The notes under the pieces are model-generated. The model saw nothing but the letters and a program-made list of their open reading frames with translations. It made no database searches and was not told the origin of the DNA. The position numbers were made by a program, and so were the translations under genes. From the NCBI GenBank assembly GCA_036015235.1, contig CP107926.1:930001-994000 (forward strand): a stretch of DNA of 64,000 nucleotides. The letters are read 5' to 3'. How positions within the stretch are numbered: position 1 is the first letter of the stretch; the number at the start of each line of letters is the position of its first letter. Origin of the DNA: Streptomyces sp. NBC_00433 (GTDB lineage Bacteria; Actinomycetota; Actinomycetes; Streptomycetales; Streptomycetaceae). Positions 1 to 64,000 of this stretch are shown here, one piece after another.

Positions 1-42
1 CGGGTAGGCCGGCGGTCCGGCGGCGTCGGCGGTTTCGGTCAC
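1..42 (-). CDS. Probable second cytochrome P450, N-terminal fragment (cut by window edge)
   Basis: Only the first 14 codons are inside the window. They read from a GTG at 42 down to base 1 as MTETADAAGPPAYP. A clear GGAGG ribosome site lies 7 bases upstream of the GTG. The peptide closely resembles the start of the complete P450 at 382-1617 (MTDTADSAAP...), and it lies directly downstream of that P450 and its ferredoxin on the same strand. From this I infer a paralogous P450 forming the third gene of a P450-ferredoxin-P450 operon. No catalytic motif is visible because the gene leaves the window, so the family assignment rests on the N-terminal similarity and context alone. Confidence 0.5.
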   Translation of the reverse strand, partial: MTETADAAGPPAYP

Positions 43-91
43 GTGGGGGCCTCCAGACGGGGCGGGTCCTCCGGCGGGGCCGGAGACGGGT

Positions 92-385
92 CTAGGCCGG
101 GGACAGGCCGGTGGACTGCCGGTCGGGTTCGGCGGCTTCGGCTTCGGCTTCGGCTTCGAGCGAGGCGTCCAGTGCGGCTTCGAGCACGACGGCACGGGCG
201 GGGCAGCGGGTGGCCGCGTCGCGCACGGACGAGGTCAGCTCCTCGGGCACAGGGTCCACCAGGACGTACGACAGGCCGTCGTCGTCGCTCTGGTCGAAGA
301 CCTCGGGGGCGGCGAGCACGCACTGCCCCGCCCCCACGCAGACGTCGCGGTCGACGACGGCACGCCGTACGGCGGGGGCGCTCAC
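92..385 (-). CDS. 3Fe-4S type ferredoxin, P450 electron donor
   Basis: This 97-residue small ferredoxin passes electrons to a bacterial class I P450, most likely its operon partner. The cluster-binding cysteines are visible as CVGAGQC near residues 18-24 and a distal CP near residue 62. The CxxxxxC spacing, with Ala where a fourth cysteine ligand could sit, is typical of [3Fe-4S] ferredoxins found beside actinomycete P450s. The start is the GTG at 385, which overlaps the P450 stop codon (GTGA) and implies translational coupling; a longer reading of the frame would run into P450 coding sequence. The tail beyond residue 70 is unusually acidic ([11 protein letters not shown]) and is encoded by a GGCTTC hexamer repeat at 134-157. 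Cytoplasmic. Confidence 0.92.
   Translation of the reverse strand: MSAPAVRRAVVDRDVCVGAGQCVLAAPEVFDQSDDDGLSYVLVDPVPEELTSSVRDAATRCPARAVVLEAALDASLEAEAEAEAAEPDRQSTGLSPA
134..157. repeat. GGCTTC hexanucleotide microsatellite, copy A
   Basis: Four perfect tandem GGCTTC units inside the ferredoxin gene. Read on the minus strand they encode the alternating Glu-Ala tail. The same hexamer recurs at 6726-6755, where the plus strand encodes an Ala-Ser linker. Confidence 0.9.
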
Positions 386-1617
386 CAGGTCACCGGCAGT
401 TCGTGGATGCCGTACATGATGGCGTCGTCCTTGAACGGCAGGTCGTCCACCGGCACCGCGAGCCGCAGGCCGGGCAGCCGGCGCAGCAGGGTGCTGAAGA
501 CGACGTCCAGCTCCAGCCTTGCCAGGTTCTGCCCCAGGCACTGGTGGATGCCGTAGCCGAAGGCCATGTGCTGGCGGGCGTCGCGGTGGATGTCCAGGGT
601 CTCGGGGTCGGGGAAGACGGCGGCGTCGCGGTTGGCGGCCGCGTTGGACAGCAGCACGCCCTGCCCCTTGCGTATCGTCACCCCGCCGACCTCGACGTCC
701 TCCAGCGACACCCGGCTGGTGACGTTGTCGGCGACGCTGAAATACCGCAGCAGTTCCTCGACCGCCTTGGGCGCCAGCGACGGGTCGGCGCGCAGCTCCG
801 CGGCCTGGTCCGGGTGCGCCAGCAGGGCCACCGTGCCCAGCGCGATGGTGCTCGCGGTGCTCTCGTAGCCGCCGATGAGGATCAGCAGCGCCAGGCCGGT
901 GAGGTGGTCGTGGTCGTCCGCGCCGACCGCGCGGTGCCGGGCCACCAGCCGGCTGAGCGTGTCGTCACCGGGCTCGCGGCCCTTGCGGTGCAGCAGGTCG
1001 GCGAGATACGTGCGCAGGTCGCGCAGCGCCGCGGCACGCTCCTCGGGCGGGTGCACCTTGCTGACCATGACCTCCGCGCGGTCCTGTATGTGGTCCAGGT
1101 CCTCGTAGGGGACGCCGAGCACGTCGCAGATGGTCTGCGACGGGACCGGCAGGGCCAGCGCCCGCACCAGGTCGACCGGGCGCGGCCCGGCCTCCATCCG
1201 GTCGATGCAGCCGTCCACCACGGCCTGGACCCGTGGCCGCATGGCCCGGATCCGGCGCACGGTGAACTCGTTGATGAGCATCCGCCGGTAGCGGGTGTGC
1301 TCGGGCGGGTCCATCCACGGCAGGAAGCCCCTCGCCTGCTCGTCGAAGGACTTCCGGCGGGGCGCGAGTATGGGGAAGGTCGGGTGGGTGCCGTCCGCGC
1401 TGAGCCGGGGGTCGAGGAAGAGCGAGCGCACGTGCTCGTGGCTGGTCACCAGCCACGCGTCGCGGCCGCTGGCGAGGTCGACCGGGGTGATCGGCGCTTC
1501 CTCCCGCAGCTCGGCGTACTGCTCGTTGAGATCGAACGGACAACGGCGGGGCATCGGAAAGCTGGGAAGTTCAGCCGTGTCCTCGGTCGGTGCGGCCGAG
1601 TCGGCGGTGTCGGTCAC
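382..1617 (-). CDS. Cytochrome P450 monooxygenase, CYP105-like
   Basis: A soluble bacterial P450 of 411 residues, the usual length, which probably hydroxylates or epoxidises the polyketide. The heme-ligand loop FGYGIHQCLG is intact with Cys360 as the iron ligand. The K-helix ExxR is present as EELLR, and the I-helix reads LIGGYESTAS. The usual AGHETT there has Tyr in place of His, while the acid-alcohol pair is kept. The start chosen is the GTG at 1617, preceded five bases upstream by GGAGG (1623-1627); a TTG at 1629 would overlap that site. A ferredoxin gene overlaps the stop codon, and the start of a probable second P450 follows. CYP105 assignment is by motif resemblance only, and the substrate is inferred from location. 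Confidence 0.96.
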   Translation of the reverse strand: MTDTADSAAPTEDTAELPSFPMPRRCPFDLNEQYAELREEAPITPVDLASGRDAWLVTSHEHVRSLFLDPRLSADGTHPTFPILAPRRKSFDEQARGFLPWMDPPEHTRYRRMLINEFTVRRIRAMRPRVQAVVDGCIDRMEAGPRPVDLVRALALPVPSQTICDVLGVPYEDLDHIQDRAEVMVSKVHPPEERAAALRDLRTYLADLLHRKGREPGDDTLSRLVARHRAVGADDHDHLTGLALLILIGGYESTASTIALGTVALLAHPDQAAELRADPSLAPKAVEELLRYFSVADNVTSRVSLEDVEVGGVTIRKGQGVLLSNAAANRDAAVFPDPETLDIHRDARQHMAFGYGIHQCLGQNLARLELDVVFSTLLRRLPGLRLAVPVDDLPFKDDAIMYGIHELPVTW

Positions 1618-1672
1618 GAGTGCCTCCAAGCTGAAGCCGATCGCAAATGGCTCCCAGGATCGGCGAGACCTC

Positions 1673-1687
1673 TAAAGCGGCGCTTTA
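1673..1687. promoter_or_regulatory. 15-bp palindrome upstream of the P450 operon, possible operator
   Basis: TAAAGC-GGC-GCTTTA is a perfect inverted repeat with 6-bp arms and a 3-base centre, 56-70 bases before the P450 GTG. It lies in the 214-base gap between the MFS stop (1832) and the P450 start. It could be a repressor site for the P450 operon or a weak hairpin after the MFS gene. No T-run follows it on the minus strand, so I favour an operator. No binding protein can be named. Confidence 0.4.
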
Positions 1688-1831
1688 CGCGCGCTTTTCG
1701 CCGGCCGAAACCACCGCCCGAACCGCGCCCGCCCCCCGGACGCCTTCGCTGTGCGCCGTGCGCGCACGCAGACCGGCGCGGCCCCGCGTCGACCGGGACC
1801 GCGCCGGGGTCTTGCGCCCGGGGTGAGCCGC

Positions 1832-3352
1832 TTACTCCGCCTTGGGCGCGGCAGCCTGGGCGGGCGGGGCCGCCTTGGCGGCCGCCGGCGCCTTCTTCGA
1901 GGCGAAGACGAAGACCGAGACGACCAGGGCGAGGGCCACGAAGACCACGCCGACGGTGAAGGCGGACTGCAGGCCGTGGGTGAAGGCGTACTTCGCCTGC
2001 TCCTTGACCGAGGCCCCGGCCGGCTTGCCCGCCGCGTCCTTCGAGGCGGTGCCGAAGACGGTGACGAGGATGGCCAGGCCCAGGCCGCCGCCGAGCTGCA
2101 TCAGGGTCTGCAGCACACCGGAGGCGGAGCCGGAGTCCTCGCGGGCCACGCCGGTGAGGATCGTGACGTTCAGCGGCATGAAGCTCAGGCCCATGCCGAC
2201 GCCGAAGATCAGCAGCGGTCCGAACACCGAGCCGAGGTAGCTGCTGTCGGTGGAGATCTGCGTCAGCCACACCATCGTGACGGTCATCAGCGCGGCACCG
2301 GCGATCATCAGCGGCTTGGCGCCGAACTTCGGCAGCAGCTTCGGCACCTGCGCCACGGTGAGGAACATCGCCACGGTCATCGGCAGGAAGGCGAGGCCCG
2401 CGTTGGCGGGGCTGAGCCCCAGCGCGTCCTGGACGAACTGGCTGAGGAAGAAGAACAGCGCCAGCATCGTCGCGGTGAGCAGCAGGATGTTGAGATAGCC
2501 GCCCGAGCGGTTGCGGCTGCGGAAGAGCCGCAGCGGCACGATCGGCTGGCTGATCCTGGTCTCGATGACGACGAACGCCGCGAGCAGCAGTGCCGAGGCG
2601 ACGAAGCACAGCACCGTCACCGTGTCGCCCCAACCGTCGGTGGGCACCCGGATGAAGGCGTAGACCAGCGCGACCATGCCGGCGGTGACGGTGAGCGTGC
2701 CGCCGTAGTCGATACGGGCCTGGTGGCGCTCGGGCTCGCGGATGAAGCGGGGGGCGCCGAGCACGACGGCGAGGCCGAGCGGCACGTTGACGAACATCAC
2801 CGCGCGCCAGCTGACCCAGTCGGTCAGCACGCCGCCGAGGATGAGGCCGACCGAGGCGCCGGCGCCCGCGGTGGCGGAGTAGACGGCGAGCGCGCGGTTG
2901 CGCGGTGCGCCCTCCTCGAAGTTGGTGGCGATCAGCGCCAGGGTGTTCGGCGAGGCCATCGCCGCGCCGACCCCCTGCCCGATACGGGCGGCCACCAGCA
3001 GCCCTGGGCTGTTGGCGAAGCCGCCGGCCAGGGAGGCGATGGTGAACAGCGCGGTGCCGGCGACCAGCATCCGCCGCCGGCCGAGGATGTCGCCCAGCCG
3101 GCCGCCGAGCAGCAGCAGCCCGCCGAACGCGAGGGTGTAGGAGTTGACCACCCAGGACAGGCCGACCGAGGAGAAGCCCAGCGCGCCCTGGATCTTGGGC
3201 AGCGCGATATTCACCACGGTCGCGTCCAGGCCCACCATCAGGTAGGCGGTCGCGATCAGAGCGAGGGTGATCCCGGGGTGGCCGGTGGGTCCGCTGTCGA
3301 CCGGAGGCGGCTCGGCCACCGCCGTCCGCGGGGAGTTGGTCTGGTCGCTCAT
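1832..3352 (-). CDS. MFS drug-efflux transporter, DHA2 (14-TM) family
   Basis: A proton-driven multidrug exporter of the DHA2 type, 506 residues and rich in hydrophobic helices consistent with 14 membrane spans. The first helix carries LDATVVNIALPKIQ, the motif characteristic of this family. The loop between helices 2 and 3 has GGRLGDILGRRRML, matching MFS motif A. The C-terminus is an Ala/Pro/Lys-rich cytoplasmic tail. The start is the ATG at 3352 with AAGGAG just upstream; an upstream in-frame start at 3379 would bury that site. It is transcribed divergently from the first PKS gene and has its own strong promoter overlapped by a palindrome. Its likely role is export of, or self-resistance to, the cluster product; the cargo is inferred. 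Confidence 0.95.
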   Translation of the reverse strand: MSDQTNSPRTAVAEPPPVDSGPTGHPGITLALIATAYLMVGLDATVVNIALPKIQGALGFSSVGLSWVVNSYTLAFGGLLLLGGRLGDILGRRRMLVAGTALFTIASLAGGFANSPGLLVAARIGQGVGAAMASPNTLALIATNFEEGAPRNRALAVYSATAGAGASVGLILGGVLTDWVSWRAVMFVNVPLGLAVVLGAPRFIREPERHQARIDYGGTLTVTAGMVALVYAFIRVPTDGWGDTVTVLCFVASALLLAAFVVIETRISQPIVPLRLFRSRNRSGGYLNILLLTATMLALFFFLSQFVQDALGLSPANAGLAFLPMTVAMFLTVAQVPKLLPKFGAKPLMIAGAALMTVTMVWLTQISTDSSYLGSVFGPLLIFGVGMGLSFMPLNVTILTGVAREDSGSASGVLQTLMQLGGGLGLAILVTVFGTASKDAAGKPAGASVKEQAKYAFTHGLQSAFTVGVVFVALALVVSVFVFASKKAPAAAKAAPPAQAAAPKAE

Positions 3353-3455
3353 GGCTCTCCTTCGGCTCCGGCGGATCACCGGGGAGGCACGCCGGGAAGC
3401 AGTCGAGATGGGGGCGTCAATCGGCCTACGGACGTGTCCCGTTGACTCCTCACCG

Positions 3456-3485
3456 ATTATACGGGGACAGCCCCCGTTTTCTCAA
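3456..3485 (-). promoter_or_regulatory. Sigma-70-type promoter of the MFS gene
   Basis: Read on the minus strand there is TTGAGA (3485-3480, five of six to consensus), an 18-base spacer, and a perfect TATAAT (3461-3456). Transcription would start near 3449 and give a leader of about 95 bases to the ATG at 3352. Such a perfect -10 stands out in this GC-rich sequence. Confidence 0.75.
3461..3477. promoter_or_regulatory. Probable TetR-type operator between -35 and -10 of the MFS promoter
   Basis: ACGGGG-ACAGC-CCCCGT is a 17-base inverted repeat with perfect 6-bp arms. It sits between the -35 and the -10 and shares its outer base with the TATAAT, so bound protein would block RNA polymerase. This geometry is typical of TetR-family repressors of efflux pumps. 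No TetR gene is present in the window, so the regulator would be encoded elsewhere. Confidence 0.6.
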
Positions 3486-3657
3486 CACGTGGCCCGTCCG
3501 GCGCGGCGGAACCGCCCCAGGCGGCGGTGCGGCCCCGCCCGCGCTTAAGAGTGCGGAAAGCCCCGCCTAAGGGACCGCCCGAACCCTGTGAGGTCGACGG
3601 TGGTCCCGCCACCGCCGGCCCCCTCGCGGGCGCGCTGGAGAAGGGCGACGACACCTG

Positions 3658-18867
<15,210 letters not shown>

Positions 18868-18899
18868 GAAGACCGAGACGACTGAGACGGATGGCACAG

Positions 18900-25520
<6,621 letters not shown>

Positions 25521-25603
25521 GCCGTGCTCCTGACCCGCGCCAACGCGCCCGCCAGGCCCGGCCGCCCCACGGCGACGCGCCGCTCCGAGAGGAATGAGAC
25601 CCG

Positions 25604-28600
25604 ATGGACAACGAAGAAAAGCTCCGCACCTACCTCAAGCGTGCGATGGCCGATCTTCAGCAGGCTCGCGAACGCCTGCACGACGCCGAGGCGGAGCGGC
25701 ACGAGCCGATCGCGATCGTCGGGATGGCCTGCCGCTTCCCCGGCGGTGTCAGCACCCCGGACGAGCTGTGGTCGCTGCTGTCCGAAGGGACCGACGCGAC
25801 AGGGCCGTTCCCGACCGACCGCGGCTGGGACCTGGAAGGCCTCTACGACCCGGACGCCGACCACCTCGGCACCAGCTATACCCGCCGAGGCGGATTCCTC
25901 TATGACGCGGGCGACTTCGACGCGGACTTCTTCGGCATCAACCCGCGCGAGGCGCTGGCCACCGACCCGCAACAGCGGCTGCTCCTGCACACCGCCTGGG
26001 AAGCGCTGGAGAGCGCCCGGCTCGACCCGACGACGCTGCGCGGCACCCGCACCGGTGTCTTCACCGGTGTGATCGCGCAGGAGTACGTGCCGAGCAGCCG
26101 CGACGCCTCGGGGGCCGCCTGCGAGGGGTACTTCCTCATCGGCAACACGACGTCGGTCGCGTCGGGGCGGGTCGCGTACACGCTGGGCCTTGAGGGACCG
26201 GCGGTCAGCGTGGACACCGCCTGCTCGTCCTCGCTCGTCGCCCTGCACCTCGCGACCCAGGCGCTGCGCAATGACGAGTGCACGCTCGCGCTGGCGGGCG
26301 GTGTGACCGTCCTGCCCAGCCCGAACCCCTTCCTGGAGTTCAGCCGGCAGCGCGGCCTGGCCCCCGATGGTCGGTGCAAGCCCTTCTCCGACAGCGCCGA
26401 CGGCTTCAGCCTCGCCGAAGGCGTCGGCATGGTGCTGCTGGAACGCCTCTCCGACGCCGAACGCCAAGGCCACCCCGTCCTCGCCGTCATCCGCGGCACC
26501 GCCACGAACCAGGACGGCGCCAGCAACGGCCTCACCGCACCCAACGGCCCCTCGCAAGAGCGCGTCATCCGGGCGGCGTTGGCCGACGCGCAGCTGACGA
26601 CGAACGATGTCGACGTCGTCGAGGCGCACGGCACCGGGACACCGCTGGGCGACCCGATCGAAGCGCAGGCGCTCCAGGCCACCTACGGCAAGGAACGTCC
26701 GGCCGAACGGCCGCTGCTGCTGGGCTCGGTGAAGTCGAATATCGGACACACACAGGCCGCCGCCGGAATAGCGGGCGTCATCAAGATGGTCCTCGCCCTC
26801 CAAGAAGGGCAGTTGCCCGCCACCCTGCACCTCGACGCACCCTCGCAGCACGTCGACTGGAGCGCGGGCACCATCGCCCTCACCCAGACCGCCATGACCT
26901 GGCCCGAAGTCGACCGCCCCCGCCGGGCAGCAGTCTCCTCCTTCGGGATCAGCGGCACCAACGCCCACCTCATCCTCGAACAGGCCCCCTCGTCAGCGGA
27001 GTCGGCGACCCCCGAGGACGGTACGGACGCGGGCGACACGCCGGCGGTCGCGGTCCCGGTGCTGCTGTCCGGGAAGACGGCGGACGCCTTGACGGCGCAA
27101 GCGGCACGGCTGCGGAGCCGGCTCGCCGACAGCCCCGAGGTGTCGGTCGCGGACGTGGCACTCGCGACGGTCAAAACGCGGACGCAGTTCGAGCATCGGG
27201 CAGCGGTCATCGCCTCCACCCACGAGGAGTTGACGACCGCGCTGGACCGCTTCGTCAACGACGACCCCGCATCCGACGCCTACACCGCCACAGCCCCGCC
27301 CGAACCCCCCAAGACCGTGCTGGTCTTCCCCGGCCAGGGCTCCCAGTGGCCCGGCATGGCACAAGAACTGCTACGCACCGACCCGGTCTTCACCGAGCAC
27401 ATCGAGGCCTGCCACCACGCACTCGCACCCTTCACCGACTGGCACCTCATCGACACCCTCAACCAGACCCCGGGAGCCGCCGACCCCGACCGCGTCGACG
27501 TCCTCCAGCCGATGCTGTGGGCCACGATGATCTCCCTCGCCAAGCTCTGGCAACACCACGGACTCACCCCCCACGCGGTCATCGGCCACTCACAAGGCGA
27601 AATCGCCGCAGCCCACATCGCAGGCGCCCTCACCCTCCAAGACTCCGCCCGCATCATCGCCCTACGCAGCCAGACCTTCACCACCATCGCCGGACACGGC
27701 ACCATGCTCCACGTCCCCCTCCCCGCAGAAAACCTCCACGAACGGCTCGCAGACCACACCGGCGTCACCATCGCCACCCTCAACAGCCCCGCCAGCACCA
27801 CCCTGTCCGGAGACGTAGACGCCATCCACCAGCTGCACGCCGCCTTCCAAGCCGAGCAGATCGACAGCCGCCTCGTCCCCGTCGACTACGCCTCCCACTC
27901 CCCCCACATCGACCCCCTGCGCGAACGCATCCTCAACGACCTCGCCCCCACCACCCCCCAACCCGCCACCATCCCCTTCCACTCCACCACCCACCCCCAA
28001 AACACCCCCACCGACACCACCACACTGGACGCCGCCTACTGGTACGACAACCTCCGCCAACCCGTCCAACTCCACGCCACCACAACCCACCTCATCACCA
28101 CCGGCCACACCCTCTTCATCGAACCCAGCCCCCACCCCGTCCTCACCCACGCCATCCACCAAACAGCCCAAAACCACCCCCAAGGCCAACCCGTCACCGC
28201 CCTCGGCACCCTCCGCCGCAACCACGGCACACCCACAGACCTCACAACCGCCCTCGCCAAAGCACACACCCACAACACCCCCATCAACTGGACCGCACAC
28301 CCCGCACTCCGCGGTGCCCGCCCCACCGACCTCCCCACCTACGCCTTCCGGACCAGCCGCTTCTGGCTGACGCCCTCGGCCGGGAGCGGGAGCGGCGACC
28401 CGAGCTGGGTCGGGCAGCAGGCAGTGACACACCCCTTGCTGGGTGCCGCGGTCCAACTCCCGGACGACGGTGTCCTCTACACCGGGCGGATCTCCCTCGC
28501 CGACCACCCGTGGCTCGCCGACCACGCCGTCGGCGACACTGTGCTGCTGCCGGGAACGGGGTATGTGGACATCGCCCTGCACGTGGGGGAGTCCGTCGGG

Positions 28601-31600
28601 ACCGATGTGGTCGAGGAGTTGACCCTCGAAACACCGCTGGTGCTCGCCAAGGGGGAGGCCGTCCAGCTCCGGGCGACGCTCACCGCGGCCGACGACACCG
28701 GTCGCCGTACCGTCACCGTCCACTCGCGGCCCGAACCTGACGCCGACGACGCCGGCACGACGCCATGGACCCGCCACGCCACCGGCACCCTCACCACGGC
28801 CCAAGCGCCCGAGCCCGCACCGACCCCCGCCGACGCCGCCTGGCCGCCCCCCGGCGCCACCCCCATCGACCTCACCGACGCCTACGACAGCCTCACCGCA
28901 CGCGGCTACACCTACGGCCCCGCCTTCCAGAACCTCACCGCCGCCTGGCAACACGGCGACGACTTCTACGCGGAGCTGGAACTCGACGACGCGAGCGCCG
29001 AGGTCGACGGAGCCGACGCCTTCGCCATCCATCCGGCCTTGCTGGACAGCGCCTTGCACCCGCTGGCGCTTGCGGCGGACGGCGGGACGCGGCTGCCGTT
29101 CGCCTGGAGCGGAGTACGCCTGCACGCCACCGGCGCCACGGCCGCCCGGGTGCACCTGAGCCGAACCGGCGAGGACTCCCTGGCCATCGAGGTGAGCGAT
29201 CCGGCCGGGCAGCCGCTGGCCAGTGTCGAACGGCTCACCACCCGCCCGCTGGACCCTGCCGCGCTGGCCGCACTGGGAAGCTCCGGCCACGACTCCGCCC
29301 TCTTCCGTGTCGAGTGGGCGCCGCTGCCGGTCGGCGACTCGACTATTGGCAGCGCGCGTTGGGCGGTCTGGGGGGACGAGGACCCGCTGGGGCTCGGCCT
29401 GCCCGCACACCCCGGCCTCGACGCCTTCGGCGGGGAGGCTGCCCCCGATGCCGTGCTGCTCGTCCTCTCGCCGGCGGACGGCACCGACGTGGTGGGCCAG
29501 GCGCACGCCACCGCCGAAGACGTGCTGCTACGCCTCCAGGACTGGCTGGAGCAGGTGGACTTGGCGAGCATCCCGCTCGTGGTCGTAACCCGCGACGCCG
29601 TCGCCGCCGTGCAGGCGGACGACCCGGACCTGGTGCAGGCGACGGTGACCGGCCTCGTACGGACGGCACAGAGCGAGCACCCGGGGCGGATCACCCTCAT
29701 CGACCTGGACGGCCACCCCTTCTCGACGGCGGCCCTGATCGAGGCGATCGGGACAGTCCGGGCGGCCGACGAGCCGTACACCGCCCTGCGCAAGGGCGAG
29801 TTGTACGCACCCCGGCTGACCAACACCCCGCTCCCGGCCCTCGACGTCCCGGAGCCGGACGCCGGTGCCTGGCGGCTGGACCTCACCTCGCCGGGCAGCC
29901 CCGACCAACTCGCCCTCCTCCCCGCCCCCGACCTCGACAAGCCCCTGGAAGCCGGGCAGGTCCGGGTCGCGTTGGAGGCGGTGGGCCTCAACTTCCGCGA
30001 CGTGCTGATCGCGCTGGGGATGTACCCCGTGCCCGCGCCGCACATCGGTTCCGAGGGCGCGGGCATCGTCACGGAGACCGCCGCCGACGTCACGGACGTA
30101 CGGGTCGGCGACCGTGTGATGGGCATCCTCACGCACGGCACCGGTGCCACCACGGTCACCGACCACCGGCTGGTCATCCCCGTCCCCGACGGCTGGACAA
30201 CCGCCGAAGCCGCGTCGGCTCCTGTCGCCTACGCGACGGCCTATTACGCCCTGGTGACCCTGGCGGACCTCAAGCCGGGCCAGAACCTTCTCGTCCACAC
30301 CGCGACCGGCGGCGTCGGCCAAGCCGCCACCCACCTCGCCCGCCACCTCGGCGCCCGCCTGTACGCCACCGCCAGCCTGCCCAAACACCACACCCTCACC
30401 GCCGAGTTGGGCTACGACGCCGAGAACATCGCGGACTCACGAACCCACGACTACGCCAACCACCTCCTGGCCCGCACCAACGGCCACGGCATGGACGTCG
30501 TCCTGCACTCCCTCGCCCACGAACACACCGACACCACCCTCCGCCTCCTCCCCCGAGGCGGCCACTTCATCGACATGAGCAAAACCGACATCCGCGACCC
30601 CGACACCACCAACGCCGACCACCCCGGCACCCGCTACCAGGCCATCGACCTCAACGACGCGGGACCGTCGGGGATTCACGCGGTGCTTGAGGCGTTGCAC
30701 GCGCTCTTCCGGAGCGGGGCCCTGCCGCCGCTGCCCACGTCGACGTACCCGATCACCCGTGCCCCGCAGGCGCTGCGGCACCTCAGCCAGGCCCGCCACA
30801 CCGGCAAGCTCGCCCTCACACTCCCCCGGCAGCCCCACCCGGACGGCACGACCCTCATCACCGGCGGCACCGGCCTCCTGGCCGGACTCACGGCGCTCCA
30901 TCTCGCCGAGAACCACGGCCACCGACGCTTCCTCCTCGCCAGCCGCTCGGGCCCGAACTCGCCCACCGCGACAGAACTCACCACCGCCCTCGCCCAGTTC
31001 GACGCCACCGCCACCCTCGTCGCGGCCGACACCGCCGACCCCGACCAACTCGCCACCCTGCTCGCCGACATACCCGACGACCACCCCGTCACCACCGTCA
31101 TCCACGCCGCCGGCACCCTCGACGACGGCACCTTCAGCTCCCTCACCCCCGAGCGACTGCACACCGTCCTCACCCCGAAGGTCGACACGGCCTACCACCT
31201 GCACACCGCCGACCTCCCCCACCTTGAGAGGTACCTCCTCTTCTCGTCGGCGGCCGCCACCCTCGCCAACCCCGGCCAGGCCAACTACAACGCCGCCAAC
31301 AACTTCCTCAACGCCCTCGCCCACCACCGCCACACCCACCACCAACCCGCCACCAGCCTCGCCTGGGGCCTATGGGAACAAACCAGCGCCCTCACCGAGG
31401 GCCTGGACTCCGGCCAGCGCCAGCGCCTGGGGCGACACGGCATCTCCGCCCTCACCACCCCGCACGCCCTCGCCCTCCTCGACACGGCACTGGCCGCACC
31501 TGACCCGCTTCTGGTCCCGGTCGGCCTCGACGCGCGGCGGCTGGACCCCGCCGTCGCACCGGCCCTCTTGCGCGGTCTCGTACGGGCGCCCGGCCGGCGG

Positions 31601-32176
31601 CGGGCGGCAGGCGGGCGGGCCGGTGCGGCGGACGGCAAGGCGGCGGGGCTGGTGGAGCGGCTCGCGCGGCAGTCGCCCGGCGAGGGCGGCGAGACGGTGC
31701 TGTCGCTCGTGCGAGCGCACGCCGCCACCGTGCTCGGTCACTCCGCTCCCGACGCCATCGACGCCGGCCGGGGCTTCCTCGACCTCGGGTTCGACTCGCT
31801 GACGGCGGTCGAGCTGCGCAACCGGCTCGGCGCGGCGACGGGCCTGCGGCTGGGCAGCACCCTGCTGTTCGACTACCCGACCGCCGGAACCCTCGCCCGC
31901 CACCTGTACGCGGAACTCGTGCCGGACAGCGCGGGACAGGCCGCCTCGCCCACCACCCTCATCGCCGAACTCGACCGGTGGGAGGCGGTGTTGACCGCGC
32001 CCGAGTACGACCAGGGCGCTCGCGAGACCGTCGCGGCACGGCTGCGCACCCTGCTGGCGAGCGTCACCGGCCGATCCGACGACCCGGGCGACGCCCCGGA
32101 CGCGGAGGAGCGGATCGCCGAAGCGACGGACGACGACCTTTTCGCGTACATCGACAACGAGTTGGGCGCTTCCTAG
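25604..32176 (+). CDS. Type I PKS: module 4 (KS-AT-DH-ER-KR-ACP)
   Basis: A monomodular reducing PKS of 2190 residues that adds a saturated, methyl-branched unit. The N-terminal docking helix is [20 protein letters not shown]. Domains: KS (Cys207), AT (from about 573, GHSQGE, YASH 762-765: methylmalonyl), DH (His974, Asp1148; motif [10 protein letters not shown] has Asp where Gly is usual), ER (NADPH loop near 1565), KR (from about 1749, canonical LDD, Tyr1895; B-type), ACP (Ser2065). A C-terminal docking region ends [14 protein letters not shown]. After the AT it diverges from the other methylmalonyl modules ([10 protein letters not shown] instead of [10 protein letters not shown]), which marks a recombination edge. 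It lies 83 bases after the previous PKS, with GAGAGGA some distance before the ATG. Confidence 0.96.
26600..26989 (+). repeat. KS 3'-end repeat, copy 1 (module 4)
   Basis: 390 bases encoding the KS C-terminal region from the EAHGTGT motif to [10 protein letters not shown]. Almost identical to module 5 and, from the GDPIEAQ region on, to module 6. Confidence 0.85.
27176..28291 (+). repeat. Methylmalonyl-AT repeat, copy 2 (module 4)
   Basis: AT region nearly identical to copy 1, but identity stops abruptly at the codons for NTPINW (28291). The other three copies stay alike as far as HYW. Confidence 0.9.
30229..30667 (+). repeat. ER repeat, copy 2 (module 4)
   Basis: Same length (439 bases) as copy 1, with few differences; one is a Thr codon for Ile in [10 protein letters not shown]. 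Confidence 0.9.
30857..31489 (+). repeat. KR repeat, copy 2 (module 4)
   Basis: 633-base KR block. It has GTLDDGT where the other three copies have GTLNDAT. Confidence 0.86.
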
Positions 32177-32271
32177 CCAGGGCGCCGCTCCCCGGTCACC
32201 GATCACCACCCACGAACCACGGATCTCTGATCGCTGGAGATCGTCCTTCTCCTACCGAGGGCTGATACCGG

Positions 32272-35200
32272 ATGGCGAACGAAGAAAAGCTCCGCGACTA
32301 CCTCAAGCGCGTGACGGCCGACCTCCAGCAGGCGCGGCGCCGGCTGAGCCAGGTGGAGTCCGCACGGCACGAGCCGATCGCCATCGTGGGGATGGCCTGC
32401 CGCTTCCCGGGCGACGTACACACCCCGGACGAGCTGTGGTCGCTGCTGGTCGACGGGACCGACGCCACCGGCCCGCTGCCCGAGGACCGGGGCTGGAGCC
32501 TGGAGGAGCTGTACGACCCGGACCCCGACCGCACGGGGGCGTCGTACGCGCGCACGGGCGGATTCCTGCGCGACGCGGGCGACTTCGACGCCTCGTTCTT
32601 CGGTATCAACCCGCGCGAGGCGCTGGCCACCGACCCGCAGCAACGGCTGCTCCTGCACACCGCCTGGGAAGCGCTGGAGAGCGCCCGGCTCGACCCGACG
32701 ACGCTGCACGGCACCCGCACCGGCGTCTTCACCGGCGTGATCGCCCAGGACTACGCCACCCGACTCGCCCCCGAGCACGCGCAAGACCTGGAGGGCTACC
32801 TCGCCACCGGCAACACCACGTCGGTCGCGTCCGGGCGGATCGCCTACACCCTCGGGCTCGAAGGCCCGACCCTCACCGTGGACACGGCCTGCTCCTCGTC
32901 CCTGGTCGCCATCCACCTCGCCTCGCAGGCCCTGCGCGGCGACGAGTGCTCGCTCGCACTGGCCGGCGGCGCCACCGTGATCTCGGCGCCCAACCCCTTC
33001 CTGGAGTTCAGCCGGCAGCGCGGCCTGGCACCCGACGGGCGCTGCAAGCCCTTCTCCGACAGCGCCGACGGCTTCAGCCTCGCGGAAGGCGCGGGCCTCG
33101 TCGTCCTGGAACGCCTGTCCGACGCCCGGCGGAACGGCCACCGCGTGCTCGCCGTCATCCGTGGCAGCGCGGTCAACCAGGACGGCCAGAGCAGCCAGTT
33201 GACCGCTCCCAACGGGCCGTCCCAGCAGCGGGTGATCCGGGCGGCGTTGGCCGACGCGCGACTCACCACGAACGATGTCGACGTCGTCGAGGCGCACGGC
33301 ACCGGGACACCGCTGGGCGACCCGATCGAGGCGCAGGCGCTCCAGGCCACCTACGGCAAGGAACGTCCGGCCGAACGGCCGCTGCTGCTGGGCTCGGTGA
33401 AGTCGAATATCGGACACACACAGGCCGCCGCCGGAATAGCGGGCGTCATCAAGATGGTCCTCGCCCTCCAAGAAGGGCAGTTGCCCGCCACCCTGCACCT
33501 CAACGCACCCTCGCAGCACGTCGACTGGAGCGCGGGCACCATCGCCCTCACCCAGACCGCCATGACCTGGCCCGAAGTCGACCGCCCCCGCCGGGCAGCA
33601 GTCTCCTCCTTCGGGATCAGCGGCACCAACGCCCACCTCATCCTCGAACAGGCCCCCGTCGAGGAGGACGAGGATACGGTCGCCGAGGCGGCCGAACGGC
33701 ACGTCGTGGGACCTTGGTTGCTGTCCGCCCGCACGCACGATGCCCTGATCGACCAGGCTCGTCGGCTGCGCACGCACCTCGACCGGCACCCCGGTGAGGA
33801 CCCGCACCACCTCGCCGCCGCCCTCGCCACGACCCGCACCCACTTCACCCACCGCCTCGCCGTCACCAGCCCGACGCGTGAAGAACTAGTGGCGGCCCTG
33901 GACCAGTTCGCGGCGAGCGAGCCCGCTTCCGACGTCTACGAGGCCGTGGCGCCGACGGACACGCCGAAGACGGTGCTGGTCTTCCCCGGCCAGGGCTCCC
34001 AGTGGCCCGGCATGGCACAAGAACTGCTACGCACCGACCCGGTCTTCACCGAGCACATCGAGGCCTGCCACCACGCACTCGCACCCTTCACCGACTGGCA
34101 CCTCATCGACACCCTCAACCAGACCCCGGGAAGCGCCGACCCCGACCGCGTCGACGTCCTCCAGCCGATGCTGTGGGCCACGATGATCTCCCTCGCCAAG
34201 CTCTGGCAACACCACGGACTCACCCCCCACGCGGTCATCGGCCACTCACAAGGCGAGATCGCCGCAGCCCACATCGCAGGCGCCCTCACCCTCCAAGACT
34301 CCGCCCGCATCATCGCCCTACGCAGCCAGACCTTCACCACCATCGCCGGACACGGCACCATGCTCCACGTCCCCCTCCCCGCAGAAAACCTCCACGAACG
34401 GCTCGCAGACCACACCGGCGTCACCATCGCCACCCTCAACAGCCCCGCCAGCACCACCCTGTCCGGAGACGTAGACGCCATCCACCGACTCCACGAGGTA
34501 TTGCAAACCGAGCAGATCGACAGCCGCCTCGTCCCCGTCGACTACGCCTCACACTCCCCCCACATCGACCCCCTCAAAGAACAGATCCTGCGGGAACTCG
34601 CACCCACCGCGCCCCAACCCGCCACCATCCCCTTCCACTCCACCACCCACCCCCAAAACACCCCCACCGACACCACCACACTGGACGCCGCCTACTGGTA
34701 CGACAACCTCCGCCAACCCGTCCAACTCCACGCCACCACAACCCACCTCATCACCACCGGCCACACCCTCTTCATCGAACCCAGCCCCCACCCCGTCCTC
34801 ACCCACGCCATCCACCAAACAGCCCAAAACCACCCCCAAGGCCAACCCGTCACCGCCCTCGGCACCCTCCGCCGCAACCACGGCACACCCACAGACCTCA
34901 CAACCGCCCTCGCCAAAGCACACACCCACAACACCCCCATCAACTGGAAAACCCTCTTCGCCAACACCCCCACCACCGACCTCCCCACCTACCCCTTCCA
35001 AACCACCCACTACTGGGTGAAGAGCAGCGCAGGGTCGGGCGATGTGGCGCGGGCCGGGCTCACGCGGACGCAACATCCGCTGCTCGGTGCGGTGGTGCGG
35101 CTCGCGGAGGACGGCGGCTCGGTGCTGACCGGGCGGCTGTCGTCACGCGACCATCCGTGGCTGGCTGATCACGCCGTCGCCGGCACGGTGCTGCTGCCCG

Positions 35201-38200
35201 GCACCGCCTTCGTCGAACTCGCCCTGCACGCGGGCGAGGACACCGGGCACGACACCGTCGACGAGCTGACCCTCGAAGCCCCGCTCGTGCTGCATCCCGA
35301 GCAGGCAGTCCAGCTCCAGTTGACCGTCGGCGCACCCGACGAGGCCGACCGACGCACCCTCACCGTCCATTCACGGCCCGAGCCTGACGCCGACGACGCC
35401 GGCACGACGCCGTGGACCCGCCACGCCACCGGCACTCTCACCACGGCCCTAGCGCCCGAGCCCGCACCGACCCCGGCCGACGCCGCCTGGCCGCCCCCCG
35501 GCGCCACCCCCATCGACCTCACCGACGCCTACGACACGCTCGCCGCACGCGGCTACACCTACGGCCCCGCCTTCCAGAACCTCACCGCCGCCTGGCAACA
35601 CGGCGACGACTTCTACGCCGACCTCGACCAGGGCGCCGACGCCGACCCGCAGACGTACGGCATCCACCCGGCGCTCCTGGACGCCGCCCTGCACCCCCTG
35701 GTGCTGGCGGCGGACGGCGGGACACGGCTGCCGTTCGCGTGGAGCGGGGTACGCCTGCACGCCACCGGTGCCACGGCCGCCCGGGTGCACCTGAAGCGCC
35801 AGGGTGAGGACGCGGTGGTCATCGAGCTGACGGACGCGGCCGGGCAGCCCCTGCTGGCCGTCGAGCAGTTGATCACCCGCCCGTTCGACCCGGCGGTGCT
35901 CGGTACGGCCGGGAGCGCGGGCCGCGACAGCTCGCTCTTCCGCGTCGAGTGGACGGCGCTTCCGCCTGCGGAGCCGACAGCCGGCACCGCGACCGACGCG
36001 GAAAGCTGGGCGGTCTGGGGCCAGGACGACCGGCTCGGCCTGGACCTCCCCGTCCACCCCGGGCTCGACGCGTTGAGCGATCCGGCACCCGCCGTGGTGC
36101 TGCGCTTCCTCACCGCGCCGGACGGCGCCGATGTGGTGGAACAAGCCCACGCGGCAGCCGAGGACACGTTGCTCCGGCTCCAGGACTGGTTGGGCGCCAC
36201 GGCACTGGCGGATACGCACCTGGTGGTCGTGACCGCGAACGCCGCGCCGGTCGACCACGCGGACGACCCGGACCTGGTGCAGGCGACGGTGACTGGCCTC
36301 GTGCGGACCGCGCAGAGTGAGCACCCGGGGCGGATCACCCTCATCGACCTGGACGGCCACCCCTTCTCGACGGCGGCCCTGATCGAGGCGATCGGGACAG
36401 TCCGGGCGGCCGACGAGCCGCACACCGCCCTGCGCAAGGGCGAGCTGTACGCTCCCCGGCTGACCAACACCCCGCAGACCCAACTGGCCATCCCCACCGA
36501 CAGCGACAGCGCCTGGCGGCTCGCCCTCACCTCACCCGGCAGCCCCGACCAACTCGCCCTCCTCCCCGCCCCCGACCTGGACGGGTCCTTGGAACCCGGG
36601 CAGGTCCGGCTTGCCCTGGAAGCGGTGGGCCTCAACTTCCGGGACGTGCTGATCACCCTCGGTATGTACCCCGAGCCCGTCCCGCACCTCGGTTCAGAGG
36701 GCTCGGGCGTCATCACCGAAGTCGGCCCCGAGGTCACCGGCTTCGAGGTCGGCGACCGGGTGATGGGCATCCTCACCCACGGCACGGCGGCCACCACGGT
36801 CACCGACCACCGGGTTCTCGCCCGGGTGCCGCAGGGGTGGACGCCCGCCCAGGCGGCCTCGGCGACGCTGGCCTACGCGACCGCGTACTACACCTTGGTG
36901 ACCCTGGCGGACCTCAAGCCGGGCCAGAACCTTCTCGTCCACACCGCGACCGGCGGCGTCGGCCAAGCCGCCACCCACCTCGCCCGCCACCTCGGCGCCC
37001 GCCTGTACGCCACCGCCAGCCTGCCCAAACACCACACCCTCACAGCCGAGTTGGGCTACGACGCCGAGAACATCGCGGACTCACGAACCCACGACTACGC
37101 CAACCACCTCCTGGCCCGCACCAACGGCCACGGCATGGACGTCGTCCTGCACTCCCTCGCCCACGAACACACCGACACCACCCTCCGCCTCCTCCCCCGA
37201 GGCGGCCACTTCATCGACATGAGCAAAACCGACATCCGCGACCCCGACACCATCAACGCCGACCACCCCGGCACCCGCTACCAGGCCATCGACCTCAACG
37301 ACGCGGGACCGGATGCCCTGCAGGACATCCTCGGCGCGCTGCACCGGCTGTTCGCCGATGGTGTGCTGCCGCCACTGCCCACCGCTGCCTACGCGATCGA
37401 GGACGCGCCGCAGGCGCTGCGGCACCTCAGCCAGGCCCGCCACACCGGCAAGCTCGCCCTCACACTCCCCCGGCAGCCCCACCCGGACGGCACGACCCTC
37501 ATCACCGGCGGCACCGGCGTCCTCGCCGGGCTCACCGCCCTGCACCTCGCGGAAAACCACGGCCACCGCCACTTCCTCCTCGCCAGCCGCTCGGGCCCGC
37601 ACTCGCCGCAAGCAGCCGCCCTCGTGGAGCAGTTGGCCGGTCGCGGCGCCACCGCCACCGTCGTCTCTGCCGACACCGCCGACCCGGACGCCCTGGCCGC
37701 CCTGCTCGCCGACGTACCCGACGACCACCCCGTCACCACCGTCGTCCACGCCGCCGGCACCCTGAACGACGCCACCTTCACCTCCCTCACCCCCGAACAA
37801 CTGCACGCCACACTCACCCCGAAGGTCGACGCCGCGCACCATCTGCACACCGCCGACCTCCCCCACCTGGAGAGGTACGTCCTCTTCTCGTCGGCGGCCG
37901 CCACCCTCGCCAACCCCGGCCAAGCCAACTACAACGCCGCCAACAACTTCCTGGACGCCCTCGCCCACCACCGCCACACCCACCACCAACCCGCCACCAG
38001 CCTCGCCTGGGGCCTATGGGAACAAACCAGCACCCTCACCGGCAGCCTCAACACGGCCCAGCGCCAACGCCTCGCCCAGCAGGGGCTGCACGCCCTCACC
38101 ACCCCGCACGCCCTCGCCCTCCTCGACACCGCCCTGGCCGCGCCGAACGCGCTGCTGCTGCCCGTCGGCCTCGACGCCCGCCGGCTGGATCCCACCCTCG

Positions 38201-41200
38201 TGCCGCCCGTCCTGCGCGGCCTCGCCCGGCGCCCGAGCCGGCGTACAGCGGCGGGTAGGGCGGCAGGACGCGGAACGACCGATGTCCTGCGGCAGCAGTT
38301 GGCGCGACAGTCGGCAGCCGAGCAAGGCGAGACGCTGCTGACACTGGTCCGTACGCAGGCGGCGGCGGTGCTCGGCCATCCGGACGGCGCCGATGCCATC
38401 CAGGTGGACGCGGCCTTCAAGGAGTTGGGCTTCGACTCGCTCACCGCGGTCGAGCTGCGCAACCGGCTGGGCACGGTCACCGGGCTGCGCTTGCCGACCA
38501 CGATGATCTTCGACTACCCGAGCCCGGCGCGTCTCGCGGCCTATCTGCGGGACGAGTTGGTGGACTCCGCGGTGGGCGACCGCAACGCCCCGGCCGCCGC
38601 GCGGGCCCGTACGGCCGCGGGGGCCGCGGGCGCGGCCGACGAGCCGATCGCCATCGTCGGGATGGCCTGCCACTTCCCGGGCGGCGTGCGCAGTCCCGAG
38701 GAGTTGTGGGCCCTGCTGTCCGAAGGGACCGACGCCACCGGGCCGTTCCCGACCGACCGCGGCTGGGACCTGGAACGCCTCTACGACCCGGACCCCGACC
38801 ACCTCGGCACCACGTACAGCCGGGGCGGTGGATTCCTGCACGACGCGGGCGACTTCGACGCGGACTTCTTCGGTATCAACCCGCGCGAGGCGCTGGCCAC
38901 CGACCCGCAGCAGCGGCTGCTCCTGCACACCGCCTGGGAAGCGCTGGAGAACGCACGGCTCGACCCCGCGGGACTGCACGGCACCCGCACCGGCGTCTTC
39001 ACCGGCGTCGTGGCGCAGAACTACGCCGGCCAGATCAGCGCCGAGAACACCCAGGAACTGGAGGGCTACCTCGCCACCGGCAACACCACGTCGGTCGCTT
39101 CGGGCCGGATCGCGTACTCCCTCGGATTCGAGGGACCCGCCATGACGATCGACACCGCGTGCTCGTCGTCCCTGGTGGCCATCCACCTCGCCGCCCAGGC
39201 GCTGCGCGGCGACGAGTGCTCGCTCGCGCTGGCCGGCGGTGCGACGGTGATGGCGGTGCCCAGCCCCTTCCTGGAGTTCAGCCGGCAGCGCGGCCTGGCA
39301 CCCGACGGGCGCTGCAAGCCCTTCTCCGACAGCGCCGACGGCTTCAGCCTCGCCGAAGGCGTCGGCATGGTGCTGCTGGAACGCCTCTCCGACGCCGAAC
39401 GCCAGGGCCATCGCGTACTCGCCGTCCTGCGCGGCAGCGCGGTCAACCAGGACGGCGCCAGCAACGGCCTCACCGCACCCAACGGCCCCTCCCAGGAGCG
39501 GGTCATCCGCCAGGCCCTCGCCAACTCCGGCCTCCTCCCCGCTGACATCGACGCCGTCGAGGCGCACGGCACGGGTACGAAGCTCGGCGACCCGATCGAG
39601 GCGCAGGCGCTCCAGGCCACCTACGGCAAGGAACGACCCGCCGAACGGCCGCTGCTGCTCGGCTCGGTGAAGTCGAATATCGGACACACGCAGGCCGCCG
39701 CCGGAATAGCGGGCGTCATCAAGATGGTCCTCGCCCTCCAAGAAGGGCAGTTGCCCGCCACCCTGCATCTCGACGCACCCTCGCAGCACGTCGACTGGAG
39801 CGCGGGCACCATCGCCCTCACCCAGACCGCCATGACCTGGCCCGAAGTCGACCGCCCCCGCCGGGCAGCGGTCTCCTCCTTCGGGATCAGCGGCACCAAC
39901 GCCCACCTCATCCTCGAACAGGCCCCCGCCACGCAGGAGGCCGAACCCGCAGAACCGACCGCCGTAGGCCCCTGGTTGCTGTCCGCCCGCACCCCGGAGG
40001 CCCTCACCGACCAGGTCCGCCGGCTGCGCACGCACCTCGACCGGCACCCCGGCGAGGACCCGCACCACCTCGCCGCCGCCCTCGCCACGACCCGCACCCA
40101 CTTCACCCACCGCCTCGCCGTCACCAGCCCCACCCGCGAGGAACTGCACACGGCTCTCGGCCACCACATCGACGGGCAACCCCACCCGGACCTTTACGCC
40201 GCCACGGCCCCGTCGACGTCGCCGAAGACGGTGCTGGTCTTCCCCGGCCAGGGCTCCCAGTGGCCCGGCATGGCACAAGAACTGCTACGCACCGACCCGG
40301 TCTTCACCGAGCACATCGAGGCCTGCCACCACGCACTCGCACCCTTCACCGACTGGCACCTCATCGACACCCTCAACCAGACCCCGGGAGCCGCCGACCC
40401 CGACCGCGTCGACGTCCTCCAGCCGATGCTGTGGGCCACGATGATCTCCCTCGCCAAGCTCTGGCAACACCACGGACTCACCCCCCACGCGGTCATCGGC
40501 CACTCACAAGGCGAAATCGCCGCAGCCCACATCGCAGGCGCCCTCACCCTCCAAGACTCCGCCCGCATCATCGCCCTACGCAGCCAGACCTTCACCACCA
40601 TCGCCGGACACGGCACCATGCTCCACGTCCCCCTCCCCGCAGAAAACCTCCACGAACGGCTCGCAGACCACACCGGCGTCACCATCGCCACCCTCAACAG
40701 CCCCGCCAGCACCACCCTGTCCGGAGACCTCGAAGCCGTCCACCGACTCCACGAGGTATTGCAGGCCGAACACGTCGACAGCCGCCTCGTCCCCGTCGAC
40801 TACGCCTCACACTCCCCCCACATCGACCCCCTGCGCGAACGCATCCTCAACGACCTCGCCCCCACCACCCCCCAACCCGCCACCATCCCCTTCCACTCCA
40901 CCACCCACCCCCAAAACACCCCCACCGACACCACCACACTGGACGCCGCCTACTGGTACGACAACCTCCGCCAACCCGTCCAACTCCACGCCACCACAAC
41001 CCACCTCATCACCACCGGCCACACCCTCTTCATCGAACCCAGCCCCCACCCCGTCCTCACCCACGCCATCCACCAAACAGCCCAAAACCACCCCCAAGGC
41101 CAACCCGTCACCGCCCTCGGCACCCTCCGCCGCAACCACGGCACACCCACAGACCTCACAACCGCCCTCGCCAAAGCACACACCCACAACACCCCCATCA

Positions 41201-44136
41201 ACTGGAAAACCCTCTTCGCCAACACCCCCACCACCGACCTCCCCACCTACCCCTTCCAAACCACCCACTACTGGGCCAAATTGGCGGCCGGGAGTGGTGA
41301 TCCGAGCGGGTTGGGGCAGCAGGCGGCGAACCACCCGTTCCTGGGGGCGTCGGTGCACCTGCCGGATGGCGCGGCGCTGTTCACCGGGCGGATCTCCTTC
41401 GCCGACCACCCGTGGCTGGCGGACCACGCTGTCGGGGAGACCGTGCTGCTGCCCGGCACCGCCTTCGTCGAACTCGCCCTCCACGCTGCCGAAGGCACCG
41501 CGCACCAGGCGGTCGAGGAGCTGACGCTCGAAGCCCCTCTGGTCCTGTCTCCCGGCCAGGCGATCCAGCTCCAGGTCACTTTGGGGGCGCCCGACGACGC
41601 CGACCGCCGTGCCCTCACCGTGCACTCGCGGCCGGAGCCGGGCACCGGCGCGGCTCACGACGACCCGGACGCCACCGCGTGGACCCGGCATGCCACGGGT
41701 AGGCTCACCGCCGCCCAGCCGGAGCGCGCGCCGTCGCCGGCAGAGGGCGCCTGGCCGCCCCCCGGCGCCACCCCCATCGACCTCACCGACGCCTACGACA
41801 CGCTCGCCGACCAGGGCTATACCTACGGGCCCGCCTTCCAGAACCTCACCGCCGCCTGGCAGGACGGCGACGAACTGTACGCGGAGATCGGTCTCGCCGC
41901 GGACCAGCGGGCCCAGAGCGCGCGGTTCGGGGTGCATCCGGCGCTGCTGGACGCGGCGCTGCATCCGGTGGCGCTGGCGGCGCAGGCGCAGGCGCGGCTG
42001 CCGTTCGCGTGGAGCGGGGTACGGCTGTACGCCACCGGCGCGACGGCCGCCCGGGTCCACCTGACGCGTACCGGCGAGGACTCGCTGGCCGTCGAGTTGA
42101 CGGACGCGGCCGGGCAGGTGGTGGCCTCCGTCGAGCGGCTGACCACGCGGGTGCTGGATGCCGCGCAGGTCGCGGCGATCGGGCGGCAGCCGGTGGAGGG
42201 CCTGTATCGCGAGACGTGGGCGCCGCTGGCGGTCGAGGCGGCGCTCGGGGACGGCTCGCGCTGGGGTGTGCTGGGCGAGCCCGGGGAGTGGGCGCCGGGG
42301 CCGGTCTACGCCGACCAGGCCGCGGTGCCGGACGCCGACGGCCGGCCCGAGGCGCTGGTGCACTTCCTTCCCGCCACGGCCGATTTCGCATCAGCCGGCG
42401 GCGGCCGCCTCGACGTGCCTGGCCAGGCGCATGCGGCGGCAGAGCGGACGTTGCTGTTCCTGCAGTCCTGGCTGGCGGACGACCGGCTGCTCGACGTGCA
42501 CCTGGTGCTGGTCACCCGGGGCGCGGCCGCGGTCGGAGCGGGCGACGACCCGGACCTGGTGCAGGCCACCGTGACCGGCCTCGTAAGGACCGCGCAGAGC
42601 GAGTTCCCGCAGCGGATCACGCTGGTCGACAGCGACGGTACGGCGGAGTCGGGGCAGGCCCTGGCGCGGGTGGTCGCGGCGGCCCGGACGGGCGACGAGC
42701 CGTATGCCGCGGTCCGCGCAGGTGCGGCGTACGCGCTACGGCTGACGCGCCATGTCCCGGCACCGGACGACGAGTCCGCGCCCGCAGGCGACCCGGAGGG
42801 GACGACCCTCATCACCGGCGGCACCGGCGTCCTCGCCGGACTCACGGCGCTGCACCTCGCCGAGAACCACGGCCACCGACACTTCCTCCTGGCCAGCCGA
42901 TCGGGCCCGAACTCACCCGCCGCGACGGAACTCATCGCCGCCCTGGCCCAGTTCGACGCCACCGCCACCGTCGTCGCAGCCGACACCGCCGACCCCGACC
43001 AACTCGCCACCCTGCTCGCCGACGTACCCCACGACCACCCCGTCACCACCGTCATCCACGCCGCGGGCACCCTCAACGACGCCACCCTGACCAGCCTCAC
43101 GCCCGAGCAACTCCACGCCACGCTCACCCCGAAGGTCGACACGGCCTACTACCTCCACACCGCCGACCTCCCCCACCTCCAGCACTACGTCCTCTACTCC
43201 TCAGCGGCCGCCACCCTCGCCAACCCCGGACAGGCCAACTACAACGCCGCCAACAGCTTCCTCAACGCCCTCGCCCACCACCGCCACACCCACCACCAAC
43301 CCGCCACCAGCCTCGCCTGGGGCCTGTGGGAACAGACCAGCGCGCTCACCGGCACCCTGGACACCGGGCAGCACCGGCGGCTCAACCGGCAGGGCTTGCA
43401 GCCCCTCACCACCCCGCACGCCCTCGCCCTCCTCGACACCGCCCTGGCCGCACCTGACCCGGTGCTGCTGCCGGTCAGTCTCGACGCCCGAGCGCTGCGG
43501 GCGATCTCGCCGACGCCCGCGCTGCTGCGGCAGTTGGTGCGCCGGGCAGCGCGGCGGGGGCCGGAGGGACCGTCACGGCCCGCGGCACTGGCGGGGCTGC
43601 CGCCGGAGGAGCAGCGGCGCGAGGTGACGCAGTTGGTACGCGGCACGGTCGCGGCGGTGCTGGGGCACGCGGACCCGTCGGCGGTGGACACCGCGCGGCC
43701 TTTCAAGGAGCTGGGCTTCGACTCGCTCACCGGGGTCGAGCTGCGAAACCGGCTGGACGCGGCGACCGGGCTGCGGATGCCGGCGACGCTGGTCTTCGAC
43801 CAGCCGACGCCTTCGGCGGTCATCGACTTCGTGCTGGGGCGGCTCGCCGACTCCCGACCGGGCCCGGCGGCGCAGCTGTTCTCGGAGCTCGACCGGGTGG
43901 ACGCGGCGATCGCCGGGTTCGACGCGGCCGACGAGTCGGCGCGGGAGAAAGCGCTGTCCCGGGTGCGCGGCATCCTGTGGAGCCTGGAGGCGGCCGCGGG
44001 TGGCGGCGCCGCCGACGGGGCCGGCGTCGGCGATGGCGGCAACGGCGTCGACATCAGTACGGCGAGCGCCGAGGACCTGCTGGACCTGATCGACCGCGAG
44101 TTCGACCTCGGCGGCTCGGCCTCGGAGGGGGCGTGA
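32272..44136 (+). CDS. Type I PKS: modules 5 and 6
   Basis: A bimodular PKS of 3954 residues with N-terminal docking helix [20 protein letters not shown]. Module 5: KS (Cys207; QDGQSSQL replaces the usual QDGASNGL), AT (YASH 758-761: methylmalonyl), DH (His967 in [10 protein letters not shown], Asp1137), ER (NADPH loop near 1557), KR (from 1744, LND, Tyr1887), ACP (Ser2056). Module 6: KS (from 2124, Cys2297), AT (from about 2656, YASH 2844-2847: methylmalonyl), DH (His3052 in HAVGETVLLP, Asp3227), KR (from 3514, LND, Tyr3657), ACP (Ser3818). Module 6 has no ER, so it should leave an alpha-methyl alkene, while module 5 gives a saturated methyl-branched unit. The C-terminal docking region ends EDLLDLIDREFDLGG. 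ATs, KRs and KS 3' ends are near-copies of those in other modules. Confidence 0.96.
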   Translation: MANEEKLRDYLKRVTADLQQARRRLSQVESARHEPIAIVGMACRFPGDVHTPDELWSLLVDGTDATGPLPEDRGWSLEELYDPDPDRTGASYARTGGFLRDAGDFDASFFGINPREALATDPQQRLLLHTAWEALESARLDPTTLHGTRTGVFTGVIAQDYATRLAPEHAQDLEGYLATGNTTSVASGRIAYTLGLEGPTLTVDTACSSSLVAIHLASQALRGDECSLALAGGATVISAPNPFLEFSRQRGLAPDGRCKPFSDSADGFSLAEGAGLVVLERLSDARRNGHRVLAVIRGSAVNQDGQSSQLTAPNGPSQQRVIRAALADARLTTNDVDVVEAHGTGTPLGDPIEAQALQATYGKERPAERPLLLGSVKSNIGHTQAAAGIAGVIKMVLALQEGQLPATLHLNAPSQHVDWSAGTIALTQTAMTWPEVDRPRRAAVSSFGISGTNAHLILEQAPVEEDEDTVAEAAERHVVGPWLLSARTHDALIDQARRLRTHLDRHPGEDPHHLAAALATTRTHFTHRLAVTSPTREELVAALDQFAASEPASDVYEAVAPTDTPKTVLVFPGQGSQWPGMAQELLRTDPVFTEHIEACHHALAPFTDWHLIDTLNQTPGSADPDRVDVLQPMLWATMISLAKLWQHHGLTPHAVIGHSQGEIAAAHIAGALTLQDSARIIALRSQTFTTIAGHGTMLHVPLPAENLHERLADHTGVTIATLNSPASTTLSGDVDAIHRLHEVLQTEQIDSRLVPVDYASHSPHIDPLKEQILRELAPTAPQPATIPFHSTTHPQNTPTDTTTLDAAYWYDNLRQPVQLHATTTHLITTGHTLFIEPSPHPVLTHAIHQTAQNHPQGQPVTALGTLRRNHGTPTDLTTALAKAHTHNTPINWKTLFANTPTTDLPTYPFQTTHYWVKSSAGSGDVARAGLTRTQHPLLGAVVRLAEDGGSVLTGRLSSRDHPWLADHAVAGTVLLPGTAFVELALHAGEDTGHDTVDELTLEAPLVLHPEQAVQLQLTVGAPDEADRRTLTVHSRPEPDADDAGTTPWTRHATGTLTTALAPEPAPTPADAAWPPPGATPIDLTDAYDTLAARGYTYGPAFQNLTAAWQHGDDFYADLDQGADADPQTYGIHPALLDAALHPLVLAADGGTRLPFAWSGVRLHATGATAARVHLKRQGEDAVVIELTDAAGQPLLAVEQLITRPFDPAVLGTAGSAGRDSSLFRVEWTALPPAEPTAGTATDAESWAVWGQDDRLGLDLPVHPGLDALSDPAPAVVLRFLTAPDGADVVEQAHAAAEDTLLRLQDWLGATALADTHLVVVTANAAPVDHADDPDLVQATVTGLVRTAQSEHPGRITLIDLDGHPFSTAALIEAIGTVRAADEPHTALRKGELYAPRLTNTPQTQLAIPTDSDSAWRLALTSPGSPDQLALLPAPDLDGSLEPGQVRLALEAVGLNFRDVLITLGMYPEPVPHLGSEGSGVITEVGPEVTGFEVGDRVMGILTHGTAATTVTDHRVLARVPQGWTPAQAASATLAYATAYYTLVTLADLKPGQNLLVHTATGGVGQAATHLARHLGARLYATASLPKHHTLTAELGYDAENIADSRTHDYANHLLARTNGHGMDVVLHSLAHEHTDTTLRLLPRGGHFIDMSKTDIRDPDTINADHPGTRYQAIDLNDAGPDALQDILGALHRLFADGVLPPLPTAAYAIEDAPQALRHLSQARHTGKLALTLPRQPHPDGTTLITGGTGVLAGLTALHLAENHGHRHFLLASRSGPHSPQAAALVEQLAGRGATATVVSADTADPDALAALLADVPDDHPVTTVVHAAGTLNDATFTSLTPEQLHATLTPKVDAAHHLHTADLPHLERYVLFSSAAATLANPGQANYNAANNFLDALAHHRHTHHQPATSLAWGLWEQTSTLTGSLNTAQRQRLAQQGLHALTTPHALALLDTALAAPNALLLPVGLDARRLDPTLVPPVLRGLARRPSRRTAAGRAAGRGTTDVLRQQLARQSAAEQGETLLTLVRTQAAAVLGHPDGADAIQVDAAFKELGFDSLTAVELRNRLGTVTGLRLPTTMIFDYPSPARLAAYLRDELVDSAVGDRNAPAAARARTAAGAAGAADEPIAIVGMACHFPGGVRSPEELWALLSEGTDATGPFPTDRGWDLERLYDPDPDHLGTTYSRGGGFLHDAGDFDADFFGINPREALATDPQQRLLLHTAWEALENARLDPAGLHGTRTGVFTGVVAQNYAGQISAENTQELEGYLATGNTTSVASGRIAYSLGFEGPAMTIDTACSSSLVAIHLAAQALRGDECSLALAGGATVMAVPSPFLEFSRQRGLAPDGRCKPFSDSADGFSLAEGVGMVLLERLSDAERQGHRVLAVLRGSAVNQDGASNGLTAPNGPSQERVIRQALANSGLLPADIDAVEAHGTGTKLGDPIEAQALQATYGKERPAERPLLLGSVKSNIGHTQAAAGIAGVIKMVLALQEGQLPATLHLDAPSQHVDWSAGTIALTQTAMTWPEVDRPRRAAVSSFGISGTNAHLILEQAPATQEAEPAEPTAVGPWLLSARTPEALTDQVRRLRTHLDRHPGEDPHHLAAALATTRTHFTHRLAVTSPTREELHTALGHHIDGQPHPDLYAATAPSTSPKTVLVFPGQGSQWPGMAQELLRTDPVFTEHIEACHHALAPFTDWHLIDTLNQTPGAADPDRVDVLQPMLWATMISLAKLWQHHGLTPHAVIGHSQGEIAAAHIAGALTLQDSARIIALRSQTFTTIAGHGTMLHVPLPAENLHERLADHTGVTIATLNSPASTTLSGDLEAVHRLHEVLQAEHVDSRLVPVDYASHSPHIDPLRERILNDLAPTTPQPATIPFHSTTHPQNTPTDTTTLDAAYWYDNLRQPVQLHATTTHLITTGHTLFIEPSPHPVLTHAIHQTAQNHPQGQPVTALGTLRRNHGTPTDLTTALAKAHTHNTPINWKTLFANTPTTDLPTYPFQTTHYWAKLAAGSGDPSGLGQQAANHPFLGASVHLPDGAALFTGRISFADHPWLADHAVGETVLLPGTAFVELALHAAEGTAHQAVEELTLEAPLVLSPGQAIQLQVTLGAPDDADRRALTVHSRPEPGTGAAHDDPDATAWTRHATGRLTAAQPERAPSPAEGAWPPPGATPIDLTDAYDTLADQGYTYGPAFQNLTAAWQDGDELYAEIGLAADQRAQSARFGVHPALLDAALHPVALAAQAQARLPFAWSGVRLYATGATAARVHLTRTGEDSLAVELTDAAGQVVASVERLTTRVLDAAQVAAIGRQPVEGLYRETWAPLAVEAALGDGSRWGVLGEPGEWAPGPVYADQAAVPDADGRPEALVHFLPATADFASAGGGRLDVPGQAHAAAERTLLFLQSWLADDRLLDVHLVLVTRGAAAVGAGDDPDLVQATVTGLVRTAQSEFPQRITLVDSDGTAESGQALARVVAAARTGDEPYAAVRAGAAYALRLTRHVPAPDDESAPAGDPEGTTLITGGTGVLAGLTALHLAENHGHRHFLLASRSGPNSPAATELIAALAQFDATATVVAADTADPDQLATLLADVPHDHPVTTVIHAAGTLNDATLTSLTPEQLHATLTPKVDTAYYLHTADLPHLQHYVLYSSAAATLANPGQANYNAANSFLNALAHHRHTHHQPATSLAWGLWEQTSALTGTLDTGQHRRLNRQGLQPLTTPHALALLDTALAAPDPVLLPVSLDARALRAISPTPALLRQLVRRAARRGPEGPSRPAALAGLPPEEQRREVTQLVRGTVAAVLGHADPSAVDTARPFKELGFDSLTGVELRNRLDAATGLRMPATLVFDQPTPSAVIDFVLGRLADSRPGPAAQLFSELDRVDAAIAGFDAADESAREKALSRVRGILWSLEAAAGGGAADGAGVGDGGNGVDISTASAEDLLDLIDREFDLGGSASEGA
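33268..33657 (+). repeat. KS 3'-end repeat, copy 2 (module 5)
   Basis: Matches 26600-26989 almost base for base. Confidence 0.85.
33964..35016 (+). repeat. Methylmalonyl-AT repeat, copy 3 (module 5)
   Basis: Begins only at the codons just before [10 protein letters not shown] and runs to HYW. The upstream linker differs from copies 1 and 2, so the left recombination edge differs. Confidence 0.9.
36896..37311 (+). repeat. ER repeat, copy 3 (module 5)
   Basis: Near-identical to copies 1 and 2 from the codons for [10 protein letters not shown] onward. It is less similar just upstream. Confidence 0.88.
37501..38133 (+). repeat. KR repeat, copy 3 (module 5)
   Basis: 633-base KR block. More diverged in the middle (PQAAALVEQLAGRGATATVV) than the other copies. 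Confidence 0.85.
39587..39927 (+). repeat. KS 3'-end repeat, copy 3 (module 6)
   Basis: Shares the block from [10 protein letters not shown] to [10 protein letters not shown] with modules 4 and 5. Confidence 0.83.
40224..41274 (+). repeat. Methylmalonyl-AT repeat, copy 4 (module 6)
   Basis: Near-identical to copy 3 in extent, with a small variable patch around the codons for DLEAVHRLHEVLQAEHVD. Confidence 0.9.
42811..43443 (+). repeat. KR repeat, copy 4 (module 6)
   Basis: 633-base KR block in a module without ER, showing that KR homogenisation is independent of the ER. Confidence 0.86.
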
Positions 44137-44267
44137 GTCCGCCGGGGCCGGGTGCGGGGGCCGGACCGCCGCGTGCCGCGCAAGGTCTCCGTAAGCCGGG
44201 CTTTAGCGCCGGTCATGAGCATGAGGAAGTACGACCGCGAACTGCCGTCCACGGCGTCGCCGCGCCG

Positions 44268-44498
44268 AGGGCCTGTCTGGCAAATAGCGTCGTCCGCCCC
44301 TTGGGGCGGGGCTGGCGGGGTCTGGTGCGTGCGATCGCAAGGCGGAGCGTGGGGGCACCTCCCGGGCCGCCAGGCCCAGGGGGACAGAGCGCAGCGGGCT
44401 GCGCCGACGACCGACAACGCTGGGGGCACCTCCCTTCGAAGGCAGGGGGAGCGTGCGTGCCGACCCCGCCAGCCAGACGGGATTGCCAGACAGGCCCT
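44268..44498. mobile_element. MITE-like miniature inverted-repeat element, 231 bp
   Basis: The ends are perfect 16-bp inverted repeats: AGGGCCTGTCTGGCAA at 44268-44283 and its complement at 44483-44498. Inside is a second inverted pair, GGCTGGCGGGGTC at 44310-44322 and its complement at 44462-44474. There is also a small hairpin (CCGCCCC-TT-GGGGCGG, 44294-44309) and two copies of TGGGGGCACCTCCC. It encodes no transposase, so it would be moved in trans by a related IS. The end sequence looks like that of streptomycete IS elements, but I cannot name the family. No clear target-site duplication is visible. Confidence 0.75.
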
Positions 44499-44512
44499 AC
44501 GTCCCACCTCCC

Positions 44513-44524
44513 TATAGTCGATCT
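44513..44524 (+). promoter_or_regulatory. TATAGTCGATCT motif upstream of the FkbH-like gene
   Basis: TATAGT could serve as a -10 element, 23 bases before the ATG at 44541. The 12-mer differs by one base from TATAGTCGACCT at 60266-60277 in front of padR. This suggests a shared promoter/operator and PadR control of the downstream genes. No good -35 is visible at 16-18 bases. Confidence 0.45.
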
Positions 44525-44540
44525 TGCCGAGAGGACCAGG

Positions 44541-46457
44541 ATGTCCGTGCCCGAGGAGGATGTGTTCGGGTTGCTGCGAGCCGGTCTGGCGGCCGGCGCC
44601 TACCCGCGGTTGCGGGGGCTGCTCGCCGGCCTGCCCGACGCGGATCTGCAGCGTGCCGGCCGCCTGCTGGCGCGGCTCGACCCGGCCGAGGTGCTGCGCG
44701 AGCACCCCGGCACGCCGGTGGTGAAGGTCTCCGTCACCGGCCATGGCACGCTGTCCGCGCTGGTGCCCGCGCTCACCGCGCAGGCCGCCCGGCACGGGCT
44801 GCTGCTGCGTCCGCACGTGTCGGCGTTCGACAGCTGGATCTTCGAGCTGTCCGATCCCGGAAGCGGGCTGTACGCGGCAGACGGCGACCTGACGCTGTGC
44901 GTGCTCGACCCTTTCGTCGTCTTCGACGAGGTGCCGGTGCCGTGGGGGCCGAAGGACGTCGAGCGGGTGCTCGCGGAGAAGCTGGCCACGCTGGAACGGC
45001 TGGTGAAGACCTTCGACGCGGCCGGTCGCGGTGGGGTGCTGGTGCTCAACACCATCCCGCTGCCGCGGCGTTGGACCGCCCAGCTGGTGGACCTGCGGTC
45101 GCGGGCCGAGCTGGGCGCGGTGTGGCGGGAGGCCAACGCCCGGCTGCTGCGGCTGGCCGGCGACTCCGTCGCCGTCGTCGACCTCGATCCGCTGGTGGCG
45201 GAGGGGGTGCCGGTCACCGACCCGCGGATGAGCGCCTACGCCAAAGACCACCTGTCGGCGGAACTGATCGCGGGATACGCCCGCGAGGTGGTGCACCTGG
45301 CCCGCAGCGGAGCGGGGCGGACGAAGAAGGCGCTGGTCGTGGACCTGGACGAGACGCTGTGGGGCGGGGTGCTCAGCGAGGAGGGCATCGACGGAATCGA
45401 GATCGGCGAAGGCTACCGGGGTGAGGCCTTCGCCGCATTCCAGCGGGTGGTCAAGCAGATCGGCTCACAGGGAGTGGTCCTGGCGGTGGCCAGCAAGAAC
45501 GACGCCGAGCCGGTGTCGAGGGCGCTGCGCGAGCGCGAGGGTATGGTCCTGCGCGAGGAGGACTTCGTCCGGGTGACGGCCAACTGGCGACCCAAGCACG
45601 AGAATCTGACCGAGCTGGCCGCAGCGCTGAACATCGGCGTGGACAGTCTGGTCTTTGCCGACGACAGCCCCTTCGAGTGCGGCCTGGTCGGGCGGCAGTT
45701 GCCGGAGGTCGCGGTGGTGCGGCTGGACGAGGAGCCGGCGCTGCACATCGAACGCCTGCTGGCCGACGGCTGGTTCGACGTCCGCGAGGTGACGGCGGAG
45801 GACCGGGCCCGGACCTCGCGCTACCGCGACGAGATGGTGCGGGCCGACTTCCGGGAGAGCTTCACCTCGGTGGACGACTACCTGGAGGAGCTGGACATCC
45901 GGGTGGAGCTGGCGGTGCCCTCCGACCGCGAGGTGCCGAGGGTGTCGCAACTGACGCTGCGCACCAACCAGTTCAACCTCACCACTCGGCGGTTGCAGCC
46001 CGCCGAGGTGAGCGCGTGGATCGCCGACCCGGCGGGGCTGGTGCTGCGGATCGCGTCCTCCGACAGGTTCGGCGAGAACGGCCTGGTGGGTGCGGTCTTC
46101 GCCCGCTGGGAGGAGAAGGTGCTGCGGATCGACAACATCGTGCTGAGCTGCCGGGTGTTCTCCCGCGGTATCGAGCAGGCCTGCCTGGCCGCGGTGCTGG
46201 CGCACGCCCGGTCGGAAGGGGCGAGCGCGGTGACGGGCGGCTACCGGCCGACGGCGAAGAACGCGATGGTCAGCGACTTCTACCCGCGGCACGGCTTCGT
46301 CCCGCTGGACGGCGGCGACGGGTCCGCCGCGTCCTTCCGCCACGACCTGGACGGCTCATCCGAGCCGGACGGGACCGGCGGGGCCGGCGCGCACGACAGG
46401 GCCGGCTTTCCGGCCTACGTACAGCTGACGACGACACTGAGCGGGGTACCACGATGA
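44541..46457 (+). CDS. FkbH-like HAD-superfamily glyceryl-ACP synthase candidate
   Basis: 638 residues. FkbH-family enzymes take 1,3-bisphosphoglycerate, dephosphorylate it and load the glyceryl unit onto an ACP, for methoxymalonyl-ACP or tetronate formation. The HAD nucleophile motif is intact: DLDETLWGG with Asp268 and Asp270. A downstream VFADDSPFE near 373 is the matching acidic motif. Residues 1 to about 260 form the N-terminal domain seen in long FkbH-like proteins. The C-terminal part (NQFNLTTRR onward) resembles an acetyltransferase-like fold. The ATG at 44541 follows GAGAGGA; upstream in-frame sequence is MITE, so a longer start is rejected. The next gene overlaps by ATGA. No FkbG/I/J/K homologues are present, which argues against a methoxymalonyl role. 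Partner ACP unknown. Confidence 0.88.
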   Translation: MSVPEEDVFGLLRAGLAAGAYPRLRGLLAGLPDADLQRAGRLLARLDPAEVLREHPGTPVVKVSVTGHGTLSALVPALTAQAARHGLLLRPHVSAFDSWIFELSDPGSGLYAADGDLTLCVLDPFVVFDEVPVPWGPKDVERVLAEKLATLERLVKTFDAAGRGGVLVLNTIPLPRRWTAQLVDLRSRAELGAVWREANARLLRLAGDSVAVVDLDPLVAEGVPVTDPRMSAYAKDHLSAELIAGYAREVVHLARSGAGRTKKALVVDLDETLWGGVLSEEGIDGIEIGEGYRGEAFAAFQRVVKQIGSQGVVLAVASKNDAEPVSRALREREGMVLREEDFVRVTANWRPKHENLTELAAALNIGVDSLVFADDSPFECGLVGRQLPEVAVVRLDEEPALHIERLLADGWFDVREVTAEDRARTSRYRDEMVRADFRESFTSVDDYLEELDIRVELAVPSDREVPRVSQLTLRTNQFNLTTRRLQPAEVSAWIADPAGLVLRIASSDRFGENGLVGAVFARWEEKVLRIDNIVLSCRVFSRGIEQACLAAVLAHARSEGASAVTGGYRPTAKNAMVSDFYPRHGFVPLDGGDGSAASFRHDLDGSSEPDGTGGAGAHDRAGFPAYVQLTTTLSGVPR

Positions 46458-47602
46458 CCGAGGGCAGGACGACGGCCGGCAGAATTCCGGCGGCGGGCAC
46501 CGCCAACGATGTGCGGGAGCTGAAGCAGTTCGTCGAAGTGCACGCCAAGGCGCAGCAGTTGAGCCCGAAGACCTATCGGCCGCTGCTGGCGCGTATCACC
46601 GACGACGGCGAGGGCACCCCCGGCTCGTGGGTGTACGAGTGGAGCCGGGCGGGAGCCGAGGCCGAGGCGGCCGGCCGGCTGCTCGAAGCCAGCCGCTACT
46701 ACAACATGGCCCGCTTCCCGTTCGTCAACGGACCTGCCCGGCAGGAGGCGTTGGACCGCTGCGTGGCCGCCTTCGACGCCTGGCGCGGCACCCAGAAGGG
46801 CATCGAGCGGCTGGACGTGGACCTGCCGGCGGGCCGGGTGCGCTGCTGGACGTCGGGGCTGCCCGCGGCCGGCTCCGAAGGCAGGCGCCTGCCGCTGCTG
46901 CTGGTGACCGGCGGCATCGTGAGCGTCAAGGAGCAGTGGGCGCCGATCCTGGTGCAGGCCACCCGGCTCGGCGTGGCGGGTGTGGTCGCCGAGATGCCCG
47001 GCGTCGGCGAGAACACCCTGCCCTACGACGAGGACAGCCCCGCGATGCTGTCGGCGATCCTGGACGCGGTCGGCGAGCGGGCCGACACCGGGCAGACGTA
47101 TCTGGTGGCGCTGAGCTTCAGCGGCCACATGGCGCTGCGGGCCGCGGCGGCCGATCCCCGTATCAAGGGGGTGATCACCGCGGGTGTGCCGGTCAGCTCG
47201 TTCTTCTCCGACCGCGAGTGGCAGGCGCAGGTGCCGCGGGTCACCGTGGACACGCTGGCGCACCTGCTCGGCACTGCCCCGGGCGGCGTCGGCGACCGGG
47301 TGGCGGGCTGGGGCCTGGCCGACGCCGAACTGGGCGCGCTGGACGTGCCGGTGGCGTGCCTGTGGAGCCGTCGCGACGAGATCATCCCGTCCGCCGATCC
47401 GCGGGCACTGCTGCGCTCGGTGCGCCGGCTGGACCTGGTCGACAACGACGACGTGCACGGCTCGCCGTCGCACCTGCTCGAAACGCGGGTGTGGGTGCTG
47501 CTGTCGCTGCTGCGGATGCTCGGCGTACGTGACGTGAAGCGGCTGGTCTTCGGCGCACTGTGGCGTGCGCTGCGGCTGGCCGGCCGGCGGCGCGGGAACT
47601 GA
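46454..47602 (+). CDS. Alpha/beta hydrolase, FrsA-like (DUF1100 type)
   Basis: A 382-residue alpha/beta hydrolase with an extended helical N-terminal part. A nucleophile elbow reads ALSFSG with Ser221 as likely nucleophile (Ser223 adjacent). The likely acid is Asp308 (SRRDEI) and the base His335 (DVHGSPSH). The central [14 protein letters not shown] matches the FrsA/dienelactone-hydrolase style. It starts at an ATG overlapping the FkbH stop, so the two are translationally coupled and probably act in one step. Alpha/beta hydrolases of this general type accompany FkbH-like enzymes in tetronate cassettes, where they eliminate acetate to form an exocyclic methylene. An alternative is an offloading or editing hydrolase, since the final PKS lacks a thioesterase. 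The C-terminus is Arg-rich and hydrophobic. Substrate unknown. Confidence 0.82.
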
Positions 47603-47633
47603 CCCGCGCCGCAGACGGGGAGAGGGAGTGGGT

Positions 47634-50600
47634 ATGGCGGACGAGGCGAAGCTCGTCGATTACCTCAAGCGGGTCACCGCGGATCTGCGGCGGGCCCGAC
47701 AGCGGGTGCGGGAGTTGGAGGCCGAGCGGACCGACCCGATCGCCGTGGTCGCCATGGGCTGCCGCTACCCGGGCGGGGTGCGCGGGCCGGAGGACCTGTG
47801 GCGGCTGGTCTCGGAGGGCGTGGACGCCATCGGCGGCTTCCCGACCGACCGCGGCTGGGACCTGGACGCGCTGTACGACCCGGACCCGGAGCGACCCACC
47901 ACGTCGTACACCAGGCGCGGCGGCTTCCTCTACGACGCGGACCGCTTCGACGCGGACTTCTTCGGCATCAGCCCGCGCGAGGCGCTGGCCACCGACCCGC
48001 AGCAGCGGCTGCTGCTGGAGGTGGCCTGGGAGACCCTGGAGCGGGCCGGGATCGACCCGGCGGGGCTGCGCGGCAGCGACACCGGGGTCTTCGCCGGGGT
48101 GATGTACGACGACTACGCCTCCCGCCTGCGGCAGGTGCCCGACGAGGTGGCGGGTCTGATCGGCAACGGCAGCGCGCCGAGCGTGGCGTCCGGCCGGATC
48201 GCGTACACCTTCGGCTTCCGCGGCCCCGCGGTGTCGGTGGACACGGCGTGCTCCTCGTCGCTGGTGACGCTGCACCTGGCCGCGCAGGCGCTGCGGGCGG
48301 GCGAGTGCGCGCTGGCGCTGGCCGGCGGTGTCACGGTGATGGCCACGCCGGGGCTTTTCGTGGAATTCAGCCGGCAGCGCGGGCTGTCGGCGGACGGCCG
48401 CTGCCGGTCCTTCGGGGCCGGTGCGGACGGCGCGGGCTTCTCCGAGGGCGTGGGCCTGCTGCTGCTGGAGAAGCTCTCGGACGCGCGGCGCAACGGACAC
48501 CCGGTGCTCGCGCTGCTGCGTGGCAGCGCCGTGAACCAGGACGGCGCGAGCAACGGCCTGACCGCCCCCAACGGCCCTTCGCAGCAGCGGGTGATCCGGC
48601 AGGCGCTGGCGAGCGCGCGGCTGCGGGCCGACCAGGTCGACGTGGTCGAGGGGCACGGCACCGGGACGTCGCTGGGCGACCCGGTGGAGGCGCAGGCGGT
48701 GCTCGCCACGTACGGCACGGACCGGCCCGCCGACCGGCCGCTGCGGCTCGGCTCGGTCAAGTCCAACATCGGGCACACCCAGGCCGCCGCCGGTGCCGCG
48801 GGCGTGATCAAGATGGTGATGGCGATGCGGCACGGGGTGCTGCCGCGCACCCTGCACGCCGACGAGCCGTCGCCGCACGTCGACTGGAGTGCGGGCGCGG
48901 TGGAGCTGCTGACGGAGGAGCTGCCCTGGCCGGGCGGCGCCGAGCCGCGGCGCGCGGCCGTGTCGTCCTTCGGGATCAGCGGTACGAACGCCCATGTGAT
49001 CCTGGAGGAGGCGCCGCCCGCGGCGGGCGGTACGGGCGAGGACGAGGGCGACGAAGCGGCTGACGGCGCCGCCGACCCGGCCGAGGTGGTCGCGCCGCCG
49101 CTCGCGCCGTGGGTGCTGTCGGCCCGCACCCCGGACGCCTTGCGGGCGCAGGCGGCGCGGCTGCTGGACGCGGTGGCCGCGCCCGCGGGAGACGACCGCG
49201 ACCCGGTCGACGTCGGCCGCGCGCTCGCGTCCACCCGCAGCGCCTTCGAGCACCGTGCCGCGGTCGTCGCCGAGGACGCCGCGGGGCGGTCCGCCGCGCT
49301 GGCCGCGCTGGCCGCCGGCGGCACGGCACCCGGGCTGCTCACCGGTATCGGCGTCAAGCCGCCCACGACCGCGTATCTGTTCACCGGGCAGGGCAGCCAG
49401 CGGGCGGGCATGGGGCGGGAGTTGTACGACGCCTTCCCTGTCTTCCGTGCCGCCCTTGACGAGGTGCTGGCCGAGCTGGACCCGCTCCTGGAGCGGCCGT
49501 TGGCGCCGCTGCTGTGGGCGGCGCCCGGTTCTGAGGAGGCGGCGCAGCTGGACCGCACCCGCTTCACCCAGCCCGCGATCTTCGCCGTGGAGACCGCCCT
49601 CTACCGGCTGCTCGCCGGCTACCGGCCGGCCCCCGACCTGCTGGCCGGCCACTCGGTGGGCGAGCTGGCCGCCGCCCATGCCGCCGGGATGCTGGACCTG
49701 CCGGACGCGTGCCGGCTGGTCGCGGCCCGCGGGGCGCTGATGGACGCGCTGCCGGCGGGCGGGCTGATGACCTCGCTGCGCGCCTCGGAGGCCGAGGTGC
49801 TGGAGTCCTTCGACGGGGTGGCGGGCCGTATCGGGATCGCCGCGGTCAACGGCGCGCAGTCCACCGTGGTCTCGGGGGACGCCGACGCGGTGGCCGAGGT
49901 CACCGCCCGCTGGCGGCAGCGCGGCCGGCGGGTGAAGCAGCTGCGGGTCAGCCACGCCTTCCACTCCGCGCACATGGACGGCATGCTCGCCGACTTCGAG
50001 CAGGTCGCGGCGGGGGTACGCTTCCGCGCGCCGTCGATCCCGGTGGTCTCGGGCCTCACGGGCCGTCCCGAGGAGCGGATGACGACGCCCGCCTACTGGG
50101 CCGAGCAGGTGCGCGGCGCCGTGCGCTTCCACGACGCGGTGCGGCACCTCGCGGACGCGGGCGTGACCGCCTTCGTGGAGGTCGGTCCGGATGTCGCGCT
50201 CGCGCCGATGGCGCAGGAGAGCGGCGCCGCGGACGCCGTCGTCATCCCGACGCTGCGCCGCGGCCGGCCGGAAGCCCGCACGCTGGCCGTGGCGCTGGCC
50301 ACCCTGCACGTCAACGGGGCCCCGGTGGACTGGAGCCGGTGGTACGGCGCCCCGGGGCCGCAGGACGCGGCCCGCCATGTGCCGCTGCCGACCTACCCTT
50401 TCCGCCAGGTCCGCTACTGGCTGGACGAACCGGCCGCGCAGGCCCCCGAGAACCGCTCGGACGACGCCTTCTGGGACGCGGTGACCGCGGGCGACGTCGA
50501 CGGCGCCGCGACGGCCCTCGGCCTGGCAGACGCGACCGGGCCCGCCCTCGACGCGCTGCTGCCCCAGCTCGCCGCGTGGCGGCGCCGCCACACGTGGTGG

Positions 50601-52124
50601 TACCGCTTCGACTGGCGTCCGGCGGCCTCCGCCACCACGGCGGCCGGCCCGGGGCGCTGGCTGCTGCTGGGCGGCGAGGACGCCGCGGTGGGCGGTGCCC
50701 TGGCCGCGGCCGGGGCCGAGATCAGCCGTGCCGGTGTGCGGGATGCCGCCGAGTGGCCGCGGCTCGCCGCCGACCCCGCGCTCGACGGGGTGCTGCTCTT
50801 GCCCGGCGCGGTCGACGGCCCCGAGGAACTGGCCGCGCTCGTCCGGGACTTCGACGCCGCCGGGGTCCGCGTACCGCTGTGGGCGGTGACCCGGCAGGGC
50901 GTCGGGGTCGACGCCGACGACGACAGCCCCGCAGCCGCCCAGGCGCCGCTGTGGGATCTGCCCGCCGGCATTGCGTGCGGCCTGGTCGACCTGCCGGCCG
51001 AGGTGGACGCGGCCGCGGGCGCCGCCTTCGCGGCCGCGCTGGGGCAGGGCGGCGAGGACCGCATCGCGGTTCGCCGCACCGGGACGTGGGTGCGGCGGCT
51101 GCTGCCGGTCCCGGCGCCGGAGCCCGACCCGAAGATCGCGGCGGCGCTGCGGTCGGGTACGGCACTGGTGGCCGGATCCGGGCCGCTGGCAGGGGAGTTC
51201 GCGGCCGCGCTGGCCGCTCAGGGCGCGGGCCGGGTGCTGCTGGCCGGTCCGGACGCCGGCGTGCCCGCCGGGTCCGGGGTCACACCGGTGGCGTGGGCCG
51301 CCGGGGACGAGGCGGCGCTGGCGGCGGTCCTCGCCGACCTGCCCGCGGACCTCCCGCTGGCCGCGGTCGCGGTGGTCGCCGAGAGCGGCACGCCCTCGGC
51401 CGCGTCGGCCGCGGGGACGGCGCACCTGCTGGACCGGCTGACCCGCGCGTACGACCCGGCGGCCTTCGTCCTGCTGTCCGACGGCCTGCTGTCCTCGCTC
51501 GGCCTGCGGCAGCCGGACGGGCCCGCCGCGCACGCCCCCTTCGAGGCCCTCGCCCACGCCCGCCGCGACGCGGGCCTCCCCGCGGTGGCCCTCTCGCTCG
51601 GCCCCTGGCAGCCCGCCGACACCCCCGGGGTGCGCCCCGTCACCGTCGGCATGCTCACCCATGTGCTGACCGGGCCGGCCGCGTCGCTCGCCGTCGCGGA
51701 CCTCTCGTGGCCGGAATTGGACGCCGAACAGCTCGCCGCCGCAAGGGCGTTGCCGCTGCTGCGGGACGTCCCGCGGGTCACCGCGGCCGGCGGGTCCGGC
51801 AGCGGGCCCGCCGTGGCCGGGCAGTTGCGGGACCGGCTGGCCACCGTGCCCGACGGGGCCCGCCTCGACGTGCTGATCGAGCTGGTGCGGGCCCACGCGG
51901 CCAGCGTCCTCGGCCACGAGTCGGCCGCGTCCGTACCCGAGGAGGCGAGCCTCCTCGACCTGGGCTTCTCGTCCTTCACCGCACTGGAGATGCGGGGGCT
52001 GCTGAGCGAGGACACCGGCCTGGACATCTCCGCGATGGCCGTCTTCGACCACCCCACCCCGCGTGCCCTGGCCCACCACCTCCACGAGGCGCTCATCGCC
52101 GCCCACCCTTCAGGTGGGTTTTAG
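47634..52124 (+). CDS. Type I PKS: module 7, terminal (KS-AT-KR0-ACP, no TE)
   Basis: 1496 residues. N-terminal docking helix [20 protein letters not shown], then KS (Cys206, [12 protein letters not shown]) and AT (from about 580, GHSVGE, HAFH 774-777: malonyl). A KR-type linker follows ([19 protein letters not shown]), then a KR-like region about 1177-1330, then ACP. The KR looks dead: the Rossmann motif is AGSGPLAG instead of GGTGxLG, the catalytic Ser is replaced in LLSDGLL, and no Tyr stands at the active position. The 3-keto group should therefore persist. The ACP motif is GFSSFT rather than GFDSLT, with Ser1447 the presumed phosphopantetheine site and Ser1446 in the Asp position. The protein stops soon after, with neither a thioesterase nor a long docking tail. 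It therefore looks like the last module, with release in trans. The ATG at 47634 follows GGGAGAGGGAG. Confidence 0.95.
52102..52122 (+). terminator. Intrinsic terminator overlapping the module 7 PKS stop codon
   Basis: CCCACC-CTTCA-GGTGGG forms a 6-bp stem directly followed by TTTT. The hairpin is within the last codons (HPSGGF) and the T-run touches the TAG stop at 52122-52124. It could end or attenuate transcription before the ABC importer genes. Confidence 0.55.
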
Positions 52125-52186
52125 ACGCCCTGGCGATATTGGCGCATGTGCGCGGCCGGCCGGCCGACGGAGCGAAGGAGACGGGC

Positions 52187-53842
52187 TTGCTAGGCAGCCG
52201 AGGCGGGGGCTCGAAGCAGTCAGGGTTGGTACTCAAGACGGTCGCGGCGGGACTGGTGTGTCTGACCGCCGCGGCCTGCACGTCAGGCGGCTCCAGCGCC
52301 GGCGGCGACAGCGGCACCCCGACCGCCGGCGGCGACCTGAAGTTCGCCACCTCCGTGGAACCGGAGTGCCTGGACCCCGAGGTCGGCGCCCGCGACGTGG
52401 ACGCGCTGATCGACCGGAACATCTTCGACTCGCTGGTGGAGCAGGTCAAGGGCGGCACTTTCAAGCCGTGGCTGGCGACGTCCTGGACGATCTCGCCGGA
52501 CCAGCGGACGTACACCTTCACCCTGCGCCCGGGGGTGCTCTTCCACGACGGCACCCCGCTGGACGCGGCGGCGGTCAAGGCGACCCTGGACCACGCCGTC
52601 GACCCCAAGGCCCGCTCCTACTACGCGGCGAGCCTGATCTCCGCCTACAGCGGCGCGACGGTGGTCAACGCCACGACGGTCGCCATCCACCTCTCGCGCC
52701 CGTCGCGGCCCTTCCTGCAGGCGCTGTCCACCCCCTACCTGGGCATCCAGTCGCCGAAGTCGATCCGGGAGAACGGCACGAGCCTGTGCCAGAAGCCGGT
52801 GGGCTCCGGCCCGTTCGTCTTCGACAACTGGGCCAAGGGCACCAGCGTGAAGCTGACGCGCAACGCGAAGTACGCCTGGGGCCCGTCGACGGCCGCCCAC
52901 ACCGGGCCGGCCCGGCTGAACAGCCTGACCTTCAGCTTCGTCTCGGAGGACTCCGTCCGGCTGGGCGCGCTGACCTCCGGCCAGGCCGACGTGATCAGCG
53001 AGGTCCCGCCGCACGACGTGACCGTGGTGCGCAAGGTCGACCAGCTGCTGACCACCCCCGAGCCGGGCGCGGTCTACACGCTGCTGCTGAACACCAGGTT
53101 CGGGCCCCTCACCGACGAGCGCGTCCGCAAGGCCCTCCAGCGCTCGGTCAACCTCGACAAGCTCGTCGACTCGGTCTACGCCGGGCAGTACAAGCGGTCC
53201 TGGAGCGTGCTCTCCCCGGCGACCCCCGACTACGACAAGGCCACCGCCGACAGCTGGCCGTACGACCCGGCGCTGGCGGGCTCGCTGCTGGACCAGGCCG
53301 GCTGGACCGGCAGGGACGCGCAGGGATACCGCACCAAGGACGGCAAGCGGCTGACGCTGCGCTGGCCTTACTCGGCGATCCAGCAGCGCGACCAGCGGGT
53401 GGTGTTCGGCCAGGGCATCCAGGCCGAGGCGAAGAAGGTCGGCATCGACCTGCAGTACGCCAGCGAGGACCCCGGCAAGCTCGGCGCCGACCTCAACAGC
53501 GGCAAGAACCTCGACATCTTCGCGATGAGCTTCGTGCGCGCCGACCCGGACATCCTGCACTTCTACTTCGGCTCCGACCAGACGGTGGCCAAGGGCGGCG
53601 GCAACATGTTCCAGCTGTCCGACGCCACGCTCGACGGCTGGTTCGGCACCGAGAGCTCCACATCGAGCCCCGCGGCCGCGACCACCGCGGTCGCCGCCGC
53701 GCAGCAGTACATCAACCAGCACGCGCTGGCACTGCCCACCTACGCCTCGTCGTATCTGCTGGGCGCGGCGCACAAGGTGCACGGCGTCACCTTCGACCCG
53801 ACCGCCTACCCGCTGTTCTACGACGTCTGGCTGGGCAAGTGA
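52187..53842 (+). CDS. Peptide-type ABC transporter substrate-binding lipoprotein (family 5)
   Basis: 551 residues, the extracytoplasmic receptor of a dipeptide/oligopeptide (DppA/OppA-like) importer, anchored in the membrane as a lipoprotein. The N-terminus has a positively charged start, a hydrophobic core (VLKTVAAGLVCLTAAAC) and a lipobox cysteine at residue 31, followed by a Gly/Ser-rich spacer. The body shows family 5 features such as LKFATSVEPECLDP near the mature start and TDERVRKALQRSVN. I chose the rare TTG start at 52187 because a perfect GAAGGAG lies six bases upstream; a GTG at 52148 in the same frame is the alternative. The stop overlaps the next gene (GTGA). Cargo unknown. Confidence 0.9.
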   Translation: MLGSRGGGSKQSGLVLKTVAAGLVCLTAAACTSGGSSAGGDSGTPTAGGDLKFATSVEPECLDPEVGARDVDALIDRNIFDSLVEQVKGGTFKPWLATSWTISPDQRTYTFTLRPGVLFHDGTPLDAAAVKATLDHAVDPKARSYYAASLISAYSGATVVNATTVAIHLSRPSRPFLQALSTPYLGIQSPKSIRENGTSLCQKPVGSGPFVFDNWAKGTSVKLTRNAKYAWGPSTAAHTGPARLNSLTFSFVSEDSVRLGALTSGQADVISEVPPHDVTVVRKVDQLLTTPEPGAVYTLLLNTRFGPLTDERVRKALQRSVNLDKLVDSVYAGQYKRSWSVLSPATPDYDKATADSWPYDPALAGSLLDQAGWTGRDAQGYRTKDGKRLTLRWPYSAIQQRDQRVVFGQGIQAEAKKVGIDLQYASEDPGKLGADLNSGKNLDIFAMSFVRADPDILHFYFGSDQTVAKGGGNMFQLSDATLDGWFGTESSTSSPAAATTAVAAAQQYINQHALALPTYASSYLLGAAHKVHGVTFDPTAYPLFYDVWLGK

Positions 53843-54855
53843 GCCCGCAGGACACGCAGGACCGGCCGGGCGTCCAGGACGGGCACGCCAAGGGAGGCGA
53901 CCCGGCGGCCACGCCGGGTGCGTCGAACCTGTGGCGGTGGCTCGTACGGCGGCTGCTGCTGTCGGTCGTGGTGGTGCTCGGCTCGGCGACGGCCGCCTTC
54001 GTGGCGCTCTACCTGCTGCCGGGCGACCCGGTGCAGACCATGCTCGGACCCACGGGGCAGACCCCGGCGCTGGTCGCCGAGGTGCGGCACGAGACGGGCT
54101 TCGACCACCCGGTCTACGTCCGCTACGGGCTCTTCATGGGGCGGCTGCTGCGCGGCGACCTCGGCCGGTCCTACCAGCTGCACCAGTCCGTGAAGAGCCT
54201 GATCTTCGACCAGTTGGGCTCGACGGTCGAACTGGCCGTGACCGGCTTCGTGCTGGCGCTGGTGGTGGCCACGGTGCTCGCCGTGACCACCGCCGGGCGC
54301 CGCCCGCTGCTGCGGGGCCTGGCCTCCACCGTGGAACTGGTGCTCGCCTCGCTGCCCGGGTTCTGGATCGGGGTGCTGCTGCTGACCTTCTTCTCCTTCC
54401 GCTGGCAGCTCTTCCCCGCGGTCGGCGGCAACGGCGTCAACGGGCTCGTGCTGCCGTCGGTGACGCTGGCCCTGACGCTGCTCGGCGTGTTCGCGCAGGT
54501 CATGCGGGAGGGCATGGAAAGGGCGCTGAGCGAGCCGTTCGTGCTCAGCTCCCGGGCCCGCGGCGCGGGCGAGACGACCGTGAGGGTGCGGCACGCGCTG
54601 CGGCACGCCATGGTGCCGATGGTCACGCTGTCCGGCTGGTCGGTCGGCGCGCTGCTCAGCGGCGCCGTCATCATCGAGACGATCTTCAGCCGGCCGGGCC
54701 TGGGACGGGTGCTCGTGTCGGCGGTCAACAGCCGCGACCTGCCGGTGATCAGCGGTGTGGTGGTGGTCTCCGCGGTGGCCTTCAGCGCGGTCAATCTCCT
54801 TACCGATGTGCTCTACCGCGTGGTCGACCCACGACTGAAGGAGGCGCAGGCATGA
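53839..54855 (+). CDS. ABC transporter permease, DppB-like
   Basis: 338 residues, first integral membrane subunit of the peptide-type importer. It has a cytoplasmic N-terminal stretch of about 30 residues, then a helix LLLSVVVVLGSATAAFVALY, the conserved LPGDPVQTML segment of DppB-type permeases, and further membrane spans. The EAA loop that contacts the ATPase is visible around SSRARGAGETTVRVRHALRH, followed by TIFSRPGLGRVL. The start is the GTG at 53839 overlapping the stop of the binding protein, and the end overlaps the amidohydrolase start (ATGA), so expression is tightly coupled. Confidence 0.92.
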   Translation: MSPQDTQDRPGVQDGHAKGGDPAATPGASNLWRWLVRRLLLSVVVVLGSATAAFVALYLLPGDPVQTMLGPTGQTPALVAEVRHETGFDHPVYVRYGLFMGRLLRGDLGRSYQLHQSVKSLIFDQLGSTVELAVTGFVLALVVATVLAVTTAGRRPLLRGLASTVELVLASLPGFWIGVLLLTFFSFRWQLFPAVGGNGVNGLVLPSVTLALTLLGVFAQVMREGMERALSEPFVLSSRARGAGETTVRVRHALRHAMVPMVTLSGWSVGALLSGAVIIETIFSRPGLGRVLVSAVNSRDLPVISGVVVVSAVAFSAVNLLTDVLYRVVDPRLKEAQA

Positions 54856-56096
54856 CGCGACGCGTGCTGGCGGCGGAATTGGTACTTCCCGGCGGCGACC
54901 AGGAGGCCGTGCCGGACGGCGCGGTGCTGGTGGACGGCGACAAGATCGCCGACGTCGGCCCCAGGGACGCGGTGATCGGGCGCGCCCCGGCCGGCACCCC
55001 GGTGCGGGAGCTGGGCGCGGCCACGCTGCTGCCCGGCCTGATCGACTGCCATGTGCACCTGGTCTTCGACGGCAGCGAGGACCCGCTGACCGGCTTCCTG
55101 GCGGCGGACGACGCCGCGCTGCTGCCGGCGATGGCCGGCCGCGCCGCGCGGCTGCTGGACGCGGGGGTGACCACCGCCCGCGACCTGGGCGACCGCAACG
55201 GCCTGGTGCGCAAGGTGCGGGACGCGATCACCGCGGGCGACATCCCCGGGCCCCGGCTGCTGTCAGCCGGGACACCGGTGACCGTGACCGGCGGCCACTG
55301 CTGGTTCCTCGGCGGCGAGGCCGACGGCCAGGACGCGGTGCGGGCCGCGGTGCGCCGCAACCTGCGCGACGGCGCCGACCTGACCAAGATCATGGTGACC
55401 GGCGGCACCATGACCACGACCGGGCCGCGCCCGCACCAGGTGCAGTTCACCGCCGCCGAACTCGCCGCCGCCGTCGAGGAGTCGGCGCGCTTCGGCCGCC
55501 GGGTCGCCGCGCACGTGCACGGCACCGAGGGCATCGAGGCAGCCCTTGAGGCGGGCGCGGACACCCTGGAGCACTGCACCTTCGCCTCGCCGGTGAAGGG
55601 CCGGCCGGCGCACAAGCACGAGCTGATCGACCGGATGGCCGCCGACGGGGTCTTCGTCTGCCCGACCTTCAGCAGCACGCTGGACTGGGTCGAGCGCGAG
55701 CGCGGCCTCGACACCATCAAGCCCTATCTGGACCTGGTGCGGCGGGAGTTCGAGGCCGGTGTGCGGCTGGTGGCCGGCACCGACGCGGGTGTGCACCTGG
55801 CCGCCTTCGAGGGCTACGCGGAGGGCCTGCTGTGGTACGAGCGGGCCGGGCTGCCGGTGGAGGCGGTGCTGAAGATGGCCACGTCGGAGGCGGCCGCCGC
55901 ACTCGGCATAACGGACCGCACGGGGCGTATCGCGCCGGGCCTGGACGCCGACCTGCTGGTCGTGCCCGGGGACCTGCGCGAGGACCTGCGGGCGCTGCGC
56001 GACCCGCTGCTGGTCCTGGCCCGCGGCCGCGTCCACATCCCGCCGGCCGCGGCGGAACGCGCGGTGCTGGGGCCGCGGGAGAAGGTGGCGCCGTGA
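54852..56096 (+). CDS. Metal-dependent amidohydrolase (imidazolonepropionase/prolidase-like)
   Basis: A 414-residue cytoplasmic enzyme of the amidohydrolase superfamily with a TIM-barrel metal site. Visible ligands are HxH in LIDCHVHL (His67, His69), His221 and His223 in AHVHGTEG, His241 in LEHCTF, and Asp311 in AGTDAGVH. The Lys in DLTKIMVTGG is at the place where this group often has a metal-bridging lysine. The ending ITDRTGRIAPGLDADLLV is the usual C-terminal beta-sandwich return. It sits between the two permease genes and overlaps the first, so it presumably cleaves an amide or cyclic amide in whatever the transporter imports. A link to polyketide maturation, such as removing a protective acyl-amine, is possible but not shown. 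Confidence 0.88.
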   Translation: MTRRVLAAELVLPGGDQEAVPDGAVLVDGDKIADVGPRDAVIGRAPAGTPVRELGAATLLPGLIDCHVHLVFDGSEDPLTGFLAADDAALLPAMAGRAARLLDAGVTTARDLGDRNGLVRKVRDAITAGDIPGPRLLSAGTPVTVTGGHCWFLGGEADGQDAVRAAVRRNLRDGADLTKIMVTGGTMTTTGPRPHQVQFTAAELAAAVEESARFGRRVAAHVHGTEGIEAALEAGADTLEHCTFASPVKGRPAHKHELIDRMAADGVFVCPTFSSTLDWVERERGLDTIKPYLDLVRREFEAGVRLVAGTDAGVHLAAFEGYAEGLLWYERAGLPVEAVLKMATSEAAAALGITDRTGRIAPGLDADLLVVPGDLREDLRALRDPLLVLARGRVHIPPAAAERAVLGPREKVAP

Positions 56097-56137
56097 ACAG
56101 CGCAGGTGGCAGAGCGGCGGACGGGGCGGCCTCATGA
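56093..56137 (+). CDS. Possible 14-residue coupling mini-ORF
   Basis: A GTG overlapping the amidohydrolase stop (GTGA) opens a 14-codon frame, MNSAGGRAADGAAS. It ends at a TGA overlapping the ATG of the next permease (ATGA). It could carry ribosomes across the 37-base gap, where the permease lacks a good ribosome site of its own. It may be chance. Confidence 0.25.
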   Translation: MNSAGGRAADGAAS

Positions 56138-57015
56138 GCGCGCTCGGTACGGTCGACGGGCCCGGCTCCGCGATCCCGCGCCCGCGGGCACGCGGGCGGG
56201 GCGCGGTGCGGCTGCCGGCCTGGAGTGTGCTGGTCGCCGGCCTGGTGGTCGCGCTGGTGCTGGTCGCCGCCCTCTTTCCCGGGGTGCTGACCTCCACCGA
56301 CCCCGACGCCGTCGACCCGATCGCGGCCCTGGCCCCGCCCGGCGGCGGACACCTGCTGGGCACCGACCAGTTGGGCAGGGACGTGCTGGCCCGGATCATC
56401 TACGGTGCCCGGCCGTCGCTGATGATCGGTGTCGGGGCGACCGCGATCGCCGTCGCGGCCGGGTCGGTCCTGGGCATCCTCGCCGCGACCGGCGGCCGGG
56501 TGCTCGACGAGGCGATCATGCGGCTCACGGATGTCTTCCTGGCCTTCCCCGGGCTGCTGCTCGCCCTGGTGGTCGCGGCGGTGCTCGGTCCGGGCACGGG
56601 TGACGCCACCTTGGCCATCGGCGCCTCGCTGACCCCCGGCTTCGTCCGGCTCGCCCGCGGTCAGGCCCTGGTGGTCAAGAACGCGGACTACGTGCGCAGC
56701 GCCGTGACCTACGGGCGCGGGCGGCTGAGCAACGGTCTGCGGCACCTGCTGCCGAACACCCTGCCGCCGCTGCTGGTGCTGGCCAGCATCAACATCGGCA
56801 CGGCGGTGATCGCCGGGTCGTCGCTGAGCTTCCTCGGCCTCGGGCCGAAGGCGCCCACCGCCGAGTGGGGCGAAATGCTGTCCGACGGGCGGGACTTCAT
56901 GGCCACCGCGTGGGCGATGGCGGTCTTCCCGGGCGTGGCGATCACCCTCACCGTCGTCGCCGTCAACGTCCTCGGCCGCGATCTGAGGCGGCGCTTCGAA
57001 GGACGGGAGGCATGA
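56134..57015 (+). CDS. ABC transporter permease, DppC-like
   Basis: 293 residues, second membrane subunit of the importer. It has the DppC layout: a short cytoplasmic N-terminus, one helix (LVAGLVVALVLVAALFPGVL), a periplasmic segment with LLGTDQLGRDVLARIIYGAR (the family signature) and then the remaining spans. The EAA loop is near NADYVRSAVTYGRGRLSNGL, and SFLGLGPKAPTAEWGEML is another conserved DppC segment. The ATG at 56134 has no strong Shine-Dalgarno sequence; translation may rely on coupling through the short GTG frame just before it. The end overlaps the ATPase gene. Confidence 0.92.
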   Translation: MSALGTVDGPGSAIPRPRARGRGAVRLPAWSVLVAGLVVALVLVAALFPGVLTSTDPDAVDPIAALAPPGGGHLLGTDQLGRDVLARIIYGARPSLMIGVGATAIAVAAGSVLGILAATGGRVLDEAIMRLTDVFLAFPGLLLALVVAAVLGPGTGDATLAIGASLTPGFVRLARGQALVVKNADYVRSAVTYGRGRLSNGLRHLLPNTLPPLLVLASINIGTAVIAGSSLSFLGLGPKAPTAEWGEMLSDGRDFMATAWAMAVFPGVAITLTVVAVNVLGRDLRRRFEGREA

Positions 57016-59081
57016 TGGCGAAGGACCTGAACGGACCGCACGGGCCGGACGGTTCGCCCGCCGGCTCCCCGCCCGCGCAGCCGGTGCGGACGGCGGCGCC
57101 CGACGCGCAGGAGGTACAGCCGCTGGTCGCCGTGGAGGACCTGCGGGTGTCCTTCCGCGGCGCCGGGGGCACGGTCGTGGAGGCCGTACGCGGGGTGGAC
57201 CTGTCCATCGCCCCCGGGGAGTGCCTGGCCGTGGTCGGGGAGTCCGGGTCCGGCAAGAGCGTGACCGCCCGTACGCTGGTCGGCCTCGCGGGCGCGGGCG
57301 CGACCGTGCGGGCGGCCCGGCTGGAGGCGGAGGGACGCGACCTGCGCGGCCTGAACGACCGGCAGTGGCGGGAGATCCGCGGCCGCAGGATCGGGCTGAT
57401 GCTGCAGGACGCGCTGTCCTCCCTGGACCCGGTCCGCACGGTCGGCGCCGAGATCGCGGAGGCGCTGCGGGTGCACCGCACCGTGCCGCGGGCCGAGGTG
57501 GGCGGCCGGGTGGTGGAGCTGCTTGCCCAGTCGCGGGTGCCCGAGCCGGAACTGCGCGCCCGGCAGTACCCCTACCAGCTGTCCGGCGGGCTGCGGCAGC
57601 GGGCGCTGATCGCCTCCGCGATGGCCGCGGACCCCGAGGTGCTGATCGCCGACGAGCCCACGACCGCACTGGACGTCGCGGTGCAGGCGCAGATACTCGA
57701 CCTGCTCGCGGCGAAGAAGGCCGAGGGCACCGCGGTGCTGCTGATCAGCCACGACCTGGCGGTGGTGGCACGGCTCGCCGACCGTATCGCGGTGATGTAC
57801 CGCGGGGTGTTCGTCGAGACCGGCACCGCCGAGCAGGTGCTGCGCGCGCCGTCCCACCCCTACACCCGGCAGTTGCTGGCCGCGGTGCCGTCGGCGCACG
57901 CCAAGGGCACCCGGCTCTCGCCGTGGCCGAGCGGCCAGGCCACGGCGGGCGGCGACTGGGACGGCGCCGGCTGCGCCTTCGCCGACCGCTGCCCGCTGGC
58001 CGTCGACCGATGCCGAGAGCAGCCGCCGCCGGACGTGCCGGTCGGCGGGGACGCGGAGGCGGGCGCCGCAGGAAGTGAACACCGCGCGCGCTGCTCGCGG
58101 TTGGACGTGCCCTGGCCCGCTCCCGCCGCCGCGGCCGGACGCAGCCGGGGCACCGCCGAGCGGACCGTCCTCGAAGTGACCGGCGTCAGCAAGAGCTTCG
58201 CCGGGCCCGACGGCGTCCGCCGGCTCGCCGTCGACGACGTGTCGTTCACCCTCGACGCCGGCGAGACGCTGGGCGTGCTGGGCGAGTCCGGGTCAGGCAA
58301 GAGCACCACCGCGGCCGTCGTACTGGGCCTGCTGGAGCCCGACGCCGGGTCGGTGCGGGTGCTCGGCCGGCCCTGGTCGGGGCGGCCGGAGTCGGAGCGG
58401 CGCCCGGTGCGCAGCCGGGTGCAGCTCATCCACCAGGACCCGCTCGGCTCCTTCGACCCGCGCTTCACCGTGGAGCGGGTGATCAGCGAGGCCCTCGGGG
58501 TACCCGGGCGGCGCACGGTGCGCAGGGAGCGCGCCAGGATCGCCGAACTGCTGCGGCTGGTCGGCCTGGACCCGGCCGTGGCGGGCCGCCGCCCCCGGCA
58601 GCTGTCCGGCGGGCAGCGCCAGCGGGTGGCCATCGCCCGCGCCATCGCGCCGGAGCCGGACATCGTCGTCTGCGACGAGCCGGTGTCCGCGCTGGACGCC
58701 TCCGTCCAGGCGCAGATCCTCGACCTGCTCGCCGACCTCCAGGACCGGCTGGGCATGGCGCTGCTGTTCATCTCGCACGACCTCGGCGTCATCCACCACA
58801 CCAGCGACCGGGTGCTGGTCATGCGCAAGGGCGTCGTGGTGGAGAGCGGCCGGGTCGAGGAGGTCTTCCGCGCCCCGGCCCACCCCTACACCCAGGAACT
58901 GCTCGCCGCCCTCCCGAGGGTGGACGATCCCGCGGCCGTACCGGACAAGGAAGTCCGGACCGTCTCGACGGCCAAGGCGGCCGCACCGGCGGAGCCCGTG
59001 ACGGGCGACCCGCCGGCCGGCCCGACCTCCCCGCCACCTCCTACCGCTCGGACCGCCCGCAAGGAGGCACCGCTGCGCTGA
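57012..59081 (+). CDS. Fused double ABC ATPase, DppD-DppF type
   Basis: 689 residues containing both ATPases of the peptide-type importer in one chain. The first half has Walker A GESGSGKS (Lys82), signature LSGGLRQR and Walker B with DEPTTALD. It is followed by the C-terminal oligopeptide-transporter tail with its cysteine pattern (CAFADRCPLAVDRC). The second half has Walker A GESGSGKS (Lys430), signature LSGGQRQR and DEPVSALD. The end is a Pro/Ala/Thr-rich tail. Two tandem ATGs (57012 and 57015) follow GGGAGG; the first overlaps the permease stop (ATGA). In many operons these ATPases are two genes, so the fusion fixes a 1:1 heterodimer. Confidence 0.94.
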   Translation: MMAKDLNGPHGPDGSPAGSPPAQPVRTAAPDAQEVQPLVAVEDLRVSFRGAGGTVVEAVRGVDLSIAPGECLAVVGESGSGKSVTARTLVGLAGAGATVRAARLEAEGRDLRGLNDRQWREIRGRRIGLMLQDALSSLDPVRTVGAEIAEALRVHRTVPRAEVGGRVVELLAQSRVPEPELRARQYPYQLSGGLRQRALIASAMAADPEVLIADEPTTALDVAVQAQILDLLAAKKAEGTAVLLISHDLAVVARLADRIAVMYRGVFVETGTAEQVLRAPSHPYTRQLLAAVPSAHAKGTRLSPWPSGQATAGGDWDGAGCAFADRCPLAVDRCREQPPPDVPVGGDAEAGAAGSEHRARCSRLDVPWPAPAAAAGRSRGTAERTVLEVTGVSKSFAGPDGVRRLAVDDVSFTLDAGETLGVLGESGSGKSTTAAVVLGLLEPDAGSVRVLGRPWSGRPESERRPVRSRVQLIHQDPLGSFDPRFTVERVISEALGVPGRRTVRRERARIAELLRLVGLDPAVAGRRPRQLSGGQRQRVAIARAIAPEPDIVVCDEPVSALDASVQAQILDLLADLQDRLGMALLFISHDLGVIHHTSDRVLVMRKGVVVESGRVEEVFRAPAHPYTQELLAALPRVDDPAAVPDKEVRTVSTAKAAAPAEPVTGDPPAGPTSPPPPTARTARKEAPLR

Positions 59082-59142
59082 TGCCGGCGCCCCGGCCGTC
59101 CGATGGCCCGCAGCACCGTCCGGAGAACGACGAGGACCCGCC

Positions 59143-59973
59143 ATGACGCCCAACCCGTCCGCCCGTTCCGCAGTCGGCTTCGCAGCCGGCACCGACACCG
59201 ACACCGCCGACTGGGTCCGGGTGCACCGCCCGCGCCCGGACGCCGCCGTGCGCCTGGTGTGCTTCCCGCACGCCGGGGGCGCCGCGTCCGCCTTCTACCC
59301 GTGGGCGGTGGCCCTCGACGACGTCGAGGTGCTCGCCGTCCAGTACCCGGGCCGCCAGGACCGGCGTGCCGAACCGCTCGTACGCGACCTGGCGCGGCTC
59401 GCCGCGCTGACCGCGCCGGCGCTGGCCGACGTACTGGACGACGGCCGCCCTTACGCCTTCTTCGGCCACAGCATGGGCGCGGCGCTCGCGTTCGAGGTGG
59501 CCAGGCTCCTGGAGGGGCAGGGCAGGGGGCCGTCGCTGCTCGCGGTCTCCGGCCGCCGCGCCCCCTCGCTGCCGGCCACCATCGGCCCGGTCGTCCTCGG
59601 CCTGGACGACCCGGGCCTGACCGCGCACCTGGGGGACCTCAGCGGCACCGACCCGCGGCTCCTCGCCGACCCGGAGGTCCGCCAGATGATCCTGCCGGTC
59701 ATCCGGGCCGACCTGCACGCCGCCGAGACCCACCTGCTCCCCCGCGGCACCACGGTCTCGGCGCCGATCCTGGCCCTCACCGGGGACAGCGACCCCTGGG
59801 CGACGGTCACCGCGTCCCGCGAGTGGGCCGCGCACACCACCGGCGGCTTCGAATTCCGCGCGCTGCCCGGCGGCCACTTCTACCTGGTCGAGCACCAGCG
59901 TGAGGTGCTGTCGCTGCTGACCGCCCGGCTGTCCGCGGCCACCGCCCGTACCGCGGTGGAGGCGAACGGCTGA
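59143..59973 (+). CDS. Type II thioesterase (editing)
   Basis: A 276-residue stand-alone alpha/beta-hydrolase thioesterase of the kind that clears misprimed or stalled acyl groups from PKS carrier domains. The family start VRLVCFPHAGGAASAF is clear. The nucleophile is Ser110 in GHSMG, with the late motifs GDSDPW (Asp215/Asp217) and GGHFYL (His245). It is not fused to a PKS and is type II by sequence, so it is more likely an editing enzyme than the chain-releasing enzyme. Release by it cannot be excluded because the last PKS has no TE. The ATG at 59143 follows GAGGA, 61 bases after the ATPase gene, so it probably shares that transcript. Confidence 0.94.
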   Translation: MTPNPSARSAVGFAAGTDTDTADWVRVHRPRPDAAVRLVCFPHAGGAASAFYPWAVALDDVEVLAVQYPGRQDRRAEPLVRDLARLAALTAPALADVLDDGRPYAFFGHSMGAALAFEVARLLEGQGRGPSLLAVSGRRAPSLPATIGPVVLGLDDPGLTAHLGDLSGTDPRLLADPEVRQMILPVIRADLHAAETHLLPRGTTVSAPILALTGDSDPWATVTASREWAAHTTGGFEFRALPGGHFYLVEHQREVLSLLTARLSAATARTAVEANG

Positions 59974-60054
59974 CCCGCGGGGCCCGGGGTCGGGCGGCCG
60001 CGTCGAGGAACTCCCCGACAGGCTGGGCCGGTTCCGCGGGCGGCTCGATCATTG

Positions 60055-60094
60055 CCGCACGGCCGCACGCCAGTTCGGCGGAGCGGCCGTGCGG
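60055..60094. terminator. Hairpin downstream of the thioesterase II operon
   Basis: CCGCACGGCCGC at 60055-60066 pairs perfectly with 60083-60094, a 12-bp GC-rich stem with a 16-base loop, 81 bases after the thioesterase stop. There is no T-run, as is common for terminators in GC-rich actinomycetes. Confidence 0.5.
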
Positions 60095-60265
60095 GATACC
60101 CGCCGCCGGCTCGCGCGAGTGCGCGACGGGGATCAGCGCGTCCAGTACCCCACGACCGGCGTCTGGGCCCGGATCCGGGGAAGTCGGCGCGGCCGGGCGC
60201 TCGTCGGGCCCTGGCGGTTCGGCTGTCCCTGTCGCGTGCCCCTCACGGACCGGCACGCCCTCATG

Positions 60266-60297
60266 TATAGTCGACCTCGGTTACTCGAACTCGACTA
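60266..60297. promoter_or_regulatory. padR promoter/operator with inverted repeat
   Basis: TAGTCGA (60268-60274) and TCGACTA (60291-60297) form an inverted repeat with a 16-base spacer that holds a further TCGAA. TATAGT (60266-60271) or TAATAT (60296-60301) could be -10 elements. The position, 18 bases before the padR ATG, fits autoregulation. The left half matches a site upstream of the FkbH-like gene. Confidence 0.55.
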
Positions 60298-60314
60298 ATA
60301 TCCCTGGGGGGCCG

Positions 60315-60911
60315 ATGCCGCCGCGTGCGCTGCGGACACCGCTGACGCTCGCGGTGCTGAGCCTGTTGCGGGAAGGCCCCCGGCATCCCTACGAGATCCA
60401 GGCGCTGGTCCGTGAGCGGCATGTCGACCAGGTCGTGAAGATGCGCGGCGGGTCCCTCTACGACGCGATCGGCCGGCTGGCCGACGCCGGCCTGATCACC
60501 GCCGTCACCTCGGAGCGGGCCGGCGCCCGGCCGGAGCGCACCGTCTACGCGATCACCGGTGAAGGCACCGCCGTGGCCGACGCGCTGGTCCGGGACTATC
60601 TGGGCACTCCGGCCCAGGACTACCCGGTGTTCGTCACCGGCCTGGCGCACATCCTCAACCTCGACGCGGCGGCCGCGGCGGACCTGCTGCGGCAGCGCCG
60701 GACCGCGATCCAGGCCGTCCACGACCGGGTCGCGGCCCACCTGGCCGCCGACACCGCGGACCTGCCGCGGGTGGTGACCCTGGAGGCCGACTACGCGCAG
60801 GCCCTGCGCGTGGCGGAGATGGCCTGGCTGGACCGGGTCGTCGGCGACATCGACGCGGGCAGTCTGCCCTGGCTCGATCCGGCGCACGAACCGCGGGACG
60901 GCGACACGTAG
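60315..60911 (+). CDS. PadR-family transcriptional regulator
   Basis: 198 residues. The N-terminal winged helix is typical: LTLAVLSLLREGPRHPYEIQ, then GGSLYDAIGRLADAGLI, and the wing with ERTVYAIT. The C-terminal half is the alpha-helical dimerisation/effector domain of the longer PadR subgroup. PadR proteins are usually repressors released by small aromatic or other ligands. The ATG at 60315 has only a close G-run as ribosome site. An inverted repeat lies directly upstream, so it probably represses itself. A related half-site before the FkbH-like gene makes it the only candidate cluster regulator in the window. A tyrosine phosphatase gene follows on the same strand. Confidence 0.92.
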   Translation: MPPRALRTPLTLAVLSLLREGPRHPYEIQALVRERHVDQVVKMRGGSLYDAIGRLADAGLITAVTSERAGARPERTVYAITGEGTAVADALVRDYLGTPAQDYPVFVTGLAHILNLDAAAAADLLRQRRTAIQAVHDRVAAHLAADTADLPRVVTLEADYAQALRVAEMAWLDRVVGDIDAGSLPWLDPAHEPRDGDT

Positions 60912-60950
60912 CCGCGCACGGACAATCGCACGGACAAACGGAGGAATCGC

Positions 60951-61967
60951 ATGGGAACGGTCGTGCTGGCGGTCGACGTGGTACGCGACGACACCGGTGT
61001 CCTCGACGTGTCCTGGGAGTTGGCCGGCGCGGGTCCGGTGGAGCTGGCGATCGGGCCGACGCCCGAGTCGGTCGACCACGGCCGTCCTGTGGCCCTCGTC
61101 GACGGCGGTTCCACGCGGGTGTCGCTCTCCGAGCTGGGCCCCGGCCGGCACTACGTGTCCGTCGCCCCGGCCGGCGGCGGCGCCGCGGTGCTCGCCGCCG
61201 AGCGGGTGATACCGCTGGAGGGCGCGAGCAACTTCCGCGACCTGGGCGGCTATCGGACGGCGGACGGCGGACGTACGCGGTGGGGCATGGTCTTCCGCGC
61301 CGACGCGCCCGACCGGTTGACCGCCGCCGACCTGGCCGCGATCGACCAGCTCGGCCTCCGGGTGGCGTACGACCTGCGCACCGACGACGAGCGCAGGAGG
61401 GCGCCCTCCGCGCTGCCCGCGGCCGTCCGGCATGTGCCCTTCGCCATCGGCGGCGACGCCTCGCGCCCGAACCCGCTGGGCGACCTCTTCCGCAGCGGGC
61501 GGGTCGCCGAGGTCCCGGACGACCTGCTGCACCGGATCTACCTGGACATGGGCGAGCAGGACGCGGCCGTGCTCGGCCGGGTCCTCACCGGCCTGGCCGC
61601 GCGGGACGGCCTGCCCGCCGTGGTCCACTGCACCGCGGGCAAGGACCGTACGGGTATGGCCGCCGCGCTGCTGCTGTCGGTGCTGGGCGTGGACGACGCG
61701 GCGGTCCTGGACGACTACACGCTGAGCAGCGTCTACTTCAACGAGCGGCGGATGGCCCACCTGCTGCCCAGGCTCGCCGAGCTGGGCCTGGACCTGGCCC
61801 GCTACCGCGAGGTCTTCGGAGCGCCCCGGCACGCGATGGCGGCCACCCTGGACGCGCTGCGCGGGCGGTACGGATCGGTGGAGGGCTATCTGACCGGGCC
61901 CGGCGGTGTGGCGCCGGGGACGATCGCGGTGCTGCGGGAGCGGCTGGTGGCACCCGCAGCCGCGTGA
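60951..61967 (+). CDS. Tyrosine-protein phosphatase (MptpB/IphP-like, Y_phosphatase3 type)
   Basis: 338 residues. The catalytic P-loop HCTAGKDRTG is intact with nucleophile Cys227 and Arg233; the Lys-Asp within the loop marks the bacterial MptpB/IphP group, which can act on phosphotyrosine, phosphoserine and phosphoinositides. The family signature ASNFRDLGGYRT appears near residue 90, preceded by a beta-rich N-terminal domain of about 85 residues that these proteins sometimes carry. GGAGGA lies nine bases before the ATG. It is 39 bases after padR and probably co-transcribed, ending at a strong hairpin. Whether it belongs to the polyketide cluster or is a neighbour is uncertain; its substrate is unknown. 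Confidence 0.93.
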   Translation: MGTVVLAVDVVRDDTGVLDVSWELAGAGPVELAIGPTPESVDHGRPVALVDGGSTRVSLSELGPGRHYVSVAPAGGGAAVLAAERVIPLEGASNFRDLGGYRTADGGRTRWGMVFRADAPDRLTAADLAAIDQLGLRVAYDLRTDDERRRAPSALPAAVRHVPFAIGGDASRPNPLGDLFRSGRVAEVPDDLLHRIYLDMGEQDAAVLGRVLTGLAARDGLPAVVHCTAGKDRTGMAAALLLSVLGVDDAAVLDDYTLSSVYFNERRMAHLLPRLAELGLDLARYREVFGAPRHAMAATLDALRGRYGSVEGYLTGPGGVAPGTIAVLRERLVAPAAA

Positions 61968-61970
61968 GGG

Positions 61971-62018
61971 AAGGCGTGTGGGGGGCGCGGCGATCCCGCC
62001 GCGCCCCCCACACGCCTT
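61971..62018. terminator. Bidirectional terminator, perfect 22-bp stem
   Basis: The arms at 61971-61992 and 61997-62018 are perfectly complementary over 22 bp around the 4-base loop ATCC. The hairpin lies between the converging phosphatase and FAD-monooxygenase genes and can end transcription from both sides. Confidence 0.92.
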
Positions 62019-62034
62019 CGCCGGCCGGGACCGG

Positions 62035-63102
62035 TCAGACGCGGGCCGCCCAGTCGATCCGGTAGTCGAGGACCCAGTCGAGCGCGCCGTCGGGCGACGC
62101 GTCGTTCAGCTTGGCGGCGGACGCGCGGGCACCGAGCGCGACGATGCCCTCGACGCGCTCCCTGCGCAGCTCCTCGTAGCGGGCCAGGGCCTGCTGCCTG
62201 GGCAGGTCGCGCAGGCACTTGGCGAGCACCACCGCGTCCTCCAGCGCCATCGACGAGCCCTGCCCCGAGGTCGGCGTGGTGGCGTGCGCCGCGTCGCCGA
62301 GCACGACCATGCCGTCCCGCGACCAGGTCGGCACGGTGGCCAGGTCGTGGGTGGGCAGCGCGTACAGGTCGGTGTAGGTCGCGCGGATCACGTCCGCCAC
62401 GAAAGGCGGGGCCTCGGCGAAGGTGTCGAGCAGGCGCCCGGTGAGGGAGGCGCGGTCCATCGCCGCCAGTTCGGCCCGGCTCGGCTCCGCGCCCCAGGGC
62501 AGGTTGGCGAACCACCACACCTCGCCCGTACCCGAACCGGCGTAGCCGAAGAAGCCCTTGGGACCGCGGACGAACTGCAGTTGCGCGGCTTCGCCGGGAG
62601 CGTCCACGCCGGACGCGAAGCCGCCGAGGTTCAGCAGCGGTACGTAGCGTGTCGTGGGCGCGGCCGGATCGATGACGGACCTGGTGCGCGAGTGGATGCC
62701 GTCGCAGCCGACGAGCAGGTCGCCGGCGAGGGTCGAGCCGTCGGCGAACCTCGCCACCACCCCGTCGGCGGTGGAGTAGGCGCCGACCAGCTTCCGGTCG
62801 TGCTCGATCCGCGCGCCGCGCGCCGCCGCGGCCTCGCGCAGCAGCCGGTAGAGCCCGACGCGGCGGATCGGCGCGAAGCCGGAAGGGCCGACCGCGCCCG
62901 CCAGCGACTCGTGCAGCACGGTCTCCTTCAGGCCCAGCACGTCGAGCGCGGCCAGGCCGTTCGGGGCGACCATCACCCACAGCCCGACATCCTTGTCCTC
63001 GGCCGGGCGTGCCTCGCAGACGGTGACGTCGACACCGATGGAACGCAGGGCGACGGCGGTGGCAGGACCGGCCACCCCGCCGCCGATGACCAGGGCGTGC
63101 AT
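62035..63102 (-). CDS. FAD-dependent monooxygenase (class A flavoprotein)
   Basis: 355 residues in the family of single-component aromatic/polyketide hydroxylases. The FAD fingerprint GGGVAGPATA is at residues 7-16. The second FAD/NADPH motif is GCDGIHSRTR and the third is VLGDAAHATTPTSGQG. The start is the ATG at 63102 with AGGAG upstream, two bases after the methyltransferase stop, so the two form an operon. It probably hydroxylates or epoxidises a small molecule using NAD(P)H. A strong terminator separates it from the genes to the left, so it may belong to another unit or to the cluster's tailoring genes; this is undecided. Confidence 0.93.
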   Translation of the reverse strand: MHALVIGGGVAGPATAVALRSIGVDVTVCEARPAEDKDVGLWVMVAPNGLAALDVLGLKETVLHESLAGAVGPSGFAPIRRVGLYRLLREAAAARGARIEHDRKLVGAYSTADGVVARFADGSTLAGDLLVGCDGIHSRTRSVIDPAAPTTRYVPLLNLGGFASGVDAPGEAAQLQFVRGPKGFFGYAGSGTGEVWWFANLPWGAEPSRAELAAMDRASLTGRLLDTFAEAPPFVADVIRATYTDLYALPTHDLATVPTWSRDGMVVLGDAAHATTPTSGQGSSMALEDAVVLAKCLRDLPRQQALARYEELRRERVEGIVALGARASAAKLNDASPDGALDWVLDYRIDWAARV

Positions 63103-63104
63103 CG

Positions 63105-63947
63105 CTAGCTCCTCTCTTCTCCGGTCGCGCGGGCGTGCACGATCCGGCCGCCGAACAGGTCGGGCAGCGACGGGTCGAGCCCGTAGCGCGCCAGGCAGTC
63201 GTGCCAGCCGACGTCGGCGACGCTGTCGAAGCCGGCGTCGGCCAGTTCCGCGGCGATGTCGGCCGGCGTGAAGAACGACCGCCACGGCTCGCCCGCCTTG
63301 GCCATCGCCTCGGCCTGGGCGGCGCGGGTGGCCTGGCGGTGCGGCGGCAGGGACTCGGCCGGCTGGTTGTAGTCGAAGACCAGTTCCGCGGGCGCGGGCA
63401 GCCGCGCCACGAAGCGCGCCGTGGCCAGCAGCGCGTCCCTGGTCAGGTAGGGGGCCACGCCGAGCAGCAGGAAGAAGGCCGGTGCGTGCCGGTCGAAGCC
63501 GGCCGCCGCGAGCCCCTCCTCCGCGGTCTGCTCGGCGAAGTCGACCGGGCAGAAGACGACGCTGTCCGGCACGCCGATGCCGGCCTCGGCCAGCCGTTCG
63601 CGCTTCCACGCCTGGGTGGCCGGCAGGTCGACCTCGAAGACCCGCAGCGCCGGATTCCGGTTCCGGTAGGCGAAGGTGTCCAGGCCCGCGCCCAGGACGA
63701 CCACCTGCCGGGTCCGGGCGGCGGCCCACAGCGCGTCCTCGGCGACCCGGTGGCGCAGCGCCATGAACAGCCGGACCTCGGCGGGCATGGCGGGCACACC
63801 GGCGGGCCGAGGGTCGTCGTCGGCGACGCCGCCGATGATGCGTACGGCCAGCGGGTCGGCGAAGACCGGTGGCGAGTCCGCGACCTGGTGGACGGCGCGG
63901 GCGCGCGCCGAACTCATTGCGGTACGGCTGGGCCGGCCCGTCTGCAT
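63105..63947 (-). CDS. SAM-dependent methyltransferase, leucine carboxyl methyltransferase-like family
   Basis: About 280 residues, class I methyltransferase of the LCMT/TIGR00027-like group common in actinomycetes. The SAM-binding motif I is QVVVLGAGLDTFAYR, followed by the acidic loop FEVDLPATQAWKRERL and LLLGVAPYLTRDALL, all typical of this group. The start is either GTG 63950 or ATG 63947; both follow GGAGGA, and I take the ATG. It is two bases upstream of the FAD monooxygenase and probably shares its transcript. The acceptor is unknown: it could O-methylate a carboxyl or enol, but members of this family are often uncharacterised. Confidence 0.88.
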   Translation of the reverse strand: MQTGRPSRTAMSSARARAVHQVADSPPVFADPLAVRIIGGVADDDPRPAGVPAMPAEVRLFMALRHRVAEDALWAAARTRQVVVLGAGLDTFAYRNRNPALRVFEVDLPATQAWKRERLAEAGIGVPDSVVFCPVDFAEQTAEEGLAAAGFDRHAPAFFLLLGVAPYLTRDALLATARFVARLPAPAELVFDYNQPAESLPPHRQATRAAQAEAMAKAGEPWRSFFTPADIAAELADAGFDSVADVGWHDCLARYGLDPSLPDLFGGRIVHARATGEERS

Positions 63948-64000
63948 CACCGATCTCCTCCTGTGGTGGTCAGCCGCAGCCGCCGGGCGTAGCTGATCAG
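63947..64000 (-). CDS. Possible 3' end of an upstream gene (cut by window edge)
   Basis: Reading in from the right edge on the minus strand, one frame stays open for 17 codons (LISYARRLRLTTTGGDR). It stops at TGA 63949-63947, overlapping the methyltransferase ATG by one base. Such an overlap is common in operons, but too little is visible to identify the gene, and the ribosome site of the methyltransferase lies within it. Confidence 0.3.
   Translation of the reverse strand: MISYARRLRLTTTGGDR

Follow-up and report, generated by a model that had tools for sequence, protein, structure and literature searches.

The FkbH and hydrolase genes beside a thioesterase-less polyketide synthase module in Streptomyces sp. 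NBC_00433 are very probably the downstream half of a split, abyssomicin-like tetronate system

In this work, we analysed a window of 64,000 nucleotides from Streptomyces sp. NBC_00433 (contig CP107926.1, positions 930,001 to 994,000). Its FkbH/hydrolase gene pair and the polyketide synthase (PKS) module without thioesterase (TE) that follows it very probably form the downstream half of a tetronate system that is complete and belongs to an abyssomicin-like cluster (class I spirotetronate). Pfam, NCBIfam and PDB matches place all five tetronate families (A1-A5) together with an AbyU-type cyclase in one conserved cluster, and the data support the view that the stretch belongs to a complete cluster, some 77 kb long and of class I spirotetronate type. 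Because the five tetronate genes lie in this one conserved cluster and the checked catalytic residues are intact, the predicted release of the chain through its condensation with a C3 unit made by FkbH, as proposed in the initial annotation, is supported.

The initial annotation also pointed out that a KAS III, a discrete ACP and an acyltransferase are absent from the window, and supposed either that they lie outside it or that release follows a reduced, possibly novel route. The former proved correct: on extending the contig upstream, the ACP, FabH-like and acyltransferase genes were found 4.1-6.9 kb before the window, where an AbyU-type [4+2] cyclase gene also lies. All are on the plus strand (minus signs denote window positions upstream of its start): the discrete ACP (-6921..-6694, L009:13079-13306; PF00550), the cyclase (-6496..-6002, L009:13504-13998; PF18678, PDB and fold matches), the FabH-like synthase (-5997..-4936, L009:14003-15064; PF08545/PF08541) and the acyltransferase of 2-oxoacid-dehydrogenase type (-4880..-4065, L009:15120-15935; PF00198). 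The ACP keeps 9/9 invariant residues, with Trp34-Asp35-Ser36 retained, the FabH-like enzyme 89/92, with Cys134 present, and the acyltransferase 54/56; the cyclase model has a pLDDT of 83 and matches spirotetronate Diels-Alderases. The tetronate route thus has its discrete ACP for the glyceryl unit and its condensing enzyme, and spirotetronate processing has its acyltransferase, its AbyA5/Agg5 eliminase and its beta-barrel cyclase. A reduced route using FkbH and hydrolase alone might be read from the window on its own, which looks short of genes and in which these two genes share 4 bases and stand next to the last module, but the tetronate genes located upstream, which belong to this conserved cluster and encode intact catalytic residues, lead us to reject it as highly improbable. 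No new release chemistry is needed for this cluster.

The FkbH-type glyceryl transferase/phosphatase (AbyA2 type; 44541..46457, plus strand, 638 aa) is assigned from NCBIfam TIGR01686 (309 bits, cut-off 146.65), identities, a tree and two motifs, FEC and the HAD motif DLDET at residue 268, which is intact as first annotated. This glycerate-activating protein of the tetronate kind is the single FkbH in the genome. FkbH proteins from A5-bearing loci (n = 61) are 48-91% identical to it, 60 of them across at least 570 residues, while 19 distant FkbH are 28-36% identical across the domain. In the tree (87 of 92 rows, L169, L170, L172, L173 and L180 being omitted as repeats by matching scores, and L171 and L178 being relabelled tetronate since both adjoin an A5 gene), the window protein groups with FkbH of tetronate loci (64 rows), as the initial annotation would have it, although AbyA2 and Agg2, named there for comparison, are absent from the tree. 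The tetronate label changes once, and none of 500 shuffles gave a value as low. When the 64 tetronate rows are taken by themselves, their branch is supported at 57; the wider branch, to which L174-L177 also belong (54-55% identical, four rows outside the set labelled tetronate), is supported at 99; the tree program warns of long branches separating the distant FkbH from the others.

The alpha/beta hydrolase (46454..47602, plus strand, 382 aa), which overlaps FkbH by 4 bases and whose overlap had been recognised from the start, is FrsA-like by Pfam and is predicted to be an acetate-eliminating enzyme of AbyA5/Agg5 type. Sequence comparison with AbyA5 upheld this: its best solved relative is AbyA5 (PDB 4ywf, E 6e-119; runner-up FrsA, 9e-12), and Ser221, Asp308 and His335 are conserved in an alignment with relatives. 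It is the single hydrolase of this type in the genome at a threshold of E 1e-30. The best-known setting of FkbH-like genes is the methoxymalonyl-ACP pathway, and this usual association would favour a role in a methoxymalonyl- or hydroxymalonyl-ACP extender pathway, the hydrolase being an unrelated editing enzyme. However, 8/8 acyltransferase (AT) domains carry malonyl- or methylmalonyl-type motifs and none the alkoxymalonyl type, FkbH lies inside the tetronate group of the tree, apart from the distant FkbH, and the hydrolase is of AbyA5 type; the methoxymalonyl role was therefore rejected, its probability being next to nil.

The PKS, all on the plus strand, comprises a loading KSQ-AT-ACP with module 1 (methylmalonyl, DH, KR) and module 2 (malonyl, DH, KR) at 3658..18867, module 3 (malonyl, DH, ER, KR) at 18900..25520, module 4 (methylmalonyl, DH, ER, KR) at 25604..32176, modules 5 (methylmalonyl, DH, ER, KR) and 6 (methylmalonyl, DH, KR) at 32272..44136, and module 7 (KS-AT-KR0-ACP, 1496 aa) at 47634..52124, the loading protein and that of modules 5 and 6 being read from motifs. 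The last module is ordered docking-KS-AT-DE-(KR remnant)-ACP and fits its first description as having a dead KR, a malonyl AT and no TE. Its AT motifs are GHSVG/HAFH, which by convention we take to be of malonyl type; its KR is without the Tyr stretch that modules 1-6 retain and scores 22.4, narrowly below the Pfam cut-off of 22.6; and no match to a TE domain was obtained in the module. Such a module is predicted to leave the beta-ketoacyl-ACP required for release. If, as we infer, each enzyme acts like its characterised relatives, the PKS would end with a beta-ketoacyl chain bound to its last ACP, FkbH would transfer a glyceryl unit to the discrete ACP, and the FabH-like enzyme would couple the two and close the tetronate, releasing the chain. 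The acyltransferase would then acetylate the hydroxymethyl group of the tetronate, the AbyA5-type hydrolase would remove acetate to give an exocyclic methylene, and the cyclase would add this methylene to the terminal diene, forming a spirotetronate within a 13-membered carbocycle (pathway chemistry as in PMC4979870 and PMC3625739).

Four PKS genes separate the five tetronate genes of this set into two parts. Among the related loci, of which the named scan retained 80 of 109 confirmed (several end at contig ends), 53/80 carry all five tetronate genes in order and on the same strand inside 7.9 kb, in some cases with additional genes interspersed; the score thresholds for recognising the five genes were our own. 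In these 53 full ordered sets, 342 residues are at least 95% invariant, and the five tetronate proteins of the cluster keep 333 of them, the catalytic ones included. The split is conserved in full in a second genome, G025, and, as far as seen, partly in Actinacidiphila paucisporea. In G025, the cluster genes recur in unchanged order, flanked by other genes on both sides; from ACP to thioesterase, 21 of 22 matched genes are 81-95% identical, and the first PKS is 76% identical across its aligned part. A. paucisporea has the downstream half; of the upstream genes, the one found was the FAD gene, on a separate contig. In most relatives A1-A5 sit together; here they do not, which leaves their joint regulation putative. 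A stretch before FkbH (44182..44226, plus strand), conserved in three clusters, contains CTTTAG at 44201, and this motif is also found before the cyclase operon (-6677) and before the P450 genes (1672, minus strand). It thus precedes three separated operons and recurs at the same three places in G025, which is the better argument, given that the motif was chosen after viewing the upstream sequences and its rarity is no clean test. No promoter or terminator was found ahead of FkbH by a consensus scan. In this strain, a 231-bp MITE-like insert sits between the conserved element and FkbH, and its position could weaken FkbH expression. The insert might suggest that in this strain the system has decayed or is silent; this is very unlikely in view of the uninterrupted PKS and tetronate reading frames, the intact catalytic residues and the identity to G025.

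Regarding the product, the motifs lead to a predicted C23H32O4 after tetronate formation and elimination, a formula that hinges on every AT and reductive call and takes PKS colinearity as given. That of okilactomycin D is the same (PMC8825997). Okilactomycin (from S. griseoflavus and S. scabrisporus) has a cyclohexene with a spirocentre and a tetrahydropyranone (PMC8955454), which fit the predicted diene, exomethylene and enone; the prediction stops short of the final oxidation pattern, double-bond positions and stereochemistry. No paper describing an okilactomycin gene cluster came up in open-access searches. We consider it somewhat probable that the product is of okilactomycin type, and likewise give slight preference to a cluster of that type in which the tetronate genes form two co-regulated operons around the PKS, with glyceryl transferase and hydrolase coupled to the last module. 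The same release machinery could, with somewhat lower probability, make another class I spirotetronate, with a new skeleton or as an isomer of C23H32O4. The comparison set is without a genome of a proven okilactomycin producer, and the hydrolase was found in 0/4 genomes guessed to be Embleya (S. scabrisporus) at E 1e-20, in a search without positive control. Moreover, the double bonds of the okilactomycin core presumably differ from the simplest prediction, so that isomerisation, or reduction and desaturation, would be needed. The identical formula and the fit of spirocentre, cyclohexene and pyranone to the predicted chain argue in the other direction, for okilactomycin. The locus offers a testable candidate gene cluster for a cytotoxic antibiotic family (okilactomycin; chrolactomycin, cited alongside a paper on a telomerase inhibitor). 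Studies of mechanism and engineering could make direct use of the separated operons with their shared conserved element, and of the cyclase, for which a diene and a dienophile are predicted.

To our knowledge, none of agglomerin A, RK-682 and tetronomycin is a macrocyclic spirotetronate. Their systems, as described in PMC4979870, have in common with this one an FkbH-like protein, a glycerate-carrying ACP and FabH-like condensation, and agglomerin also the Agg4/Agg5 acetylation-elimination. Class II spirotetronates (kijanimicin, lobophorin, chlorothricin) use the same tetronate genes as here. The FkbH of A. kijaniata (L057) and S. olivaceus (L059), presumably strains linked to class II products, fall in a separate subclade from that of the window. 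Class II compounds differ in having a decalin ring (PMC6521127). Regarding a decalin-type FAD cyclase, the large FAD protein of the cluster (-4031..-1989, L009:15969-18011, plus strand) matches PF13454 and not PF01494, Pfam having covered some of the called genes; a PF01494 protein is encoded at 62035-63102, outside the unit that G025 shares. As a cluster marker, the FAD protein is not diagnostic: 314 of the family's 394 genomes have a homologue, only three of these reaching 86% or more.

The aby cluster of Verrucosispora maris AB-18-032, as described in PMC3625739, shares the A1-A5 set, the AbyU-type cyclase and the TE-less last module, together with two SARP, LuxR, TetR, luciferase-like, MFS, ABC, P450 and type II thioesterase genes, kinds of gene that are all present here. 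In contrast, A1-A5 of aby form one group upstream of its PKS, whereas here FkbH and hydrolase lie between PKS genes and the others upstream; the aby PKS has seven modules against eight units here, and one DH-ER-KR module against three. The abyssomicin cluster proper, with a seven-unit PKS and a C19 skeleton, was excluded by the eight units and the predicted C23. All gene calls come from a simple home-made caller, so that small genes and start sites are uncertain. As for accessory genes, a P450 (382..1617, PF00067), a ferredoxin (92..319, PF13370, called start uncertain) and an AbyD-like MFS exporter (1832..3352, PF07690) are on the minus strand, as is a second P450 (-1166..42, of which 1..42 in the window), recognised by its BLAST match to the first, which is the link of the window to the upstream half of the cluster; a third (PF00067) is at -17208..-15997. 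Downstream, on the plus strand, are AbyF1-F4-like oligopeptide-type ABC transporter genes (52226..59081; PF00496, PF00528, PF00005), with an amidohydrolase gene (54864-56096, PF01979) among them, and an AbyT-like type II thioesterase (59143..59973, PF00975), which is the right edge of the conserved cluster, the next 12 kb in G025 carrying other genes.

Release of the polyketide chain as a tetronate through a C3 unit, as proposed in the initial annotation, is supported by a complete set of five tetronate genes (A1 FabH-like, A2 FkbH, A3 ACP, A4 acyltransferase, A5 AbyA5-type hydrolase), by the residues that their products retain and by the FkbH tree. Profile matches and motifs within the window, bases 930001-994000 of one 8.99 Mb contig, bore out the arrangement first noticed there: an FkbH gene (44541-46457; NCBIfam FkbH model, 309 bits), a hydrolase gene overlapping it by 4 bases (46454-47602) and a last PKS gene (47634-52124) encoding docking, KS, AT, KR remnant and ACP. 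The AT motifs of this last module are malonyl-type, its KR is dead, being without the Tyr stretch that modules 1-6 retain, and the domain search gave no TE match in the gene. In the PDB sequence search, the suggested comparison of the hydrolase with AbyA5 gave a match at E 6e-119, against 9e-12 for the second-best solved relative, FrsA. The genome holds one FkbH and, at E 1e-30, one AbyA5-type hydrolase.

The KAS III-like enzyme, ACP and acyltransferase, missing from the window, had been expected either outside it or replaced by a reduced, possibly new release route. Extending the contig upstream located all three: at window positions -6921 to -1989 (negative coordinates lying upstream of the window), profile matches identified genes for a discrete ACP, an allene-oxide-cyclase-like barrel protein, a FabH/KAS III-like protein, a 2-oxoacid-dehydrogenase-type acyltransferase and a FAD protein. 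A new or reduced route is thus not supported, and the AbyA1-A5 set with a predicted spirotetronate-type cyclase is therefore complete. The barrel protein is predicted to be such a cyclase, of the kind of AbyU, the beta-barrel [4+2] cyclase of the abyssomicin cluster (aby). Its PDB sequence matches were 9qp8, 8of7, AbyU (5dyv), 9uuv, AbmU, 7dvi, PyrI4 and Tsn15, and the same set was found by fold matching (LucK, Cyc15, AbyU, PyrI4, Cyc15b, AbnU, AbmU and Tsn15; E 1e-11 to 1e-8) of its AlphaFold model (21 sequences, mean pLDDT 83, pTM 0.75).

Among residues at least 95% invariant in 53 loci with full ordered A1-A5, the proteins of this cluster retain 89/92 (A1), 119/121 (A2), 9/9 (A3), 54/56 (A4) and 62/64 (A5). 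Cys134 of the FabH-like protein, DLDET of FkbH, Ser36 of the ACP, DHRVIDG of the acyltransferase and Ser221/Asp308/His335 of the hydrolase, which are catalytic in these families, are all retained. Identity to the window FkbH is 48-91% for 61 proteins of A5-bearing loci, 28-36% over the domain for 19 distant FkbH, and 54-55% for those of L174-L177, four loci whose tetronate linkage is not established. In the FkbH tree, which carries a program warning of long branches and in which AbyA2 itself is not a row, the window FkbH groups with those of tetronate loci: the 64 tetronate rows amount to one label change (shuffled mean 20.6; 0/500 shuffles as low), with a branch support of 57, or 99 once L174-L177 are included. 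Together with its counterparts from Actinacidiphila paucisporea and G025, another genome holding the whole cluster, it forms its own lineage (support 100), separate from the A. kijaniata/S. olivaceus pair and outside a large subclade that comes from loci with genes of the AbyU, LuxR, luciferase and ABC types; the FkbH of S. abyssomicinicus (L076) also lies outside that subclade.

PKS domains, called by motif under established conventions, comprise a loading KSQ unit with malonyl AT, module 1 (methylmalonyl, KR, DH), module 2 (malonyl, KR, DH), module 3 (malonyl, KR, DH, ER), modules 4 and 5 (each methylmalonyl, KR, DH, ER), module 6 (methylmalonyl, KR, DH) and module 7 (malonyl, KR dead). G025 has the same series; two KR entry motifs were missed there by the pattern, the catalytic motif being present in both. 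Modules 3-5 (18900-25520, 25604-32176 and the first half of 32272-44136) appear to derive from recent module duplication, since their DH-ER-KR regions are 76-80% mutually identical and share 43-46% identity with those of modules 1 and 2. Bookkeeping predicts a C20 acyl chain that ends in a methyl-substituted diene and bears two methyl branches and a methyl-substituted enone; after addition of the C3 unit and loss of acetate, the product would be C23H32O4 (372.2301), a formula that changed in all four variants tried when one AT or reductive call was altered. Abyssomicin C is C19H22O6. Applied to the aby modules as described in PMC3625739, the same bookkeeping yielded C19H22O5, one oxygen below that compound, which fits a stage prior to epoxidation. 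If our product follows abyssomicin, [4+2] addition between the exocyclic methylene and the diene would form a 13-membered ring, and the tetronate oxygen would add to the enone to give a pyranone; the P450s could oxidise a methyl to a carboxyl group. The chemistry of such pathways is treated in PMC4979870 and PMC3625739.

Okilactomycin-type compounds are candidate products of the cluster. Agreement of the predicted formula with okilactomycin D is suggestive, not proof, since single-call changes alter it and since the okilactomycin core, whose ring is 13-membered, has its double bonds positioned differently from our simplest prediction. Okilactomycin D is entered in the dereplication table of PMC8825997 as C23H32O4, equal to that prediction. 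Okilactomycin is described with a cyclohexene with spirocentre, a 2,6-cis-tetrahydropyranone and a carboxyl group (PMC8955454), and is grouped with 3-alkylidenetetrahydropyran-4-ones (PMC7038078) and with spirotetronates (PMC10143065); related papers are PMC10946715, PMC6521127, PMC5813959, PMC9790985, PMC10745964, PMC6471418 and PMC7176366, the main text of the last giving no match to the organism names looked for. Among the open-access papers listed, including those that name okilactomycin or chrolactomycin, titles and abstract starts revealed none on an okilactomycin gene cluster; one may exist elsewhere.

The tetronate genes are split in this cluster, which is probably of the class I spirotetronate type. 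Its limits can be placed at about C1:912792-989973 of the genome contig (window -17208 to 59973, 77 kb), because the gene order of G025 matches inside and differs beyond both ends. The shared order comprises P450, SARP, LuxR, luciferase-like, TetR, methyltransferase and SARP genes (locus L112 in G025) and continues from the ACP to the type II thioesterase, 21/22 matched genes being 81-95% identical; a small ferredoxin gene called in the window was not called in G025. At the start of one A. paucisporea contig stand the end of the fourth PKS gene, FkbH, hydrolase, last module, and ABC and thioesterase genes; the FAD gene of the upstream half is on a separate contig (95% identical). An amidohydrolase gene (PF01979, 54864-56096) amid the ABC transporter genes occurs in all three clusters (91-95%) and is not among the aby genes listed in the part of PMC3625739 that describes that cluster. 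The hydrolase was found in 11/35 genomes of the genus, and at at least 92% in 3/35, own genome counted. In a named collection of 84,980 species, which may omit records of this or very near genomes, its top match was A. paucisporea (95%), the other 79 kept loci reaching 44-61%.

The split appears rare, and is kept in full in G025. Indeed, among 80 kept loci out of 109 confirmed, many of which stop at contig ends so that absences are weak, 53 have A1-A2-A3-A4-A5 on a single strand and in this order, spanning 4.6-7.9 kb (48/53 within 5.4 kb), and FkbH plus hydrolase without A1, A3 and A4 was seen in one, that of A. paucisporea, the same cluster as ours. With the same weakness of absences, A1-A3-A4-A5 without a detected FkbH occurred in 10/80 (L051, L052, L060, L068, L077, L078, L093, L095, L099, L107), A5 alone in 5/80, A1-A2-A3-A5 in 3/80 and A1 plus A5 in 2/80; the other 7/80 are single cases, including rearranged sets in L049, L063 and L073. 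FkbH lies on a different contig from A5 in genomes G007 and G020, and about 2.1 Mb from it in G019.

The separated parts might be under common regulation, as suggested by the recurrence of CTTTAG, a candidate regulator site, at three matching places in G025 (3 times in 100,000 bases). Around our cluster it occurs 3 times in 120,000 bases, always in intergenic sequence (about 6.9% of the total), a count that is no clean test since the motif was picked after inspecting upstream sequences: at window -6677 before the cyclase-FabH-acyltransferase genes, at 1672 (minus strand) before the P450 genes and at 44201 before FkbH. Between the last site and FkbH lies a MITE-like element of 231 bases (44268-44498) with perfect 16-base inverted ends, the site being 341 bases from FkbH here and 110 in G025. 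This element has three more near-full-length copies in the genome (91-93%), whereas the equivalent gap in A. paucisporea and in G025 lacks it.

Directly outside the conserved cluster, a PF01494 FAD protein (62035-63102) is probably not part of the pathway, because G025 has no counterpart in the 12 kb beyond its cluster. An adjoining cluster at window 66995-89972 (L013:6995 to L014:9972) combines a type II minimal PKS (ACP, two KS) and cupin/ABM and SnoaL-like proteins with type I PKS genes, an AfsA-domain protein and a discrete AT. As far as the first type I PKS, its genes also flank the tetronate cluster in A. paucisporea, but they are not in the same 12 kb of G025. Mirror-placed matches of equal score (C1:186873-188860 / 8797715-8799702; 202576-202636 / 8783938-8783998) suggest terminal inverted repeats of more than 200 kb carrying a KS pair.
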